NCBI RefSeq assembly: GCF_003259155.1
Contig: NZ_QGMQ01000008.1
Span: 62,001-126,000 of the forward strand
Source of the DNA: Marinimicrobium alkaliphilum
Lineage (GTDB): Bacteria; Pseudomonadota; Gammaproteobacteria; Pseudomonadales; Cellvibrionaceae
DNA length: 64,000 nucleotides
Direction: 5' to 3'
Made by a program: the position numbers and the translations under genes. This document shows positions 1-64,000 of the stretch, one piece after another. Position 1 is the first letter of the stretch, and the number at the start of each line of letters is the position of its first letter. The notes beneath the pieces are model-generated. The model searched no databases. It was not told where the DNA came from and worked only from the letters and a program-made list of their open reading frames with translations.

Positions 1-96
1 AGGGGTACTGTCACTGCCGCAACCCGACAAGGAATATGCGGCCAGTAGCAAGATCAGCTTGGCGGGTGTCCAGAATGCTTTATACATTATTGTCAT
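1..96 (-). CDS. Lipoprotein, N-terminal fragment (cut by window edge)
   Basis: Reading the minus strand from an ATG at 96 gives 32 codons that run off the window. They encode a short basic start, a hydrophobic stretch (LILLLAAYSL) and a lipobox LSGC followed by GSDS, a typical lipoprotein signal peptide cleaved before Cys. A second in-frame ATG lies at 87. Only the signal peptide is visible, so no function can be given. Confidence 0.6.
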   Translation of the reverse strand, partial: MTIMYKAFWTPAKLILLLAAYSLSGCGSDSTP

Positions 97-166
97 AGCC
101 TGTTGAGTCCTTTTGGTTTTACCCATTGACGGATGATCCAGGGTCACGGCTGTGTCCCTTGAGCGA

Positions 167-445
167 CTACTTGTTACCCCAGATTTTTGCCACTGCCCGG
201 TCGTTTCCAAGCAGTCCGACGATCAATCCGGTCGCGGAGACCAGTCCGAAGATCACAACCGGTGCAAAGTAGCCCACATCGCTGCCCGGTTGGCGGAACC
301 ACAGCACCGCGATCGCCAGCAGCCCAAAGACCGAAGCCAGTATCAACAGCACCTTACGGCCCCAAGGGTTGACGTGGTAGGGGTCGTCACCGCGCTCCAA
401 CGGGTTGAGGATAAAGCCGAAGACATTGCGTAATGCGGATTTCAT
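167..445 (-). CDS. Small two-helix inner-membrane protein, unknown function
   Basis: This 92-residue protein starts MKSALRNVFGFI. It has two clear hydrophobic segments, about residues 31-49 (VLLILASVFGLLAIAVLWF) and 60-80, and ends GNDRAVAKIWGNK. The reading frame stays open much further upstream, but that extension is Arg/Pro/Gln-rich antisense sequence over the regulator gene. The ATG at 445 is the sensible start, in the 117-bp divergent gap with the BTAD regulator. I do not recognise the family, and nothing in the sequence points to a specific role. Confidence 0.6.
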   Translation of the reverse strand: MKSALRNVFGFILNPLERGDDPYHVNPWGRKVLLILASVFGLLAIAVLWFRQPGSDVGYFAPVVIFGLVSATGLIVGLLGNDRAVAKIWGNK

Positions 446-562
446 AGCGGTTCCTGTCCAGTCTGTGTGATCCGTATTGTACGGCGGTACGGCGTCTGTG
501 CCCAGTCGTCTGGCGCAGGGCGAGGGTTTGCGAAACCGTTTGCGCTGTGTTCTCATCGGAGC

Positions 563-2191
563 ATGGACACCAAAATAAAGCCTCGACGACCAGTACAGTC
601 GATCGGGTTGTTGGCCTCCGGCCTGGATGCGGATACGCGCCTGCAGCTGGCCTGTGAAGGACTCCAGGCCAGCTATTGGCATTGGGGTAGTGGGGCCGAT
701 GCCGAGTATGTTTACCGGCTGGTGAGTGACAACCCAGAGTGGCTCGCGCAGGCGTCGGCGCCGGTGCGTTCGCGTTGGGCGTGTCTGGCTAGCCTGTGGC
801 CCGTGCTTTTTGGGGCTCCGCCCGAGCGGCGGGCGGATGCCGAAGCCGAGACTGAGGCGCAGGACTGGGTGGGCGCCGTGGCGCTGCTGGTACGCGCGGT
901 CTGTGCCAGTGAGGGCGCGGCCCTTGAGCGCACCTTGCCGAGCCTGACCCGCGTACTTGGTGAGCCGCCGCCGCTGGGCGAGGCCCTGATCTCCCACTTC
1001 CTGGCGGCCCGCGCCCTGTTCGCGGGGCACTTGTCGCAAGCGCTGGATCACACCCGGCGCGCTCTCGCGGTGTTGCCCGAGCACCCTGACGGACGTTTTC
1101 GAGCGGTGTTGCGGGCGCATCATGCGCGCTTGCTGGCGCGCGCCGGTTACTGGCGACAGGCGCTGTCTGAAGCCAGTCGAGCCCGTCGCGAAGGGCGTGG
1201 TTTTGCCAATCCCCTGTTCGACTTTCAGCTCCACATGATGCTCGCCTGCCTGCCCCTGCAGCGCAACCAGCTTCGCCGTTGCCTGCCTTACGTGCGTCGC
1301 GCTTTTGCCGCTGGCGCGCGCGAGGGCCTGATATTTTCCTATCTGATAGACGACGATGATCTGGCCCAGTTCTGTGCGCTGGCGTTGCGCGAAGAGATCG
1401 AGCCCGACTATACGCGCACGCTGATTCGACAGCGGCAGCTCACCGGCCCCACGCGCAGTGACTTACAGATGGTGTGGCCCTGGCCCTGCAGGCTCTGGGT
1501 GCTTGGACGCTTTGATGTGGAGGTGTCTGGGGAGCGGCTTGGGCGCCTGTCGCAACCACAGTTGCGCGCGCTCTTGTCAGAGCTTGTGTTGGCCGGACCT
1601 CAGGGCATGCCCCAGGTGCAATTGGCGTCCCGTCTGTGGCCGGACAGTGCCCCTGACAAGGCGCTCAACTGTCTGCATGTGACGATCCATCGGGCGCGGG
1701 ACTTCCTGCAGGTTCCGGATGCCATCGCCGTGGACGGGGGCCTCGTGACGCTCGTGGCGGAACACCTCTGGGTCGATGCCTGGGCGTTGACGGAGCTAGC
1801 CGTGCAGCGCAAGCACCTCTCTCTGCCGGTCCTGCGTCAGGCCGTCGACCTGTTTCGCGGGCAGGCACAATTTGTCGCCGCCGATGAACTGCAGGCCGAG
1901 ATCTATCAGGAATCGCTGAACGTGGCTTTTCGAGACCTGGTGCTCTCGCTGGGGGATGCGTTAGTGCGCCGGGATGTTGACGATGCGGTCAGTTGTTACC
2001 GGCACGCGCAACGTTTCCTGCCTCTGGATGAGCGCTTGTGGGCCGGCCGTCTGGAAACGGAAGCTCTGCTGGACAACCCCCGCATGCTCGCACTCAGTTT
2101 TCGCCAGTTGGAAAAGGCCTATCAGCGGGATCTCGATATGTTGCCCCCGAGTCGGCTGCTCAGCGTTTATAAGACGTTGCGAGGTGATTGA
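563..2191 (+). CDS. BTAD/SARP-like transcriptional regulator with TPR-like repeats
   Basis: A 542-residue predicted cytoplasmic regulator. The N-terminal 300 residues are helical and Arg/Ala/Leu-rich with TPR-like pairs (for example HLSQALDHTRRALAVLPEHP). A winged-helix DNA-binding domain follows at about residues 310-390 (LWVLGRFDVEV... LASRLWPDSAPDKALNCLHVTIHRAR). The C-terminal 150 residues read as a bacterial transcriptional activation domain (ALVRRDVDDAVSCYRHAQRFLPLDERLWAGRLE). No ATPase or receiver domain is visible. The frame is open from 467, but those 32 codons look non-coding, so the ATG at 563 (MDTKIKPRR) is chosen. The FG-GAP lipoprotein starts 92 bp downstream on the same strand and is a plausible target; this is inference from position. 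Confidence 0.7.
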   Translation: MDTKIKPRRPVQSIGLLASGLDADTRLQLACEGLQASYWHWGSGADAEYVYRLVSDNPEWLAQASAPVRSRWACLASLWPVLFGAPPERRADAEAETEAQDWVGAVALLVRAVCASEGAALERTLPSLTRVLGEPPPLGEALISHFLAARALFAGHLSQALDHTRRALAVLPEHPDGRFRAVLRAHHARLLARAGYWRQALSEASRARREGRGFANPLFDFQLHMMLACLPLQRNQLRRCLPYVRRAFAAGAREGLIFSYLIDDDDLAQFCALALREEIEPDYTRTLIRQRQLTGPTRSDLQMVWPWPCRLWVLGRFDVEVSGERLGRLSQPQLRALLSELVLAGPQGMPQVQLASRLWPDSAPDKALNCLHVTIHRARDFLQVPDAIAVDGGLVTLVAEHLWVDAWALTELAVQRKHLSLPVLRQAVDLFRGQAQFVAADELQAEIYQESLNVAFRDLVLSLGDALVRRDVDDAVSCYRHAQRFLPLDERLWAGRLETEALLDNPRMLALSFRQLEKAYQRDLDMLPPSRLLSVYKTLRGD

Positions 2192-2283
2192 TGGGAGCGA
2201 TGTAAGTGATCTGTAAGTGCGCTGAGGACAATGGGCCGGGACGTAGAAAAAATACCCATGACTGCCAAAAGGATTGATGCGCT

Positions 2284-5200
2284 ATGTTATCCGCACTCCG
2301 CACCTGGACTCTTCGCTCCCTGCTATTGATACCCTTCACACTTATCGCCTGCGGCGGCTCTGGCGGCGACGACCCGGGTGGCCCGCCGGGTGGGAATGGC
2401 GACCAGCCCCCGGCAAACGGCAATGGGAACGGAAACGGAAACGGGAACGGCAACGGCAATGCAAACGGCAACGGCGATCCTGAGCCGCCCGTTGATGACC
2501 CTACCGGCCCGGCGGCCATCTTTGACGCGGCCGAGCACTTGGATTACGTCACGCATTACTCGGGTGAAACCGACTGGGCCACGCCCAATGCGTCGGGCAG
2601 TGAACACGTTCGTTTGGTGGATACGGCGCAACTGGGGGGCGCGCTGCTGGTTGCGCCCTATGTGATGGCGAATGATGCCTTGCAGGCCCACGCCGATGTG
2701 CCCGGCGATCTGCTGGCGTTTCTGGATGTGCGCGACTGCGCTACCGGGGATGAGCGCGCGGCGCAGGCACCCTCGACGTCACCGAGCGACTGCGTGCGCG
2801 TGCCCAATGCGGACAACAGTGAGGTGGAGTTTTCCGGGCAAATGGACTGGCAGGCGGGCGAGGATTCACCCTTCGATGCGGTGGTTGAACTCTCCAGTAT
2901 CAATCTGCTTTGGCGCGATCAGGCCTTCGAGTTGAGCGGTGCGGTCGGCCTGGATGCGACCATGAACAACCTGTATATGGCCGTCGACATCATCCATAAC
3001 GAAACCGATACCCGCTACCGTTACTGGGCGGTGCACAACTATTCCCTGTCGGCGGAACAGCCCCAGATCAATCTGATCAGCTTCCACCCGGCACTGGGTG
3101 CGGTGGCGCATATGGGTGAAAGTGCCTATGTGGAAGTCAGTGAATGCGCCGCCGGTGGGTTTGACGCCGATGGCGGTGCTCTGATGAGTGGCAGCGCCGC
3201 CGGCGATGCTGACGCGAACCTCTACTATGCCAATGTCGCCTGCGATGTGTTTACGTTCGAGCACACCCTGAGTCGCGCTGTGGACGATGAGCCGGTCGCG
3301 CCGCGTCTGTACGCCGCCTTTGCCAGTCTGGGCATCGACTTTGGTGTTCAGGTGGATGATTGGGCGCTTGATGCCGGGCACCAGTTGGGCGGCACCTCGG
3401 ACACGCAGTTGCTTGAGCCCGAGGTCGTGGATGTGGCGCTGGTGGGCACCAATCGCGATGGCGATCAGTGGACCCAATACGAAATAGCGCTGAGTTATGA
3501 CCTCTCCGATCTGCCCGGCGAGGTGGTCAATGGCGGCCTGCTGGCCGCCCAATGGCACAGTTCCCAGGTCGGCGGGGACGGCCACCAGGGCAATATCGTT
3601 CGGGCGGTGATGACCGAGTGGGACGGCGAGCCGGCGGACAGCAATTTTGTGGGCAACGAGACTCAGGGCTACGACGCCATTGATATTGTTTCGGGCCGAA
3701 TGGATCAGCCCTGGTGGGCATTCAATGCGGGTGAGATGGTTGAGCTTGCACTCGCCCAGGGTCGTTCCCACTTGCAGGTGGTGGTGACCTCGACATTTAT
3801 TATTGAGCCGGAAGAGGGCGAGCTGGCAAAAAGCTTCTGCCTGGCGACCGGTAGTGACTGTCCTGCGTCTCTGATTCCCGCGATCAGTATCGCTTATCAA
3901 AGCGATCTTCCCTCCGACGATGAGCCCGGTACGCTCACCGGTTTTAGCCTGACGCCTGAGCCGATCAAAACGCTGGCTTTCAGTTGGGACAGCGGTAGCG
4001 GCGCGACCGAGTACCGCCTGTGGGAGCAGGCCAGTCCGGAGGCAGACTACCAGCAGGTGGCCACCATTGCGGGCGGCGAAACCGCACACGGCCATGAAGT
4101 CTACCTGCCCGAGCGTCTGGCGGCCCGCTATAAGTTGGAAGCCTGTACCAGCGGCGGCTGTGTGGAGTCTGAAGAACTGGCTGTCGACAGCGATGAGCTG
4201 GCGCTAGCCGCGGGCTTCGTCAAAGCCTCGAACTCGGTTAACCAATTGGAGTTCGGTTTTTCCGTGGCACTTTCTGCCGACGGCCAGTTGATGGCGGTCG
4301 GCGCGCGTCGGGGCGTTGCCGAGGGCGGCGGTTCGATCTATGTCTTTGAACGTGACGCCGATGGCGAGTGGGTGGAGCTGACGCAATTCTGGCCCGATGA
4401 TCCTACGGAAGCCCTTGTCTTTGGCATGTCTATCGCGTTGTCGGCCGATGGCTCTACCATTGCGGCAGGTGCCAACGGGGGCAACAATCATGAGGGCCGC
4501 GCTTACGTATTTGAGCGCGAGGGAAATACCTGGGTGGAGCAGGCCAGCTTTACCACCAATGCCGAGCTGGACGGTGACCAGCAGAGTGATTGGTTTGGAA
4601 CTGATGTCGCTCTCTCTGGGGATGGTGACATTCTGGCGGTGGGTGCCAATCACAATTTCGCGGAAGAGAGCGTGTACATCTACAACCGCAGTGGCGCAAC
4701 CTGGAGTAAGGTCCAGCGGCTGACCGTCGAGGAGGGCCGAAACAACGACAGTTTTGGTGTGCATCTTGAGATGGCGGTTGATGGCAGCATGCTGCTGGTG
4801 GGTGCCGTCTTGCAGCCGTACGGCAGCCCGAATCCGGATCCCGATGAGAACAGCGGCGCCGTTTACGTCTTTACCAATGACGGTACCTGGTCGTTGCTAC
4901 AGCGGTTGAAACCCTCTGGCCTTGAGCAGGGCGACTTTTTCGGCAGGCAAATTGCGCTGGCTCATGATGGCCTCACCCTGGCTGTCACGGCGACAGGCGA
5001 TGGTCAAGAGGAGGTCAACTCCGGTGCGGTATACCTGTACAGCCGCGGGGACTCAGGCAGCGCCTGGCAGTTCGCCGAGAAGGTCAAGGCCGACCCGGTA
5101 AAGCCCTACGTTCAGATGGGCGATGCTGTGGCGTTATCGGCCGATGGCAGCCGCATGGCCGTTGGTTCACGGCGCGACAGTAGCGCGGCTGAATGGATTG

Positions 5201-5466
5201 GCGGGGACCCGGAAGCGTCCGGGGTGGGCAGCAACGGCGCGGTCCACCTGTTCGAGCGAGAAGGAGGGCAGTGGCAACAAACCGCGTTTGTGAAACCACC
5301 CCACAATCCACAACGTTCCATTTACTTTGGCAGTGGTGTGGCCCTGTCGGTCGATGGAAAAACCCTGGCAGTCACCGCACCGCAGCATGACAGCGACGCC
5401 TCAGGTATCGGGGGTGATCAGGAGGACAGTAGTGGAACGCGCCAGGGCGCCGTATTTCTTTACTGA
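2284..5466 (+). CDS. Large lipoprotein with NG-repeat linker, FN3-like segment and 7 FG-GAP-type repeats
   Basis: 1060 residues. A signal peptide ends in lipobox LIAC (Cys about 20), followed by a Gly/Asp-rich tether and an Asn-Gly repeat (about residues 45-64). Residues about 80-540 are an acidic domain I do not recognise, with paired Cys. Residues about 555-635 look like a fibronectin-III-type segment (LTGFSLTPEPIKTLAFSWDS). The C-terminal 420 residues hold seven copies of a motif of the form FGxxVALSxDGxxLAVGA, spaced 50-65 residues. That fits a seven-bladed FG-GAP/integrin-alpha-like propeller. It is predicted to be anchored in the outer membrane, perhaps surface exposed. Function is unknown; adhesion or ligand binding is the usual role of such propellers. 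Confidence 0.75.
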   Translation: MLSALRTWTLRSLLLIPFTLIACGGSGGDDPGGPPGGNGDQPPANGNGNGNGNGNGNGNANGNGDPEPPVDDPTGPAAIFDAAEHLDYVTHYSGETDWATPNASGSEHVRLVDTAQLGGALLVAPYVMANDALQAHADVPGDLLAFLDVRDCATGDERAAQAPSTSPSDCVRVPNADNSEVEFSGQMDWQAGEDSPFDAVVELSSINLLWRDQAFELSGAVGLDATMNNLYMAVDIIHNETDTRYRYWAVHNYSLSAEQPQINLISFHPALGAVAHMGESAYVEVSECAAGGFDADGGALMSGSAAGDADANLYYANVACDVFTFEHTLSRAVDDEPVAPRLYAAFASLGIDFGVQVDDWALDAGHQLGGTSDTQLLEPEVVDVALVGTNRDGDQWTQYEIALSYDLSDLPGEVVNGGLLAAQWHSSQVGGDGHQGNIVRAVMTEWDGEPADSNFVGNETQGYDAIDIVSGRMDQPWWAFNAGEMVELALAQGRSHLQVVVTSTFIIEPEEGELAKSFCLATGSDCPASLIPAISIAYQSDLPSDDEPGTLTGFSLTPEPIKTLAFSWDSGSGATEYRLWEQASPEADYQQVATIAGGETAHGHEVYLPERLAARYKLEACTSGGCVESEELAVDSDELALAAGFVKASNSVNQLEFGFSVALSADGQLMAVGARRGVAEGGGSIYVFERDADGEWVELTQFWPDDPTEALVFGMSIALSADGSTIAAGANGGNNHEGRAYVFEREGNTWVEQASFTTNAELDGDQQSDWFGTDVALSGDGDILAVGANHNFAEESVYIYNRSGATWSKVQRLTVEEGRNNDSFGVHLEMAVDGSMLLVGAVLQPYGSPNPDPDENSGAVYVFTNDGTWSLLQRLKPSGLEQGDFFGRQIALAHDGLTLAVTATGDGQEEVNSGAVYLYSRGDSGSAWQFAEKVKADPVKPYVQMGDAVALSADGSRMAVGSRRDSSAAEWIGGDPEASGVGSNGAVHLFEREGGQWQQTAFVKPPHNPQRSIYFGSGVALSVDGKTLAVTAPQHDSDASGIGGDQEDSSGTRQGAVFLY
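2416..2475 (+). repeat. In-frame GGNAAY hexanucleotide tandem repeat (Asn-Gly linker)
   Basis: About ten imperfect copies of a six-base unit (aac/aat alternating with ggn) encode an Asn-Gly repeat directly after the lipobox tether of the 1060-residue lipoprotein. Third-position variation shows the repeat is not freshly expanded. Loss or gain of a unit would keep frame and change only linker length. Confidence 0.85.
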
Positions 5467-5482
5467 ACTCAGTGTCGGTCTG

Positions 5483-5504
5483 GCCGGGGCGTTAAAACCC
5501 CGGC
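5483..5504 (+). terminator. Weak hairpin after the FG-GAP lipoprotein gene
   Basis: GCCGGGG (5483-5489) pairs with CCCCGGC (5498-5504) across a GC/TTAAAA loop, 17 bp past the stop codon. No U-tract follows, so if it terminates transcription it is not a classical intrinsic terminator. Confidence 0.3.
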
Positions 5505-5570
5505 AGATCTGGCGCGCCTTTGCTATCGTATCCTTACAGGGCCTCAACCTTTCCACCACAGGATACGATC

Positions 5571-6110
5571 ATGAAAACGCTCACCACCACCTTTTTACTG
5601 TCTCTTCTGGGGGCCTCGGCAGCCCTTCATGCTGATCAGTGCCCCGAACATCTGCAGGGCGAGTATCGCCAATTGCACGCCACCGAATCGGTCGACCTGT
5701 GTGAGCTGATGGCCGGGCGCACGGCACTGGTGGTCAATACCGCCAGCCACTGCGGGTTCACCCCCCAGTTTGAAGCCCTGGAGCGGGTTCACCAGCAGTA
5801 CAAGGATCAAGGCCTGGTGGTGATCGGCTTTGCCAGTAACGACTTCCGCCAGGAAGCCGCGACGGAAGAAGAGGCCGCCACCGTCTGCTACGAAAACTTC
5901 GGTGTGACCTTCACCATGGTGGCGCCGACCGGCGTCACTGGCGACGAGGCCAACCCGCTGTTTCGCGAGCTGGCCAACCAAAGCGAAGCCCCGGGCTGGA
6001 ACTTCAACAAGTACCTGGTCAACGCCGAGGGCAACGTGGTGCAGCATTTCGGCAGCCGGGTGACGCCGGACTCTGCTGAGGTGACCGACCGGATTGATCC
6101 GTTGCTCTGA
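5571..6110 (+). CDS. Exported glutathione peroxidase-family protein
   Basis: 179 residues. A cleavable signal peptide (MKTLTTTFLLSLLGASAALHA) is followed by a GPx thioredoxin-like domain that would reduce peroxides in the periplasm. The peroxidatic Cys is Cys61 in NTASHCGFTPQ. The Trp/Asn motif WNFNKYLV is present. The segment that is FPCNQF in many GPx proteins is FASNDF here, so Asp replaces the tetrad Gln, as in a PSNDFG-type subgroup I recall in bacteria. The frame opens at 5520, but the ATG at 5571 begins the signal peptide and is chosen. Oxidant source and electron donor are unknown. Confidence 0.85.
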   Translation: MKTLTTTFLLSLLGASAALHADQCPEHLQGEYRQLHATESVDLCELMAGRTALVVNTASHCGFTPQFEALERVHQQYKDQGLVVIGFASNDFRQEAATEEEAATVCYENFGVTFTMVAPTGVTGDEANPLFRELANQSEAPGWNFNKYLVNAEGNVVQHFGSRVTPDSAEVTDRIDPLL

Positions 6111-6228
6111 GTTAGCAGTCCCATCACCCCCCGCCCATAGTCGGCGCGCGGTCAGCCCCACTGACCCGTGCTGACAGGTGGCATTGGCATCATATCCCCC
6201 TAAGCATTCATGCATTGACGATTCCCTG

Positions 6229-6257
6229 TTGACAGGGGAGCAAGGCTACTTTACGAT
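6229..6257 (+). promoter_or_regulatory. Sigma-70-type promoter of nagK-nagP
   Basis: A perfect -35 TTGACA (6229-6234), a 17-bp spacer and a -10 TACGAT (6252-6257) lie 74 bp before the nagK ATG. The 14-bp palindrome begins 3 bp after the -10, so a bound repressor would cover the transcription start. Confidence 0.7.
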
Positions 6258-6260
6258 TTG

Positions 6261-6274
6261 AGACAACGTTGTCT
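6261..6274. promoter_or_regulatory. NagR (LacI-type) operator, copy 1
   Basis: AGACAACGTTGTCT is a perfect 14-bp palindrome with a central CG, the form typical of LacI-family operators. Identical copies sit at 12028-12041 and 13426-13439, all upstream of GlcNAc genes and flanking the LacI-family gene at 12093-13124. Confidence 0.85.
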
Positions 6275-6330
6275 AGCGGGCATGTGACTGTCCCTGTCAG
6301 TCGCCGAGTATGCCCATAGAAGGAAAAGAT

Positions 6331-7245
6331 ATGTCGAACAAGTCAGTCAATGCGCCGCTGTTTCTGGGTGTCGACGGAGGCGGTACCAAGTGTCGGGCCT
6401 GTCTATCCGACGCCCGGGGCACCCGGCTCGGGGTGGGGAACTCCGGCCCGGCCAACGCGAATCAGGCGCTCCAACAGGCCAAGGACAATATTGTCCTGGC
6501 GGCGAAAGATGCCCTGAAGGATGCCGGCCTACCCCCGTCGCTGCTCGGTGAACTGGTGGTGGGTCTGGGGCTGGCGGGGGTCAACTTGCCCAGCGTGCAC
6601 CGAGCGATGACGGAGTGGGAGCACCCGTTTGCCAGTCTGCACGTTGCCACCGATCTGCACATCGCCTGCCTGGGCGCCCACGGGCGTGATGAGGGCGCGG
6701 TGATCATCATCGGTACCGGCTCCTGTGGCTACGCCCGTGTCGATGGACAAGAGGTGATGTTGGGCGGCCATGGCTTTCCGCTGGGCGATAAGGCCAGCGG
6801 CGCCTGGATGGGGCTGGAAGTCGTCAAAGCCGTGCTTCTGGCGCACGACGGACTGGGGCCGGACACGGCTTTGCGTCCCGCCGTTGAGGCGGCTGTGCAG
6901 GTCAATGGGGTTGCTCTGGCGGAAAAAATGGCTAAAGGCAGCCCGCGCGATTACGCCCAGTTTGCGCCCATGATTTTTACGGCAGCGGATCAGGGCGATG
7001 CCCTGGCCCGACGCATCCTGATCGAGGGTGCGGAATACATCAGCGCGCTGGCGCGCAAGCTGCTCGAACGCAAACCGGGGCGGCTGTCGATTCTGGGCGG
7101 CGCGGCCGAACCCATGCGTCCCTGGCTGGATGCCGATGTGGTCGCACAGCTGTCGGTTCCAGAGGGAACGCCGGAGGAGGGCGCCGCGCTCCTGGCACGG
7201 CTTAATAGCGAATTACCCAAGACCGGCGATCCTGCCGCCGGATAG
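6331..7245 (+). CDS. nagK: N-acetylglucosamine kinase, BadF/BadG/BcrA/BcrD ATPase family
   Basis: 304 residues. It is predicted to phosphorylate cytoplasmic GlcNAc to GlcNAc-6-P with ATP, which is needed because the neighbouring importer NagP does not phosphorylate. The N-terminal phosphate-binding motif GVDGGGTKCRA, the IIGTGSCG loop in the middle and a C-terminal ILGGAAEPM adenosine motif fit the BadF-type ASKHA fold. An ATG also exists at 6310, but AAGGAAAAGAT lies just before the ATG at 6331, so that start is used. It is the first gene of nagK-nagP, 46 bp ahead of nagP, behind the TTGACA/TACGAT promoter and NagR operator. Glucosamine kinase activity is the main alternative. Confidence 0.85.
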   Translation: MSNKSVNAPLFLGVDGGGTKCRACLSDARGTRLGVGNSGPANANQALQQAKDNIVLAAKDALKDAGLPPSLLGELVVGLGLAGVNLPSVHRAMTEWEHPFASLHVATDLHIACLGAHGRDEGAVIIIGTGSCGYARVDGQEVMLGGHGFPLGDKASGAWMGLEVVKAVLLAHDGLGPDTALRPAVEAAVQVNGVALAEKMAKGSPRDYAQFAPMIFTAADQGDALARRILIEGAEYISALARKLLERKPGRLSILGGAAEPMRPWLDADVVAQLSVPEGTPEEGAALLARLNSELPKTGDPAAG

Positions 7246-7291
7246 CATTTTTTCTGTCGATATCGGCCATAACCTATAGTGAGTAACGATT

Positions 7292-8620
7292 ATGACAACC
7301 TCTACGCCGACTGAGCACACACAGCGCAGTGCGCTGACCCCGATGGTCATTATCGGGATATTGTTTTTCGTCTTCGGGTTTGTGACCTGGCTCAATGGCG
7401 CCCTGATTCCGTTCTTGCAAATTGTCTGTGACCTCAATGAGTTTCAGGCATTGTTCGTGACCTTTGCGTTCTATATTGCCTACACGGTGATGGCGTTGCC
7501 TTCGGCTCTGATCTTGCGGCGCACCGGTTACAAGCGCGGTATGGTGATCGGTCTGGGCATTATGGCCGTGGGCTCACTGGTGTTTATCCCGGCGGCGCAA
7601 ACCACGCACTATGCAATTTTCCTGATTGGCCTGTTTGTTCTGGGTACCGGTTTGACCATTCTGCAAACTGCGGCCAACCCCTATGTCGTTTGTATCGGTC
7701 CGCGCGAAAGTGCCGCCATGCGTATCAGCATTATGGGTTTGCTCAACAAGGGTGCGGGTATCGTAGCGCCGGTGGCGTTCACCGCCTGGGTATTGACCGG
7801 CATGGATCGCTTTGAGGAAAGCGCGTTGGTGGCGTTGACGGCTGACGAACGCGCCGCACGCCTGGCCGAACTCTCCAATCGACTGGTCGAGCCCTACATC
7901 TATATGGCCATCGCACTGGTGGTGCTAGCGCTTTTTGTTCACTTTTCCGCGTTACCCGAACTCAATGTCGATGCCGACAATGAAGACGATGACGAGGTGG
8001 CTGATAAGTGGGGCATCCTGAAATACCCACAAGCGGTGCTGGGTGCGATTGCGCTCTTTATGTATGTCGGCGTTGAAGTGATCGCGGGCGATACCATCGG
8101 ACTTTATGGTCGCCTGGAAGGTGTCAGTCATTTCGGCTCGCTCACCGCCTATACGATGGCCTTTATGGTGATCGGGTATCTTGCCGGTATCGCATTGATT
8201 CCTCGCTACCTGAGTCAGTCGAAAGCGTTGATCGGTTCGGCGTTTCTGGGGGTGTTGTTTACTGCCGGCGTGCTATTCGGTTCGTCGGAAAGTCATGCCA
8301 TATCCCTGATGCTTTTCGGTTGGATGGGCATCCCCACCGTGCCCGATACGGTGGCCTTCCTGGCATTGCTTGGCTTGGCTAACGCCTTGTGCTGGCCCGC
8401 GATCTGGCCGCTGTCGCTCCAGGATTTGGGCAAGTACACCAGTGTTGGTTCGGCGTTACTGATCATGGGTATTGCCGGTGGTGCGCTGATTCCGTTGGTC
8501 TTTGGTTACTTCGCTGAAACCTTCACTACGCGGTCGGCCTATCTTGTGATGTTACCGTGCTATGCCTATATTCTTTTCTATGCGTTCAAAGGCCACAAGA
8601 TGCGCACGTGGAGCCGGTAA
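7292..8620 (+). CDS. nagP: GlcNAc/H+ or Na+ symporter, NagP/FucP-type MFS
   Basis: 442 residues with about 12 hydrophobic helices and the FucP/glucose-galactose transporter signature near the N-terminus (FGFVTWLNGALIPFLQ), followed by LPSALILRRTGYKRGMVIGL in helices 2-3. A charged cytoplasmic loop (DADNEDDDEVADKW, about residue 230) separates the two halves. NagP proteins import GlcNAc released by periplasmic hexosaminidases. It is co-directional with nagK, with a strong intrinsic terminator 48 bp after its stop. The operon and the NagR operator support GlcNAc rather than fucose or glucose as substrate. Confidence 0.9.
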   Translation: MTTSTPTEHTQRSALTPMVIIGILFFVFGFVTWLNGALIPFLQIVCDLNEFQALFVTFAFYIAYTVMALPSALILRRTGYKRGMVIGLGIMAVGSLVFIPAAQTTHYAIFLIGLFVLGTGLTILQTAANPYVVCIGPRESAAMRISIMGLLNKGAGIVAPVAFTAWVLTGMDRFEESALVALTADERAARLAELSNRLVEPYIYMAIALVVLALFVHFSALPELNVDADNEDDDEVADKWGILKYPQAVLGAIALFMYVGVEVIAGDTIGLYGRLEGVSHFGSLTAYTMAFMVIGYLAGIALIPRYLSQSKALIGSAFLGVLFTAGVLFGSSESHAISLMLFGWMGIPTVPDTVAFLALLGLANALCWPAIWPLSLQDLGKYTSVGSALLIMGIAGGALIPLVFGYFAETFTTRSAYLVMLPCYAYILFYAFKGHKMRTWSR

Positions 8621-8668
8621 ACAGTTTCCTCTAGGGTAGCGTAGCGGTGTCTCTCTCGCGCTCTCTTT

Positions 8669-8697
8669 GGCCGGTGTTAACGCACCGGCCTTTTTTT
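8669..8697 (+). terminator. Intrinsic terminator between nagP and nagX
   Basis: GGCCGGTG (8669-8676) pairs with CACCGGCC (8683-8690) around a TTAACG loop and is followed by seven T residues (8691-8697). It ends only 23 bp before the nagX ATG. nagX would therefore be expressed by partial read-through or from a promoter hidden in the stem region. Confidence 0.85.
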
Positions 8698-8720
8698 GTT
8701 GAAATGCTTGGAAGAGCCAG

Positions 8721-9797
8721 ATGAATAATAATCAACGCTTCTTGTCGCTTGATGTCATGCGTGGTCTGACGCTGGCGCTGATGATATTGGTCAACACGCC
8801 GGGCAATTGGAGTGCAGTCTACGCGCCGCTGCTGCACGCTGATTGGCATGGGGCTACGCCCACCGATTACGTGTTCCCTTTCTTTTTGTTTATCGTCGGT
8901 TCGGCACTGTTTTTTTCCGGCCGTCGCCCTTTGCCGATGGACGTGAGGATGCGCAAGATTGTGCGTCGGAGTGTTCTGATTTTCCTGATCGGGATACTGC
9001 TCAACGCCTACCCATTCACGACCCCCCTATCCGAACTGAGGATACTGGGCGTGCTGCAACGGATTGCTTTGGCCTATCTGTTGGCGGCGCCTATCGCACT
9101 GTTTCTCGGAGCCCGCGCGCGCTGGGCGGTGATGGGGGTGTTGTTGATGGGCTATTGGGCACTGTTGCAACTGGGTAGCGATCCCTACGGCGTGAGTGGC
9201 AATGTCGTGCGCCAGGTGGACCTGTGGCTGCTCGGGCCGGACCGTTTGTGGCAGGGGCTGGGCGTTGCGTTTGATCCGGAAGGTCTTCTGTCGACGTTGC
9301 CCTCGGTGGTGTCGGTATTGATCGGCTATGAAGCAACCCGTCTCCTGTGCCTGCACGAAAACCGGAAAAGGGCGTTGCAAAGTTTGACTGTTGTGGGGGT
9401 GTTGTTGGTGCTCGCCGGGTTGCTTTGGCACACGGTGTTTCCGATCAACAAATATCTGTGGACCAGTTCGTTTGTATTGCTCACCGGCGGAGCCGCGCTA
9501 TTGGTACTGGTGGGGTTGATCCTGCTTGAACCTTTCAGGGCGGTAGCGCCGATGTATCGGGCCTGTGAAATCCTGGGCAAAAATCCGCTCTTTATCTATG
9601 TGTTGTCGATTGTCTGGGCAAAAACCCTGTACCTGATTCCGGTGGGTGATACCTCGGCTTACCCGTGGGGCTATCAGTGGTTGGCCCAGTGGCTGGCGCC
9701 GATGAATGCCTCGCTTGTCTTTGCGTTGGTGAGTGTGGCGGCGATGTGGGCGGTGGCCTGGGTGTTGCACCGCCGCCGTATTGTGATCGCTCTTTAG
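8721..9797 (+). CDS. nagX: NagX-like membrane acyltransferase (HGSNAT/DUF5009 family)
   Basis: 358 residues with about ten hydrophobic helices. The N-terminus (RFLSLDVMRGLTLALMILVNTPG ending in the first helix, then HADWHGATPTDYVFPFFLFIVG) is the hallmark of proteins related to heparan-alpha-glucosaminide N-acetyltransferase. The Asp-Xaa-Xaa-Arg-Gly and the His in HADW match the conserved family residues. In GlcNAc regulons this gene is called nagX; its exact reaction is not settled, and transmembrane (re)acetylation of glucosamine units is the usual proposal. It lies right after the nagP terminator and overlaps the convergent nagA stop by 4 bp (9794-9797). Confidence 0.8.
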   Translation: MNNNQRFLSLDVMRGLTLALMILVNTPGNWSAVYAPLLHADWHGATPTDYVFPFFLFIVGSALFFSGRRPLPMDVRMRKIVRRSVLIFLIGILLNAYPFTTPLSELRILGVLQRIALAYLLAAPIALFLGARARWAVMGVLLMGYWALLQLGSDPYGVSGNVVRQVDLWLLGPDRLWQGLGVAFDPEGLLSTLPSVVSVLIGYEATRLLCLHENRKRALQSLTVVGVLLVLAGLLWHTVFPINKYLWTSSFVLLTGGAALLVLVGLILLEPFRAVAPMYRACEILGKNPLFIYVLSIVWAKTLYLIPVGDTSAYPWGYQWLAQWLAPMNASLVFALVSVAAMWAVAWVLHRRRIVIAL

Positions 9798-10936
9798 GGC
9801 GAGAGGGGTTCGCCGTTGATCCAACTGTTGTGCATATTCAGCTGTGAGTCGATGGCGATCATGCTGGCCCGGTACCCGGGCGCGAGAGAGCCCAGTTCGT
9901 GATCCAGCCCCAGCATCGCCGCCGGGTAGCGACTGGCCATACGCAAGGCTTCGCCTAGCGTCAGATCGAGATCGCGAACGCTGTTGCGCACGGCGCTCAA
10001 CATATCCAGATCTGAGCCGGCGAGGGTGCCATCGGGTGTCGCACAGCGCCCGTTTTCGGCGCGAATGGTTTCACCTTTGAGCACAAACGATTTTTCCTCA
10101 GCACCGACACTGGGCATGGCGTCGCTGACCAGAATCATTTTTCCCTTGGGCTTGGCGGCGATGGCGACTTTGAGCGTTGCGGGGTGCACATGGTAGCCGT
10201 CCACAATCAGGCCGCACCAGCTGTTCGGGTCTTCCAGGGCAGCGCCCACTACCCCGGGCTCGCGACTGGTCATGGGGGTCATGGCATTGAACAGATGAGT
10301 AAAGCTGCTCAGGCCCGCGCGCAGCGCTGTGTGAATCTGTTCGTAGGTGGCGCCCGTATGACCGGCGGCGACGATGACGCCCGCCTCGGTCAGGGTGCGA
10401 ATGGCGTCCGGGGTTGTCAGTTCCGGTGCCAGGGTGACAAGGGTTTTGCCCCGCTTGAGTGAGCACAGCAGTGCCAGTGCCTCGTCGTCGATGCTGCGGA
10501 ATTTTTTGGGATCGTGTACCCCTTTGCGCTGTTCATTGAGAAAGGGCCCTTCCAGGTGAATGCCGAGGATACCCGGCACGCCTTCATCCATGGCCTGGGT
10601 GATGGCCGCGATACCCCGCGTCATTACGGCGAAGTCGTCGCTGATCAGGGTCGGCAACAAACCGGTGGTGCCGAACGGGCGATGGGCGGCGCTCAGGGTC
10701 TTCAGTGCGTCCACGGTTGGCGCGTCGTTAAACAGTACGCCGCCACCGCCATTGACCTGCGTGTCCAGTAAACCGGGTACCAGCAGGGCGCCGCCCAGGT
10801 TTGTCGACGGCAGGTCCGAAGGTAGCTGGTGCTGGGAAATCAGGTCGATAATGTATTCGCCCCGGTAGACCAGCACGTGATCGTCCAACCAGTGGTCCCC
10901 GGTAAAAATTCGGGCGTTGCTCAGGGCCTGGGTCAT
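9794..10936 (-). CDS. nagA: N-acetylglucosamine-6-phosphate deacetylase
   Basis: 380 residues, normal for NagA. It removes acetate from GlcNAc-6-P to give glucosamine-6-P. The amidohydrolase landmarks are present in order: GLLDTQVNGGGGV, the metal-binding HLEGPFLNEQRKGVHDP, AAGHTGATYEQ, THLFNAMTPM with the second His, and the catalytic Asp in VSDAMPSVG. ATGs occur at 10948 and 10936; GAGGCAAGCC precedes the one at 10936, which is chosen. It begins 14 bp after the nagB-II stop and belongs to the same NagR-controlled transcript. Confidence 0.93.
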   Translation of the reverse strand: MTQALSNARIFTGDHWLDDHVLVYRGEYIIDLISQHQLPSDLPSTNLGGALLVPGLLDTQVNGGGGVLFNDAPTVDALKTLSAAHRPFGTTGLLPTLISDDFAVMTRGIAAITQAMDEGVPGILGIHLEGPFLNEQRKGVHDPKKFRSIDDEALALLCSLKRGKTLVTLAPELTTPDAIRTLTEAGVIVAAGHTGATYEQIHTALRAGLSSFTHLFNAMTPMTSREPGVVGAALEDPNSWCGLIVDGYHVHPATLKVAIAAKPKGKMILVSDAMPSVGAEEKSFVLKGETIRAENGRCATPDGTLAGSDLDMLSAVRNSVRDLDLTLGEALRMASRYPAAMLGLDHELGSLAPGYRASMIAIDSQLNMHNSWINGEPLSP

Positions 10937-10949
10937 GGCTTGCCTCATG

Positions 10950-11999
10950 CTAGACGGTTTCGGTGACTTTGCGCAGGAACGGCGGTTCGTCCGGATTGTA
11001 GCCCCGGGCGATGGCCAGCGCATTGACCATCCGGTAAAAACTCTGGACGGTCAGGATCGGGGTCAGTATCGCATCCGGGCTCGCTGCGACCGGCAGGTTG
11101 TCCGCGTGCTCGGCACTGGGTGTAGCCAGCATAACCCGAGCGCCGCGCGCCCGAAAATCCTGGACCAGTTGCAAGGTGTCTTCCTGGGTTTCGTCCTTCT
11201 GGGCAAAGGCCAGGATCGGAAACTGATCCCCCACCAGCGCCATGGGGCCGTGGCGCACTTCTGCGGCGCTGAAGGCCTCGGCATGTAAGCCACAGGTCTC
11301 CTTGAGTTTGAGCGCCGCTTCCTGGGCGATACCAAAGCCCATGCCTCGTCCGATGACGAACAGATTGTTGACGCCTTTGAGAGCGTCGACCGCCGTTTGC
11401 CAGTCGCATTGCCAGGCTTGTTCGAGGGCACTCGGCAACTCATGGAGCGCTTTGGTGAGCGCGGTGTTACCCGACCAGGCGGCAACCAGTTGCACCATCG
11501 CCGTCAGGCTGCCGATATAGGACTTGGTGGCGGCAACGCTGACTTCGCTGCCCGCACACAGGGGCAGCACAATATCAGCACTCTGCGCCAGGGGGGAATC
11601 TTCCACATTCACCAGCGCCAGGGTCAGAGCGCCGGCCGCTTTGGCGCGCTCCACGTTGGTGAGCAGGTCGGGGCTCTTGCCTGACTGGGAGATGGCGATA
11701 AACAGGGTCTGCTCAAGCTTTTGGGGTACCCGGTAAACGGAGCTGATCGAGGGGGCTGCCGAGGCCGTGATCAAACCCAGTTGGGATTCAATCAGATACT
11801 TGGCGTAGGTGGCTGCGTGATCTGAACTGCCCCGGGCACAGGTGACGACCGCACGGGGCTGGTAGGCCTTCAGTGTGATCACTGCCTGCCTGATCGGCTC
11901 GGCATTGAGCTCCAGCTGGCGCGTGACCGCAGACGCAGCTTCGGCCGCTTCACGGAAGAGATGGGTATGCTCTGGCATCGGGGTAGTGTGGCTCGACAT
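10950..11999 (-). CDS. nagB: Glucosamine-6-phosphate deaminase, NagB-II type (SIS-domain, GlmS-like)
   Basis: 349 residues comprising two SIS domains but no GlmS glutaminase domain. It is predicted to convert GlcN-6-P to fructose-6-P plus ammonia. The first sugar-phosphate site has CARGSSDHAATYAKYL and FIAISQSGKSPD; the second has FVIGRGMGFGIAQEAALKLKETC. The C-terminus RGYNPDEPPFLRKVTETV is the typical GlmS/NagB-II tail. The start at 11999 follows GAGGAGCCT; upstream codons as far as 12053 overlap the operator and are rejected. It leads the nagB-nagA operon, with the NagR palindrome 29-42 bp before its ATG. Confidence 0.9.
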   Translation of the reverse strand: MSSHTTPMPEHTHLFREAAEAASAVTRQLELNAEPIRQAVITLKAYQPRAVVTCARGSSDHAATYAKYLIESQLGLITASAAPSISSVYRVPQKLEQTLFIAISQSGKSPDLLTNVERAKAAGALTLALVNVEDSPLAQSADIVLPLCAGSEVSVAATKSYIGSLTAMVQLVAAWSGNTALTKALHELPSALEQAWQCDWQTAVDALKGVNNLFVIGRGMGFGIAQEAALKLKETCGLHAEAFSAAEVRHGPMALVGDQFPILAFAQKDETQEDTLQLVQDFRARGARVMLATPSAEHADNLPVAASPDAILTPILTVQSFYRMVNALAIARGYNPDEPPFLRKVTETV

Positions 12000-12027
12000 A
12001 GGCTCCTCGGAACAGTTTTCAACGGCG

Positions 12028-12041
12028 AGACAACGTTGTCT
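12028..12041. promoter_or_regulatory. NagR operator, copy 2 (nagB-nagA promoter)
   Basis: The same AGACAACGTTGTCT palindrome as copies 1 and 3, here extended to a perfect 16 bp (GAGACAACGTTGTCTC, 12027-12042). It lies between the proposed promoter and the nagB-II ribosome-binding site. Confidence 0.85.
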
Positions 12042-12051
12042 CATTGGTGCC

Positions 12052-12080
12052 ATTGTGCCCCCTGTGGGCGATTCTGTAAA
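12052..12080 (-). promoter_or_regulatory. Possible promoter of nagB-nagA
   Basis: On the minus strand TTTACA (12080-12075) and CACAAT (12057-12052) are 17 bp apart, and the operator begins 9 bp further on. The -10 matches consensus at four of six positions, so this is a moderate candidate only. Confidence 0.4.
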
Positions 12081-12092
12081 GGCTTGGTGCCG

Positions 12093-13124
12093 TCAGCCGC
12101 GCCCGCTGGGGGGCGCGGTGGAGTCGCGCACGATCAGTGCCGGGTGAAAGCCGAGGCTCTCGGGCGCTTGGGTTCGGCCTTTGTCCGCGCGCATCTGATC
12201 GATCAGCAGGGCCGTGGCGCGGCGGGCGATTTCAGTGATGGGCTGGCCAGCGGTGGTGAGGTTGGGCCAGGACTGGCGGGAGAAGGGACTGTCCTCAAAG
12301 CCGGCGATGGACAGCTGCCCGGGCACGTCCAAACCGGACAGGCGCGCGGCGAACAGTGCGCCTGCGGCGATTTCATCGTTACAGGCGAAAATCGCCGTGG
12401 GCTTGTCGTCCAGCGTCAGTAAGTGCTTGCTTCGGTCAACGCCGGAGGCGAATGAGAACTGCCCCGGAAGTACCCATTCGGGCCTGGCGTCGATGCGCTG
12501 CTCCGCCAGTGCCTGGCGATAGCCCGCTTCACGCTCGGTGCTGGATTTGTGGGCCTGATCCCCGCCCAGAAAGGCGACTTTGCGATGGCCCAGTTCGAGC
12601 AGGTGGCGGGTGATCTGGTAGGCCGCTTCCCGGTCGTCGATATAGACGCAGGGATTCTGCGCCTCGGGCGCCTCTGAGCCCGAGATGATGGATACCCGGT
12701 TGACCTTGCGCTTCTCCAGGGCCGCCAGTACCTCGGGCATCTCCGAGGCGGGGGGCGTGAGGATCAGGCCGCCGACCTGACTGCGATCGAGCATGCTGTC
12801 AATCTCGTCAATCAGATCCGGGGCCGATGTATCGCAGGGGTGGATCACCAATTCGAAGCCCTGACGCCGGCACTCATCGAGCATCCCGCGCTGCATATCA
12901 ATCACATAGTTGCTGTTGGGGTTGTCGTAGATGAACCCGATCGACGAGGCGGTGCCGCGCAGCTCGCGGGCCGCGTAGTTGGGTTGGTAGTTGAGTGCCT
13001 TGACCGCCTTCCAGACCTTCTCCTGCAGTTCCTTACCCACGCTGGGTTCGCGGTTGATCACCCGGGAGACCGTTTTGAAAGAGACTCCGGCGAGTTTGGC
13101 GACATCCTTAATGGTCGGTTTCAT
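12093..13124 (-). CDS. nagR: LacI-family repressor of the GlcNAc genes
   Basis: 343 residues, a normal LacI length. The helix-turn-helix is at the N-terminus (TIKDVAKLAGVSFKTVSRVINREP), with the hinge helix region NYAARELRGTASS and then a periplasmic-binding-protein-like effector domain to the end. The frame is open to 13202, but the ATG at 13124 starts the canonical MKPTIKDVA. An extended -10 (GTGTATACT around 13166) lies 40 bp upstream. The three identical palindromes near nagK, nagB and the GH20 gene are its expected operators. The effector is probably GlcNAc-6-P or GlcN-6-P, from what is known of NagR-type LacI proteins; this is inference. Confidence 0.88.
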   Translation of the reverse strand: MKPTIKDVAKLAGVSFKTVSRVINREPSVGKELQEKVWKAVKALNYQPNYAARELRGTASSIGFIYDNPNSNYVIDMQRGMLDECRRQGFELVIHPCDTSAPDLIDEIDSMLDRSQVGGLILTPPASEMPEVLAALEKRKVNRVSIISGSEAPEAQNPCVYIDDREAAYQITRHLLELGHRKVAFLGGDQAHKSSTEREAGYRQALAEQRIDARPEWVLPGQFSFASGVDRSKHLLTLDDKPTAIFACNDEIAAGALFAARLSGLDVPGQLSIAGFEDSPFSRQSWPNLTTAGQPITEIARRATALLIDQMRADKGRTQAPESLGFHPALIVRDSTAPPSGRG

Positions 13125-13219
13125 AGCGGTTGAACGGGTTCCCGGCTGGTCAGTGGAAAACGGGCAGTATACACCAAGGCTGGATTCTGACGTTTTGAGC
13201 ACAAGCCGGGGCCGGGGAA

Positions 13220-13349
13220 CCCTTTCCGGGACCGTCTGCCGCTGGACGACCCACAGGGATGTGGGGAGTGTCCCGAAGCGCCGGGAGCGCGCAGGGACCG
13301 GCGGCAGTCGAGCCCCCAGGGATGGGTTTACGGCGTGTCCCGGAAGGGG
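13220..13349 (+). repeat. Long-armed structured repeat, copy A
   Basis: The arm CCCTTTCCGGGAC (13220-13232) pairs with GTCCCGGAAGGGG (13337-13349), with one G.T-type change; imperfect pairing may continue outward. Inside are the hairpin CCCACAGGGATGTGGG and the shared core CCAGGGATGGGTTTACGGCG just before the closing arm. About 130 bp are nearly identical to copy B at 22889-23048, 9.7 kb away. Confidence 0.8.
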
Positions 13350-13392
13350 ATCCCTGCCTTCAGCGGGCTACAGGCAAGGTGTTCAGCTGGGC

Positions 13393-13420
13393 TTGCATTT
13401 GCCAGAGGGTGCGCTAAACT
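13393..13420 (+). promoter_or_regulatory. Promoter of the GH20 chitobiase gene
   Basis: TTGCAT (13393-13398), a 16-bp spacer and TAAACT (13415-13420) precede the NagR palindrome by 5 bp. This is the same geometry as at nagK. Confidence 0.55.
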
Positions 13421-13425
13421 GTGTG

Positions 13426-13439
13426 AGACAACGTTGTCT
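13426..13439. promoter_or_regulatory. NagR operator, copy 3 (GH20 promoter)
   Basis: A perfect AGACAACGTTGTCT, ending 39 bp before the GH20 start codon and just downstream of the proposed -10. This places the secreted hexosaminidase under the same repressor as nagK-nagP and nagB-nagA. Confidence 0.85.
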
Positions 13440-13478
13440 TGCCGTTTTGCGGCCATTCAGTAAGAGGGAGTCAAAATA

Positions 13479-16046
13479 ATGAGAATCTGCCTGGCGCTAG
13501 TGATGGGAGCGCTGATGAGTCTGTCCATAGGGGCCCATGCCCTGAGTCAGAGCGACGTGAACACCTTTGCCGAGGGCGCCAGTCTGCGCTTTGCGGTGCT
13601 CAGCAATCTGGCTGGGGGTGGTCCGCATATCCGGTTGCAGTTGGAGAATCCCACCTCGGTCAGTCTGCCCGGGGGTGAGGCCGACTGGGCGATCTATTTT
13701 CACTCGGTGCGCCGGATTGCGACAGTGGAAGAGGCCGGACTCCGGCTCAGTCATGTGCAGGGTGATCTGCACCGCCTTGCGTCCACAGCGGATTTCGCCG
13801 GTCTCGCTTCGGGGCAGACGGTGACGCTCGACTATCGCGCATCCGCACACATGATCAGCTACACCGATTTTATGCCGCGGGCATTCCTCGTAAGCGGCGA
13901 TGCCGAACCCGTGGTGTTCGCCAATACCGATACTGAAGACATTCGCGCTTTTGTGGAACCGATTGAGCGTGCTGATCAGCGCCTGCGTTCGCATTCCGAT
14001 GCTGTGTCGCCCGCCACCGCCGCCAGTCGTTACGACGCCAACCGGCGCGTCAATGCGGTGGAGGTCAGTGCCAGCGATGTTCGCGAGCGCATTATTCCCA
14101 AGCCCTCTTCGGTCAACACCCGCCGGGGCACGGTGACTCTGAGTGGGGACTGGTCCATTCACTACGCGGGACGGCTCGCCAGCGAGGCCGCCTTCCTGCA
14201 GGCGGCGTTGAGCGGCGTATTTGAGCGCGAGGTGGCTGCGCGTGCCGGTGATGGCAGCGGCGATGGCCCGGTTGTGATCCTCAGGGTCGACCCGGAGGCG
14301 CGCGGTCTGCCCGAAGCCGCAGAGAGTTACATTCTGACGCTTGAGCGTGACCGTATCGAGATTATCGGACGCGACAACGCCGGTGCTTTTTACGGCGCAC
14401 AGAGTCTGCTCAACCTGCTTCCCGCACGGGTTCAGGATGGCTATGCCTTGCCGCGCCTGACGGTGGTTGATTCTCCCCGCGCCAGTTGGCGGGGTATGCA
14501 CTATGACATGGCACGCAACTTTCACGGCAAAGCCGTCACTCTGCGTCTGATCGATCAGATGGCGCGCTACAAACTCAATCGTCTGCACCTGCACTTGACC
14601 GAGGATGAAGGCTGGCGCCTGGAAATTCCCGGGTTGCCCGAGCTGACCGATATCGGTGGCCATCGCTGCTTTGATCTGAGCGAGCGCCGCTGTCTGTTGA
14701 CTCAGTTGGGTACCGGCCCTCACACCAGTGGCTCCGGCAATGGGTACTATTCACGCGACGATTTCATCGAGATTTTGCGGTACGCCGCCGAGCGTCATAT
14801 CGAAGTGATTCCCGAAATTGACATGCCCGGCCACGCCCGCGCGGCGGTCAAGGCAATGGACGCTCGTTATCAGCGGTTGATGGAGGCGGGCGAGGATACC
14901 GAAGCACGCCGCTATTTGTTGGCCGACCCGGACGACACCTCCGAGTACCTGACGGTACAGAACTACAGCGATAATTCCATTAACGTCTGTATGGAATCCA
15001 CCTACGCCTTTATCGATAAAGTGATGTACGAATTGCAGGCCATGTACCGTGAAGCCGGGCAGAGCTTAGGCGTATTTCATTTGGGCGGTGACGAAGTGGG
15101 TCGAGGCTCCTGGACGGGCTCGCCCGAGTGCGAGGCGCTGATCCGGGGTGAATCCGGGCTCGCCGGAACGGGTGATTTGATGCCTTACTTTGTCAGCCGG
15201 GTGGCGGAGCTTGCCAGTCATCGGGGACTTGCCGTTGCCGCCTGGGAAGACGGCATGATGCACGACGCCCAGCAACCCTTCAATCGTGACCGCTTCGAGA
15301 ACGATCGGGTTCTGGTGAACCCTTGGGACAATATCTGGGAGTGGGGCGCCGGTGATCGGGCCTACCGTTTTGCCAATGCCGGTTACGAGGTGATTCTGTC
15401 GCACGCTACCCACTTGTACTTTGATCATCCCCACGAGGCGCATCCCGAGGAGCGGGGTTACTATTGGGCGACCCGTTATACCGACACGGAAAAAGTGTTC
15501 GGCTATCTGCCCGATTATGTTTACGCCAACGCGACCACGAACCGTAATGGTGAGCCCATTGAAGACCTGGAAACGCTTCTGGGGCGGGCGGTGACACCGT
15601 TGAAAAAGCCCGAAAACATTCTCGGCATACAGGGGCAGGTCTGGACCGAAACCATCCGCACCGCCGAGCAACTGGAGGCCATGCTTTACCCCCGAGTTAT
15701 CGCGCTGGCGGAGCGTGCCTGGCACCGCGCCGGATGGGAGGGGGAGAAGCCCGATACCCGGGCGCGGGATCAGGACTATGCCCGCTTCGTCCGGGTGTTG
15801 GCGACGCGCGAATTACCAAAGCTGCTGGACGGTGGGGCCGGTTTCCACCTTTTGCCGCCCGGTGCACGCGTTGACCAGGGTCAGTTGCATGCCAATACGG
15901 CAATGCCCGGTCTGACCATTGAGTACAGTACCGACGGTGGCAGCAGCTGGCAGCCCTACCATGGGTCCGTTGCAATGCCCGAGGGTGAGGTTGTGCTACG
16001 CACCCGGCTGGGTCATAACGTGAGTCGTTCAACTCTCGTGGAGTAG
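13479..16046 (+). CDS. Exported GH20 chitobiase / beta-N-acetylhexosaminidase
   Basis: 855 residues. A signal peptide (MRICLALVMGALMSLSIGAHA) leads into an N-terminal carbohydrate-binding chitobiase domain (about residues 25-190), a GH20b alpha/beta domain (about 200-340), the GH20 barrel (about 345-750) and a small C-terminal beta domain. Barrel motifs include RLHLHLTEDEGWRLEI, EIDMPGHARAA and the catalytic Asp538-Glu539 pair in FHLGGDEVGRGSW. It splits chitobiose or longer chitooligosaccharides to GlcNAc by substrate-assisted catalysis, probably in the periplasm. AAGAGGGAG before the ATG supports this start. The NagR operator upstream ties its expression to GlcNAc. Confidence 0.93.
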   Translation: MRICLALVMGALMSLSIGAHALSQSDVNTFAEGASLRFAVLSNLAGGGPHIRLQLENPTSVSLPGGEADWAIYFHSVRRIATVEEAGLRLSHVQGDLHRLASTADFAGLASGQTVTLDYRASAHMISYTDFMPRAFLVSGDAEPVVFANTDTEDIRAFVEPIERADQRLRSHSDAVSPATAASRYDANRRVNAVEVSASDVRERIIPKPSSVNTRRGTVTLSGDWSIHYAGRLASEAAFLQAALSGVFEREVAARAGDGSGDGPVVILRVDPEARGLPEAAESYILTLERDRIEIIGRDNAGAFYGAQSLLNLLPARVQDGYALPRLTVVDSPRASWRGMHYDMARNFHGKAVTLRLIDQMARYKLNRLHLHLTEDEGWRLEIPGLPELTDIGGHRCFDLSERRCLLTQLGTGPHTSGSGNGYYSRDDFIEILRYAAERHIEVIPEIDMPGHARAAVKAMDARYQRLMEAGEDTEARRYLLADPDDTSEYLTVQNYSDNSINVCMESTYAFIDKVMYELQAMYREAGQSLGVFHLGGDEVGRGSWTGSPECEALIRGESGLAGTGDLMPYFVSRVAELASHRGLAVAAWEDGMMHDAQQPFNRDRFENDRVLVNPWDNIWEWGAGDRAYRFANAGYEVILSHATHLYFDHPHEAHPEERGYYWATRYTDTEKVFGYLPDYVYANATTNRNGEPIEDLETLLGRAVTPLKKPENILGIQGQVWTETIRTAEQLEAMLYPRVIALAERAWHRAGWEGEKPDTRARDQDYARFVRVLATRELPKLLDGGAGFHLLPPGARVDQGQLHANTAMPGLTIEYSTDGGSSWQPYHGSVAMPEGEVVLRTRLGHNVSRSTLVE

Positions 16047-16354
16047 TGTTTGTCACCAGGATGAGGTTGCCCTTTAGTGGGTCGCTGCGCACGCTTTCGA
16101 GGCGTAAACAGTGGCTGCTGGGCGCTCTTTTGTCCTTGGAAAAGTTGCGCCCAAATTAAGAGAGAAAATATATAACATTATCTAATTATATATTTGATAT
16201 TTTCTATCTTTATTGGTATGTTCGTTGTGTAATTACTAACAAGGTTGTAGGCAGAGGCAGCGGTACTGAAATGGACCTGTGTTCAGTGAACACCACTGAC
16301 ACGGTTCCAATACAACCTGGGGCAAAAAAACCGAAACTGGGGAGTTAAGACGTC
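16047..16354. other. Long AT-rich leader upstream of the TonB receptor, with a 15-bp palindrome
   Basis: This 308-bp gap has an AT-rich block at about 16155-16240, a likely promoter zone, then a leader with the perfect 7-1-7 palindrome GTGTTCAGTGAACAC at 16279-16293. A strong ribosome-binding site (GGGGAG, 16339-16344) precedes the receptor ATG. No NagR palindrome was found here and no ORF is convincing. Confidence 0.55.
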
Positions 16355-19300
16355 ATGCGACAAGTGTTCAATAAAAAACTGCTAAGCCTGGCCGTGTGTA
16401 GTGTAGTTGCCGGAGTCTCAAGTCCGGCTATCGCGCAGGGTGATCAGGATATGGTGCTGGAAGAGATTGTGGTCACCGGTATGCGCAACAGCCTGCGCAA
16501 TGCCCAGGACCTCAAGCGCGAAGCCAGTACCGTGGTCGATGCCATTACCGCATCCGATATCGGCGCGCTGCCGGATAAGAGTGTCACCGAAGCCTTGCAG
16601 CGGGTGCCCGGTGTCACCATCGAGCGCTTTGCCGCTTCCGATGACCCCAACCACTTTGCGGATGAAGGCACGGGGGTGCTGATCCGGGGTTTGGATCGCG
16701 TGCGCAGTGAAATCAATGGGCGCGATGCCTTCAGTGCCAACCCGTTTGGTGGATTGAATTTTGAAGACATTCCGCCGGAGCTGTTGGGCGCTGTTGAGGT
16801 CTACAAAAACCAGACTGCAGACATGATTGCCGGCGGCGTTGCCGGCACGGTCAATCTGGTGACCCGCAAGCCGTTTGATAGCGATGGACGGGTAGCGGGG
16901 TTCACGGTCAAAGGGAACTATGGTGACCGTCGCGAAGAATTCAGCCCGTCAGCATCGGCCCTGTTCAGCGATATCTGGGAAACCGATATCGGTGATTTTG
17001 GCTTCCAGCTTTCGGCTTCCCACTCTGAACTGCGCACGACGGGTGACGGTATTGGCGTCGCCAACTTCTATTCGCGCGGTGATTCCTTTATCAACGTGCC
17101 GCCGGCCTGGGATGCCAGCGGCGAGGTGCTCGGCTCGCCCGCGCCCGACTCGCCCGTTGATGGCCCGGCCGTAGCCGGGCAGGAACCGGGCACGGTGGTT
17201 CATATTCCTGGCCAGTTCTCGCTGCGGCGCGCGGAAAACGACCGCGAACGTACGGGTTTTGCCGGTGCGCTTCAATGGCGCAATGTCGACCGCACCATTC
17301 AGACGACTCTGGAGTATGTCCGTTCAGATGCCTCGCTGACCTATCGGGAAAATGTTCTTGGGGCACAGGCTCAGGGGTTTGACGCTGCGATTCGCGTTCA
17401 ACCCAATGTCGGTACAGCGGTTGAACCCACCTACGACGCCAATGGCTTCTTTACCAGTGGCATCATCACGGTTAACAACGATCACCCTTTCCAGGCGTCA
17501 ACCCGCTTTAACGAGACGGAAACCTCGGTTGAAGATCTGTCGTTCAATGTTCAGTATAACCCGACGGATCGTGTGACCCTGGAACTGGATGTTCAACGGG
17601 TCGAATCCACCGAGACTGTGACCAACAACGGTATCAACCCGCGCTACTGGGGGGGCCTTGGCAGCGCCTATCTGGATCTCACCGGTAGCTACCCGTACAT
17701 TGAGTTCTTGAACCATGACCGCATGATCGATCCCCAGGAAGAACCGCACTGGTCGGAGTTTGAAGCGCCTGATTTTTTACTGGCGAGCGGTCTTGATCAA
17801 CATGTGGACTCCAAGGGAACGCTTGATGCCTATAAGTTTGACCTGGAATATGATCTGGATCATGACTGGGCACGCAGCGTGCGCGTCGGTGTCTATCACT
17901 CCGACCGTGAGTTGGTGGTGCGCGATACCGAGTATGCCAACTGGGGCACCTTCAATATTCCTTGGGAGTTGGCTTCCGCAGTCAATGGTGACTACCGCTT
18001 GATCACCGAGGAGTTTGAGTCACAAACCTGGAATAATTTCTTCAAGAACGGTCATCTGGGAGGGGGCAACGAATTCCTGTTTATCAAGATGGAAAGTGCT
18101 GAAGATTTCCTCGGCTTTGCACGCCGCAGCTGTGAAGAAGGTTTTAACACCGGGGCCTTTGGTGGCGGTGCGAACAATGAGAACGGCCAGAACAACCCGA
18201 ATTGCTTCCTCGCTTCTCAGGACATGGGTGGCCGGATTGCCGAGGGCTCGCCCTTTGCCCCCCACGACGTGACCTCGACCAATGAGACCCGCAACGAAGC
18301 TTACGTGCGCTTTGACTTTGCTGATGATTCCCTCGACACGCCTTACCGCGGTAATGTGGGCTTGCGCTACGTCAACTATCAGCTCGAGTCCACCGGGTTT
18401 GTTGTTCTGCCGGATTTGGGGGGTGAAGGGTCCGACTTTATAGCGGATGAGCGTCCCAATCTTGCCGCCTTCGCGGACGGTCAGGGGCAGCGGACCACGG
18501 TCAGTGGCACCGACTACACCGCGGTTTTGCCGAGCTTCAACCTGGCAGTTGATCTGACCGATGATGTGGTTCTGCGCTTTGGTGCCTCGCAAGGGCTTTA
18601 CTTCCCGACGCTGCAGAACACCCGCAACTCGCGTATCGTCAATCTCGGTTGGAACAACATCCGGGAAGAGGAAGACGGGCCGGTGGTCGGCATTGATAAT
18701 GTTCAGCTCAACGGGACCGCGCGTAACCCCTTCCTGGAACCGGAGAAGTCAACCAATCTGGATGTGAGTACCGAATGGTACTTCGCCGATACCGGCTCCG
18801 TGTCGCTGGCGCTGTTCTACAAGAACATCGACAATCTGTTCCGCGAGCGGCCGTTCCGTGCCGAGGTTGAAAACCCGCGTACCAATGTCTCCGAGGAGGT
18901 CTCCTTCACCGGGCCAGCCAACGACGGTTCCGGCTCGATCCAGGGCTTCGAGTTTTCCTACACCCAATTCTTCGATGCATTGCCGGGTGCCTGGAGCGGT
19001 TTGGGTATGCAATTCAACTACACCTTTATTGATCAGAATGATCTCGAAGACCCGGAAAGCAGTGCCCTGCTGGGTGAGGTTCGCTTTGACTCGGCGGGTA
19101 ACCCCGTGAGCGATGACCGCAACAGCTTCCGTGCGTTCACCGATCTGCCGCTGCCGGGTTATTCGGATCAGAACTTCAACCTGGTGGGCATGTATGAGTA
19201 CAACGCGATCTCCGCGCGTCTCGCCTACACCTGGCGCTCGGACTACCTGGTCACCCGTCGTGACTCCAACGAGTTTGCACCCATCTATGCCAAATCCAGC

Positions 19301-19486
19301 GGCTATCTCGATGGTTCTATTTACTACGATATCACCAGCAATGTTCAGGTGGGTTTTGAGGCGAGCAATATCCTTAATACCATTACGGAAACTCAGGCGC
19401 AGTACAATCAGGAAGGTGTGCGTACCGATGCATTGAACTTCCGTACCGACCGGCGCTTGGCGTTGAGCCTGCGCGCGAGCTTCTAA
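16355..19486 (+). CDS. TonB-dependent receptor, probable chitooligosaccharide importer
   Basis: 1043 residues. A signal peptide ending SSPAIAQ is followed by a TonB-box-like EEIVVTG, a plug domain (SDIGALPDKSVTEALQRVPGVTIER ... LIRGLDRVRSEINGRDAF) and a 22-strand-type barrel ending in the aromatic terminus LSLRASF. It belongs to the large sugar-uptake TonB receptors of marine Proteobacteria. Position directly after the NagR-controlled chitobiase suggests outer-membrane uptake of chitin oligomers; the substrate is not readable from sequence. A strong intrinsic terminator follows the stop. It has its own long AT-rich leader rather than an obvious NagR site. Confidence 0.85.
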   Translation: MRQVFNKKLLSLAVCSVVAGVSSPAIAQGDQDMVLEEIVVTGMRNSLRNAQDLKREASTVVDAITASDIGALPDKSVTEALQRVPGVTIERFAASDDPNHFADEGTGVLIRGLDRVRSEINGRDAFSANPFGGLNFEDIPPELLGAVEVYKNQTADMIAGGVAGTVNLVTRKPFDSDGRVAGFTVKGNYGDRREEFSPSASALFSDIWETDIGDFGFQLSASHSELRTTGDGIGVANFYSRGDSFINVPPAWDASGEVLGSPAPDSPVDGPAVAGQEPGTVVHIPGQFSLRRAENDRERTGFAGALQWRNVDRTIQTTLEYVRSDASLTYRENVLGAQAQGFDAAIRVQPNVGTAVEPTYDANGFFTSGIITVNNDHPFQASTRFNETETSVEDLSFNVQYNPTDRVTLELDVQRVESTETVTNNGINPRYWGGLGSAYLDLTGSYPYIEFLNHDRMIDPQEEPHWSEFEAPDFLLASGLDQHVDSKGTLDAYKFDLEYDLDHDWARSVRVGVYHSDRELVVRDTEYANWGTFNIPWELASAVNGDYRLITEEFESQTWNNFFKNGHLGGGNEFLFIKMESAEDFLGFARRSCEEGFNTGAFGGGANNENGQNNPNCFLASQDMGGRIAEGSPFAPHDVTSTNETRNEAYVRFDFADDSLDTPYRGNVGLRYVNYQLESTGFVVLPDLGGEGSDFIADERPNLAAFADGQGQRTTVSGTDYTAVLPSFNLAVDLTDDVVLRFGASQGLYFPTLQNTRNSRIVNLGWNNIREEEDGPVVGIDNVQLNGTARNPFLEPEKSTNLDVSTEWYFADTGSVSLALFYKNIDNLFRERPFRAEVENPRTNVSEEVSFTGPANDGSGSIQGFEFSYTQFFDALPGAWSGLGMQFNYTFIDQNDLEDPESSALLGEVRFDSAGNPVSDDRNSFRAFTDLPLPGYSDQNFNLVGMYEYNAISARLAYTWRSDYLVTRRDSNEFAPIYAKSSGYLDGSIYYDITSNVQVGFEASNILNTITETQAQYNQEGVRTDALNFRTDRRLALSLRASF

Positions 19487-19513
19487 CCCCGCGATACCCT
19501 ATCGCATTGCCTT

Positions 19514-19548
19514 GGGGCGTGCCGGTTAACCGGCACGCCCCTTTTTTT
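19514..19548 (+). terminator. Strong intrinsic terminator after the TonB receptor gene
   Basis: GGGGCGTGCCGG (19514-19525) pairs perfectly with CCGGCACGCCCC (19530-19541) around TTAA, followed by seven T residues. The T-tract overlaps the stop codon of the convergent lactonase gene. Confidence 0.93.
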
Positions 19549-20401
19549 ACTCAACGGTAAAGGTTTCGATGGCGCCGCGCTGTTGCAGGGTGACATAGAC
19601 TCGCGTGGATTCATTTTCCTTAAGGGCCAGATTGGTGGGGTGCTGTCCCTGAAGCGGGAAGCGATTGATGACCTCGCCCTCCGGTGACAGGACGGTGATT
19701 CGACCGGCGCCGTAGCGGGCGATGTAGAGATTGCCTGTGCGATCGGTTTTCATGCCGTCCAGGCCGTAGTCGTCGAACTGATGGAACAACTGTTTATTGC
19801 TTATATCACCCTCGGGGCTGACATCGTAAACCCACACTTTCCGCTGTACGCTTTCGTTGACGTAGAGCCGGGTTTCGTCGGGGCTCAGCTCAATGCCGTT
19901 GGTGGTACCCATGCCGCACTCCAACAGTACGATTTCACCCTCGGGGCTGATGCGCCACAGTTGACCGGAGTCGGTTGACCAATCAGGATCGCTGGCATAA
20001 ATCATTCCTGAGCGGGACACGGCAATGTCGTTGGGCTGGTGCATGGCGGGTTGGTGATACGTGTGGCGAATGGCCCGGGACTCAAGATCAATCACGTGGA
20101 CATTATGGCCGGTGTAGTCGGCGACCAGCATGTCGCCTTCGGCATTGAAGCGAATGGCGTTACCAATACTGCCCTCGGGCAGGCGCATGAAGATGTCGGC
20201 TTGCCCTTGGGCGGAGACAACTCCGATTGTCCCCTGGGTTTTCAGGTTGGGGACATACAGGCGCCCATCGGGTCCGAACGCTGGACCCTCAATGCCGTCG
20301 GTAAAACGCCCGGCGTCGATGTAGTCCTGCGTGGGTGGATGGGCATGGCCGGTGTGTATCGCCGCGAGCACACCGAGTGCTAACAGGTGTTTGGGTTTCA
20401 T
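19547..20401 (-). CDS. Exported SMP-30/gluconolactonase-like lactonase
   Basis: 284 residues with a signal peptide (MKPKHLLALGVLAAIHTGHA), so periplasmic. It is a six-bladed SMP-30/LRE propeller. All four divalent-metal ligands of the family appear: Glu38 (GIEGPAFGPDG), Asn124 (HQPNDIAV), Asn168 (TTNGIELSPD) and Asp215 (YGLDGMKTD). Family members hydrolyse sugar lactones to aldonates. The start is 2 bp from the GH20 stop, with GAGGA overlapping it, so the two are translated as a unit. In this cluster it may open the 1,5-lactone that C1-oxidising chitin enzymes produce; that role is inferred from neighbours. Confidence 0.78.
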   Translation of the reverse strand: MKPKHLLALGVLAAIHTGHAHPPTQDYIDAGRFTDGIEGPAFGPDGRLYVPNLKTQGTIGVVSAQGQADIFMRLPEGSIGNAIRFNAEGDMLVADYTGHNVHVIDLESRAIRHTYHQPAMHQPNDIAVSRSGMIYASDPDWSTDSGQLWRISPEGEIVLLECGMGTTNGIELSPDETRLYVNESVQRKVWVYDVSPEGDISNKQLFHQFDDYGLDGMKTDRTGNLYIARYGAGRITVLSPEGEVINRFPLQGQHPTNLALKENESTRVYVTLQQRGAIETFTVE

Positions 20402-20403
20402 AG

Positions 20404-22857
20404 TCAATCCTCAAGGGTGGGGATATCGTCCAGGAGACGTTCAATCGGGTAGGCCGCGGGAATCACGATTTCCGCCTCTATGTTTTGGGCCGCGCGCAGC
20501 TGTCGGCGGGCGGCCTGAATGGATTCGCGATCAAGTGCCAAACCTTCTTCCAGCACGTCCAGTAGCGTCAGCCCCCAACTCGTGGTTGTTACCACACGCT
20601 GGGCTTGTGGTTTGAGTGCGCCGGGGTCACCTTCCTCGGTGACTTGTTCAATCAGCGTGCGGGCGTTGTCCAGCCAGGCCTGAAGGGTTGCACGGGCGGC
20701 GTTGCGCTGCACCGGCTCACGCCAGCGTGTCAGTTGCCGGGCCAGGGTCTTGCCGGGGTGGCTTTCCACCGGCAAGGTATCCACCAGGCGATCCAGAGGG
20801 TCGCGCCGGGAGTAGGTTTCGTAAGCGGACTTCTCGTGATGGCGATGGTAATAGTGCGCAGGCTCCAGGGCGTCACTCAGTAGCCGCGCGCGTTCCCGCT
20901 GGCTGGGTGGTAATAATTGCGCGCGCAGGGCTTGGTTCTGCTGCTTGTGCTGCAGCCCAAGGGACTGCTCGGCCCAGGGTGACAAAGCCATCAGCCGCTC
21001 ATACATTGCCTCTGGATCGGTAAGCGACTCGCTTGACCACAGTCGCTCAGCGACGGCAAAGGTGCGCGGCCACAGGCGCAGATCAATATGCCGCTCGTCC
21101 ACGATTTCCGACCAAAGCGCGGCCTCGCCACCCAGTACAAAGGGCAACTGCTGCGCGCGAATAGACGGTGTGGGGATTGGTTCGGGAACGGCCGTTCCCG
21201 GGAGTGCACTGCCCGCGATAAGTTTGCCACTTGCCTGGTAGGGCGCGTTGCCAAAGACCATGTCACCGCCCAGACTTTTTCCGTCGCGCTCGATGCGCCC
21301 GCGCACCGGCCCAGCCCAGGTATCCACGTCGAAATAGAGGATGCCTCCGGCCCGCTCGAGATTCTGCAGGTCCTCACGCGAGCGGCCGGCAAAGTCGATG
21401 ACGCCGCGCAAACTACCCTTGTCGTTTTTGATCAGCGTAAAGCTGCCAGTGATGGGGGCGCCGCGTTTGCGCGGCAGCTTGAACGACCAACTCTCCCAGT
21501 ACTCGTCGGCGCCGGGCTGTGCGTCAACCTCGGGTGCTCGGGGAAAGATGGGATTGCGGTAGTGGTAGTCGGTGTACTGGGGCATGTCCATGTAAAAACC
21601 GGTGGACAGAATGGCGGGGTGGCCCTGGTTGGCGATTTCACCCATGGAGTCGGGGCCGCGCCAGGATTGCACCGCCGCGCCTTCGGGCAGATCCGGATGC
21701 AGGATCTCGTCCCAGCCGATCATGCGGCGATTGTATTGCGCGAGTATCTCCGCCAGCCGCCGATTGAAGTAAGCGTGCAGATCGTCGGCAGTGTCGAAGC
21801 CCTCGCGCGCCATAAAGGCGACGATCCTGTCGTTGGCCAGCCAGTCACGCGGGTCCACTTCGTCGCCACCGATGTGTACATATTCAAAGGGGAACAGCGC
21901 CGTCAATTCCTTGAAAATTTTGTCGGCAAAAACGTACACGTCCGGGTTGACCGGATCGAGCAGTGGCGTGTGCACACCCCAGCGATCTTCCATGGTGTAG
22001 GGGCCGGGCGCGGCCATCAGCTCGGGGTAGGCAACACCGATGGCACTGCTGTGGCCGGGCATGTCGATCTCGGGTACCACCTGAATACCTCGCGCCAGGG
22101 CGTAGTCGACAATGTCCCGAACCTCTTCGCGCGTGTAGTAGAAACCGTCGGACGCTTTTTCATGCAGCCTGGGGTAGTGGATCGACTCCAGGCGCCAGCC
22201 CTGATCATCGGTCAGGTGCCAGTGGAAAATATTGAGTTTGGCGGCGGCCATGGCATCGATCTGACGCTTGACGGTGTCCACCGAAAAGAAGTGCCTCACC
22301 GAGTCGAGCATCAGCCCGCGCCAGCGAAAACGGGGCCAATCCTCAAGGGTCAGTTGCGGCAGAGTGATGTCGGCCAACGGCGTCTCGGCCGGGTGGTGAC
22401 CCAGCAGCTGTAACAGTGTTTCCAGACCGTGATTGACACCCTGATAGGTCGCTGCCCGCAACACAATACGTTCGCCCTCAATCACCAGGTGGTAGGCCTC
22501 CCGGTCTTGAGTCAACAGGTCGAGCGTCAGCGTGTCCGCCGCCAACAGCGGATCCTGCTCGCGCTCCAGCTCGATGACCAGCGCGGGGTACGCCGACGAC
22601 GCCGGCTCCAGCGTCAGGTAATGGTGCGTCTGCCGGGCGAAGCGTTCCCGAAAACGTTCTAGCGCCGCGTCCACCTGGGCGTTCTCGGGGGCGCTGACCG
22701 CCAACCGGGGCTCCGCCCCAAAACGCCACTCGCCATCGCCGCGCTCAATTGTCTGGGGATAAGGCATCAGCGTCAGTCTGCTGTCGCTGTCGGCGTGGGC
22801 GGATACGGTTATCAATATCAAAGCAGCGAGTGCCACTTGAAAGAATGGCTTTATCAT
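20404..22857 (-). CDS. Exported GH20 beta-N-acetylhexosaminidase with an insertion in the catalytic domain
   Basis: 817 residues with a signal peptide (MIKPFFQVALAALILITVSAHA). A GH20b domain spans about residues 30-165. The GH20 barrel carries FHWHLTDDQGWRLE, EIDMPGHSSAIG and the catalytic Asp-Glu in YVHIGGDEVDPRDW (about residue 330). Between GWDEILHPDL and the last barrel strands lies an extra 85-residue beta-rich segment (about 470-555). A helical C-terminal domain follows. The frame stays open to 23088, but those 77 codons run through structured repeat B; the ATG at 22857, after TAGGGA, begins the signal peptide. It differs from the chitobiase at 13479 and may act on modified or aldonate-ended oligomers (inference). 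Confidence 0.9.
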   Translation of the reverse strand: MIKPFFQVALAALILITVSAHADSDSRLTLMPYPQTIERGDGEWRFGAEPRLAVSAPENAQVDAALERFRERFARQTHHYLTLEPASSAYPALVIELEREQDPLLAADTLTLDLLTQDREAYHLVIEGERIVLRAATYQGVNHGLETLLQLLGHHPAETPLADITLPQLTLEDWPRFRWRGLMLDSVRHFFSVDTVKRQIDAMAAAKLNIFHWHLTDDQGWRLESIHYPRLHEKASDGFYYTREEVRDIVDYALARGIQVVPEIDMPGHSSAIGVAYPELMAAPGPYTMEDRWGVHTPLLDPVNPDVYVFADKIFKELTALFPFEYVHIGGDEVDPRDWLANDRIVAFMAREGFDTADDLHAYFNRRLAEILAQYNRRMIGWDEILHPDLPEGAAVQSWRGPDSMGEIANQGHPAILSTGFYMDMPQYTDYHYRNPIFPRAPEVDAQPGADEYWESWSFKLPRKRGAPITGSFTLIKNDKGSLRGVIDFAGRSREDLQNLERAGGILYFDVDTWAGPVRGRIERDGKSLGGDMVFGNAPYQASGKLIAGSALPGTAVPEPIPTPSIRAQQLPFVLGGEAALWSEIVDERHIDLRLWPRTFAVAERLWSSESLTDPEAMYERLMALSPWAEQSLGLQHKQQNQALRAQLLPPSQRERARLLSDALEPAHYYHRHHEKSAYETYSRRDPLDRLVDTLPVESHPGKTLARQLTRWREPVQRNAARATLQAWLDNARTLIEQVTEEGDPGALKPQAQRVVTTTSWGLTLLDVLEEGLALDRESIQAARRQLRAAQNIEAEIVIPAAYPIERLLDDIPTLED

Positions 22858-22888
22858 TAGATTCCCTACAAGTTCCAGTGTGGCACAA

Positions 22889-23048
22889 GCCGGAGTCAGG
22901 TATCCCTTTCCGGGACCGTCTGCCGCTGGACGACCCACAGGGATGTGGGAAGTGTCCCGAAGCGCCGGGAGCGCGCAGGGACCGGCGGCAGTCGAGCCCC
23001 CAGGGATGGGTTTACGGCGTGTCCCGGAAAGGGATACCTGACTCCGGC
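22889..23048 (+). repeat. Long-armed structured repeat, copy B
   Basis: Perfect 28-bp inverted arms (22889-22916 and 23021-23048) enclose CTGCCGCTGG, which can pair with CCGGCGGCAG, the hairpin CCCACA-GGGA-TGTGGG, and the shared core CCAGGGATGGGTTTACGGCG (23000-23019) directly before the closing arm. The interior is almost identical to copy A. It lies between the deaminase stop and the GH20 start. Confidence 0.9.
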
Positions 23049-23078
23049 TCTCTGATACAGACACCAAAGCACGAGCCT

Positions 23079-24260
23079 TTAGAAACACGTCGGCACTTCT
23101 TCAATCACGTTGTAATCGTCGTCGATCATCACGATCTCCCGCCACTTATCAAATGTGAGACAGGGGTGGGAGGTGGCGAGGGCGATGATGTCGCCCACGC
23201 GCAGGTCGTGATCGGTGCGGGTGTGCATGATGCTGTGCTGATCCATGATCTTGACCAGTTGCCAGTCCGCCGGCGCCGTGCGCGCCTGGCAGTCGGGGCC
23301 GGGGCGGGCGTGCAGGACCGGTTGGGGCAGGCCGGCATCGAAGGCGGCGTCACGCTTGCCCAGGGTCAGGATGGCCATGCCGGGCTCGGGCAGGGATTGC
23401 ACGTAGGCCCAGACCTCCAGGCTGGATTGCAGGTCCCCCGGTGCCGGGCAGTGACCCCCCAGGCGGGCGCGCACCTGGGCCTGGGCCTGGGCGTAGATGC
23501 CCTGATCGTGAATCAGGTAGCAGCCCGGGCGGAGGACCGGCAGCAGGCGCGGGTCCCCGGTGCTGCCAAAAATGTCGGCGACCAGGTCGTACCAGGCAGA
23601 GCCCGCGCCGGTGAGGATGACCTGCTCCGTGTCGAACCGGTCCTCCGCCAGTAGGCGCAGGGTGAGATCGCGCACGCGGGTCAGGTGCTGCCGCACGGCG
23701 ATCTCTGGCTGATCGCCGCGCACCATACCTTCATAGGTCTCCACGCCGACAAGCTGCAGTGCGGGCTGTTGCGCGACGGCCTCGGCCAGGGTCAGCACCT
23801 CATCGGCGGTGCGACAGCCACACCGGCCACCGACAACCCCCACTTCGATCAGGACAGGCAGCACCTGCTGGCGGGCAGCGAAAAACCCGCCCAGTTCGCG
23901 CACGTTGTCGACGTTGTCCACCAGGCAGTAGAGCAGGGTCTCGGACTGGGTCAGCAGCTCGCTGACCGCCGCCATATTGGCTCGTCCGACCAGTTGATTG
24001 GCCATCAGAATGCGCCCAATTCCGGCGTCCGCGGCGGCCTGTGCCTGAGATACGGTGGCGACGGACAGACCCCAGGCACCGGCGGCCTTCTGCCACTGAA
24101 AAAACCTGGGGGTCATGGTGGTCTTGCCGTGGGGCGCCAGGACTACGCCCTTGTGGTCGGCGAAGGTCTGCATCCAGTGCAGATTGTTTTTCAGGCGTGA
24201 CTGATACACCACCGCAGCGGGAAGAGGGATGGCCTCGTGGAGCAGGTTGCGGTTGTGCAT
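23079..24260 (-). CDS. PLP-dependent D-amino-acid / D-glucosaminate deaminase (alanine-racemase-fold, D-serine-dehydratase-like)
   Basis: 393 residues. An N-terminal alanine-racemase-type barrel carries the PLP lysine Lys46 in LAPHGKTTMTPRFF. The C-terminal D-serine-dehydratase-like domain has the metal motif His365-Xaa-Cys367 (ATSHPCLTFDKW). Members deaminate D-amino acids through an enamine. It shares a divergent promoter with rpiR-deacylase-ridA-symporter-chitinase and is followed by GH20 and a lactonase. The likely substrate is therefore D-glucosaminate, giving KDG plus ammonia, as I recall for OngC of the marine oxidative chitin pathway. D-serine or D-threonine is the alternative. The ATG at 24260 has AAGGGA upstream; earlier in-frame ATGs lie in AT-rich promoter sequence. 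Confidence 0.75.
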   Translation of the reverse strand: MHNRNLLHEAIPLPAAVVYQSRLKNNLHWMQTFADHKGVVLAPHGKTTMTPRFFQWQKAAGAWGLSVATVSQAQAAADAGIGRILMANQLVGRANMAAVSELLTQSETLLYCLVDNVDNVRELGGFFAARQQVLPVLIEVGVVGGRCGCRTADEVLTLAEAVAQQPALQLVGVETYEGMVRGDQPEIAVRQHLTRVRDLTLRLLAEDRFDTEQVILTGAGSAWYDLVADIFGSTGDPRLLPVLRPGCYLIHDQGIYAQAQAQVRARLGGHCPAPGDLQSSLEVWAYVQSLPEPGMAILTLGKRDAAFDAGLPQPVLHARPGPDCQARTAPADWQLVKIMDQHSIMHTRTDHDLRVGDIIALATSHPCLTFDKWREIVMIDDDYNVIEEVPTCF

Positions 24261-24443
24261 AAGGAGTCCCTTTTCGGATGGCGGTCTGTTACTAAGTACC
24301 ATATTGTATTTAAAGTTATTGAAAATAACAAACATGGTGTCTATACTGCAAAAGGTTCAGTAGTATTCTCGCTTTGAGAGCCTGTCCGCTGGTGCGGGTG
24401 AAGGCGAGACTTATTCACTGTTCACTCTAAAAGGAACGACGCC
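24261..24443. promoter_or_regulatory. Divergent control region of the proposed aldonate operons
   Basis: This 183-bp gap between the deaminase (minus) and rpiR (plus) is the most AT-rich stretch nearby. It contains the perfect 6-3-6 inverted repeat GTTATTGAAAATAAC (24315-24329), the size and symmetry of RpiR-family operators, and is the natural target of the adjacent RpiR protein. AAGGA at 24431 serves the GTG start of rpiR. No NagR palindrome is present. Confidence 0.45.
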
Positions 24444-25310
24444 GTGAGTCATGAACCGGATATCGTATCGCGCATCAACAATTTTTACGGCCAGCTGCGC
24501 GATGCCGAACAAAAAATTGCCCGCCTGATTCTCGATGATATCAGTTTTGCGGCTCAGGCCAGCATCAGCGAGCTGGCCCGCAAAGCGAAAGTGAGTGAGG
24601 CGACCATCACCCGTTTCGCCAAGGCGGTGGAGTGCAAAAACGTTCGCCACCTGAAGCTGTGTCTGGCCCAGGCCGAAGCGGTGGGCGATCGCTTTTACAC
24701 CGATGTCAAAGCCGAGCCGCGGGGTATTTACAGCGTCTATGAAGACATCAAGGCCATTCTTGATCACAACGCCGGATTGCTCACCGAAGCCGTGGTAGAC
24801 CCGGCGGTAGAGACGCTGGCCAAAGCGCGCCAGATTCTGATTTTTGGTGTCGGCGGTGGCTCTACGGTAATGGCCCAGGAGTGTCAGCATCGCTTCTTCC
24901 GCTTGGGCTTTCCTGCGACCGCCTACTCCGACCCGATGCTGATGCGCATGGCCGCCTCGACCATTGACAGTAGCGATGTGGTGATGTGTTTGTCGCTCGG
25001 GGGCTACAGCCCCGATGTCGAGGAAGCCGCAGCCATTGCCAAAGAATACGGCGCTGAATTGGTGGGGGTGACGGTTGCAGACTCGCCTCTGGGAGCGTTG
25101 CTCGATCACCTGGTACCGATCGAGACCATGGAAACAGATTACATTTTCAAACCCAGCGCGTCCCGTTACGCCATGCTCGCGGCCATCGATATTCTGGCCA
25201 CCGAGCTGGCGGCAAAGCACAAGCGCAAAAGCCGTGAAGCCTTGCGGCGCATGAAGCACACGCTGGATAACCACAAGCACGGCAGGGATCGATTGCCCCT
25301 GGGTGACTGA
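24444..25310 (+). CDS. RpiR-family regulator (HTH_6 plus SIS domain)
   Basis: 288 residues. An N-terminal HTH_6 helix-turn-helix (AASISELARKAKVSEATITRFAKAVECKNVRHLKL) is followed by a SIS domain (about residues 125-265; FGVGGGSTVMAQECQHRF and VMCLSLGGYSPDVEEAAAIAKE) that normally senses a phosphosugar. The start is GTG at 24444, 8 bp after AAGGA. It is the first gene of rpiR-deacylase-ridA-symporter-GH18 and divergent from the deaminase, so it probably controls both operons. The ligand could be KDPG or another KDG-pathway phosphosugar, by analogy with RpiR relatives such as HexR; this is inference. Confidence 0.88.
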   Translation: MSHEPDIVSRINNFYGQLRDAEQKIARLILDDISFAAQASISELARKAKVSEATITRFAKAVECKNVRHLKLCLAQAEAVGDRFYTDVKAEPRGIYSVYEDIKAILDHNAGLLTEAVVDPAVETLAKARQILIFGVGGGSTVMAQECQHRFFRLGFPATAYSDPMLMRMAASTIDSSDVVMCLSLGGYSPDVEEAAAIAKEYGAELVGVTVADSPLGALLDHLVPIETMETDYIFKPSASRYAMLAAIDILATELAAKHKRKSREALRRMKHTLDNHKHGRDRLPLGD

Positions 25311-25333
25311 GATGAAGGGTTTATTGGTACGGT

Positions 25334-26773
25334 ATGAGTTATGACACGGTTATCCGCAATGCCCAGGTCGTCGATGGCCGCGGTGTCGATATTTTCACCG
25401 CTGATGTGGCGCTTAAAGATGGGCGAATTGCCCGTGTTGCTGAGAACATTGAAGCACCTGCGTCGGAGATCGTCGAAGCGGGAGGACGTTACCTCGCTCC
25501 GGGCTTTATTGATGTGCATACCCATGACGACCTGGAGGTCATCAACAATCCCGACATGCTCGCCAAAACCAGTCAGGGCGTTACCAGTGTTATCGTCGGT
25601 AACTGTGGTATCAGTGCCAGTCCCGTACGCCTGACACGCGAGCCGCCCGACCCGCTTAACCTGCTGGGTGATCAAGGCGACTTTGTCTATTCACGCTTTT
25701 CAGATTACGTTCGAGCGGTAACGCTGGCGAAGCCCTCGGTGAATGTGGCGGCGCTGGTCGGCCACACCGCGCTTCGCAACAACCACATGAAAGATCTCAC
25801 GCGCACGGCCAGCGTCACTGAGCTGAGTGCCATGAGCGCCCAGTTACACGATGCTCTTGCCGAGGGGGCCCTGGGGATGAGTTCCGGCCTGGCCTATGCC
25901 AATGCCCAAGGGGCCGATATCAACGAGGTGTTGGCTCTGGTAAAAGAGCTGAAAGTGTTTGGCGCCATTTATACCACCCATCTGCGCACCGAGTTCGATC
26001 AGATTATCGAAGCGCTGGGGGAGGCGCTGGACACGGCGGCGAGTGCCCGGGTGCCGCTGGTGGTGTCGCACCTCAAGTGTGCGGGAAAAGGGAATTGGGG
26101 TCGGAGTACGGAAGTACTTGCGCATCTGGAAGCCGCAGCGCACACCCAAAAGCTGGCCTGTGATTGCTACCCCTATTCGGCGAGTTCGAGCACATTGGAT
26201 TTGAAGCAGGTCACCGGTGACAGCGATATTTTTATCACCTGGTCGCGCCCTCATCCCGACCAGGGTGGGCGTCCGCTGGCGGACATTGCCCGGGACTGGA
26301 ATGTCAGCCTGCTGGCGGCGGCCGAGGCTCTGCAGCCGGCCGGCGCCGTTTACCATTGCATGGACCCCGAGGACGTCAGGACCATACTCAAGCATCCGCT
26401 CACCATGGTCGGCTCCGATGGCCTGCCCAACGATCCTCATCCACACCCCCGGCTTTGGGGCGCCTTTCCCCGTGTTCTGGCACATTACTGTCGGGACGAG
26501 GGGTTGTTCGATTTACCTACCGCGGTGCACAAGATGTCCGGCCGTTCAGCCGCAGAGTTCAATTTGACAGACCGGGGTCTGATTGCCGAAGGCTACTACG
26601 CCGACCTGGTGCTGTTCGATTGGGACAAACTGGAATCACCCGCCAACTATTTACAGCCCGTTCAGCGTGCCCGGGGCATCGAATCGGTGTGGGTGAACGG
26701 CGTTCTGAGTTATCAGCCTGACCGGGAAACCCCCGGGCGAGCGGGGCAGTTTTTGTACCGGAAAAATCAATAA
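25334..26773 (+). CDS. N-acyl-D-amino-acid deacylase family; candidate N-acetylglucosaminate deacetylase
   Basis: 479 residues, a cytoplasmic amidohydrolase of the D-aminoacylase family. Metal and catalytic landmarks are His62 and His64 (FIDVHTHDD), Cys91 (VGNCGIS), a His near 217 (THLRTEFD), a His near 246 (VSHLKCAGKG) and the catalytic Asp near 361 (MVGSDGLPND). This matches the Cys/His/His zinc site of known D-aminoacylases. It hydrolyses N-acyl groups from D-configured 2-amino acids; N-acetyl-D-glucosaminate is chemically such a substrate. With the deaminase, RidA, symporter and chitinolytic neighbours it is the best candidate for the deacetylation step (OngB-like, from memory of the pathway). 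Ordinary N-acyl-D-amino acids remain possible. Confidence 0.8.
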   Translation: MSYDTVIRNAQVVDGRGVDIFTADVALKDGRIARVAENIEAPASEIVEAGGRYLAPGFIDVHTHDDLEVINNPDMLAKTSQGVTSVIVGNCGISASPVRLTREPPDPLNLLGDQGDFVYSRFSDYVRAVTLAKPSVNVAALVGHTALRNNHMKDLTRTASVTELSAMSAQLHDALAEGALGMSSGLAYANAQGADINEVLALVKELKVFGAIYTTHLRTEFDQIIEALGEALDTAASARVPLVVSHLKCAGKGNWGRSTEVLAHLEAAAHTQKLACDCYPYSASSSTLDLKQVTGDSDIFITWSRPHPDQGGRPLADIARDWNVSLLAAAEALQPAGAVYHCMDPEDVRTILKHPLTMVGSDGLPNDPHPHPRLWGAFPRVLAHYCRDEGLFDLPTAVHKMSGRSAAEFNLTDRGLIAEGYYADLVLFDWDKLESPANYLQPVQRARGIESVWVNGVLSYQPDRETPGRAGQFLYRKNQ

Positions 26774-26800
26774 TACGAAACCTGAATGGAGAAAATAACA

Positions 26801-27187
26801 ATGACCATCACACGTTACGGTGCCGGCGGTGGTGTCGGCACGGGCGGACAACACCTGCCTTTTTCTCGCGCCACGCAAGCCGACGGCTGGCTCTATGTTT
26901 CCGGGCAAACGCCCATGCGCGATGGTGAGGTCGTGGAGGGCAGTGTCATCGAGCAGTCCCAGCTTGCGATCGACAACTGCTTTGCCATTATGCGCGAGGC
27001 TGGTTACACCGCTGAACATGTGGTGCATGTCACGGTGATACTCACTGATGCCCGCTACTTTTCATCGTTCAATAAAGTGTTCAAAGCCAACTTTGGCGAT
27101 CACCCACCCGCGCGCATCTGCTCGGTCTGCGACCTGGTAGTGGACTGCAAGGTGGAAGTGGGGTTGGTCTGCTACAAGCAGAGCTGA
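26801..27187 (+). CDS. ridA: RidA-family enamine/imine deaminase
   Basis: 128 residues (MTITRYGAGGGVGTGGQHL...). Conserved RidA features are YVSGQTP-like LYVSGQTPMRDG, the substrate Arg in PPARICSVCDL and Glu in KVEVGLVCYK. The family speeds hydrolysis of reactive enamine/imine intermediates released by PLP-dependent deaminases, exactly what the neighbouring deaminase would make. An ATG at 26786 is in frame, but GGAG lies 9 bp before the ATG at 26801, which is chosen. The symporter gene starts 5 bp after its stop, so they are co-transcribed. Confidence 0.85.
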   Translation: MTITRYGAGGGVGTGGQHLPFSRATQADGWLYVSGQTPMRDGEVVEGSVIEQSQLAIDNCFAIMREAGYTAEHVVHVTVILTDARYFSSFNKVFKANFGDHPPARICSVCDLVVDCKVEVGLVCYKQS

Positions 27188-27192
27188 GCGCT

Positions 27193-28647
27193 ATGACGAC
27201 GAATCTCTTCCTGAGCGCATTCGGCACCTACATTTTCTTTCTGATTCTTCTGGGCTGGTTTGTCTCCAGAAAGCAGCGCGGTGGTCAGGACTTTCTTCTG
27301 GCCGGGCGCAGCCTGCCGGTGTTTCTCATCATCGGGACGACCCTCGGTACCCTGGTGGGAACCGGCTCGTCCATGGGGGCGGTGGGCTTTGGTTACGGGT
27401 TTGGTTGGGCGGGTGTGCTCTATGGCATTGGCGGTGCCATCGGCATTCTTCTGTTGGCGTTGCTGTTTGCGCCGGTACGTAGATTGCGCTTTATGACCAT
27501 GAGTGAGGAGTTGTCCTACTATGTGGGCGCTCACCCGCTGGTGAAAAATATTGTCGCTGTTCTGATTCTGCTCGCCTGCATTGGCTGGCTGGGAGCGCAT
27601 ATTCTCGGGGGCGGTCTTTATCTGGCCTGGATCGCTGGCATTGACCTGGCGTGGGCGAAGACGCTGGTGGCTCTTGGTTTTGCGATCTATGTGATTGTTG
27701 GGGGTTACCGGGCAGTGGTCTGGACCGATACCTTGCAGGCGATTGTGCTGTTCTTCGGCTTTATCCTTATGGCCGGTTTCGCCCTGCATCAGGTTGGTGG
27801 TTGGTCGGCACTTGTCGCCGCCCAGCCTGTCGTCAACCGGTCGTTTCTGGGAATGCAGGCGCTGGGCTGGTTGCCCAGTCTGTCGCTGGTAGCGGTGATA
27901 GCGGTGGGGGTGCTGGCGACGCCGTCGTTCCGGCAACGGATCTATTCCGGGCGCAGTGTGCGCTCGGTGCGGCAATCTTTTGTGGCCACAGGGATACTCT
28001 ATCTGTTCTTTTCGGTGGTGCCGGCGATCATCGGTATGGCGGCATTTGCACTCAACCCCGCGCTGGAGAACCGCAACTTTGCCTTTCCCTTTCTCGCCGT
28101 GGAAGTGCTGCCCCTGTGGATTGGTCTGGTGGTGTTGATCGCCGGTTTGTCGGCGACCATGTCCAGCGCCAGCTCGGATGCTATCGCCGGCGTGTCAATT
28201 CTGATCCGCGATGTCTTTTCATTGCTCGCCGGTCGGGTGCCCAGCGCCGACAAAGTCATACTCTTTTCCCGGATCGGACTGGCCCTGGTCATTGGTGTCG
28301 CCTGGTTGATGGCGATGTTGTCCGACGACCTGATCAGCTATATCACCCGGATGATCGCCACCCTGATGGCGGGCATGTTTACCTGCGGTTTACTGGGGCG
28401 CTTTTGGCCGCGCTACAACTGGCAGGGCGCTATCGCTTCCTTGCTGGTTGGGGTGTCGGCATCGCTGGCTATGATTGTTTCCGGATTGGACGGTGTGTGG
28501 GGCAACCCGATCATTCCGGCTGTGGCGTCCGCGCTGCTCGCCGGCGTTGTGATCAGCCTGATGACGCCGGCCCAGGCCTTGAGCAACGAACAAGCGCTGG
28601 CGCGGATCAGTGCCGAGCGCGACACAATGGAACGGGGAGAGTACTAA
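27193..28647 (+). CDS. Sodium:solute symporter (SSS family)
   Basis: 484 residues with about 13 hydrophobic helices and the SSS layout (FLLAGRSLPVFLIIGTTLGTLVGTGSSMGA split over helices 1-2, then GGYRAVVWTDTLQAIVLF in the middle). It is a Na+-coupled importer in the inner membrane. It sits between ridA and the GH18 gene, whose ATG directly abuts its TAA. The context suggests it brings the aldonate sugar released by periplasmic GH20 and lactonase into the cytoplasm for the deacylase (OngA-like role, inferred). Proline, pantothenate or sialate transport cannot be excluded from sequence alone. Confidence 0.82.
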   Translation: MTTNLFLSAFGTYIFFLILLGWFVSRKQRGGQDFLLAGRSLPVFLIIGTTLGTLVGTGSSMGAVGFGYGFGWAGVLYGIGGAIGILLLALLFAPVRRLRFMTMSEELSYYVGAHPLVKNIVAVLILLACIGWLGAHILGGGLYLAWIAGIDLAWAKTLVALGFAIYVIVGGYRAVVWTDTLQAIVLFFGFILMAGFALHQVGGWSALVAAQPVVNRSFLGMQALGWLPSLSLVAVIAVGVLATPSFRQRIYSGRSVRSVRQSFVATGILYLFFSVVPAIIGMAAFALNPALENRNFAFPFLAVEVLPLWIGLVVLIAGLSATMSSASSDAIAGVSILIRDVFSLLAGRVPSADKVILFSRIGLALVIGVAWLMAMLSDDLISYITRMIATLMAGMFTCGLLGRFWPRYNWQGAIASLLVGVSASLAMIVSGLDGVWGNPIIPAVASALLAGVVISLMTPAQALSNEQALARISAERDTMERGEY

Positions 28648-30249
28648 ATGTTGAAGCGAATTTTTTGGGTACTGATGACTGTAACCCTGGCGGCCTGTTC
28701 TGGACAGGAAGACGCGCTCGTGGCCATCGAGGAAGCGCCGGCCGACCATGAGCGGGTTATTGTGGGCTACATTTTCAATCCGGATGCGCAGGTGGACCCG
28801 GATACCATTGCGGCGGAAAAGCTCACCCATATCAACTACGCCTTTTCCAATATCGAAGATGGCGAACTGGTGGAAGGCTTTGCCTACGATGAGCAGAACT
28901 ACCGGCAGTTGCAGACCCTCAAGGCGCGCAACCCGGACCTGAAAATTCTCACGTCGGTGGGCGGTTGGACCTGGTCCGGCGGCTTTTCCGATATGGCGCT
29001 GACCGGGGAGACGCGCCAGCGTTTTATCGACAGCGCGCTGGACTTTGTACGCCGCCACCAACTGGACGGCATCGACATCGATTGGGAGTACCCCGGTTTG
29101 CCCGGCGCGGGCAACGTGCACCGACCCGAGGACGGCGTCAACTTTACCCTGTTGCTGCGCAGCCTGCGCGAGCAGCTCGACGAGCTGGAACAGGAACTGG
29201 AGCGGCCGCTGTTGCTCACCATTGCCAGCGGTGGCTTTCCGCGCTTCCTGGAAAAGAGCGATATCGCCAACTGGCAACGCTACCTCGACTTTATCAACAT
29301 CATGGCCTACGACTACAACTTTCCCACCGACGGTAATCGCACCGGCCACAACGCGCCCCTGTATGCGCCCGAGGGCGATGTCATGTCTGCCGATCAGGCC
29401 GTGCGCGATCATCTGGCCGCCGGTGTGCCGCCGGAAAAGCTGGTGCTGGGCGTGCCCTTCTATGGTCGTCACTGGGTCGCGGTTGACCCGGACAGTGCCG
29501 GACTCGGCCAGGTCGGCCATACCGGCGACTTCCCCTACGGCGACACGGGTTACCGCAATCTGGCGGAAAACCTGATCGATCAACAGGGCTTTGAGCGGCA
29601 CTGGGACCCGGTCGGTCAGGTGCCCTGGCTCTGGCACGAACAGGAACGACTGTTTGTCAGCTACGACGACCCCGAGTCCATGGCCATCAAGGCCCAGTAT
29701 GTGCGCGATCAGGGTCTGCGGGGCATCATGTTCTGGCGCTACGAAACCGACCACAACAACGAGCTGCTGAAGGCGATTTACGCTCATCTGATCGCTGACG
29801 CGCCGGAAGCTCACGGGCAGATCAATACCGAAAGTCTTATCGGCACCTGGCAGCTATTGGAGGAAACGATACGTTTTGGCGACGAGGTTATCGTAACCTT
29901 TGACGCTGACAGCCGCGAGATGATCAAAATATTTAACGACAGTCACTTCGCCTTTGTCAGCAAAGGCGAAGACCGAGAACCCTTTGCAGGACTGTCGTTG
30001 ACCGATCAGGAGAAGGCGCGCGCATTTGACAATTTTGGCGCGGGTGGCGGTCGCTACACCTTTGCAGACGGGGTACTCACGGAAAAAATCGGGTTCATGT
30101 CCTATCCCAATTACGAAGGCGAGCAGATTGCGTTCAAGATATCCTTCGAAGGCGACAGAATGATTCAGGAAGGACATTATCCCCTCGTGCGCCTTGGGTT
30201 GGCAGAAACGGACGGCTATCTCCACTCGGTCTTCAAGCGCGTACAGTAA
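28648..30249 (+). CDS. GH18 chitinase lipoprotein with C-terminal lipocalin-like domain
   Basis: 533 residues. A lipoprotein signal ends LAAC (Cys about 17), followed by a GH18 barrel (about residues 32-385) with the strand motif SVGGWTWSGGFSD and the complete catalytic DxxDxDxE in DGIDIDWEYPG (about 139-149). Also present are INIMAYDYN and the C-terminal barrel Trp in GIMFWRYETD. From about residue 397 an added domain (LIGTWQLLEET ... FKRVQ, 135 residues) looks like a lipocalin-type beta barrel. It would cut chitin or its oligomers at the cell surface or periplasmic face. It is the last gene of the rpiR operon and is convergent with the kinase gene 51 bp away. Confidence 0.88.
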   Translation: MLKRIFWVLMTVTLAACSGQEDALVAIEEAPADHERVIVGYIFNPDAQVDPDTIAAEKLTHINYAFSNIEDGELVEGFAYDEQNYRQLQTLKARNPDLKILTSVGGWTWSGGFSDMALTGETRQRFIDSALDFVRRHQLDGIDIDWEYPGLPGAGNVHRPEDGVNFTLLLRSLREQLDELEQELERPLLLTIASGGFPRFLEKSDIANWQRYLDFINIMAYDYNFPTDGNRTGHNAPLYAPEGDVMSADQAVRDHLAAGVPPEKLVLGVPFYGRHWVAVDPDSAGLGQVGHTGDFPYGDTGYRNLAENLIDQQGFERHWDPVGQVPWLWHEQERLFVSYDDPESMAIKAQYVRDQGLRGIMFWRYETDHNNELLKAIYAHLIADAPEAHGQINTESLIGTWQLLEETIRFGDEVIVTFDADSREMIKIFNDSHFAFVSKGEDREPFAGLSLTDQEKARAFDNFGAGGGRYTFADGVLTEKIGFMSYPNYEGEQIAFKISFEGDRMIQEGHYPLVRLGLAETDGYLHSVFKRVQ

Positions 30250-30300
30250 TAACCCGCGACTCGGGACCCATGGGTTCAGCGCCGAGAGGTTTTCATGGCG

Positions 30301-32019
30301 CTACCGCAACAAGTAAACCGTCAGCACAATCGTTACCACCCACCCAGCGGCTGCAAGCAGCTGCCAAAAGCGCAGCGGGTTGCGTTCCAGCAGCGGTTGG
30401 GCGCCGCTACTGACCCAGTGGGGGTTGGGCCGCTTGATGTCCGTCAGCCATTCAGACAGCGCGCTGTAGCGCGAGCCCGGGTGAATGCTCAAGGCTTTTT
30501 CCAGCGCCTTGTCGAGCCATTGGGGGATCAGCGGGTTGTGGCGGCTGGCGGGGATGTAGCGCAGGCGCTGGAAGGCTTTTACGTCCATCGCCTTGCTGTA
30601 GGCGTCGCCGTAGGGGCGTTTGCCGGTGAGCATCTCGTAGAGCAGTACCGCGAGGGAAAACTGGTCCGAGCGCGGGCCGACCTTGCCGCCGTAGCGGTAC
30701 TCGGGCGCGGAATAGTCGAGGGTGCCGAGAATCCGGTCGCGCACAAAGGGCGCCCCGATTTCTTCCACGCCCGCGACCCAACAGGAGCCGAAGTCGATAA
30801 TCACCGGCCCCTGTCGGCCGAGCACGATATTGTCTGGCTTGATGTCCTGGTGCAGGGTTTCTTTGCGGTGAAAAGCGCGGATGCCGCGCACCAGTTGTTC
30901 GATCAGCTGCACCGCATCGGGAATCGCCAACTGGCGGCGCTCCTTGATGACCTCACCCAGGGTTTGCCCGGGCACATAGTCCGTCAGATAGTAGAGGCAG
31001 GCGCGCGCCCGGGGCGGTTGAATCACCCGCACGACGTTGGGGCTGTGGATACGGGCTCCGATCCACGCCTCCATGGCGAAGCGCTCGATGTAGGCGGGGT
31101 CATCGCTGTACAGGGGCGAAGGGGTTTTCATCACCAGCCGTTGGCCCTGCTCATCGGTGACCTGATACACCTGGCTGCGATTGGATTCGTGCAGCACTTT
31201 TTGCACGGTCAGACCGTCCAGGGTGTCGCCCACCTGCAGCAGGGGCGGGAAGGGCAGTTGTGACAGCACCTGCATGGCGCTGTGTTCGGTGGGTATTCCC
31301 AGAGCGTCAATGTCCACCACCTGAATACTCAGGTTGTCTTCGCTGCCGGCATCCAGCGCTTCGGCAACGGCTTGTGCGACCAGCTCGTCGGGAGATGTCA
31401 GGTTGCGCACCAACCCCAGGAAGTCGGACGCCGAAAGGGTGTCATGAATGCCGTCGCTGGTGAGCACAAAGCGGTCGCCGGCCTGCAGCTCGCAGGTGAA
31501 GACATCAATTTCCAGCGCCGGATCCGCACCCAGGGCGCGACTGAGGTAGACGGTGTCGCGATCGATGCGCTGGTTGTGATCCCGGGTCAGTAACTCCAGG
31601 TCATTCTCGCGCAAACGGTATACGCGGGTGTCCCCGATATGAAAAATGGACGCGCTGCTGCCTTTGAGAATCAGGGCGGAAAAGGTGGTCAGGTAACCCT
31701 CGCCGTAGACGCTGTTCTGACTCAGCCCCCAAAGGCTGTTGTTGAGCGAGCGGATCACCCGCTCGGCACTCTGGCGGGTGCTCCAGGTGTCGGGGGTGGC
31801 ATAGTAGTCGGTCAGAAAACCGGTAATCGCGGTCTGGCTGGCTTCGCGCGCCGCTGCGCTGCTGCTCACCCCGTCGGCCACCGCCACGGCGATGCCCTTG
31901 CTGGTCAGCAGGGCATCGTCCGGCAGGCGCGCGCCCACCGTATCCTGGTTTTCCGATTTACGCCCGGCGTCGCTCTGTTGGGCAAAGCGCACGCGCAGGC
32001 GTGATTGCAGATGTTGCAA
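30301..32019 (-). CDS. PP2C phosphatase - Ser/Thr kinase fusion with C-terminal membrane anchor
   Basis: 572 residues. Residues about 10-240 are a PP2C phosphatase (SENQDTVG, VAVADGVSSSAAAREAS, LTSDGIHDTLS, EDNLSIQVVDID). About 260-520 are a Hanks-type kinase with the catalytic Lys in RLVMKTPSP, HQDIKPDNIVL, the DFG in IIDFGSCW and GTLDYSAPEY, all intact. A single helix near the C-terminus (LLAAAGWVVTIVLTVYLL) anchors it. The start is an unusual TTG at 32019, preceded by GAGGTGA, 2 bp after the transporter stop. Such fusions accompany nitrate transporters in nitrate-assimilation clusters of gammaproteobacteria, suggesting nitrogen-dependent control of uptake; the target is unknown. Confidence 0.87.
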   Translation of the reverse strand: MQHLQSRLRVRFAQQSDAGRKSENQDTVGARLPDDALLTSKGIAVAVADGVSSSAAAREASQTAITGFLTDYYATPDTWSTRQSAERVIRSLNNSLWGLSQNSVYGEGYLTTFSALILKGSSASIFHIGDTRVYRLRENDLELLTRDHNQRIDRDTVYLSRALGADPALEIDVFTCELQAGDRFVLTSDGIHDTLSASDFLGLVRNLTSPDELVAQAVAEALDAGSEDNLSIQVVDIDALGIPTEHSAMQVLSQLPFPPLLQVGDTLDGLTVQKVLHESNRSQVYQVTDEQGQRLVMKTPSPLYSDDPAYIERFAMEAWIGARIHSPNVVRVIQPPRARACLYYLTDYVPGQTLGEVIKERRQLAIPDAVQLIEQLVRGIRAFHRKETLHQDIKPDNIVLGRQGPVIIDFGSCWVAGVEEIGAPFVRDRILGTLDYSAPEYRYGGKVGPRSDQFSLAVLLYEMLTGKRPYGDAYSKAMDVKAFQRLRYIPASRHNPLIPQWLDKALEKALSIHPGSRYSALSEWLTDIKRPNPHWVSSGAQPLLERNPLRFWQLLAAAGWVVTIVLTVYLLR

Positions 32020-32021
32020 GC

Positions 32022-33497
32022 TCAGGTCACCTCAATGCGTTGCACACTGCCGTCTTCCATCACTTCGGTGATATGGCCTTCGGGCTCGGTCAACTGTTGT
32101 GCGAGCACAAAAGCGACAGCGGCGGAGGCAGCAATAATCAGAAAGAAGGTACTGGAGTCCACAAAGCTGTAAATGGTCAGGTAGGTTACTGCGCCCACAT
32201 TACCATAGGCGCCCGCCATACCGGCAATCTGTCCGGTCATACGGCGCTTGATCAGGGGTACCATGGCGAACACCGCGCCCTCGCCGGCCTGCACAAAGAA
32301 AGAGCAGAACATCACCGCCATCACGGCAAACACAATGGGCCAGCCAGCGTTGATCTGTGCCAGCATCAGGTAGCCGACCGCCAGGCCGGCGATAAACACG
32401 GACATGCTTTTGCGGCGGCCGAAGCGGTCGCTGAAAAAACCGCCGGTGGGGCGCGCCACCAGATTCATAAAGGCAAAGGCACCACCGAGCATGCCGGCCT
32501 GGGTCAGGGTGAGCTCGGTAAAGGTCTCAAGGAAGAAAGCGGGCAGCATGGAGACCACCGCCAGCTCCGAGCCAAAGGTGACAAAGTAGGACCAGTTGAG
32601 GATGTTCACCTGTTTGAACTCGTACTTGTCATGCTCGGGCACACCGTTTTTGAGCATGTCTTTGTTGACGCGGTAGATCTGACTGAACTGGAACACGAAC
32701 AGGGCCGCGAGGACGACATACAGAATATAGGTTGTGGTTTCCGTGAGCAGGCCGATGTTGGTGGGCCCGAGGCGCCAGGCGAGGACGCCCAGAATGACAT
32801 ACATGGGCACATTCATGGCCACGTAGAACCAGAAATCTTTTTTACTGGAAACCTCCAGACCGCCGGATTTCTTGGGCTTGAAGTAGGTGGAGCCTTTCGG
32901 CGTATTGCGCGCGCGCCAGTAATAGAAGAAGCCGTAGGCGATGGCAATGACGCCGATGCAGCTCACCGCCGCGCGCCAACCCCCGTAGTTGGCAAATACC
33001 ACCACGGCCAGCGTCGGCAAAAGAAAGGCCGCCGCCGCCGAGCCAAAGTTACCCCAGCCGCCGTAAACGCCTTCCGCCAGGCCCACTTCCCGCGCGGGAA
33101 ACCATTCACCCACCATGCGGATGCCGATCACAAAGCCCGCGCCCACAAAGCCGAGTAAAAACCGCAACAGGGCAATCTGCTCATAGGTTTGGGCCATGGC
33201 GAAGGCGATACACAAGAGGCCGCCGCCGACCAGCAGGCCGGTATACACATGTCTCGGGCCGAACTTGTCCACCAGGATGCCAATGATGATACGCGCGGGG
33301 ATAGTCAGGGCCACGTTGAGGATCAGCAGTGCCCGCCACTGGTCACCGGTCATGTCGAAGGTCTCGACGATCAGGGGTTTCAGTGGCGCATGGCTGAACC
33401 ACACCATAAAGGAGAGAAAGAACGCGAACCAGGTCAGGTGTAAGGTCCTGACCCGCTCGGCGGAGAAATCCAACAGGTTCAACTTCGGTGATTGCAT
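32022..33497 (-). CDS. nasA: Nitrate/nitrite transporter, NarK/NasA-type MFS
   Basis: 491 residues with 12 predicted helices. The two nitrate signatures are readable: signature 1 around [25 protein letters not shown] (two parts) and signature 2 around [19 protein letters not shown]. The first-helix region [17 protein letters not shown] is typical for bacterial NarK/NasA. It imports nitrate through the inner membrane. It is the first gene of a two-gene operon with the phosphatase-kinase fusion. The assimilatory nitrate and nitrite reductases are not in the window, so assimilation rather than respiration is inferred only from the kinase partner. Confidence 0.87.
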
Positions 33498-33874
33498 TGC
33501 TCGGTAGCCCTTGTCACTGAATTCATGGGTTCACGACCGGCCTCTTGTGTTGCACCTCATTGAGGCGGGTGCCTGGGACCGTCGTGGCTCACCTTTGGTG
33601 CAACATGAGGTGCATGCGCACTGCTGGGTGACCTACTGGCCTTGAGCAATAGTTGTGCCAGCTGTGAAAAGCAGCCCAAAACAAGGTGTTAGCCCGAGCG
33701 AAGGCTCGTCACTGGAGGAAAATCGGGTGAGTGTGCGCCAGTTTGGCGCCTCGATGACCTCTGCTGGTGCGCTCTTTGCGAACGCTTTTCTCGATGGCGG
33801 CGCTGTTATAGTATAACGATTATGTTATAGTATAACGCTTTGACGCTAACCCGATGTCGTGGAGGAAACGGATA
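33498..33874. other. Divergent control region: nitrate transporter leader and zinc promoter
   Basis: This 377-bp gap contains, on the nasA side, a 10-bp inverted repeat TGCACCTCAT (33551-33560) / ATGAGGTGCA (33605-33614) that would form a hairpin in the nasA leader RNA. On the other side are the tandem Zur-like boxes (33805-33836) for the zinc receptor. Nothing between 33620 and 33800 looks coding. Confidence 0.45.
33805..33836. promoter_or_regulatory. Tandem Zur-like operator boxes
   Basis: Two identical perfect palindromes GTTATAGTATAAC, 33805-33817 and 33824-33836, lie 19 bp apart centre to centre (close to two helical turns) and 39 bp before the receptor start. The sequence resembles the proteobacterial Zur consensus (GTTATA.TATAAC core) as I know it, and both genes downstream encode His-rich putative zinc proteins. 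Confidence 0.8.
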
Positions 33875-36301
33875 GTGATAAAACGCAGTCTTTGTCTGGC
33901 AATGCTGATGGCGAGCCAGGCCGCCTGGTCGAATGAAGTGTCCGGTGTGGTGCGTGACGCCCAGGGCCAGCCGGTGCCCAACGCCCGGGTAGAGGTGGTC
34001 GGCAGTCACGTGCGTGTCAATACCGATGCCGAGGGCCGGTTTGAGCTCCAGGGCCTGGCTGCCGAGGGCGTTGAGTTGCATATCGAGGCGCCGACGTTTG
34101 CCCACCGGATTGTGCATGCCCCCGTATCCGATGGCACGCCGCTGGAGATTCGCCTGTCGCGTTCGGTGCTGGAAGTGATTGATGTCCGGGCACTGCCCTG
34201 GCACGCGTCCAAGCTGGAATCGGCGCGCCCGGTGGATGCCCTTGCAGGCGAGCAACTGCGCAACCGCCAGACCTCGACCCTGGGCGACACCCTGGCGCTC
34301 GAATTGGGTGTGCATTCCAATTACTACGGTCCCGTTGCCAGCAGCCCGGTGATTCGCGGTCTGGAAGGCCCGCGGGTGCTGATTACCCAGAATGGGCTGG
34401 GTGCGGGCGATGCTTCGCGTACCGGGCCTGACCATATGGTGGCCACCGAAACGTCCACCGCCCAGCAAATTGAAATCCTGCGCGGCCCCGCAACGCTTCT
34501 GTACGGCAGCGGCGCCATTGGCGGTGTGGTGAACGTGGTGGATGACCGGGTGCCAAGCGATAACGAAACCCGGGGTGAATGGCAGGCCGAGTACAACGAC
34601 GTCGCTGACGAAAAACTGGTGTCCGGCAGCCTGACCACCGGCTTTGATCGTTTTGCTTTTCACGTCGATGGTTTCCTGCGGGAATCCAATGACTACAAGA
34701 TTCCGGTCGCTGCGGAGATAGAGGACGATCACGATCATGGCCACGATGAGCAGGGTCATGGGAATTACCGTCTGGAAAACTCAGCCTACGAAGGTTCGGG
34801 CTTTAACCTCGGCAGTAGTTACCTGCTGGATAACGGTTTCGTGGGAATTTCCTACGGCCGACTGGAACGCACTTATGGCATTCCCGGCCACAGTCACGGT
34901 GAAGGCGACGACCACGGCCATGATCATGGTCACGACCACGGAAATGGTCAGGAAGACGAGGAAGATGTGTATTCCGACCTGGTTCAGGATCGTTGGCAGC
35001 TGCACAGTGAATTGACCCTGGACAACCCGATTTTCAGTGCGGTCAATACCCGCCTGGGATACACCGACTACACCCATAAGGAAATTGAACACGGCCAGGT
35101 GTTCACCACCTTCGATGTCACCAGCTATGAAGGCAAGATGGATCTGTTTCACCATCCGATCGCTCACTGGCGCGGTGCGTTGAGTCTGCAGTACAAATAC
35201 GAGGACTACGTCGCCGAGGGTGCAGAAGCGTTCACGCCGCCCTCGGAAACCGAGAGTATCGCGCTGGCATTGGTTGAAGAGCGTCACTTTGGTGATGTGC
35301 AGATTCAATTGGGCGCACGCCTTGAGCGGGTAGAGGTCAAAGCCGATCAGGTTATCGTCGATATGGGTGGCCACGGGCATGATCACGATCATGGGCACGA
35401 CCACGGAAATGAAGAAAACCTGCTCAACGTCTATTCCGTGAAGCATGTCTTTGAGCCCTTCTCGCTGTCAGCGGGCGCGGTTTGGGATTTCGCTTATGGC
35501 TATAACCTGGGTGTCTCCCTGTCCCATTCCCAGCGCGCGCCTTCAGCCGCTGAGCTTTTGTCTCACGGTGCACACATCGGCACCAATGCCTATGAAGTGG
35601 GTGCGCTCTTTGTGATCCATGAGGAAGGCGATGGCGATTACCATTATGACCTTAACCCCAATGTGATTGAGCTGGAAACGTCCAACAATATCGATATCTC
35701 CCTGCGTAAATTCGAGGGCGATATCGGCTTTACCCTGGGTGCTTTCTACAACCAGATCGACGACTTCTACTACCTGCAGGAAACCGGGCTCACTGCCGAA
35801 GCCGGCGGTGATCACGGACACGACCACGGTCATGACCATGGCGATGAAGGTTTTCCGCTGTACATCTACACGGCACGCGATGCTCGCCTCTACGGTTTTG
35901 AGGGCGAGTTTGTGTGGCAGGCCAGTGAGCCGCTCAAGCTGAGTGTGTTCAGCGACTACACGCGCGCCAACTTGCGTGACGGGGGCGATCTGCCACGCAT
36001 TCCTCCGCTGCGGGTGGGCGGTCAGTTGAACTACCGCTTGAACAACCTGGGTGCCGAACTGAACGCCACCCACTACTTCGAGCAGGAAAAAATCGCTGCC
36101 CTTGAAAGCGAAAGTGAGGGCTACACACTGGTGAATGCCCAACTGAGCTATTACCTCACGGCTGCCGGCCAAGATATGACTTTTTATGTGCGTGGCAGCA
36201 ACCTGTTGGACGAGGAAGCGCGCCCGCATACCTCATTCCTGAAGGATAAGGCCCCTCTGCCCGGTCGGGCCTTCGCGGCGGGCATTCGGGCAACATTTTA
36301 A
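33875..36301 (+). CDS. Zinc-responsive TonB-dependent receptor with His-rich loops (ZnuD-like)
   Basis: 808 residues. A signal peptide (IKRSLCLAMLMASQAAWS) leads to a carboxypeptidase-like beta domain (GVVRDAQGQPVPNARVEVVG, about 25-105), a plug (LGDTLALELGVHSNYYGPVASSP split over two motifs; VIRGLEGPRVLITQNGLG) and a barrel ending GRAFAAGIRATF. Three or four long loops are runs of His-Asp-Gly (for example DHGHDHGHDHGNG), expected to bind Zn2+ outside the cell. An in-frame ATG exists at 33854, but GGAGG lies 9 bp before the GTG at 33875, which starts the signal peptide. The tandem Zur boxes upstream and the AztD-like gene downstream support high-affinity zinc uptake. Confidence 0.88.
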   Translation: MIKRSLCLAMLMASQAAWSNEVSGVVRDAQGQPVPNARVEVVGSHVRVNTDAEGRFELQGLAAEGVELHIEAPTFAHRIVHAPVSDGTPLEIRLSRSVLEVIDVRALPWHASKLESARPVDALAGEQLRNRQTSTLGDTLALELGVHSNYYGPVASSPVIRGLEGPRVLITQNGLGAGDASRTGPDHMVATETSTAQQIEILRGPATLLYGSGAIGGVVNVVDDRVPSDNETRGEWQAEYNDVADEKLVSGSLTTGFDRFAFHVDGFLRESNDYKIPVAAEIEDDHDHGHDEQGHGNYRLENSAYEGSGFNLGSSYLLDNGFVGISYGRLERTYGIPGHSHGEGDDHGHDHGHDHGNGQEDEEDVYSDLVQDRWQLHSELTLDNPIFSAVNTRLGYTDYTHKEIEHGQVFTTFDVTSYEGKMDLFHHPIAHWRGALSLQYKYEDYVAEGAEAFTPPSETESIALALVEERHFGDVQIQLGARLERVEVKADQVIVDMGGHGHDHDHGHDHGNEENLLNVYSVKHVFEPFSLSAGAVWDFAYGYNLGVSLSHSQRAPSAAELLSHGAHIGTNAYEVGALFVIHEEGDGDYHYDLNPNVIELETSNNIDISLRKFEGDIGFTLGAFYNQIDDFYYLQETGLTAEAGGDHGHDHGHDHGDEGFPLYIYTARDARLYGFEGEFVWQASEPLKLSVFSDYTRANLRDGGDLPRIPPLRVGGQLNYRLNNLGAELNATHYFEQEKIAALESESEGYTLVNAQLSYYLTAAGQDMTFYVRGSNLLDEEARPHTSFLKDKAPLPGRAFAAGIRATF

Positions 36302-36316
36302 GTATCGACTATGGAG

Positions 36317-36340
36317 GCCCGGCCCCGTCGGTCGGGCTTT
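36317..36340 (+). terminator. Weak attenuator-like hairpin between zinc receptor and AztD-like gene
   Basis: GCCCGGCC (36317-36324) pairs with GGTCGGGC (36330-36337, one G.T pair), followed by only three T residues. A second small perfect hairpin GAGATT/AATCTC (36341-36359) sits just before the next ribosome-binding site. These could lower downstream expression relative to the receptor, but evidence is structural only. Confidence 0.35.
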
Positions 36341-36374
36341 GAGATTAACAAGCAATCTCTCAGGAGAGGAACGT

Positions 36375-37808
36375 ATGAACAAACACGCTATTTCGTATCT
36401 GACTTACCCCGCCTTGGCACTAAGTGCGGTATTACTTACAGCCTGCGGCGGCAGCAGCACCAACATCATCGAACGTGATCCTATTGCCGACGATGATCAT
36501 GACGACCACCACCATGATCACGGCGACCTCGGCGGCCGCTTGCTGATCTCCGAACACGACGACGATCATGTGTACGTGTATGACGTGGCGCACGAAGAAG
36601 TGATCGCTGAAATGCATCTGGACGGCGTACCCACCGCACTCTACGCGACCCCGGGCCAACGCTACGGCGTGGTGGTGCGCGGCGGCGACAACGGTCAGGT
36701 GAACTTTGTTGACAGCGGCCTCTATTGGGAAGACCACGGCGATCACGGACACATGCACGAGGGCGACCCGGCCCTGCTTGAACTGGAACTGTTCGGCGAC
36801 CGCCCGGCCCACGTCACCAACGGTGGCCACCGCACCGCCATCTTCTTTGATGGCAATGCCGGTGCACCCGCCCAGGTGAAAGTGGTCAACGACCACGATA
36901 TGAGCGCAACGCCGGCACTGCTGGAATACAGCGCCAACCAGCACGGTGCCGCGCAAGTGCGCAGCAGCTACCTGCTGTCCAGCATTCTCGACCACGAGGA
37001 AGAGTCCACATTGCCCAACCTGGTCGGTGTTTATCATCGCCACGACGGCATCTATGAGCTGGAAGAAACCCTGGATGTCGGTTGTCCCGGCTTGCACGGC
37101 AGCGCCCAGAATGCGCACCACATCGCCTTTGGCTGCACCGACGGCGTCCTGCTGATCGAAGAACACCGCCACGACAACAGCCGCGACTACCACGCCCATA
37201 AAATCAGCTCGGAAATCCGTATCGGTACACTCTTCGGCCACGACCACCTGGAAGACTTCGTCGGTGTTGGCGGCGGGGTACTGTATCGCGTGGCCACTGA
37301 AGGCGAAGGCAGCATCGAGCCGATCAACTGGACTGGCGAAGCGGACCTGCCCGTCGTGGGCAGCGTTGACTCGATTGTCTGGGGCGACCTGAGCGCGGTG
37401 GGCTACGCCTTTGCCGAGCACGGCGAGCTGTTCGTCATCCTCGACAACCACGGTGGCCTGACCGTGCTGGATACTCACGACTGGGACGTGGTCGGCGAGC
37501 GCCTGCAAGTGACTCACAGCCACTCAGCCCCGGACGGCCTGCGTTTTGAAATGACCGTGTCCGGCGACGGCCACTTCGTGTTCGTCACCGACCCGGCCGA
37601 GCAGGAAATCCGCGTTGTGGATATCGAAGATCGCGAAGTGTATGACACCTTCTCGCTGGACTTCACGCCCAACAAACTCGTCTGGCTCGGCGTCGTCACC
37701 GAAGAAGATGACCACGACGATCACGGTCATGACGAGCACGGCCACAACGATGACCACGACCATGAAGATGAACACGATCACGGCGATGAGCATGACCACG
37801 ATCATTGA
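36375..37808 (+). CDS. AztD-like zinc-binding beta-propeller lipoprotein
   Basis: 477 residues. A lipobox LLTAC near residue 24 is followed by a His/Asp-rich flexible segment (DDDHDDHHHDHGD, about 39-51). A beta-propeller body with repeated strand pairs (LLISEHDDDHVYVYDVAHEEV; HFVFVTDPAEQEIRVVDIEDREVYD) ends in a C-terminal run of His/Asp/Glu of about 35 residues. This matches the layout of AztD, a periplasmic zinc metallochaperone whose His-rich loop binds Zn2+ and hands it to an ABC binding protein; here it is lipid anchored. GGAGAGGA precedes the ATG at 36375; the 12 upstream codons are rejected. Co-directional with the zinc receptor 73 bp upstream, it likely shares its Zur control. Confidence 0.78.
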   Translation: MNKHAISYLTYPALALSAVLLTACGGSSTNIIERDPIADDDHDDHHHDHGDLGGRLLISEHDDDHVYVYDVAHEEVIAEMHLDGVPTALYATPGQRYGVVVRGGDNGQVNFVDSGLYWEDHGDHGHMHEGDPALLELELFGDRPAHVTNGGHRTAIFFDGNAGAPAQVKVVNDHDMSATPALLEYSANQHGAAQVRSSYLLSSILDHEEESTLPNLVGVYHRHDGIYELEETLDVGCPGLHGSAQNAHHIAFGCTDGVLLIEEHRHDNSRDYHAHKISSEIRIGTLFGHDHLEDFVGVGGGVLYRVATEGEGSIEPINWTGEADLPVVGSVDSIVWGDLSAVGYAFAEHGELFVILDNHGGLTVLDTHDWDVVGERLQVTHSHSAPDGLRFEMTVSGDGHFVFVTDPAEQEIRVVDIEDREVYDTFSLDFTPNKLVWLGVVTEEDDHDDHGHDEHGHNDDHDHEDEHDHGDEHDHDH

Positions 37809-37846
37809 TGGTTTTTTGAGCGCTTCGTAAGAGGGGCCGCGTACGA

Positions 37847-37935
37847 CAGGGGGAAGGGTTTCGAAAACGCATAAACCCATCCCTGGGGCTCCCACGCGTC
37901 TTCCTGACGCGAGGGTTTCGAAACCCTTCCCCCTG
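37847..37935 (-). repeat. Long-armed structured repeat, copy C (reverse orientation)
   Basis: Perfect 20-bp inverted arms (37847-37866 and 37916-37935). Read on the minus strand, the interior has a hairpin with arms CCCTCGCGTC / GACGCGTGGG (one mismatch) and an AGGAA loop, then GAGCCCCAGGGATGGGTTTA, the same core as copies A, B and D. The arm sequence is unrelated to the other copies. Confidence 0.88.
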
Positions 37936-38074
37936 CCGTCCGCTCAGTGCCTCCCCTCCACCTCATCACTCGTTTTGGGGTGAGTGGAGAAAAGAACGCT
38001 GAATTACCCGCACGCGCGGCGGACACATATCGATATGTGGGAAAAAAGAGCGCAGAACGATCCGCAACTGAGTA

Positions 38075-38178
38075 GGTAACTATAGGGGAATGCCTCTGAA
38101 ACCCTCTCTTCAGGGATGAAGAGAGGGAGCTCCAGGGATGGATTCATGCGTTTTCAGAGGCATTCCCCTATAGTTACC
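38075..38178 (+). repeat. Long-armed structured repeat, copy D
   Basis: Perfect 27-bp inverted arms (38075-38101 and 38152-38178). Inside is an 11-bp perfect hairpin, CCCTCTCTTCA / TGAAGAGAGGG around GGGA (38102-38127), then the core AGCTCCAGGGATGGATTCAT before the closing arm. It shows the same order of parts as copies A-C with different arms. Confidence 0.9.
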
Positions 38179-38249
38179 GAATCATCCTAACGAAGCCGCA
38201 ACCCACTTACGAAGTCCCGCATGCAGAGAACCCAAAACCGCAACGAACC

Positions 38250-39359
38250 CTAAAACGTATACGTCAACGCCATAAACCCGCGTGTCAAATACCGTCCCTC
38301 AACAATCGGCGAAGCCCCAATCTTAGAATCCAGCGTCTCATACGCCAAACTCACCGTCGCCATCCAATCCGGCGTCAACTCCAACATCGACATCATCCCC
38401 ACCGACCAACTCATCGCATCACTGATGACATAGGCCGGGCGATCCTCCCGCGCCGCCGAAGCGGGCACCCCAAACTCATAATTCGCCAGATCACCATCCA
38501 GCCAACTCACCGCCACCGACGGCGCCAGGCGCAGCGTGCCAAACTGAAAACCGCGCGACAGGGACGCGCGCGCGATACCGGCGTCGATCCGTCCGAGCAA
38601 ATCATGGGTATAGCTGAGTGACAGATTGACACCGGCAGGCAGGCGCGTATTCACCGCCAGGCCTCCGAACACCGTGGTCTGGCGATCGCCCAGGCCCATC
38701 AGTATGTCACTGTCATCCTCGTCATAGGCGCTGAAGCGCATCTCCGCGCGTGCTGCCAGGCGCACGCGATCCGACCCGTACACATTGACGTTCACGATCG
38801 GCCCCAGAAACTGCACCCGATCGCCGAAGTACACGAGGGTCGGAATCGGTTGCAGGCGCAGGGTATTGCTGCCCACGTACGGCGAGCTTTGCAGCGCCGT
38901 GCCGATGCCCACACCGATCTGCCCGCGATCGCCCAGAGGGCGGGCGAGGGTGAGGGTCTGCTCGACGCGCTCGTCAACGGACAGGCTGATTCGGGCGCGG
39001 CTGAAGCTCGGCGGCCCTCGGGGCGCGTAGTTATTGGACAGGGCGATAGGCTCGCGCGGAATGCCCACGAAGTTACGGTCGAGCACGCCATTGCGGTTCT
39101 CGTCGTGAAACACAATCAGCGCATAGTCGCCGGGTTCCAGGTCGGCGATTTCGAAAATCTGGTCGTGACTGTCGATGACGAAGGTCTCACGCACCAACGG
39201 GTCGCGAAATTCGCCAAAACGGGTGGCATCGTCAAATACCAGTGCGACCAGCTCGCCTTGGCCGGGGCTGTTGGTGAGGCTGAAGGCCAAAGTGGCGGCC
39301 TGAAGTTGGCCGGTAAGTGTGCTTAAAAGCACAAAAAAGGCTATGCTTGTCAGACGCAT
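38250..39359 (-). CDS. DUF2141 domain fused to MipA/OmpV-like outer-membrane barrel
   Basis: 369 residues with a signal peptide (MRLTSIAFFVLLSTLTGQLQA). Residues about 22-135 match the DUF2141 pattern (DPLVRETF, LEPGDYALIVFHDENRNGVLDRNFVGIP, EPIALSNNYAPRGPPSFSRA). From about 150 the protein is an amphipathic beta barrel of MipA/OmpV style (LRLQPIPTLVYFGDRVQFLG...) ending in the aromatic terminus MALTYTF. The start at 39359 follows TAGGAGA; 8 upstream codons are ignored. The two domains are usually separate proteins. Possibly a scaffold or small-ligand porin; function unknown. Convergent with the AztD-like gene across repeats C and D. Confidence 0.75.
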   Translation of the reverse strand: MRLTSIAFFVLLSTLTGQLQAATLAFSLTNSPGQGELVALVFDDATRFGEFRDPLVRETFVIDSHDQIFEIADLEPGDYALIVFHDENRNGVLDRNFVGIPREPIALSNNYAPRGPPSFSRARISLSVDERVEQTLTLARPLGDRGQIGVGIGTALQSSPYVGSNTLRLQPIPTLVYFGDRVQFLGPIVNVNVYGSDRVRLAARAEMRFSAYDEDDSDILMGLGDRQTTVFGGLAVNTRLPAGVNLSLSYTHDLLGRIDAGIARASLSRGFQFGTLRLAPSVAVSWLDGDLANYEFGVPASAAREDRPAYVISDAMSWSVGMMSMLELTPDWMATVSLAYETLDSKIGASPIVEGRYLTRGFMALTYTF

Positions 39360-39522
39360 CGGGTCTCCTAGTGGGCAGGGCATCTAAAGCCGAGCCAAGT
39401 CCGTAGTGATGGTAGTTACCCATACGTGAGCCATCGCGCCTCAGTTTAGAGGTGTGGGATTCTTTTGTCTAAAACTCACGTCATTTCAAAGTAGTCAAAC
39501 CGAATACCGGGGGAGCAACACT

Positions 39523-40806
39523 GTGAGTAATCAGGAATTGCAGCAACTGAAAGAGAAATACGTCGCTGCCGGGGCCGCGAGTCCCAATCAGCAATTTGCC
39601 GATCACGCACTCAATGCCGAGGTATGGGATGCCGACGGCAAGCGTATGATCGATTTTGCGGGCGGTATCGGGGTACTGAATATCGGCCATCGTCACCCGA
39701 AGGTGGTGGCAGCCGTCAAGGCGCAGCTGGACAAGGTGATGCACACCTGCCAGACCGTGATGCCGTATGAGGGCTACGTACGCGTAGCGCAACGTTTGAG
39801 CGAGATTACGCCGGTACGCGGGCACGCGAAAGTGATGCTGGCCAACTCCGGCGCCGAGGCGCTGGAGAACGCTGTCAAAATCGCCCGGGCGGCGACCGGT
39901 CGTACCAACGTCATCTGTTTCGATGGCGGTTATCACGGTCGCACCTTTATGACCATGGCCATGAACGGCAAGGTCAATCCCTACCAGGGCGATTTCGGCC
40001 CCATGCCGGGCAACGTCTACCGCGCACCTTATCCGGTGCCCTACCACGGTGTGACCGAGGAAGAAGCCATTCGCGGTCTGGAAATGACCCTGCGGACCGA
40101 CTCCGGTCCCGCCGATACTGCGGCCATTGTGCTGGAGCCGATCATTGGCGAAGGCGGTTTCTACCCGGCGCCGGCGAGCTTCCTCAAGAAAATTCGCGAA
40201 ATCTGCGACAAACACGACATTCTGATGGTGGTGGACGAGGTCCAGAGCGGCTTTGGTCGCACCGGCAAGATGTTTGCCATCGAGCACAGCGGTGTTGAGC
40301 CCGACATGATGACCATGGCCAAGAGTATGGCCGACGGTATGCCGATCTCTGCCGTGGTAGGCACCGACAAGGTGATGGACAGCTCCGGCCCCAACTCCCT
40401 GGGCGGCACCTATACCGGCAGCCCGGTCGCCTGCGCGGCGGTTTTGGCAGTCCTGGATGTGTTTGAGGAAGAGGATATCCTGGGCAAAAGTCAGCGTCTG
40501 GGTGAAAAGCTCTCCGAGCGCTTTGCCCGCTGGCAAGAGACCTTTCCCTTTGTCGACAACCCGCGCGGCCTGGGCGCCATGGTTGCGTTCGAGCTCGTGG
40601 ACAGTAAATCCTCGCACAAGCCGCGTCCGGATCTGGTGGCTGAATTGCTCAAATACACCAAGGAAAACGGCCTGATTCTGTTGAGCTGTGGCATGCACGG
40701 CAATGCCGTCCGCTTCCTGATGCCGATCACCATCGAAGATGACGTGCTCGAAGAGGGCCTGGCCATCGTCGAGGAAGGCCTGAAAACATTGGCGAAAAAG
40801 GGATAA
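39523..40806 (+). CDS. gabT: 4-aminobutyrate aminotransferase (class III)
   Basis: 427 residues, the usual GabT length. A cytoplasmic PLP enzyme, it moves the amino group of GABA to 2-oxoglutarate to give succinate semialdehyde and glutamate. Motifs: NSGAEALENAVKIARAATGR, the catalytic-site VVDEVQSGFGRTGKMFA and the PLP lysine in TMAKSMADGMPISAVVG, then GGTYTGSPVACAAA-type phosphate contact. The frame opens at 39454, but GGGGGAG lies 8 bp before a GTG at 39523, taken as start (VSNQELQQLKEKYVAAGA). No gabD neighbour is seen. Related omega-amino-acid aminotransferases are the alternative. Confidence 0.85.
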   Translation: MSNQELQQLKEKYVAAGAASPNQQFADHALNAEVWDADGKRMIDFAGGIGVLNIGHRHPKVVAAVKAQLDKVMHTCQTVMPYEGYVRVAQRLSEITPVRGHAKVMLANSGAEALENAVKIARAATGRTNVICFDGGYHGRTFMTMAMNGKVNPYQGDFGPMPGNVYRAPYPVPYHGVTEEEAIRGLEMTLRTDSGPADTAAIVLEPIIGEGGFYPAPASFLKKIREICDKHDILMVVDEVQSGFGRTGKMFAIEHSGVEPDMMTMAKSMADGMPISAVVGTDKVMDSSGPNSLGGTYTGSPVACAAVLAVLDVFEEEDILGKSQRLGEKLSERFARWQETFPFVDNPRGLGAMVAFELVDSKSSHKPRPDLVAELLKYTKENGLILLSCGMHGNAVRFLMPITIEDDVLEEGLAIVEEGLKTLAKKG

Positions 40807-40878
40807 CCCCAAAAACCGCTATCGCTTGCGGTTATAACCCTAGAGCAAATAACTATTTTGCCTGGGGCGCCAGTTTCG

Positions 40879-40927
40879 CTATCCTGCGCGGCTAGTTTCC
40901 AATAAAACCCGCAGTTGCGCAGGATAG
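40879..40927 (+). promoter_or_regulatory. Shine-Dalgarno-sequestering hairpin before the SLC13 permease gene
   Basis: CTATCCTGCGC (40879-40889) is the exact reverse complement of GCGCAGGATAG (40917-40927), with a 27-nt loop. The AGGA at 40921-40924 is the best ribosome-binding site for the ATG at 40935 and lies inside the stem. Folding of the leader would hide it, making this a candidate translational switch. Confidence 0.5.
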
Positions 40928-40934
40928 TGTTCGT

Positions 40935-42707
40935 ATGGAGTGGCAAGCCCTTTTATCCCTGGCCCTTACCGTGGGGGCGCTGGTGGTGCTCATTACCACC
41001 CGTATCGCCGCCCACATGGTGATGATGGGGGTACTGGTGATCCTGCTGATTACCGGTGTTCTCGACGCCAGCGAAGGCTTTGCCGGCTTCAGCAACACCG
41101 GCATGATCACTGTTGCGGCCATGTTTGTGGTGGCTGCCGGTGTCCACGGCTCCGGCGCCATCGATTTGCTGGTTCACCATCTCTTGCGTCAGCCCAAAAC
41201 CGTGCGCGGTGCCCAGTTCCGCATTGCCCTGCCGGTGGCCATCCTCAGCGCCTTCCTCAACAACACTCCGGTGGTCGCCACCATGATTCCGGCGATTCGC
41301 AGCTGGAGCAAGCGCATTGATGTGGCGCCGTCCAAGTTGATGATTCCGCTCAGTTACGCGGCGATTCTCGGCGGTACGCTCACCCTGATCGGTACCAGTA
41401 CCAATCTGGTGGTTAGCGGCCAGTATGAGGCGCTCACCGGTGAGACCGGTTTCTCGATCTTCTCCATTACCGCTGTGGGACTCCCGGTGGCGATCGTGGG
41501 GATGCTGTTCATGTTTGCCATTTTCCCCCGGCTGTTGCCCGATCGGCGCGACAAGGCGATGTTCGGCAATCTGCGCGAATTTACCCTGGAAGTGGCAGTG
41601 GCCACTGATGGCCCGCTGGTCGGGCAGACGGTGGCAGAGGCGGGGCTGCGCGATCTCAAGCGCATCTATCTGGTGGAAATTGAGCGTGCCGGTGTGATCG
41701 TACCGGCGGTAGACTCGGGCGAGCCCCTGCAGGCGGGCGATCGCTTGGTGTTTGCTGGGGATACCGAGGCGGTCTCGGACCTGTTGCGCATCAAGGGTAT
41801 TGTGCCCTCCACCAACGGCCAGGAGCCGACCTTGGCGCAGGAGCACCGGGAACGACGCTTGGTGGAAGCCGTGATTTCGCCCCACAGTAACTGTATCAAC
41901 CAGACCATCCGCGACTCCCAGTTCCGTGAGCGCTACGGCGCCGTGGTGCTGGCGGTGGCGCGCAACGGCGAGCGGGTGGCGGGCAATCTCGGCAACACCA
42001 AGCTCAAGCCCGGCGATACTCTGCTGCTGGAGGCGCGCCCGGCCTTTGTCAGCCGTCAGCGTTACAACAAGGAATTCTTGCTGGTCAACGACCTGGGCAC
42101 CGAATCCCCACGCCACCAGCGAGCTTGGCTGGCCTGGGGCATCCTGTTTGCGATTATTGTCGCCGCCGCCACCGGCCTGACCAGCATGCTCAATGCCGCC
42201 CTGGCAGGCGCCGCCGCGATGATTCTGACCGGCTGCTGTTCCGCCCACCAGGCCCAGAAGAGCCTGGATCCGACGGTGCTGCTGACCATCGCCGCTTCGT
42301 TCGCCCTGGGCACGGCGCTCTATAAAACCGGGGTCGCGCAGATGATCGCCGAGCTGGCGGTGGGTCTGAGCGGCGGTCACCCCTGGCTGATCCTGTTGCT
42401 GGTGTACCTGGCGGTGTCGATTCTGACCGAGTCCATCACCAACAACGCGGCGGCCATACTGATGCTGCCAATCGTGCTCGAAATGACCGAAAAGGCCAAT
42501 CTCAACCCCGAGCCCTATGTGTTTGCGATCATGATGGCGGCCTCGGCCAGCTTCGCGACGCCCTTGGGGTATCAAACCAACCTGATGGTCTACGGTCCCG
42601 GGGGCTACAAGTTCACCGACTTCCTGCGCGTGGGGCTGCCCATGAATGCGGTCGTCGGGCTGACCACCGTCGCGGTACTCGCCCTCGGCTGGCCTCTGAC
42701 GCGCTAA
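40935..42707 (+). CDS. SLC13/DASS-type permease with two central RCK-C (TrkA-C) domains
   Basis: 590 residues. Two blocks of helices flank a soluble centre. The N-terminal block holds LNNTPVVATMIPAIRSW and GGTLTLIGTSTNLVVSG; the C-terminal block holds ESITNNAAAILMLPIVLEM and ASFATPLGYQTNLMVYGPGGYKF. This is the inverted repeat signature of Na+/anion symporters. Residues about 215-390 contain two TrkA-C-like modules (EFTLEVAVATDGPLVGQTVAEAGLR..., LVEAVISPHSNCINQTIRDSQF...), giving the SLC13-RCK architecture of sulfate- or dicarboxylate-type permeases. The substrate is unknown. No operon partner is visible. The start has AGGA within the hairpin described at 40879-40927. Confidence 0.85.
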   Translation: MEWQALLSLALTVGALVVLITTRIAAHMVMMGVLVILLITGVLDASEGFAGFSNTGMITVAAMFVVAAGVHGSGAIDLLVHHLLRQPKTVRGAQFRIALPVAILSAFLNNTPVVATMIPAIRSWSKRIDVAPSKLMIPLSYAAILGGTLTLIGTSTNLVVSGQYEALTGETGFSIFSITAVGLPVAIVGMLFMFAIFPRLLPDRRDKAMFGNLREFTLEVAVATDGPLVGQTVAEAGLRDLKRIYLVEIERAGVIVPAVDSGEPLQAGDRLVFAGDTEAVSDLLRIKGIVPSTNGQEPTLAQEHRERRLVEAVISPHSNCINQTIRDSQFRERYGAVVLAVARNGERVAGNLGNTKLKPGDTLLLEARPAFVSRQRYNKEFLLVNDLGTESPRHQRAWLAWGILFAIIVAAATGLTSMLNAALAGAAAMILTGCCSAHQAQKSLDPTVLLTIAASFALGTALYKTGVAQMIAELAVGLSGGHPWLILLLVYLAVSILTESITNNAAAILMLPIVLEMTEKANLNPEPYVFAIMMAASASFATPLGYQTNLMVYGPGGYKFTDFLRVGLPMNAVVGLTTVAVLALGWPLTR

Positions 42708-42763
42708 TCCTCACCGACTGTCATATTTTGTAAATCCCTGTAAATTCGGGGGCGGGTACTATA

Positions 42764-42778
42764 TGATTAACGCAATCA
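42764..42778. promoter_or_regulatory. Uronate-regulon operator candidate 1
   Basis: TGATTAACGCAATCA has perfect TGATT/AATCA arms around AACGC. It lies 102 bp upstream of the GH105 fusion gene. It matches TGATWNACGCWATCA, also found at 50479-50493 (other strand) and 63199-63213, each upstream of a pectin/uronate gene. Confidence 0.65.
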
Positions 42779-42879
42779 ATTTGATAAAACACCGTTACTG
42801 TAGGCTATTCTCTTAAGGGGTCCCTTGGAGAGAGGGGATCGATCAACCATCTGATAACCAAAAAAGGTGAACACCAGTG

Positions 42880-45411
42880 ATGCTAACCACGACCAAAACA
42901 CGGTTTTCCGCCCTGGTGGCGGGTACCGCGCTGCTGGCCCTGGCGGCGGGTTGCGACTCGGATCGCTCGACCCAGACCACCCCGCCGGCCGCGCAAGATG
43001 CCTCGGCCAAGGTGCTGGCCTCGGCCGAGGTGGCCAACCCCACCCATTTCGCGCGTCCGCAAGAACCCATCGAATTCCCGCTGACTGATATCGGTCTGGC
43101 GCTCGACGATCCGCGCGTGGCCGCTTTGGCCGCCGTTGAGAATGGCGAAGTCTTGCCGAGTCAGCTGGTTGATATCAATGGCGACGGTCAGATCGATACT
43201 CTGCTGGTGGCCATCGATTTTGCCCCGGAGCAAATTCGTGACATTGAGATCGTGATTGACGGCACGCTTGCCGCCCAGCGCGATAATCTGCCCAAGCAGA
43301 CGCAAGCCGAAATTTCCCACAAAGTGGGTGGCGAATGGGACGGGCAGAAGTACATCGGCGGTGACTTCCAGAATGTCGATCACCTGGTCCCGCCAGAACA
43401 GTACACCGATCACTCCGAGTGGATCCGTTATGAAGGTCCAGGCATCGAGTCCGACAAAGTCGGCTACCGTGTCTACCTGGATTGGCGCAACGGCTTTGAT
43501 ATTTTCGGTAAGAAAACGCCGGAAATGACGCTTCAGCAAACCGGCTTGGACGGCTACCAGTCCTACCACGAGATGCAGGACTGGGGGATGGATATCCTCA
43601 AGGTCGGTCTGTCTCTGGGCATCGGCGGCTACGGTTTCTGGAACGGCAGTGAGGTTGAGCTGGTATCAGACGTCGATCAGCGCGAAGTCACTATTGTTGA
43701 AGATGGTCCGCTCTACTCTGCGTTCAAAATCGATTACCACGGTTGGGAAATCAATGACCAGAAAGTCGATATGAGCGCGCACCTGGCCATGAATGCCGGC
43801 AGCCGTCTGGTGCACACGCGCCTGACCCTGTCTGAGCAACTGCCGAATATCGCTATCGGGATGGTCAAACACCCGGGCACCGAATTGCTGCAAGGCAATC
43901 TGGATAGTACGGGCTATGCCTGGACCTACACCGCGAGCTGGGGCCAACAGAGCCTGAGCGACGACGACAGCATGCTCGGCATGGCGGTCATTTATCGTCG
44001 CAGCCATCGCACCTCGCAAGTCGAAGACGACAACAGCTACGTTTCGGTCATGCGCACCACCAGCGAAACCCCGGAGATTGGCGAAGTGGAGTACTATTTC
44101 CTCGCGGCCTGGGACGGTGAGCACGGCGATGCCATCACCACCAAAGATGAGTTTGTCGCCTACCTGGATGAGCAGATCGATCGTTTGACCATCACGCCGC
44201 GTATTCGCCTGAACACCGAAATGACCCGCGAGGCCAAAGCCGGTGACAGGACCCCCGAGTGGGCGCTGCAGTGGGCTGAAGGTCTGGCCAGTTCCGAGCT
44301 TGAGCGTAAAACCTGGCTTTATCACGCCGATGGCTGGGACACCAACCGCCGCCGTGTGCCCAAGTTCGAGTACGATATTATCGGCCTGCAACCAATGGCC
44401 TACGACGAACTGAACAAAGTTGCGCCGCGCGATGACTTTGCTCGCGTGCCTTATGAAAACACCGGGACATTCATCACCGATGACGGTGAGATTCGCAACT
44501 ACTCCTTCAACAGCTTCAATATTGACTATGTGAAGCCGGGCGTAGTGGTCTTGCGTCTGTATCAGCAAACTGGCGAGGAAAAGTACCGCAAAGCCGCGGA
44601 TATTCTGCGCGAACAGCTGCGCCAGCACCCGCGCACCAGTGAAGGCGGTTTCTGGCACAAGCAGACCTATCCGCACCAGATCTGGCTAGACGGTGTGTAT
44701 ATGGGCATGCCCTTTATGGCCGAGTACGCCATGATGTTTGAAGAGGGCGAAGAGCAGGAAGCGACGCTGCTGGAAGTGGTCAAAGAGTTCGAGCTGGTGT
44801 ACGAACACCTGCGTGATCCCGAGACCGGCCTCTACTACCACGCTTGGGACGAAGCCCGGGAAATGTTCTGGGCCGACCCGGAAACCGGCCTGTCCCCCAA
44901 CTTCTGGGGTCGTGGCCTGGGCTGGTACGCCATGGCGCTGGTCGACATTCTGGACTTCCTGCCGGAAGATCGTGACGACATGCGTGAGCCGATCCTGCGC
45001 TCTATTCGCGAGCTGGCGCCGGCCCTGGTGGACCATATGGACCCGGAAACCGCGACCTGGTATCAGGTCATGGATCAGCCGAATCGTACCGGTAACTACC
45101 GTGAAGCGTCTGGCTCAGCCATGTTCTCTTACTTCTTCTCCAAAGCGGTGCGCAACGGCTACCTGCCTGAGTCGTACCGCGATGTGGCCGTGCAAGTCTA
45201 TGAAGGTCTGATCGAAGAGTTTGTTCTGGTTCACCCGGATGACACCATCAGCGTGGTGAATCAGTGCCTGGTAGGCGGCCTGGGTTTCGGCCGCGACGGC
45301 AGCTTCGACTACTACATGACCGAGCGGGTTGTACGCAATGACCCCAAAGGCAACGGCCCCTTCATTCTGGCGGGCATTGAAACCTACCGCCTCTTGAAAG
45401 AAGAACAATAA
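42880..45411 (+). CDS. Lipoprotein fusing DUF4861 to a GH105 unsaturated uronyl hydrolase
   Basis: 843 residues with a lipobox LAAGC near residue 25. Residues about 65-435 form a DUF4861 beta-sandwich (DHSEWIRYEGPGIESDKVGYRVYLDW, split by family-typical aromatic repeats). From about 437 comes a GH105/GH88-type alpha/alpha barrel with the expected WLDGVYMGMPFMAEYA (catalytic Asp), a second acidic site in YHAWDEAREMFWADPETG, and FWGRGLGWYAMALVDIL. GH105 enzymes release unsaturated uronate from pectin or rhamnogalacturonan lyase products, which rearranges to the KduI substrate. ATG at 42880 (AAGGTGA 9 bp before) is preferred to the GTG at 42877. First gene of the GH105-kduI-kduD unit. Confidence 0.87.
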   Translation: MLTTTKTRFSALVAGTALLALAAGCDSDRSTQTTPPAAQDASAKVLASAEVANPTHFARPQEPIEFPLTDIGLALDDPRVAALAAVENGEVLPSQLVDINGDGQIDTLLVAIDFAPEQIRDIEIVIDGTLAAQRDNLPKQTQAEISHKVGGEWDGQKYIGGDFQNVDHLVPPEQYTDHSEWIRYEGPGIESDKVGYRVYLDWRNGFDIFGKKTPEMTLQQTGLDGYQSYHEMQDWGMDILKVGLSLGIGGYGFWNGSEVELVSDVDQREVTIVEDGPLYSAFKIDYHGWEINDQKVDMSAHLAMNAGSRLVHTRLTLSEQLPNIAIGMVKHPGTELLQGNLDSTGYAWTYTASWGQQSLSDDDSMLGMAVIYRRSHRTSQVEDDNSYVSVMRTTSETPEIGEVEYYFLAAWDGEHGDAITTKDEFVAYLDEQIDRLTITPRIRLNTEMTREAKAGDRTPEWALQWAEGLASSELERKTWLYHADGWDTNRRRVPKFEYDIIGLQPMAYDELNKVAPRDDFARVPYENTGTFITDDGEIRNYSFNSFNIDYVKPGVVVLRLYQQTGEEKYRKAADILREQLRQHPRTSEGGFWHKQTYPHQIWLDGVYMGMPFMAEYAMMFEEGEEQEATLLEVVKEFELVYEHLRDPETGLYYHAWDEAREMFWADPETGLSPNFWGRGLGWYAMALVDILDFLPEDRDDMREPILRSIRELAPALVDHMDPETATWYQVMDQPNRTGNYREASGSAMFSYFFSKAVRNGYLPESYRDVAVQVYEGLIEEFVLVHPDDTISVVNQCLVGGLGFGRDGSFDYYMTERVVRNDPKGNGPFILAGIETYRLLKEEQ

Positions 45412-45417
45412 GCACGA

Positions 45418-45434
45418 GCGCGCCTTGGGCGCGC
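45418..45434 (+). other. Intercistronic hairpin between the GH105 fusion and kduI
   Basis: GCGCGCC (45418-45424) and GGCGCGC (45428-45434) form a perfect 7-bp stem with a TTG loop. A second stem AAAACTCG/CGAGTTTT (45446-45487) encloses another GC-rich stretch. No U-tract of terminator type follows the first; RNA processing or stability is as likely as attenuation. Confidence 0.35.
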
Positions 45435-45530
45435 CAACCGTGCCCAAAACTCGGTTGCAAGCCCTTGCGGGCGGGCAGTCGAGTTTTCTGTTGTTGGGAC
45501 ACACATCCACTGTTATGACAGGTGTAAGCC

Positions 45531-46370
45531 ATGAAAATTATTGAAGAGCGTTTTGCCGTTCATATGGACGACTTCAAGCACTACGATACCGAAAAGCTGC
45601 GCAAGCACTTTTTGATTGAAAAAATCTTTGCCGACGATGAAGTGCTGTTTACCTACACCCACTACGAGCGCATCATGGTGGGCGGCGCCAGGCCGGTCAA
45701 CAAAACCATTGCGCTCGACCCGGTGTATCAACAGAAAGCCGATCACTTTCTCGACCGGCGTGAACTGGGTGCCATCAACGTCGGTGGCAAGGGTGTGATC
45801 AGCGTTGACGGCACCGAGTACGAGATGGACTTTAAAAATGCCCTCTATATTGGCCGTGGTGCCAAAGAGGTTACTTTCCGGAGTGTCGATCCCAAGCAGC
45901 CAGCCAAGTTTTATATGAACTCGGCGCCGGCCCATCACGCCTATCCAACCAAAAAAGTTGGTATGGAAGACGCCAAAGTGCTGGAAATGGGCTCCTCGGA
46001 AACCTGCAACGAGCGGCGCATCAACCAGCTGCTGATCCACGGCGTGGTCGAGACCTGCCAGCTGCAGATGGGGATGACCGAGCTGCAACCGGGCAGCATC
46101 TGGAACACTATGCCGGTACACACCCACAGCCGCCGGATGGAAGCCTACTTTTACTTCAATGTGCCGGAAGATCAGGCCGTTTGCCATTTTATGGGCCCGA
46201 AAGAAGAAACCCGCCACTTGTGGATTCACAATGAGCAGGCGGTCGTGTCCCCGCCCTGGTCCATGCACTCCGGCGTGGGTACCGCCCACTACACCTTTAT
46301 TTGGGGTATGGCCGGCGAGAACCTGGATTACACCGATATGGATTTCCATCAGCCCAACGAGTTGCGTTAA
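45531..46370 (+). CDS. kduI: 5-dehydro-4-deoxy-D-glucuronate isomerase
   Basis: 279 residues, the standard KduI length. It isomerises 5-keto-4-deoxyuronate (from unsaturated galacturonate) to 2,5-diketo-3-deoxygluconate in the cytoplasm. The cupin metal site is readable as MPVHTHSRRMEAYFYFNVP with His/His/Glu ligands, plus the C-terminal His in SPPWSMHSGVGT. The N-terminus MKIIEERFAVHMDDFKHYDTE is characteristic. It lies 119 bp after the GH105 gene and 51 bp before kduD, so these three follow the pathway order. Confidence 0.95.
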   Translation: MKIIEERFAVHMDDFKHYDTEKLRKHFLIEKIFADDEVLFTYTHYERIMVGGARPVNKTIALDPVYQQKADHFLDRRELGAINVGGKGVISVDGTEYEMDFKNALYIGRGAKEVTFRSVDPKQPAKFYMNSAPAHHAYPTKKVGMEDAKVLEMGSSETCNERRINQLLIHGVVETCQLQMGMTELQPGSIWNTMPVHTHSRRMEAYFYFNVPEDQAVCHFMGPKEETRHLWIHNEQAVVSPPWSMHSGVGTAHYTFIWGMAGENLDYTDMDFHQPNELR

Positions 46371-46421
46371 GCTTGGTTCTGAGCGAGATTGAAAGATAGA
46401 CTACCCAATTAGGAGAGAGTA

Positions 46422-47216
46422 ATGAGTCATCCCCTGTTTGATTTGAATGGAAAGGTGGCCCTGGTTACCGGTGCCACCCACGGCTTGGGCATGGCTATAG
46501 CCATGGGGCTGGGCAGCGCTGGAGCCACCATCGTGGTCAACGGTCGCTCATCGCAAGAGAAGATCGACAAGGCTGTGAAGGAGTACGAAGCGGCGGGCTA
46601 CAAAGCCGTGGGTTATCGCTTTGATGTCACCGACGAGGCACAAGTGATTGCGGCGGTGGACAAGATCGAGAAAGAAGTTGGTCCTATCGATATCCTGGTC
46701 AACAATGCCGGTATCATCAAGCGCGTCCCCATGCTTGATATGCCAGTGGAAGAATTCAAGGAAGTGATCGACACCAACCTGGTGGGCGTGTTTACCATGA
46801 CCCGCCCGGTGGCCAAACGTATGGTGGAGCGCCGCCAGGGCAAGATCATCAATATCTGCTCGATGATGAGCGAGCTGGGCCGCAATTCCGTGGGCGCCTA
46901 CGCGGCCTCCAAGGGTGGTTTGAAAATGCTGACCCGCAACATGGCCACCGAGTGGGCCAAGCACAATGTGCAGGTCAACGGCATTGGCCCCGGTTACTTC
47001 GCGACCAGTCAGACCGCGCCGATTCGCGTTGATGGCAACCCCATGAACGAGTTTATTATCAGCCGCACGCCGGCCGGTAAGTGGGGCGATCCGGATGATC
47101 TTCAGGGTGCAGCGGTCTTCCTGTCATCGAAGGCCAGTGATTTTGTCACCGGTCAGATCGTTTATGTTGACGGCGGTATCCTTGCGACTATTGGTAAGCC
47201 CAGTAACGAAGACTAG
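46422..47216 (+). CDS. kduD: 2-deoxy-D-gluconate 3-dehydrogenase (KDG-forming)
   Basis: 264 residues, a classical short-chain dehydrogenase. The NAD-binding motif TGATHGLGMAIA, the NNAG motif, catalytic Ser in NICSMMSEL and YAASKGG (Tyr-Xaa-Xaa-Xaa-Lys) are intact. It reduces 2,5-diketo-3-deoxygluconate to KDG with NADH. A clear GGAGAGAG ribosome-binding site precedes the ATG. It is the last gene of the unit and is followed by a strong terminator. The KDG product would be used by kdgK at 60607-61548. Confidence 0.93.
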   Translation: MSHPLFDLNGKVALVTGATHGLGMAIAMGLGSAGATIVVNGRSSQEKIDKAVKEYEAAGYKAVGYRFDVTDEAQVIAAVDKIEKEVGPIDILVNNAGIIKRVPMLDMPVEEFKEVIDTNLVGVFTMTRPVAKRMVERRQGKIINICSMMSELGRNSVGAYAASKGGLKMLTRNMATEWAKHNVQVNGIGPGYFATSQTAPIRVDGNPMNEFIISRTPAGKWGDPDDLQGAAVFLSSKASDFVTGQIVYVDGGILATIGKPSNED

Positions 47217-47237
47217 ACTTCGCGATTGGCACGCATT

Positions 47238-47270
47238 AAAAAACCCGGCTGCTTCCAGCCGGGTTTTTTT
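47238..47270. terminator. Bidirectional intrinsic terminator between kduD and the TonB receptor gene
   Basis: CCCGGCTG (47244-47251) and CAGCCGGG (47256-47263) form a perfect stem around CTTC, with six A residues before and seven T residues after. It can end transcription of both convergent genes. Confidence 0.93.
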
Positions 47271-47325
47271 GTTGCTGGTGATCAGAGTCGCCGAGCTCAC
47301 TCGGCGGTCTGATCAGGAAGGCTCG

Positions 47326-50184
47326 TTAAAAGCTACCACGGATGCCAACCATGAACTGCCGGCCGCTATGCATGTAGTTTACCGGCAGGTTGTTGTCGAC
47401 ACCGACCCAGTCACTTTCGAAGGTATCCAGCATGTTAAGCGCTTCGAAGGAAACGGTTAGGCTGTCGTTGACATGGTAGAAAGCAGACATGTCCAGGTAG
47501 GCAGCAGCCTTTCTGCCTTCGGAGTCAAGACCGTTTCTGTTACCGGTCGCCAACAGGTACTCATCGCGCCAGTTGTAAGACAGGCGAGTACCCCAGTCGT
47601 CTACTTCATAGTAAGTGACTACGTTGAAGGAGTGCTTGGAGATACCAGTCCGTCCGGCAGATATGGTCTGTCCGCCGAAAGTGTACTCCTGCTTGGCGTC
47701 GATAAAGGTATAGTTAGCTGCTATACCGGTGTTGCTTAGAATGCCTGGCAGGTTAGTGAACGGCTGTTGGTACACCAGTTCTGCGCCCAGGAGGTCGTCA
47801 CCGCGGGAGTTTGTCGGTGTATTGAAAACAAACTCGTCTTCGGGAGCAAAACGACCGTCGTCAATAAACGCCTGAAGGTTGTAGTTGGTGATTTCCTGAG
47901 CAGTGAGCGGACGAGATGTGCTCTCACGGGAAATGTCTGTTGTCAGATCTTTCCAGAAAACGGTGCCACCCAGTACGGCATCGTTGGCAAAGTACCACTC
48001 CAGACCCAAATCTACCTGATCGGCGCGATAGGGCTCCAAGCTGGGATTACCGGTTGCTACAGTGCCGTTAAATACACTGATATTGACCGCTGTTGACAGG
48101 TTGGATAGCGGAGCACGTGTCAGCGCGCGCGAGAAGCTGAAGCGGCCGACCAGGTCGTCGGTAATATCCAGAGCCAGATTCAATGACGGCAGAACATCGG
48201 TGTAGCTACCTTCCTGATTGACGAAATAGTTCAGGGGATTGGGCCGCTCACCCGTAGGTAGCGCGGTCGCATTGGTGAGGGCATCAATGACAGTGTCGTC
48301 ATAAGCGCCAGCGTCCTCGGCAAATACCAAGGTGTTGAATACGCTTGAGGTGGTCTCTGTATGAGCGATACGTAAACCTGAATTACCTCGCAGGGTTCTA
48401 CCCAGGAACTCGGATTCCCAATCAATCTGGATGTAACCGCTGGTGATTTCCTCGGTGACGCCAAAGGAGCGCGCGCCATCAACCAGAGGGTTAGCGGGAT
48501 CATAGATCACGGCAGTGCCAGCATCGTTCAGGACCGGCGCTTGACCACCGCCAAATTCGGCCATGAACGCATTGTAGTCGGGCGACAACCAGGAGCTGCT
48601 TCTGGGGAACTCGGCGGGAGCGCCCAGGCCGCTACCAAAGTTGGTAAACGGCATATTCTGGGTCAGTCCATCGACTGAGCCATCGGGTCCGTTGAAGTAC
48701 GACTCTTGGGCCCCTGAGGAGCGGGCGTCAACGGTATTCATTTCAAACTTTCTGTACGCCAGGCCAAAAGACAGGCTGGAGGTGTAATCCAGAGAGTAGT
48801 TGAAATCAACCTTGGCAGTGTTGTTCTTGTTCTCGATCTCCGCAGAGCGCAGACGGAACAGGCTCATGCCGTAGTGGTCGCTATTGGTCGTGTCCCAGCT
48901 GCTGGCGTCGGCGGGGTTCGCGTCAAACCAGAGGTGAGGGATGTCCATGTTGCGGGTAGCGCTTGTCTGGGCTGTGTCCCGGGGATCCAGGCCGTTCACA
49001 TAGCTGTAGGCAAAGCGTCCGTCTGTCGCCATGCCCATGGTGTTCTCAACGGGTTTGGAGAAGTCCGACTGGCCGGTGCCAACCAGTGCGGACATTGTCC
49101 AGTTATCGCTGAGAGCCCAGTCGCTCTTGACGGTAAGTTGATAAAAGTCATTTTTGGCTTCTTCGCGGACAGCTTCAGACATAACCCGGACGTTTTCCAG
49201 GCTGGCAGCGACAATTTCAGGCTCGCCACCGGTATTGGTGTCAAGCACCAAGTGCTGCGGCTGAATGCTACCTGTAGCGGTCTGCATTGCGGCCTGGAAC
49301 TCATAGGAATCGCGAGCGGAGTCCAGCTTGGCGACCAGCAGGTCCGCAGTCAATTCAAAGTCATCGTTGGGACGGAACTGAAAAGAGGTGGTAATCCCGA
49401 GCCGCTCTTGACTGGTGGATCGAGTGGATGCGCGAGGGATCCGGGGGAAAAAGCCGTCGCCGCCGTTCAGCGCATCATTTTCCTGCCAGCGTACCGTGGT
49501 GTGACCATCGACTCGGACGTCGCGCTCGCTGTAGGCCAGTGATACCAGCAGGCCCATGGTGTCGTCAGCAAAGGTATTACTGGCCATTACCGCCACGCGC
49601 GGCGTCAGCTCTTCGTTCAGGTCGTTGTACAGCCCCTGAGCCGAGAAGAAGGTGTTAAAGCCGTCGAAATCAAAAGGCTTGGAGGTATGTAAGTCAATTC
49701 CCCCCGCCAGGCCGCGCTCGTTGCGCGACTCCTGAGTCTTGTGTACATCGATACGGTTAAAGAGTTCGGACGCAAAAACGTTAAAGTCAAAAGCACGACC
49801 GGTGTTTCGGTTCGAGCCGCCCAGGCCGTCAGTGGCGGACGCAGACTCCATGCCGTTGATGGTCACGCGGTTGAACTCGGGGCCAAGGCCTCGCAGAGAT
49901 ACCTGGCGGCCTTCGCCAGCTTCTCGTGTGATAGCAACGCCTGGGACCCGCTGCAGAGAGTCTGCAAGGTTCATATCGGGTAGCTTGCCGATGTCTTCAG
50001 ACATGATGCTGTCTTGTGAACCAACGGCCGTGCGCTTCTGGTTCAGCGCGTTGGCCAGACTGTCCCGAAAACTGCCGGTAACAATCACTTCTTCGAGAAT
50101 ATCGGAATCTTGGGCTTGCGCTACGGCCGGGACGGCCGAAACCGCCATTGCGAGCACCAAAGGCTTGATGGTGAAATGTTTCAT
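47326..50184 (-). CDS. TonB-dependent receptor, probable oligogalacturonide/pectin oligomer importer
   Basis: 952 residues. A signal peptide (MKHFTIKPLVLAMAVSAVPAVAQAQ), a TonB box-like EEVIVTG, a plug domain with SEDIGKLPDMNLADSLQRVPGVAI and SLRGLGPEFNRVTINGMES, and a barrel ending MVGIRGSF. The plug class (sugar-specific receptors with the RGLGPEFNRVTING motif) is common for polysaccharide uptake in Alteromonadales/Cellvibrionales. It sits between kduD and uxaA and shares the 375-bp divergent region with uxaA, which contains an operator of the uronate type; pectin fragments are the likely cargo (inference). GGGGAGA precedes the ATG. Confidence 0.85.
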   Translation of the reverse strand: MKHFTIKPLVLAMAVSAVPAVAQAQDSDILEEVIVTGSFRDSLANALNQKRTAVGSQDSIMSEDIGKLPDMNLADSLQRVPGVAITREAGEGRQVSLRGLGPEFNRVTINGMESASATDGLGGSNRNTGRAFDFNVFASELFNRIDVHKTQESRNERGLAGGIDLHTSKPFDFDGFNTFFSAQGLYNDLNEELTPRVAVMASNTFADDTMGLLVSLAYSERDVRVDGHTTVRWQENDALNGGDGFFPRIPRASTRSTSQERLGITTSFQFRPNDDFELTADLLVAKLDSARDSYEFQAAMQTATGSIQPQHLVLDTNTGGEPEIVAASLENVRVMSEAVREEAKNDFYQLTVKSDWALSDNWTMSALVGTGQSDFSKPVENTMGMATDGRFAYSYVNGLDPRDTAQTSATRNMDIPHLWFDANPADASSWDTTNSDHYGMSLFRLRSAEIENKNNTAKVDFNYSLDYTSSLSFGLAYRKFEMNTVDARSSGAQESYFNGPDGSVDGLTQNMPFTNFGSGLGAPAEFPRSSSWLSPDYNAFMAEFGGGQAPVLNDAGTAVIYDPANPLVDGARSFGVTEEITSGYIQIDWESEFLGRTLRGNSGLRIAHTETTSSVFNTLVFAEDAGAYDDTVIDALTNATALPTGERPNPLNYFVNQEGSYTDVLPSLNLALDITDDLVGRFSFSRALTRAPLSNLSTAVNISVFNGTVATGNPSLEPYRADQVDLGLEWYFANDAVLGGTVFWKDLTTDISRESTSRPLTAQEITNYNLQAFIDDGRFAPEDEFVFNTPTNSRGDDLLGAELVYQQPFTNLPGILSNTGIAANYTFIDAKQEYTFGGQTISAGRTGISKHSFNVVTYYEVDDWGTRLSYNWRDEYLLATGNRNGLDSEGRKAAAYLDMSAFYHVNDSLTVSFEALNMLDTFESDWVGVDNNLPVNYMHSGRQFMVGIRGSF

Positions 50185-50558
50185 GGTGTTTGTCTCCCCA
50201 CATTTATTTTTTGTGATTGGCTAGGCTAAGCCTTGTTATAGCAGGCCTAACTTGGCCAGTGCGCGGCAATCATGGCACAGAATAACAAGACTGACAACAA
50301 TGCCAAAAACGCCATGATAGCGTCGATCAATTGGGGGTTATGGCGACACATCGCGGAGATGGCGTCATTTTCATTTTGTCGGTAATAAGGTTTTTTTGAC
50401 CAGAAGGTGTGGCAAATTCACCCTATTTTCCCCAAAAATCAAAAGCTTAATGCTTGCGCAATCATGAACAGGTCGTCATGATTGCGTAAATCAAAGTGGG
50501 GTGATAGCATGTTGATAAATTACCGATCAACCCGCATATTTTTACAGGCAGCCGAATT
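50185..50558. other. Divergent control region between TonB receptor and uxaA
   Basis: A 374-bp AT-richer gap. Besides the operator at 50479-50493 it contains a longer inverted repeat, TTGCGCAATCATGA (around 50454-50467) against TCATGATTGCGTAA (50476-50489) with one mismatch, which overlaps the operator. No convincing ORF was seen. Confidence 0.55.
50479..50493. promoter_or_regulatory. Uronate-regulon operator candidate 2
   Basis: TGATTGCGTAAATCA; its reverse complement TGATTTACGCAATCA fits TGATWNACGCWATCA exactly. It is 66 bp before the uxaA start and within the region shared with the TonB receptor gene. Confidence 0.65.
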
Positions 50559-52079
50559 TTGAACAGTATCCTTCGCATCCATGAATCCGACAACGTTGGC
50601 GTCAGCAAGGCCTCCTTGCCCGCCGGTGTCAATTTGATTGAATTCGATCTGAGCTTGCGCGCAGATATCCCCGCCATGCACAAGGTGGCACTCGAGCCTA
50701 TCGCCAAAGGCGAGCCTATCCGCAAGTACGGCCAGGTGATCGGCTTTGCTGGGGAAGACATTCAGGTGGGTGACCATGTGCACACCCATAACTGCGTGAT
50801 GGGTGATCTGGACAAGGACTACGGCTTTTGCCGTGAAGCCCGTCCCACGGCCTTCATTCCCGAAACCGAGCGCGCCACCTTTAAGGGGTACAAGCGCCCC
50901 AATGGCAAAGTGGGCACCCGCAACTTTATCGGTATCATCACGACTGTGAACTGTTCGGCGACAGTCGCACGCGCTATTGCGAATCATTTTTCCACCCCGG
51001 GCGCGCTCGACGCCTACCCCAATGTCGATGGCGTGATTGCCTATTCCCACGAAACCGGCTGTGGCATGCGTTCTGACGGCGAAGGCTACGAGGCGTTGCG
51101 CCGCACCTTTAATGGTTATGCTCGCCACCCCAACTTCGGCGGTGTGCTGATGGTGGGCTTGGGCTGCGAAACCATGCAGGTGAGCCGGGTGATGGAGGAG
51201 AGCGGCCTGGCGGATACCAAAACCTTTCACGCCTTTACCATTCAGGAAGAGGGCGGCACCCGCGTCTCGATTGAAAAGGGTATCGCACAGATCAAAGAGA
51301 TGTTGCCGCTGGTGAACAGCTACACCCGTGAAACCGTCTCCGCGAGTGAGCTCACTCTGGCAGTCCAGTGCGGCGGCTCCGATGCCTTTTCGGGCATCAC
51401 GGCCAACCCGGCGCTGGGCGTTGCCGGTGACATTCTGATTCGCAACGGCGGTACCGTGATTTATTCGGAAACCCCGGAAATTTTTGGCGCGGAGCATTTG
51501 ATGACGCAGCGCGCGGAGACTCCGGAGATCGCCGAGAAATTGCTCGAGCGCATCCGTTGGTGGGAAGAGTACACCGAGCGCAACGGCTTTGAGCTTAACA
51601 ACAACCCGTCGCCGGGCAACAAGGCTGGCGGCTTGACGACCATTCTGGAAAAGTCTCTGGGTGCACAGGCCAAAAGCGGTTCCACCCAGATGACGGGTGT
51701 ATATCAGTATGCGGAACACGTCGATGTCAAAGGGCTGGTGTTTATGGACAGCCCTGGCTTTGACCCCGTCTCGGTCACGGGCCAGGTGGCGTCGGGCGCC
51801 AATGTGGTGTGTTTCACCACCGGACGCGGTTCAGCCTTTGGTTTCAAACCGGTGCCCAGCGTCAAGCTGGCCAGTAACACCCCCTTGTATACGCGCATGA
51901 AGGAAGATATTGATATCAACTGTGGCGGTGTGCTCGACGGTGAATACACCCTCGAAGAGTGCGGCCAGCATATCTTCGAGCGGGTTCTGGCGATCGCTTC
52001 CGGTGAGCACACCGTGAGTGAAGATCTGGGCTATGGTGATAACGAGTTTAACCCCTGGAAGATTGGCGCCGTGGTCTAA
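50559..52079 (+). CDS. uxaA: Altronate dehydratase
   Basis: 506 residues including both the short N-terminal SAF domain (ILRIHESDNVGVSKASLPAG ... DHVHTHNC) and the large C-terminal dehydratase domain (FKGYKRPNGKVGTRNF, HETGCGM, AVQCGGSDAFSGITANPALG). It removes water from D-altronate to give KDG. No ATG is available at the expected N-terminus; the frame begins with TTG at 50559, giving the family-typical start NSILRIHESDN, with a weak CAGGCAG about 10 bp upstream. A TTG start implies modest translation. UxaB, its partner, is 9.5 kb away on the opposite strand. Confidence 0.92.
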   Translation: MNSILRIHESDNVGVSKASLPAGVNLIEFDLSLRADIPAMHKVALEPIAKGEPIRKYGQVIGFAGEDIQVGDHVHTHNCVMGDLDKDYGFCREARPTAFIPETERATFKGYKRPNGKVGTRNFIGIITTVNCSATVARAIANHFSTPGALDAYPNVDGVIAYSHETGCGMRSDGEGYEALRRTFNGYARHPNFGGVLMVGLGCETMQVSRVMEESGLADTKTFHAFTIQEEGGTRVSIEKGIAQIKEMLPLVNSYTRETVSASELTLAVQCGGSDAFSGITANPALGVAGDILIRNGGTVIYSETPEIFGAEHLMTQRAETPEIAEKLLERIRWWEEYTERNGFELNNNPSPGNKAGGLTTILEKSLGAQAKSGSTQMTGVYQYAEHVDVKGLVFMDSPGFDPVSVTGQVASGANVVCFTTGRGSAFGFKPVPSVKLASNTPLYTRMKEDIDINCGGVLDGEYTLEECGQHIFERVLAIASGEHTVSEDLGYGDNEFNPWKIGAVV

Positions 52080-52133
52080 ATCGCGCGTCGGCGGGCAGTC
52101 GCCATCGGGCGCTGCCCGCGCCCTCAAATGATA

Positions 52134-52160
52134 AATTTTGCCCGGGTTTCGGGCAAAATT
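52134..52160 (+). terminator. Hairpin after uxaA without a U-tract
   Basis: AATTTTGCCC (52134-52143) and GGGCAAAATT (52151-52160) are perfect 10-bp complements. Another GC-rich stem (GCGGGCAG/CTGCCCGC, about 52091-52119) precedes it. The last bases of the second arm give a short run of four A then TT, so if it works as a terminator it would be weak on the plus strand. Confidence 0.35.
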
Positions 52161-52215
52161 CCCGCGAGTTGTTATCCTTGAACTGAAGAACGATAACCAA
52201 TAACGAGGACAATGC

Positions 52216-53379
52216 ATGAAGATCGCGATTCCCAAAGAGCGCCGAGCCCACGAGCGCCGGGTCGCTGCCACGCCCGAGACGGTGAAAAAGTACATCGCTC
52301 TGGGTTACACGGTGGCGGTGGAAACCGGTGCCGGCGAGGGCAGTCGCATTCCCGATGCCGCCTATGAAGAAGTCGGTGCCTCTCTGGCGCCCGACGCCGC
52401 GACCCTGCTGGCCGATGCCGATATCGTGCTCAAGGTTCAGCGCCCGATCCTGGCCGGTGAAGACGGCCCGGACGAGCTGGCCCTGATCCCCAAGGGTGCG
52501 CTGGTGCTGGCTCTGATGGCCCCCTACGATGCCCCTGACTCCCTCAAGGCCTACGCCCAGGCCGGCATCACCGCCGTGGCCCTGGAGCTGGTGCCGCGCA
52601 TTACCCGGGCCCAGAGCATGGATGTGCTCAGCTCCCAGAGTAATCTCGCCGGTTACCGGGCCGTGCTCGAGGCCTGCAACGTCTACAACCGCGCTTTCCC
52701 CATGATGATGACCGCCGCCGGCACCATTGCCCCGGCCCGGGTCATGGTGCTCGGCGCGGGCGTCGCCGGCCTGCAGGCGATCGCCACCGCCAAGCGTCTG
52801 GGGGCCGTGGTCAGTGCCACCGACGTGCGCCCGGTCGCCAAGGAACAGGTGGAAAGCCTGGGGGGCAAGTTCGTCATGGTTGAGAGCGAAGAAACCGCCG
52901 AGGCCGAGACCGCCGGCGGCTACGCCAAAGCCATGAGTGAGGACTACCAGCGCCGCCAGGCCGCACTGGTGGCCGAGACCCTGAAGAAACAGGATATCGT
53001 GATCTGCACCGCCCTGATCCCCGGGCGCAAAGCCCCGACCTTGGTCAACGACGCCATGGTGCACAGCATGCGCCCGGGCTCGGTGATTGTGGACATGGCG
53101 GCGGAGCAGGGCGGCAACTGCACCCTGACCACCCCCGGCGAGATCACCCAGGTGGGCGGCGTCACGATTATCGGGCTGTTCAACCTGCCCAGCCGCCTGG
53201 CCACCGACGCCAGTGGCCTGTACGGCAAAAACCTGTTCAATTACCTCGCGCCCCTGTACGACGAGGCCACTAAACAACTCGCCATCGATTGGGCCGACGA
53301 GATCGTCACCGCCTCGGTCCTGACCCGCGATGGCCGCATCGTCCACAGCGCCTTTGCCGCCCAAGACGGAGGGCAGTAA
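52216..53379 (+). CDS. pntAA: NAD(P) transhydrogenase alpha subunit, soluble part
   Basis: 387 residues. It is domain I (NAD(H)-binding) of the proton-translocating transhydrogenase in the split three-gene form. The N-terminal half (MKIAIPKERRAHERRVAATPETV) and the dinucleotide-binding half (VMVLGAGVAGLQAIATAKRLGAVVSATDVRPV) are canonical, as is the RQD-loop-type segment around residue 130-145 (SQSNLAGYRAVLEA). It pairs with the membrane subunits just downstream (2-bp gap to pntAB). Within a uronate region it may rebalance NADH and NADPH, since KduD and UxaB consume NADH; that link is inferred from position only. Confidence 0.93.
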   Translation: MKIAIPKERRAHERRVAATPETVKKYIALGYTVAVETGAGEGSRIPDAAYEEVGASLAPDAATLLADADIVLKVQRPILAGEDGPDELALIPKGALVLALMAPYDAPDSLKAYAQAGITAVALELVPRITRAQSMDVLSSQSNLAGYRAVLEACNVYNRAFPMMMTAAGTIAPARVMVLGAGVAGLQAIATAKRLGAVVSATDVRPVAKEQVESLGGKFVMVESEETAEAETAGGYAKAMSEDYQRRQAALVAETLKKQDIVICTALIPGRKAPTLVNDAMVHSMRPGSVIVDMAAEQGGNCTLTTPGEITQVGGVTIIGLFNLPSRLATDASGLYGKNLFNYLAPLYDEATKQLAIDWADEIVTASVLTRDGRIVHSAFAAQDGGQ

Positions 53380-53381
53380 CC

Positions 53382-53666
53382 ATGGAAGCCAACTTTGTGT
53401 CCCAACTGACCATCTTTGTGCTGGCGATCTTCGTCGGCTACTACGTGGTCTGGAGTGTCACCCCCGCGTTGCATACGCCCCTGATGGCCGTGACCAACGC
53501 CATCTCCAGTGTGATCATCGTCGGCGCCCTGATCGCCGTCGGCCCGGCCGACATGAGTCTGTCCAAGGTGTTGGGCTTTATCGCCATGACCCTGGCCGCG
53601 GTGAACATTTTCGGCGGCTTTACCGTCACCCAGCGCATGCTCGCCATGTACAAGAAAAAACACTAA
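53382..53666 (+). CDS. pntAB: NAD(P) transhydrogenase alpha subunit, small membrane part
   Basis: 94 residues with three hydrophobic helices (FVSQLTIFVLAIFVGYYVVWSV; AVTNAISSVIIVGALIAVG; VLGFIAMTLAAVNIFGGFTV) and the conserved TPALHTPLMAVTNAISS and FTVTQRMLAMYKK ending. It forms part of the proton channel with PntB. The ATG at 53382 sits 2 bp after the pntAA stop; the frame open before it is antisense-like noise. Confidence 0.92.
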   Translation: MEANFVSQLTIFVLAIFVGYYVVWSVTPALHTPLMAVTNAISSVIIVGALIAVGPADMSLSKVLGFIAMTLAAVNIFGGFTVTQRMLAMYKKKH

Positions 53667-53675
53667 GGGGCCGTC

Positions 53676-55076
<1,401 letters not shown>

Positions 55077-55225
55077 GGGCGTGTGACAATAGAGCGCAAA
55101 GTAGTGTTAACGGCGGTTTGAGCCGGTTAGTGGGGGCGTGTATCATGGCTCCCGATAATCAAAACAACTGGCCTGGGCCAGTGATGCGCGGTACCAACCG
55201 CAACCATTAGGCGTGAGAGACGACT

Positions 55226-56227
55226 ATGTATAAGATTCACCTCCAACGACCCTTCGGGTGGCTGGGACGGACGGCTATGGCTGCCGCTCTGGTGCTGGCT
55301 GCTGGCTGCGACCAGTTTACCGAAGTCACCACCCTCAAAATGGCGCACGACCTCAACGAGCAGACGCCGGTGCATAAGGCCATGGTGTATATGGCCGATC
55401 GCCTGGAAGAGCTTTCCGACGGTAAAATGCGCATCGAAGTGCATGCCAGTGGCGTGCTCGGCAATGAACGCGAATTGATGGAGCTGCTCCAGATCGGCAG
55501 CCTGGGCATGACCAAAGTGTCTGCCGGCCCCATGGAGAACTTCGTCAGCGAGTTCCAGATTTTCAGTATCCCTTTTGCCTTTCGCGATCGCGAGCATTTC
55601 TGGAATGTGCTGGAGGGCGACCTCGGCCGTGAAATCCTCGAGTCCAGTGAACGGGTGCGCCTGCGTGGCCTGGGTTACTACGATGCCGGCAGCCGTAGCT
55701 TCTACGCGGTCAATCGTCAGATCAACGATCCCAGTGACCTGGCGGGCATGAAAATTCGCGTGCTCGAAAGCCAAACCGCGATGCGCATGGTGAGCACGCT
55801 GGGCGGCGCGCCGACGCCGGTGTCCTGGGGTGAGCTCTACACCGCACTGCAACAGGGTGTCGTTGACGGGGCGGAAAATAACCCGCCGAGTTTTTACCTG
55901 TCGGGTCACTACGAAGTGGCCAAGTACTACAGCCTGAATGAGCACACCTCGATTCCCGATGTGGTGCTGATCAGCACCCATATTTGGAACAACCTGGAGC
56001 CGCAGGAGCAAGCCTGGCTGCAACAGGCCATGGACGATTCCGTGGTGTTCCAGCGCAAGCTCTGGGACGAAGCCACCCAGGAAGCCCTGGATGCGGTCAA
56101 GGCGGCCGGAGTTGAAGTGATTTATCCGGATAAAGAGCCCTTTATGGAAAGTATCCGGCCCATGCACGAATCCTTGCGCGGGCAGCCGGTGTACGAGCTG
56201 CTGCAGCGTGTGCAAAATGACTACTGA
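55226..56227 (+). CDS. TRAP transporter solute-binding protein, DctP type, lipoprotein form
   Basis: 333 residues. A long basic N-terminus and hydrophobic core end in the lipobox LAAGC (Cys about 28), so the binding protein is probably lipid anchored rather than free in the periplasm. The DctP core follows: AHDLNEQTPVHKAMVYMADRLEELSDGKMRIEV, SIPFAFRDREHFW, and the carboxylate-binding Arg region GMKIRVLESQTAMRMVSTLG with TPVSWGELYTALQQGVVDGAENNP. Such proteins bind sugar acids. With dctQM and surrounding uxa/kdu genes, galacturonate or unsaturated uronate is the likely ligand. Confidence 0.9.
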   Translation: MYKIHLQRPFGWLGRTAMAAALVLAAGCDQFTEVTTLKMAHDLNEQTPVHKAMVYMADRLEELSDGKMRIEVHASGVLGNERELMELLQIGSLGMTKVSAGPMENFVSEFQIFSIPFAFRDREHFWNVLEGDLGREILESSERVRLRGLGYYDAGSRSFYAVNRQINDPSDLAGMKIRVLESQTAMRMVSTLGGAPTPVSWGELYTALQQGVVDGAENNPPSFYLSGHYEVAKYYSLNEHTSIPDVVLISTHIWNNLEPQEQAWLQQAMDDSVVFQRKLWDEATQEALDAVKAAGVEVIYPDKEPFMESIRPMHESLRGQPVYELLQRVQNDY

Positions 56228-56248
56228 TAGCGCATGGGAGAATCGACT

Positions 56249-56758
56249 ATGAATGCTGCACTGAACCACGTTGAAAAATTTCTGGGTTATTTTTTAATGA
56301 TCCTGATGGCCGTCATGGTGTTGGATGTTACCTGGCAGGTGGTCACACGTTTTCTATTGCCAACGCCCAGCTCTTTTACGGAAGAGCTGGCGCGTTTTCT
56401 TCTGATCTGGATCGGTCTTTTGGGGGCAGCGTATGCCTACCGCACCGGTGCGCACTTGGGCCTGGATCTGCTCACCGCGAACCTTGAGCCGGTACGCAAG
56501 CGTCGGGTGGCCATTGTTGCCAACAGCGTGTGCTTTATTTTTGCGGCGCTGGTGATGGTGTATGGCGGCGTGCTCCTGATGAGCCTGATGCTGGAGTTGG
56601 GGCAGACCTCTTCGGCCCTGCAGGTACCCATCGGGTATGTCTACAGTGTGTTGCCCATTAGCGGCCTGTTGATTTGCGTTTTTGCCGTTTACAACATTGT
56701 CACTCCCGGTGCGCACCTGCCCACCGAGGACCAGGGCCACGACCCGTTACAAGAATAA
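56249..56758 (+). CDS. TRAP transporter small permease, DctQ type
   Basis: 169 residues with four hydrophobic helices (FLGYFLMILMAVMVLDVTWQVV; LARFLLIWIGLLGAAYAY; VAIVANSVCFIFAALVMVYGGV; YVYSVLPISGLLICVFAVYNIV) and the family motif SSFTEELARFLLIWIGLLGA. It pairs with the large permease 20 bp downstream. An in-frame ATG at 56234 exists, but GGGAG lies 9 bp before the ATG at 56249, which is chosen. Confidence 0.88.
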   Translation: MNAALNHVEKFLGYFLMILMAVMVLDVTWQVVTRFLLPTPSSFTEELARFLLIWIGLLGAAYAYRTGAHLGLDLLTANLEPVRKRRVAIVANSVCFIFAALVMVYGGVLLMSLMLELGQTSSALQVPIGYVYSVLPISGLLICVFAVYNIVTPGAHLPTEDQGHDPLQE

Positions 56759-56778
56759 TCTGAGAGGCCGATTAGATC

Positions 56779-58077
56779 ATGGATATAACCATTATTATTT
56801 TGCTGCTCACCTTTGCGGTGTTGCTCGCAATCAACGTACCGATTGCCATCGCCATCGGTTTTGCCACCATGGCGACCATGTTGGTCACCATCGATTTTGC
56901 GCCCGCGATGACCACCATGGCACAGCGCATGGCCGGGGGGATCAACAGTTTTGCGTTGCTCGCGATTCCCTTCTTCATTTTATCGGGCCTGATTATGGGG
57001 CAGGGCGGCATTGCCCGCCGATTGATTGAATTTGCAAAAGTCCTGTTCGGTGCGTTGCCCGGCGGCCTGGCGTTTGTGAACGTGATCAGCTGTACCATGT
57101 TTGGCGCGATTTCCGGTTCGGCGGTGGCGGCAACTTCGGCGATCGGTGGCTTTATGGTGCCGGCCATGGCCAAAGAGGGTTATGACCGCAACTTTGCCGG
57201 TGCGATTACCGTTACCGCCTCCACCAGCGGTATGCTGATTCCACCGAGTAACATCCTGATTGTTTACTCGCTCGCCAGTGGCGGCGTGTCGATCGCGGCA
57301 CTCTTTATCGCCGGTTATCTTCCCGGCCTGCTGCTGATGTTGGGCTTGATGGCGGTGTGCGGTGTGTACGCCAAAATCAAGGGTTACCCGGTGGGTGAGC
57401 GCGCCACGTTGCGTGAGGCGGTTCGCAAGACCCTGGATGCGATTCCCAGCATGCTTCTGGTGCTGATTGTGATTGGCGGTATTATCGCTGGTTGGTTTAC
57501 CGCTACTGAAGCCAGTGTCATGGCGGTGCTCTACGCGCTGTTACTGTCCGTGGTTTTCTACAAGGAAGTAAAAATCACGGAGTTGCCGGGCATACTGACC
57601 AAGGCGGTGGAAACCACCGCCATTGTCATGCTGTTGATTGCCTGTTCCTCGGCCATGTCCTGGATCCTGTCCTACGAAAATATTCCGCAAACCATCAGTC
57701 AGGGCCTGATGGCCATCAGTGAAAACGAAATTATCATTCTGATGACGATTAACCTGATTCTTTTGGTGGTCGGTATCTTTATGGATATGACGCCGGCAGT
57801 GCTGATCTTTACGCCCATTTTCCTGCCGGTTGTGATGGAGTTGGGTATGTCGCCGCTGCACTTCGGGATCATGATGGTATTGAACCTGTGTATTGGTCTG
57901 TGTACACCGCCGGTAGGTAGTGTGCTCTTTGTGGGCTGTAGCGTGGCCAAGACCAGTATTGCCAGCATGGTGCGTCCACTCTTGCCCATGTATGCGGCCA
58001 TGTTTGTGGTGCTCTTGCTGGTCACTTATATTCCGGCAATCAGCGAATGGCTGCCGCGCCTGATGGGGCTGTATTGA
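56779..58077 (+). CDS. TRAP transporter large permease, DctM type
   Basis: 432 residues with about 12 helices. Typical DctM stretches are INVPIAIAIGFATMATML, MAGGINSFALLAIPFFILSG (two hairpin segments), GAISGSAVAATSAIGGFM, TSGMLIPPSNILIVYS and LCIGLCTPPVGSVLFVGCSV. It is the Na+-coupled membrane engine that takes substrate from the DctP protein. It completes a dctP-dctQ-dctM operon. Confidence 0.93.
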   Translation: MDITIIILLLTFAVLLAINVPIAIAIGFATMATMLVTIDFAPAMTTMAQRMAGGINSFALLAIPFFILSGLIMGQGGIARRLIEFAKVLFGALPGGLAFVNVISCTMFGAISGSAVAATSAIGGFMVPAMAKEGYDRNFAGAITVTASTSGMLIPPSNILIVYSLASGGVSIAALFIAGYLPGLLLMLGLMAVCGVYAKIKGYPVGERATLREAVRKTLDAIPSMLLVLIVIGGIIAGWFTATEASVMAVLYALLLSVVFYKEVKITELPGILTKAVETTAIVMLLIACSSAMSWILSYENIPQTISQGLMAISENEIIILMTINLILLVVGIFMDMTPAVLIFTPIFLPVVMELGMSPLHFGIMMVLNLCIGLCTPPVGSVLFVGCSVAKTSIASMVRPLLPMYAAMFVVLLLVTYIPAISEWLPRLMGLY

Positions 58078-58168
58078 TCCCGGCGTAAGCAACTATCGCC
58101 ATCCGAGTCACCCGGCCCTCGTGTCGGGTGATTTGCAACCGAACCTACTAAAAACAGTGAGAGACCTT

Positions 58169-58564
58169 ATGAAAATTGAACACTTTGCCTTTAATGTGGC
58201 TGACCCGGAAGCGGTCGCTGATTGGTATGTCAAGAATATGGGCCTGACCGTAGCGCGCAAGATCGATCACGGTCCAAAGACCCATTTCCTCGCCGACGAA
58301 AGCGGCGATACCATGATTGAGATCTACAACAATCCCCCGGGTGAAGTGCCGCCTTATGCGGATATGAACCCGTTGATTGTGCACCTGGCATTTGTTTGTG
58401 AGGATCCGGATGGCAAGCGTGCGGAATTGGAAAAAGTGGGCGCGAGCCATGTCGAAGACGTGCGTCTGGACGATGGCTCAATCCTGACCATGATGCGCGA
58501 CCCGTTTGGTTTTTCGATCCAGCTCTGCAAGCGCGGCAAGCCCATGCTTGCGCGCCAGCAGTAA
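58169..58564 (+). CDS. VOC-superfamily (glyoxalase-like) protein with an altered metal site
   Basis: 131 residues, start MKIEHFAFNVADPEAVADWYVKNMGL. Two beta-alpha-beta-beta-beta modules are visible. Expected metal ligands are His5, Glu51 and His72 (LIVHLAF), but the fourth position, Glu in glyoxalase I, is Gln118 (FGFSIQLC). It follows dctM by 91 bp on the same strand and may belong to the TRAP transcript. Related VOC proteins accompany uronate operons, but the reaction is unknown. The ATG at 58169 follows GAGAGACC; 16 upstream codons are ignored. Confidence 0.75.
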   Translation: MKIEHFAFNVADPEAVADWYVKNMGLTVARKIDHGPKTHFLADESGDTMIEIYNNPPGEVPPYADMNPLIVHLAFVCEDPDGKRAELEKVGASHVEDVRLDDGSILTMMRDPFGFSIQLCKRGKPMLARQQ

Positions 58565-58570
58565 CTGATT

Positions 58571-60448
58571 CTAAAAGCCTCCAATCGGTCGCTGATTGGT
58601 GTTGTTGTCCGGTGACGGACTCACCACCTCCAGCGACTGTTCGGCGCGGGTGTTGACGTAAATTACGTTGATATCACTGAGGTTACTGCCCTCACCGCTG
58701 TAGGTCGTCAGTAATCTGTGTGGCCCGGCGCCGGCGCCAAACATCTGCACCGAATCGTTGCCCGCAGGGAGTTGCCCGAGGGTGACGCCGCCCGCGGCGG
58801 GATCGGCCGCACCCACCGCCACCAACTCGCCGTTTTCGCGCAGCAGGAATACTTCGCTGAGCGTCAGGGTATTGAGCCCTTCGCCCACAGTAGCCTGACC
58901 GGTATGTGACACACCTATCCACTGGGCATTGTGAATGTCGATGCGCTCGCTGCCGTCGGCGCGTGCCGCCACAGCCGCTTCAATATTTTCGTTGATTCCA
59001 ATCTGCTCATCGCGATTGTAGTACACCCAGCCGTCGCGCGTGCCCTGAGTGAAAAAGCTGACATCCTGGCTGCTGAACATATTGTTCGGGTCGTTGCGAT
59101 CGAGAATGCGTCGGTTGTTGCCTTGAGTGTCGATACTGATGATCTGCCCTGCGGCATTGGCGTACACCAAGTGGTTACCGGTTTTCAGAAGAGCATTGCC
59201 GGGGACCAATTCTTCCGTGTGTAAAAGGGTCCATCCGTCGGCGCCGACGCGCACGATATCGAAGTCCATCGCAAACAGAATGCCTGATTGAATCAGCAGA
59301 TAAGTATAGTCCCCGTCGACCACCATAAAGTTTTCCGGAGGGACGGCTATGGCAAAGCCAAAGATCGAATGGGGGAAATAGAGTCCGTCGCCTTCGGCGT
59401 TGGTCAAGCTGTGCAGCTGACCGCCGTCCTGATCCGGGACGTAGCGCCACAAACGAGCATACTCGCTGTCGTCGATTTCGGTGTCGGTAGCGGCGACGGC
59501 CAGCAGGATACTGCCATCCGGAGCGCTTAGACCCACGGGTTGCGCGGCGCGCACGTCAAGCACGGGGCCGCCATTGCTATAACTGGCCGTTCCCACGACG
59601 TCCAGCGCCATGTCGATCATCACCAGGCTGTCGTCCTCTTCATCGATCACCAGGTAGCCCAGTCCACGCGCTTGACTGACATTAGCCAGGGGGGCTACAG
59701 GCCGCCAGTCGCGCGGGAGTATCGCGGCGGGGGTATCGTCGGGCGCGTTCAATGGGATATGGCGCCAGTCATTGCCAACGCGATTGAGAATGGCCGTATT
59801 GTCGCTTTGGTTGAGATCGTTCTGGATGTAGGCTTCGAACAGGGGGCTGACATTATCGTCGCTGGTGACGCGGATGGGCTCGGGGTTGCCGGCGCCCACG
59901 TCGATGCGCTGATAGCCTCGAGCTTCTGCAAGCAGGCCGTAATTGTAAAAGATTTGTCCGACGCGGAAGTTTTCTGCAGTGCCCGACGTGGAATCGAAGT
60001 CACCGGCGGGGACCGCGCGGATAAAGCGATCGTATTCGCTGGGGCTGATCATGGGCGGCAGCTCTGTGGCCTCACCGAAGACATCGACTATTGTCGGCCG
60101 CAAGCCCTCTGCCAGACGGTCATCCACGAGGGCAATGGAGGGGCTCGCACCACCAGGTTGCACCCGGTAGAGGCCCGCCTCGCCTTCGCCGGTCGCGGTG
60201 AAGAACAGGGCACCTTGGTAGTCGGCATCGCCGCTCAAGCCGCTCAGCGCAGGAAGCTGGAAGGCGTCGACGGGGGGTAGAGCCCCGCCGTTGTCGCCTC
60301 CGTTGCCATTGCCGTTCAGGCCGATGATGTTGCCGTTGCCATTCCCGTTGCCGTTAGTACCGGTTGGGGGAGTGTCGTCGTTACTGCTGCCGCCGCACCC
60401 GGTCAGGGCGAGGGCGGTGATCATCAGGAAAAGCGTCAATGTGCGCAT
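58571..60448 (-). CDS. Lipoprotein with Asn-Gly repeat linker, probable beta-propeller, unknown function
   Basis: 625 residues. The lipobox is LTGC near residue 18. An Asn-Gly-rich linker (about residues 31-57) like that of the lipoprotein at 2284-5466 follows. The body repeats short beta segments such as DGSILLAVAATDT, YTYLLIQSGILFAMDFDIVRVGADGW and VYYNRDEQIGINENIEAAVA, suggesting a propeller. I do not recognise a family. It is convergent with the VOC gene (6-bp gap) and has its own promoter region at 60449-60540. Location among pectin genes hints at surface sugar binding, without direct evidence. Confidence 0.65.
   Translation of the reverse strand: MRTLTLFLMITALALTGCGGSSNDDTPPTGTNGNGNGNGNIIGLNGNGNGGDNGGALPPVDAFQLPALSGLSGDADYQGALFFTATGEGEAGLYRVQPGGASPSIALVDDRLAEGLRPTIVDVFGEATELPPMISPSEYDRFIRAVPAGDFDSTSGTAENFRVGQIFYNYGLLAEARGYQRIDVGAGNPEPIRVTSDDNVSPLFEAYIQNDLNQSDNTAILNRVGNDWRHIPLNAPDDTPAAILPRDWRPVAPLANVSQARGLGYLVIDEEDDSLVMIDMALDVVGTASYSNGGPVLDVRAAQPVGLSAPDGSILLAVAATDTEIDDSEYARLWRYVPDQDGGQLHSLTNAEGDGLYFPHSIFGFAIAVPPENFMVVDGDYTYLLIQSGILFAMDFDIVRVGADGWTLLHTEELVPGNALLKTGNHLVYANAAGQIISIDTQGNNRRILDRNDPNNMFSSQDVSFFTQGTRDGWVYYNRDEQIGINENIEAAVAARADGSERIDIHNAQWIGVSHTGQATVGEGLNTLTLSEVFLLRENGELVAVGAADPAAGGVTLGQLPAGNDSVQMFGAGAGPHRLLTTYSGEGSNLSDINVIYVNTRAEQSLEVVSPSPDNNTNQRPIGGF
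60291..60357 (-). repeat. Hexanucleotide repeat encoding Asn-Gly linker
   Basis: On the minus strand about eight GGN-AAY units, interrupted by codons for IIGL, encode the linker after the lipobox of the 625-residue lipoprotein. The organisation is the same as at 2416-2475 in an otherwise unrelated protein. Confidence 0.7.
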
Positions 60449-60545
60449 GGTGTACTCCTTGTCAAAGTCCCTGTAGGCCAGGTGATCTCTTGAGTATAAG
60501 GAGCGCGGTCGCTTTGTTTATCCTGCAAATGTATTACACGGGCAT

Positions 60546-60577
60546 AAAAAAGGGGTCAGCGGCGAACCGCTGACCCC
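60546..60577 (-). terminator. Intrinsic terminator of kdgK
   Basis: On the minus strand GGGGTCAGCGG (60577-60567) pairs perfectly with CCGCTGACCCC (60562-60552) around TTCG and is followed by six T residues. Confidence 0.93.
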
Positions 60578-60606
60578 AAGGTCGAAACTTAAACGGGAAG
60601 CCTGTA

Positions 60607-61548
60607 TCAGGCGTTGTATTCGCCCTCGAAGGTCATCTTGTCGATCACGCCGCCGCGGTGACGGATGACGATACCGGCGCAGCGGGTGCCCTCTTTGGCG
60701 GCGTCCGCGGGCTCGGCCCCTTTGAGGCGCGCCGCCATGTAGCCGGCATTAAAGGTATCCCCGGCACCGGTGGTATCGATCACATTGTTGACCTTGGGTA
60801 CGGGGACCCGCTCTTCCTGGCCATTGCGGATGATGATGGATTCTTCGGCGCCGCGTTTGAGCACCAGCTCCTGCAGTGACAGGTCCGCATAGCGGCGCTT
60901 GGCGCCATCGATGGAGTCATCGCCCCAAAGCAGGCCCTCGTCGTCCAGCGTCAGCAGGGCGATATCGGTGTGCTGCAAGACTGACAGCATGGCTTTTTGC
61001 GCGGCTTCCTTGCTCGGCCACAAGCGCGGGCGGTAATTGCTGTCGAAGGCGACGGTGATACCCTCGCTGCGCAGCTCGGCCAGTAGGTAGCCCAGAGTGA
61101 TACGGGCGGTCTCGCTCATGATCGCGAGGGTGATACCGCTCAGGTAAACCGCATCGCACCCGGCCAGTTGCTTGGCCAGTTTGGCGGCGGCCGCATCGTC
61201 GTTAAACAGTTCCCGCGCGGGCGCTTCTTTGCGCCAGTAAAAGAATTCGCGCTCGCCATCCGGGGTGTTGCGGATGATGTACAGGCCCGGGGCTCGACCC
61301 GGTAGGCGCTCGATCATCCCGGTGCCGATGTTCTCGGCCTGGGCGCGAGCGAGAATCTGGTCACTGTATGGGTCGTCGCCCAGAATGGTGACGTAGTCCA
61401 CCTGGGTGCCCAGGCGTGCCATGTAGACCGAGGTGTTGAAGGTATCCCCGGCGTAGGACAGCGCCATGACTTCGCGCTTTTCTTCCTGGGCTGTGGGGTA
61501 GGGCGAAAGCTCAACCATGACTTCGCCGATCGCTGCAATTCTTGCCAT
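60607..61548 (-). CDS. kdgK: 2-dehydro-3-deoxygluconokinase
   Basis: 313 residues, a PfkB/ribokinase-family sugar kinase. The N-terminal IAAIGEVMVELSP and the C-terminal anion-hole motif DTTGAGDTFNAGYMAARL with the catalytic Asp are intact. YFYWRKEAPARELF-type and FDSNYRPRLWPS segments are diagnostic of KDG kinases. It phosphorylates KDG to KDPG, the shared end point of KduD, UxaA and, as proposed here, the glucosaminate deaminase. It is flanked by its own terminator and by the uxaB terminator 31 bp before its start, so it is expressed by read-through or from its own promoter. Confidence 0.95.
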   Translation of the reverse strand: MARIAAIGEVMVELSPYPTAQEEKREVMALSYAGDTFNTSVYMARLGTQVDYVTILGDDPYSDQILARAQAENIGTGMIERLPGRAPGLYIIRNTPDGEREFFYWRKEAPARELFNDDAAAAKLAKQLAGCDAVYLSGITLAIMSETARITLGYLLAELRSEGITVAFDSNYRPRLWPSKEAAQKAMLSVLQHTDIALLTLDDEGLLWGDDSIDGAKRRYADLSLQELVLKRGAEESIIIRNGQEERVPVPKVNNVIDTTGAGDTFNAGYMAARLKGAEPADAAKEGTRCAGIVIRHRGGVIDKMTFEGEYNA

Positions 61549-61578
61549 AAGGTGTGCCTTAGGGTGCCAAGTTCAATG

Positions 61579-61619
61579 AAAAAAGGGCCGTGGCCGCGTT
61601 TCCAAACGGCCACAGCCCT
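61579..61619 (-). terminator. Intrinsic terminator between uxaB and kdgK
   Basis: On the minus strand GGGCTGTGGCCG (61618-61607) pairs with CGGCCACGGCCC (61596-61585, one mismatch) around a TTTGGAAACG loop and is followed by a run of T residues (61584-61579). Confidence 0.85.
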
Positions 61620-61628
61620 AAGACTAGC

Positions 61629-63092
61629 TTAGCTGGCGCGCTGTGTCAGCTGGGCATCGTCGGCCAGCAGCTTTTCCAGTGCCTCCTCCATGCCCAATGT
61701 GCGAATCGCGTACAGGTACTGAGCCGTCAACTCGGTCAGGCCGGGCACCTGGTTCAAGTCGGTTTTCCAGTTCTTCTCGTAGGCCAGAACCTGGGTGACC
61801 AGCGCCTTGATGCCGTCGTAGGAGTCGTCGCAGTCGGACCAGGCCGCGCGGTACAACGCGACAATGTCTTCGCTGTCCTGAGGCTCGCCCTGGTAGTAGG
61901 CCATCAGTGCGGCGAGGGAGAACACAATGCGGGTGGGTAGCTCACCGGTACGCTTCTGGAAGTCCAGCAGCGACGGCAGTACGCGGGTTTCCCACTTGGC
62001 CATGGAGTTGAGCGCGATGCTCTTCCAGAAGTGTTTGATGTACGGGTTGTAGAAGCGCTCCAGAATTTCTTCTGCAAAGGCCTTGAGCTCGTCTTTGGGC
62101 AGGTTGATATTCGGGCAGACTTCGTCGAACACCACTTGCTTCATAAACTGGCTGATCACCGGGTGCTCGATGGCCTGCTGTACGGTGTCCACCGGATAGA
62201 GCAGGGACACGGCAAAGGAGGCGGTGTGCGAACCGTTGAGGATACGGACTTTGCGATCCCGGTAGGCGGTCATGTCGTCGGTGAAAATGACGTTCAATCC
62301 AGCCTGCTCGGTGGGGAATTCTTTCTGGACCCATGCGGGGGCTTCGATTACCCAGACGTGGAAGTATTCGCCTTCAACCACCAGGTTATCCTTGTAGCCC
62401 AGCTCGCTCTGGATCTGGTCGATTTTGTCGCGCGGAAAGCCCGGCACAATACGGTCGACCAGGGTGCTGCAGAAGGCATTGGCTTCTTCCACCCAGGCGA
62501 TAAAGTCAGCGCCCAGGTTCCAGCGCTCGGCGTGCTGGAGCACATACTTCTTGAGGATGTCGGCATTGTGCTCGATCAGCTCGCAGCAGAGAATGATCAG
62601 GCCCTTGTCCTTGGCCCCGTCAAAGGTCTGGAAGCGGCGGTGCAGAAAGGCGGTAACCTTGGCCGGGAAAGACTTCTGCGGCTGCATGTCGAGGGTGTCG
62701 GTGTCATCCCAGGCAATCCCGGCTTCGGTGGTGTTGGAAACGATAAAGCGCAACGCCGGGTTGTCCGCAATGGCGACATAGTCCGCGAACTGGCTATAGG
62801 GGTTGAGGGCGTGGTTGATACAGTCGATCAGCTCCACTTCGCTCACCGGCTCACCGTTTTTGATCCCCTGAAGGTAGAGGTGGTAGAGGCCGTCCTGGGC
62901 GTTGAGCATGTCGGCCATGCCCTGCGCGATGGGCTGAACCACGGTGACGCCGGCGTTGAAATCCGCCTCTTTGTTCATTTTGTGAATCATCCAGTCGGTA
63001 AAAGCGCGCAGGAAGTTGCCTTCGCCGTACTGGAGGATGCGTTCGGGGTAGCTGGCCGCACCGGCCGCGGTTGATCGGTTCAGTTCTTTCAT
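61629..63092 (-). CDS. uxaB: Tagaturonate reductase (altronate oxidoreductase)
   Basis: 487 residues, the UxaB length. It belongs to the polyol-specific long-chain dehydrogenase family: ERILQYGEGNFLRAFTDWM (NAD-binding loop), FIVSNTTEAGI, and the catalytic Lys region KVRILNGSHTASFAVSLLY. It interconverts tagaturonate and altronate with NADH. The frame extends to 63272, but MKELNRSTAAGAASYPERIL at 63092 is the family-like start. The 107-bp-upstream palindrome at 63199 is the probable operator. UxaC, which would supply tagaturonate, is not in the window. Confidence 0.94.
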   Translation of the reverse strand: MKELNRSTAAGAASYPERILQYGEGNFLRAFTDWMIHKMNKEADFNAGVTVVQPIAQGMADMLNAQDGLYHLYLQGIKNGEPVSEVELIDCINHALNPYSQFADYVAIADNPALRFIVSNTTEAGIAWDDTDTLDMQPQKSFPAKVTAFLHRRFQTFDGAKDKGLIILCCELIEHNADILKKYVLQHAERWNLGADFIAWVEEANAFCSTLVDRIVPGFPRDKIDQIQSELGYKDNLVVEGEYFHVWVIEAPAWVQKEFPTEQAGLNVIFTDDMTAYRDRKVRILNGSHTASFAVSLLYPVDTVQQAIEHPVISQFMKQVVFDEVCPNINLPKDELKAFAEEILERFYNPYIKHFWKSIALNSMAKWETRVLPSLLDFQKRTGELPTRIVFSLAALMAYYQGEPQDSEDIVALYRAAWSDCDDSYDGIKALVTQVLAYEKNWKTDLNQVPGLTELTAQYLYAIRTLGMEEALEKLLADDAQLTQRAS

Positions 63093-63198
63093 TAGGGGGT
63101 CCCACTTGATGGCCGCTGCTGCGGCTTGTTGTTTGTTTGGCCCGCTCGGGTCGTGCAGCGCCGTTGATTCGGGGCCTAGTTGCGTTGGTAGCGTAAAA

Positions 63199-63213
63199 TG
63201 ATATACGCTATCA
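63199..63213. promoter_or_regulatory. Uronate-regulon operator candidate 3
   Basis: TGATATACGCTATCA, extended to perfect 9-bp arms AAAATGATA / TATCATTTT around TACGC. It fits TGATWNACGCWATCA and lies 107 bp upstream of uxaB. The size and TATAC-like centre are typical of GntR-family operators (for example ExuR/UxuR-like). Confidence 0.7.
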
Positions 63214-63283
63214 TTTTGTGCTAGCTTCTCAAAATCGCGCTCTTTTGTCAATTGGTGAGGCCTGGATGACAAGGTGCCTCAGT

Positions 63284-63441
63284 GTCGGATTACGCCCTGC
63301 GGGCTAATCCGACCTACTGTCGATAGTGTGCCATTGCTTGAGTAGGTCGGATTAGCGCAGCGTAATCCGACAAAGCGGCACCCAGCCTCAACAGCGTACG
63401 AATGTTTGAGCAGGTCGGATTAGGCGCCGCCGTAATCCGAC
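63284..63441. repeat. Cluster of three REP-like hairpins
   Basis: GTCGGATTA ... TAATCCGAC stems occur at 63284-63313, 63346-63371 and 63414-63441. The first is inverted relative to the other two. The flanking GTAGGTCGGATTAGCGC and GCGTAATCCGACA are the common REP form in gammaproteobacteria. Confidence 0.88.
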
Positions 63442-63531
63442 AAAACACACCCAAACCCCGGGCGCGCAGAAGTACAGCACAATTAACGACATTGCCCGAT
63501 CCAACAAAAATCAAACCACCGGAGACCTTTC

Positions 63532-64000
63532 ATGCCAACCCGCCTACTCTGCCTCTTGACCCTCATCCTGGTCGCCGCCGCCTGTACCTGGACTGGTTCG
63601 GATTCCAGCTCCCAGGCTTATGACGCCATCGTTCAACAGGACGGTGTCGACACTCGCGGCACCACGCCGGTGTATGAGTCAGTGACCGACGCGCTGGCGG
63701 CCGCGCCCGCCGATGCTACAGCCCCTCATCGGATCCTGATCCGCGCCGGTGACTACTATGAAAAGCTCACCATCACCCAGCCCCATATTCACCTGATCGG
63801 TGAGGGCGCCGAACGCACGCGCATTTATTACGACGCCTATGCCGGCCAGGAAATGGCGCCGGGCGAGACCTGGGGCACTCGCCGCTCGGGCACGGTGATT
63901 GTGCAGGCCGCCGATGTCCAGTTTCACCGGCTGACCATTGAAAACAGCTTCGACTTCGTAGGCAATGATGCGCTGGATCGCGACGACCCCGCCAAGCTGC
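63532..64000 (+). CDS. Pectin methylesterase (CE8) lipoprotein, N-terminal part (cut by window edge)
   Basis: 156 codons are visible from the ATG at 63532 (GGAGACC upstream). The lipobox is VAAAC near residue 18. The mature protein begins the right-handed beta-helix of CE8: AIVQQDGVDTRGTTPVYESVTDALAAAP, HRILIRAGDYYEKLTI, LIGEGAERTRIYYDAYAGQE and VIVQAADVQFHRLTIENSFD. The catalytic Asp/Arg residues lie beyond the window. It would remove methyl groups from pectin at the outer membrane or in the periplasm, preparing it for lyases. It is divergent from uxaB. Confidence 0.85.
   Translation, partial: MPTRLLCLLTLILVAAACTWTGSDSSSQAYDAIVQQDGVDTRGTTPVYESVTDALAAAPADATAPHRILIRAGDYYEKLTITQPHIHLIGEGAERTRIYYDAYAGQEMAPGETWGTRRSGTVIVQAADVQFHRLTIENSFDFVGNDALDRDDPAKL

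Follow-up and report, generated by a model that had tools for sequence, protein, structure and literature searches.

The closest described counterpart of the locus reported here is the ong cluster of Pseudoalteromonas prydzensis ACAM 620 (PMC9537276), whose published pathway leads from the oxidised oligosaccharide to the aldonate and names no enzyme for the lactone formed by C1 oxidation. According to the main text of PMC12017989, lactone and aldonate are in equilibrium, and the lactone opens spontaneously under alkaline conditions. The same text reports that the crystallised deacetylase PpOngB (PDB 9kb1/9kb3) showed no activity on N-acetyl-D-amino acids, and gives the hydrophobic pocket of AfDam as Phe191, Met254, Leu298 and Met346. 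A further point of comparison is the SMP-30/gluconolactonase enzymes, among them RPA3624 (8djf), Caulobacter xylonolactonase (7plb), XC5397 (3dr2) and SMP30/GNL (4gnc).

The window (the whole 64,000-nucleotide stretch of Marinimicrobium alkaliphilum DNA that was analysed) shares with the P. prydzensis cluster OngC, OngR, OngB, OngD (RidA), OngIT (SSS) and an OngA-like GH20, as well as a nearby TonB receptor and a regulator of the MurR/RpiR family. It differs in that an SGL lactonase directly follows the GH20 and a GH18 lipoprotein lies in the operon. In addition, the GH20 belongs to the OngC operon, whereas P. prydzensis has ongIT-kdgK-ongA; the regulator is transcribed away from OngC, in contrast to the single ongCRBD operon; the kdgK candidate stands apart, in a hexuronate cluster at a distance of 30 kb; and, unlike in the P. 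prydzensis system, the LPMO of the genome resembles cellulose-active AA10 enzymes. We consider it likely that the locus is a cluster of the ong type that serves the use of C1-oxidised chitooligosaccharides and includes an additional lactone-opening step. This reading is based on the gene content, the pocket residues of OngB, the linkage of SGL to GH20 and its fusion to GH20 (and GH19), the SGL fold and the conserved putative metal ligands; from these we infer all catalytic activities, the compartments (signal peptides by eye) and the function of the operator. The lactonase, which the sequence-only reading had named in passing, is the new part.

Layout and conservation of the cluster

All of the genes that the sequence-only reading had placed in two divergent operons are full-length open frames in the ORF list, with Pfam support (Table 1), and the match to the ong pathway that it had pointed to was borne out by the gene content, ongCRBD plus ongIT plus ongA (PMC9537276). 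The minus-strand operon runs SGL, GH20, OngC-like deaminase, the ATG of SGL starting 2 bases past the GH20 stop codon, and the plus-strand operon runs OngR, OngB, RidA, SSS, GH18, so that the fold-type III PLP deaminase, RidA, the RpiR regulator and the SSS symporter stand in one cluster. Two further parts of the window had gone unmentioned, namely a GlcNAc operon set at 6310-16046 and the kdgK candidate.

Table 1. Features of the window discussed in the text, with the basis of each assignment.
Feature	Position	Strand	Basis
Chitobiase-type GH20 (CHB_HEX) belonging to the neighbouring hydrolytic GlcNAc genes, distinct from the OngA type	13479..16046	+	Pfam
TonB-dependent receptor, candidate OngOT	16355..19486	+	Pfam; 45-67% relatives near some ong clusters
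SMP-30/SGL beta-propeller lactonase-like protein, proposed chito-aldonolactonase "OngL" (name coined here)	19547..20401	-	Pfam SGL, 137 bits; N-terminal signal peptide by eye
OngA-like GH20 beta-N-acetylhexosaminidase	20404..22857	-	Pfam GH20 in two stretches; signal peptide by eye
OngC-like fold-type III PLP deaminase	23079 to about 24260	-	Pfam alanine-racemase N domain and D-ser_dehydrat
Conserved 29-mer, candidate ongR promoter and OngR operator	24319..24347	+	Divergent gap
OngR, RpiR-family regulator	24444..25310	+	HTH_6 and SIS
OngB, predicted GlcNAc1A (N-acetylglucosaminate) deacetylase	25334..26773	+	D-aminoacylase-like amidohydrolase; match to PpOngB
OngD, RidA family protein	26786..27187	+	Pfam Ribonuc_L-PSP
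OngIT, SSS sodium/solute symporter	27193..28647	+	Pfam SSF
GH18 chitinase-like lipoprotein	28648..30249	+	Lipobox LAAC by eye; weak lipocalin-like C-terminus
KdgK candidate (2-dehydro-3-deoxygluconokinase), hexuronate cluster	60607..61548	-	NCBIfam KdgK, 325 bits, below cut-off 400

OngC, OngR, OngB, RidA and GH20 recur in relatives, mostly together with SSS. In the family clusters, OngD is up to 85% identical, and OngIT is 62-74% identical in 22 of the 40 family loci, a set that includes 6 SGL-only loci and that draws for genus g9 on 13 of its 17 OngB-positive genomes (G023, G030, G031 and G033 left out). The symporter stays with the cluster in 19 of the 20 loci of genera g14, g21 and g22, the remaining locus being cut by a contig end. 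The GH18, the one GH18 found in the genome, is not common to related clusters: its only match in the 40 family loci is 32% identical, in L178. A GH19 search of the genome gave no match, and the control search was silent as well. No kdgK match was found in the fetched stretches of g14, g21 and g22; eight of 80 OngB loci (Vibrio, Photobacterium, Zobellella and Andreprevotia) encode a kinase with 38-42% identity to the kdgK candidate of the window, and the KDPG aldolase family is present in the genome. In Pseudomonas loci, OngB occurs mostly with an RpiR regulator, and the stretch covered around it held no OngC, RidA or SSS match; in one of them (L013), the gene before the regulator resembles, by eye, the GntP permease of L173.

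In the divergent gap, a TTGAAA-17-TATACT promoter-like pair overlaps a near-palindrome within a 29-mer that was found through common 9-mers and a scan, with one match in the window and none in 100 shuffles. Its 20-mer core, derived from the very loci scanned, recurs with at most 2 mismatches in 12/12 loci of g21 and g22 and in 0/8 of g14. Only sites with 0-2 mismatches are counted, since at a tolerance of 5 mismatches the 121 sequences contained 33 sites and one shuffled copy of them still contained 10. A search of the OngC-OngR gap for exact palindromes found nothing shared. We regard the 29-mer as a candidate ongR promoter and OngR operator. The NCBIfam model closest to OngR is HexR, and since its score of 169 bits is below the cut-off of 296, sensing of KDG-6-phosphate by OngR is only an idea.

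Predicted deacetylase and deaminase

OngB is encoded by a single copy in the genome and is 54% identical to PpOngB. The Cys91/His/His metal site that had been read from the sequence (Cys91/His216/His246), together with the catalytic Asp362, aligns with Cys97/His222/His252/Asp368 of PpOngB, and the two proteins agree at 19 of 20 active-site positions, among them Ser290-292, Gln298, Ala193 and Ala256. Position 348 differs: PpOngB has Gly, whereas OngB of the window shares a Cys with 32 further rows whose pattern is otherwise alike. In our alignment, PpOngB and AfDam differ at six of the 20 positions (193, 256, 290, 292, 298 and 348), and at these OngB agrees with PpOngB at five and with AfDam at none; Glu226 is common to AfDam too. 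The pocket is of the OngB type with Ser292/Gln298, and not of the hydrophobic AfDam type, as Ala, Ala, Gln and Cys stand opposite PpOngB 193, 256, 298 and 348; our alignment sets Arg of AfDam opposite Gln298, not Leu as in the main text of PMC12017989. By sequence, the deacylase does not show the grouping with true N-acyl-D-amino-acid deacylases that the sequence-only reading had named as contrary to its proposal: it scores 562 bits against PpOngB and 427 against AfDam, and falls among the OngB rows of a 30-row tree, in which the two outgroup rows (AfDam and one other) have long branches and the root is not placed by the tree alone. The OngB of G024 contains an internal TGA, and its assembly contains runs of N.

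The deaminase carries the HPC motif, and its PLP lysine, at position 70 of the longest frame, becomes the Lys46 given by the sequence-only reading if translation begins at Met26, the start that this number implies and that we chose. OngC homologues are present in 24 of the 80 OngB loci and in family clusters.

Might the deacylase and the PLP enzyme instead process N-acyl-D-amino acids in a salvage pathway, the glycosidases being unrelated neighbours? The families to which OngB and OngC belong do include D-aminoacylases and D-serine deaminases, the closest solved structure to OngC (3gwq, 387 bits) is annotated "D-serine deaminase", and P. prydzensis OngC deaminates D-Ser and D-Thr too (PMC9537276). 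Against this, the OngB pocket is of the GlcNAc1A type, PpOngB was inactive on N-acetyl-D-amino acids as noted above, and the GH20-SGL pair accompanies the cluster in all 20 loci of the three genera, with SSS in 19. The pocket residues led us to reject D-amino-acid salvage as the main function, in line with the sequence-only reading, which had called it the weaker explanation; we now regard it as very improbable.

The SGL protein and its linkage to GH20

The GH20 preceding SGL was compared with that of four Vibrio ong loci, the reference for its OngA-type assignment in place of P. prydzensis OngA; identity to these 816-residue enzymes is about 34% (483-492 bits). An insertion of about 88 residues interrupts the catalytic domain of the window protein. 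All 37 OngA-type rows have such an insertion (84-101 residues), whereas the chitobiase-type GH20 at 13479 aligns 41 residues in this region. The latter, which adjoins NagK/NagP/NagA/NagB-II/LacI genes, was rejected as OngA, having 25-31% identity to OngA types and no comparable insertion. The predicted GH20 structure (pLDDT 50) was too poor for use.

The structure prediction for SGL (pLDDT 84.8) is a beta-propeller, and its matches to the four lactonases introduced above span nearly the whole model at about 17-23% identity, with DFPase matching equally high. Residues E41, N127, N171 and D218 (numbered in the stop-to-stop frame, with Met at 4) are conserved in 37 or more of the 38 rows; by the ligand positions of SMP-30, we take these to be the putative Glu/Asn/Asn/Asp metal site, an assignment made from the aligned sequences. 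The Pfam SGL domain, the propeller and the four putative ligands place the protein among SMP-30/gluconolactonase enzymes, from which it differs in its predicted export and in being coupled or fused to GH20.

Several observations tie SGL to the cluster. First, SGL comes immediately after GH20, both in the window and in 20/20 OngB-positive loci of g14, g21 and g22. Second, of 144 genomes of the family, 37 have OngB together with a close SGL orthologue, 2 have OngB alone, 3 have SGL alone and 102 have neither, counts that ignore relatedness; among the 48 genomes of genus g22, the 9 with OngB are also the 9 with SGL. Third, GH20 and SGL form one protein in 3 genomes, all of one genus, two of which also include a GH19 chitinase domain; the three fusions may represent one event. 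Fourth, 21 in-cluster SGLs form one group at 99/97 in the tree. The link has exceptions: in G017, G022 and G040 the SGL gene is found away from the cluster, G032, G138, G139 and G221 have SGL and no OngB, and the OngB-positive G025 and G029 have no SGL. Viral contigs scanned with SGL yielded no relative.

On this basis, we lean towards the view that SGL is a dedicated chito-aldonolactonase, which would open the 1,5-lactone that results from C1 oxidation and would shield the OngA-type GH20 from a transition-state-like lactone; in some relatives, it is fused as GH20-SGL and GH20-SGL-GH19. GlcNAc-1,5-lactone itself inhibits hexosaminidases. Lactone-derived sulfonylhydrazones inhibit the GH20 enzyme HexB, according to PMC8834866. 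Alternatively, within a genuine ong pathway, SGL might be a broad periplasmic aldonolactonase (e.g., for cellobionolactone or gluconolactone) present by chance or through shared regulation. SMP-30 enzymes are often broad, and the SGL relatives outside clusters and without OngB fit such a role, as does the resemblance of the LPMO to cellulose-active AA10s. The in-frame fusion to OngA-type GH20, the invariant adjacency and the matching g22 genomes stand against it, and we consider this alternative unlikely.

The Pseudoalteromonas ong system functions without an SGL (PMC9537276), and among the 80 OngB loci, searched over at most 10 kb from OngB, the only two with SGL belong to Gilvimarinus. The step is therefore not a general requirement; Vibrio, like Pseudoalteromonas, manages without it. 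The retention of SGL next to GH20, and its occasional fusion to it, points to a missing step of the known pathway. Among the leading literature matches and in the main texts of PMC9537276 and PMC12017989, we found no account of a lactonase in chitin oxidation. If the proposal is true, some bacteria have an enzyme for ring opening instead of leaving it to chance, a simple assay is at hand, the fusions are natural bi- or trifunctional enzymes for chitin conversion, and SGL can serve as a marker of oxidative chitin use within the family.

Proposed pathway and source of the oxidised substrate

In the pathway that we propose for the extended ong cluster, the TonB receptor would import oxidised oligomers, which the GH18 lipoprotein and the OngA-like GH20 would trim. 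SGL would hydrolyse the 1,5-lactone end (GlcNAc-lactone or GlcNAc-GlcNAc-lactone) to the open-chain aldonate, clearing a lactone similar to known inhibitors of GH20 enzymes and supplying OngIT and OngB with the open-chain form. OngIT would then import GlcNAc1A, OngB would deacetylate it, OngC, with RidA, would deaminate the product to KDG, and KdgK would phosphorylate KDG; OngR would repress both divergent operons.

Where might the oxidised substrate come from? The window contains no LPMO, as the sequence-only reading had stated; the one AA10 LPMO of the genome lies on the same contig, its LPMO_10 domain (C33:127659-128258, equivalent to window positions 65659-66258) 1.66 kb beyond the window end and the near end of its gene about 0.7 kb past it, by the frame in L001. 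Its closest solved structure is 9i1u, "cbp33/10B" (271 bits), which we identify with CjLPMO10B by name only, followed by the cellulose-specific TtAA10A (6rw7, 172 bits), versus 35 bits for the chitin-active CjLPMO10A (5fjq). To judge by the names of these structures and the literature, the enzyme resembles cellulose-active AA10s, so that the LPMO link is weaker for M. alkaliphilum. The enzyme carries a GbpA_2 domain and CBM2, which leave room for chitin activity.

Other organisms could instead supply the lactone or aldonate, or an oxidase or dehydrogenase could form it from GlcNAc or at the reducing ends of chitooligosaccharides; such a scavenging life is compatible with our reading of the cluster. 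The scores of the single AA10 and the single GH18, itself in the cluster, speak for this source, which we rate as a real possibility, a little short of even; the accessory domains speak against it, as does the occurrence of LPMO_10 in 37 of 39 OngB-positive genomes versus 53 of 105 others. The ong pathway can persist alongside a single GH18 and a cellulose-type LPMO, a setting that would be in keeping with scavenging of oxidised chitin fragments.

Gene content of the cluster and identity of its predicted deacetylase

From sequence alone, the cluster had been named as a candidate for the oxidised-chitin (ong) pathway, and both its gene content and its OngB match show that a known pathway was rightly recognised; our ORF and Pfam check found the accompanying gene list to be correct (see the table). 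The window spans bases 62001-126000 on contig 33 of a 3.79-Mb genome, and the start codon of the SMP-30/SGL gene (SGL) lies 2 bases beyond the stop of the GH20 gene. In Pseudoalteromonas prydzensis, the pathway is encoded as ongOT-1, ongCRBD and ongIT-kdgK-ongA (PMC9537276). Hydrolytic GlcNAc genes occur directly upstream of the ong cluster, such that the oxidative and hydrolytic chitin genes of the window adjoin each other.

Coordinates of the features discussed (L numbers, loci retrieved from other genomes)
Sequence	Feature	Position	Strand
Window	Hydrolytic GlcNAc genes: NagK (over cut-off), NagP-like MFS, HGSNAT/NagX-like, NagA, NagB-II-like, LacI regulator, chitobiase-type GH20	6310-16046	
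Window	SMP-30/SGL protein	19547-20401	minus
Window	GH20	20404-22857	minus
Window	Fold-type III PLP enzyme (same direction as SGL and GH20)	23079 to about 24260	minus
Window	29-mer in OngC-OngR gap	24319-24347	
Window	RpiR/SIS regulator, D-aminoacylase-like amidohydrolase, RidA, SSS symporter, GH18 lipoprotein (in that order)	24444-30249	plus
Window	Hexuronate cluster	45531-63272	
Window	2-dehydro-3-deoxygluconokinase (KdgK) candidate	60607-61548	
L146	GH20-SGL-GH19 ORF, 1303 codons	11873-15784	
L147	GH20-SGL-GH19 ORF, 1314 codons	11470-15414	
L166	SGL near shikimate-kinase-like gene (Pfam SKI)	8266-9904	
L179	SGL near shikimate-kinase-like gene (similar N-terminus)	5201-7029	
L173	GntP permease, 523 bits	13101-14456	

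The proposed kinship of the deacylase with the characterised Ong protein was borne out by sequence comparison: it scored 562 bits against the crystallised deacetylase PpOngB versus 427 bits against the D-aminoacylase AfDam, and its top solved relative is 9g5m, an 'amidohydrolase family protein' (599 bits). At 20 active-site positions chosen from PMC12017989, it equals PpOngB at 19, the sole mismatch being Cys for Gly348; in the same alignment, AfDam differs from PpOngB at 193, 256, 290, 292, 298 and 348. Ser290-Ser292 and Gln298 are kept in 114 of 115 retrieved sequences, a set that includes the window and in which some genomes appear twice. In a 30-row tree, whose two outgroup rows sit on long branches and whose root is not fixed by the tree itself, the window protein falls among the OngB rows and groups with sequences of genus g21 (92/82). 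No second copy was found in a genome search.

Two variations were observed elsewhere. In a Bacteroidetes MAG (L029, DEMS01000024.1), Glu replaces the specificity residue Gln298 of an OngB adjoined by RidA and SSS genes. Pseudomonas loci (L013, L010, L017 and others) encode an OngB with the GlcNAc1A pocket, and no match to OngC, RidA or SSS was found in their retrieved stretches; the later steps are therefore encoded elsewhere or are different.

A propeller gene that accompanies OngB

How closely is SGL tied to this pathway? We called OngB full-length at ≥500 bits, or when split across two contigs (G031), and SGL close at ≥200 bits, the next score down being 80. Among 144 genomes of the family, OngB occurs in 39 and close SGL in 40: 37 carry both, two OngB only (G025, G029), three SGL only (G032, G138, G139) and 102 neither (Fisher 2e-28, a value that ignores the relatedness of genomes). 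Within genus g22, the identical nine of 48 genomes carry both genes and 39 carry neither. In an order-wide sample, SGL reached E≤1e-50 in 5 of 293 genomes; the sole one outside the family, G221, yielded no full-length OngB. Across 80 OngB loci, reaching at most 10 kb from OngB, SGL was found in two, both from Gilvimarinus and already within the family set (G046, G048).

In three genera, the genes are also arranged consistently. First, in all OngB-positive genomes of g14 (8), g21 (3) and g22 (9), SGL lies immediately 3′ of GH20 on the same strand, as in the window, and 5.6-6.6 kb from OngB. Second, in G060, G061 and G062, GH20 and SGL form a single reading frame with no internal stop. The fusions may represent one event, since all three genomes belong to a single genus and G061 and G062 have near-identical SGLs. 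Third, a single group in the tree (99/97) unites the 21 SGLs encoded within clusters; the SGL of G040 (genus g12), encoded outside the cluster, is adjacent to it. Among the fused frames, Pfam assigns GH20 and SGL to L145, and GH20, SGL and a GH19 chitinase to L146 and L147, each ORF of the latter pair apparently encoding one exported three-domain chitin protein.

Genus g9 is looser: in 9 of 13 fetched OngB-positive genomes, SGL lies 4.7-13.5 kb from OngB but does not adjoin GH20; SGL is elsewhere in G017 and G022 and absent in G025 and G029. In the four unfetched OngB-positive g9 genomes, it is 13-14 kb away (G023, G030) or on another contig (G031, G033). Outside clusters, SGL was also seen near a shikimate-kinase-like gene (L166, L179).

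A proposed lactone-opening step

Separate SGLs have, by eye, signal-peptide or lipoprotein-like N-termini, except for the truncated G024 row, and Glu, Asn, Asn and Asp at the putative metal site are each conserved in at least 37 of the 38 rows (36 distinct). Structure prediction yielded a confident propeller, for which the top Foldseek matches were the RPA3624 lactonase and DFPase, followed by xylonolactonase, the XC5397 gluconolactonase and SMP30/GNL. In VIA-align, DFPase (Z 34) ties with RPA3624 (Z 33.7), and the predicted fold alone does not decide the substrate.

When chitin is oxidised at C1, the product is a 1,5-lactone that equilibrates with the aldonic acid; the OngB crystal contained the open form, although the Km of OngB was nearly constant across pH 6-8 (PMC12017989). 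Human GH20 HexB is inhibited by sulfonylhydrazones of the lactone (PMC8834866). Taken together, the equilibrium, the open form bound by OngB and the HexB inhibition lead us to propose that SGL would open the lactone next to GH20. Hexosaminidases are inhibited by the lactone itself, and such opening would protect GH20 and also furnish open acid to the importer OngIT and to OngB. The main texts of both Ong papers (PMC9537276, PMC12017989) contain no mention of a lactonase, and we found no proposal of one in chitin oxidation among the papers listed in our searches (open-access main texts). Within the scope of these searches, an ong cluster of which a putative lactonase is an integral and conserved part, at times fused to GH20, is new, and the idea lends itself to direct test.

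An insertion of ~88-91 residues inside the catalytic domain is common to the window GH20 and its counterparts in four Vibrio ong loci; the neighbouring chitobiase-type GH20 is without it. This insertion, of about 88 residues and present in OngA-type GH20s from both this family and Vibrio, might recognise the oxidised end; the predicted GH20 model is too poor to interpret.

Substrate supply, regulation and downstream steps

One LPMO_10 domain, in a protein with GbpA_2 and CBM_2, is encoded 1.66 kb beyond the window end. Among solved structures, this protein is closest to 9i1u ('cbp33/10B', 271 bits), which from its name we read as CjLPMO10B, and to 6rw7 (172 bits); 5fjq scores 35 bits. The 6rw7 protein is TtAA10A, reported as highly cellulose-specific (PMC6767633), and PMC6771041 lists CjLPMO10B as active on cellulose and CjLPMO10A (5fjq) as active on chitin. 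Because the LPMO is nearest to cellulose-type AA10s and the genome search found a single GH18, within the cluster, it cannot be taken for granted that oxidised chitin is produced locally. Across the family, LPMO_10 occurs in 37 of 39 OngB genomes versus 53 of 105 others.

The window holds a single copy of the 29-mer (TTGAAA-17-TATACT), and 100 shuffles yielded no match. Its 20-base core, defined from these loci, is present with ≤2 mismatches in 12/12 loci of g21 and g22 and in 0/8 of g14. We take the 29-mer as a candidate ongR promoter that may also include an operator for OngR, a protein known from P. prydzensis as a repressor of ongOT-1 and ongCRBD (PMC9537276). In the g9 cluster L173, a GntP permease gene lies between OngC and OngR, and no SSS gene was found in 11 of 13 fetched g9 OngB loci; a swap of GntP for SSS is possible, as read in L173 only.

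The KdgK candidate, beside a tagaturonate reductase gene, scores 325 bits, under the NCBIfam cut-off of 400, and is 38-42% identical to a kinase in 8 of 80 OngB loci (Vibrio, Photobacterium, Zobellella, Andreprevotia). The KDPG aldolase family has two matches elsewhere in the genome. The KdgK candidate may serve the ong pathway. The hexuronate cluster that holds it and the reductase also contains KduI family, SDR/KduD-like and altronate dehydratase genes and, by eye, TRAP-like genes, and the hexuronate and ong routes converge on KDG.
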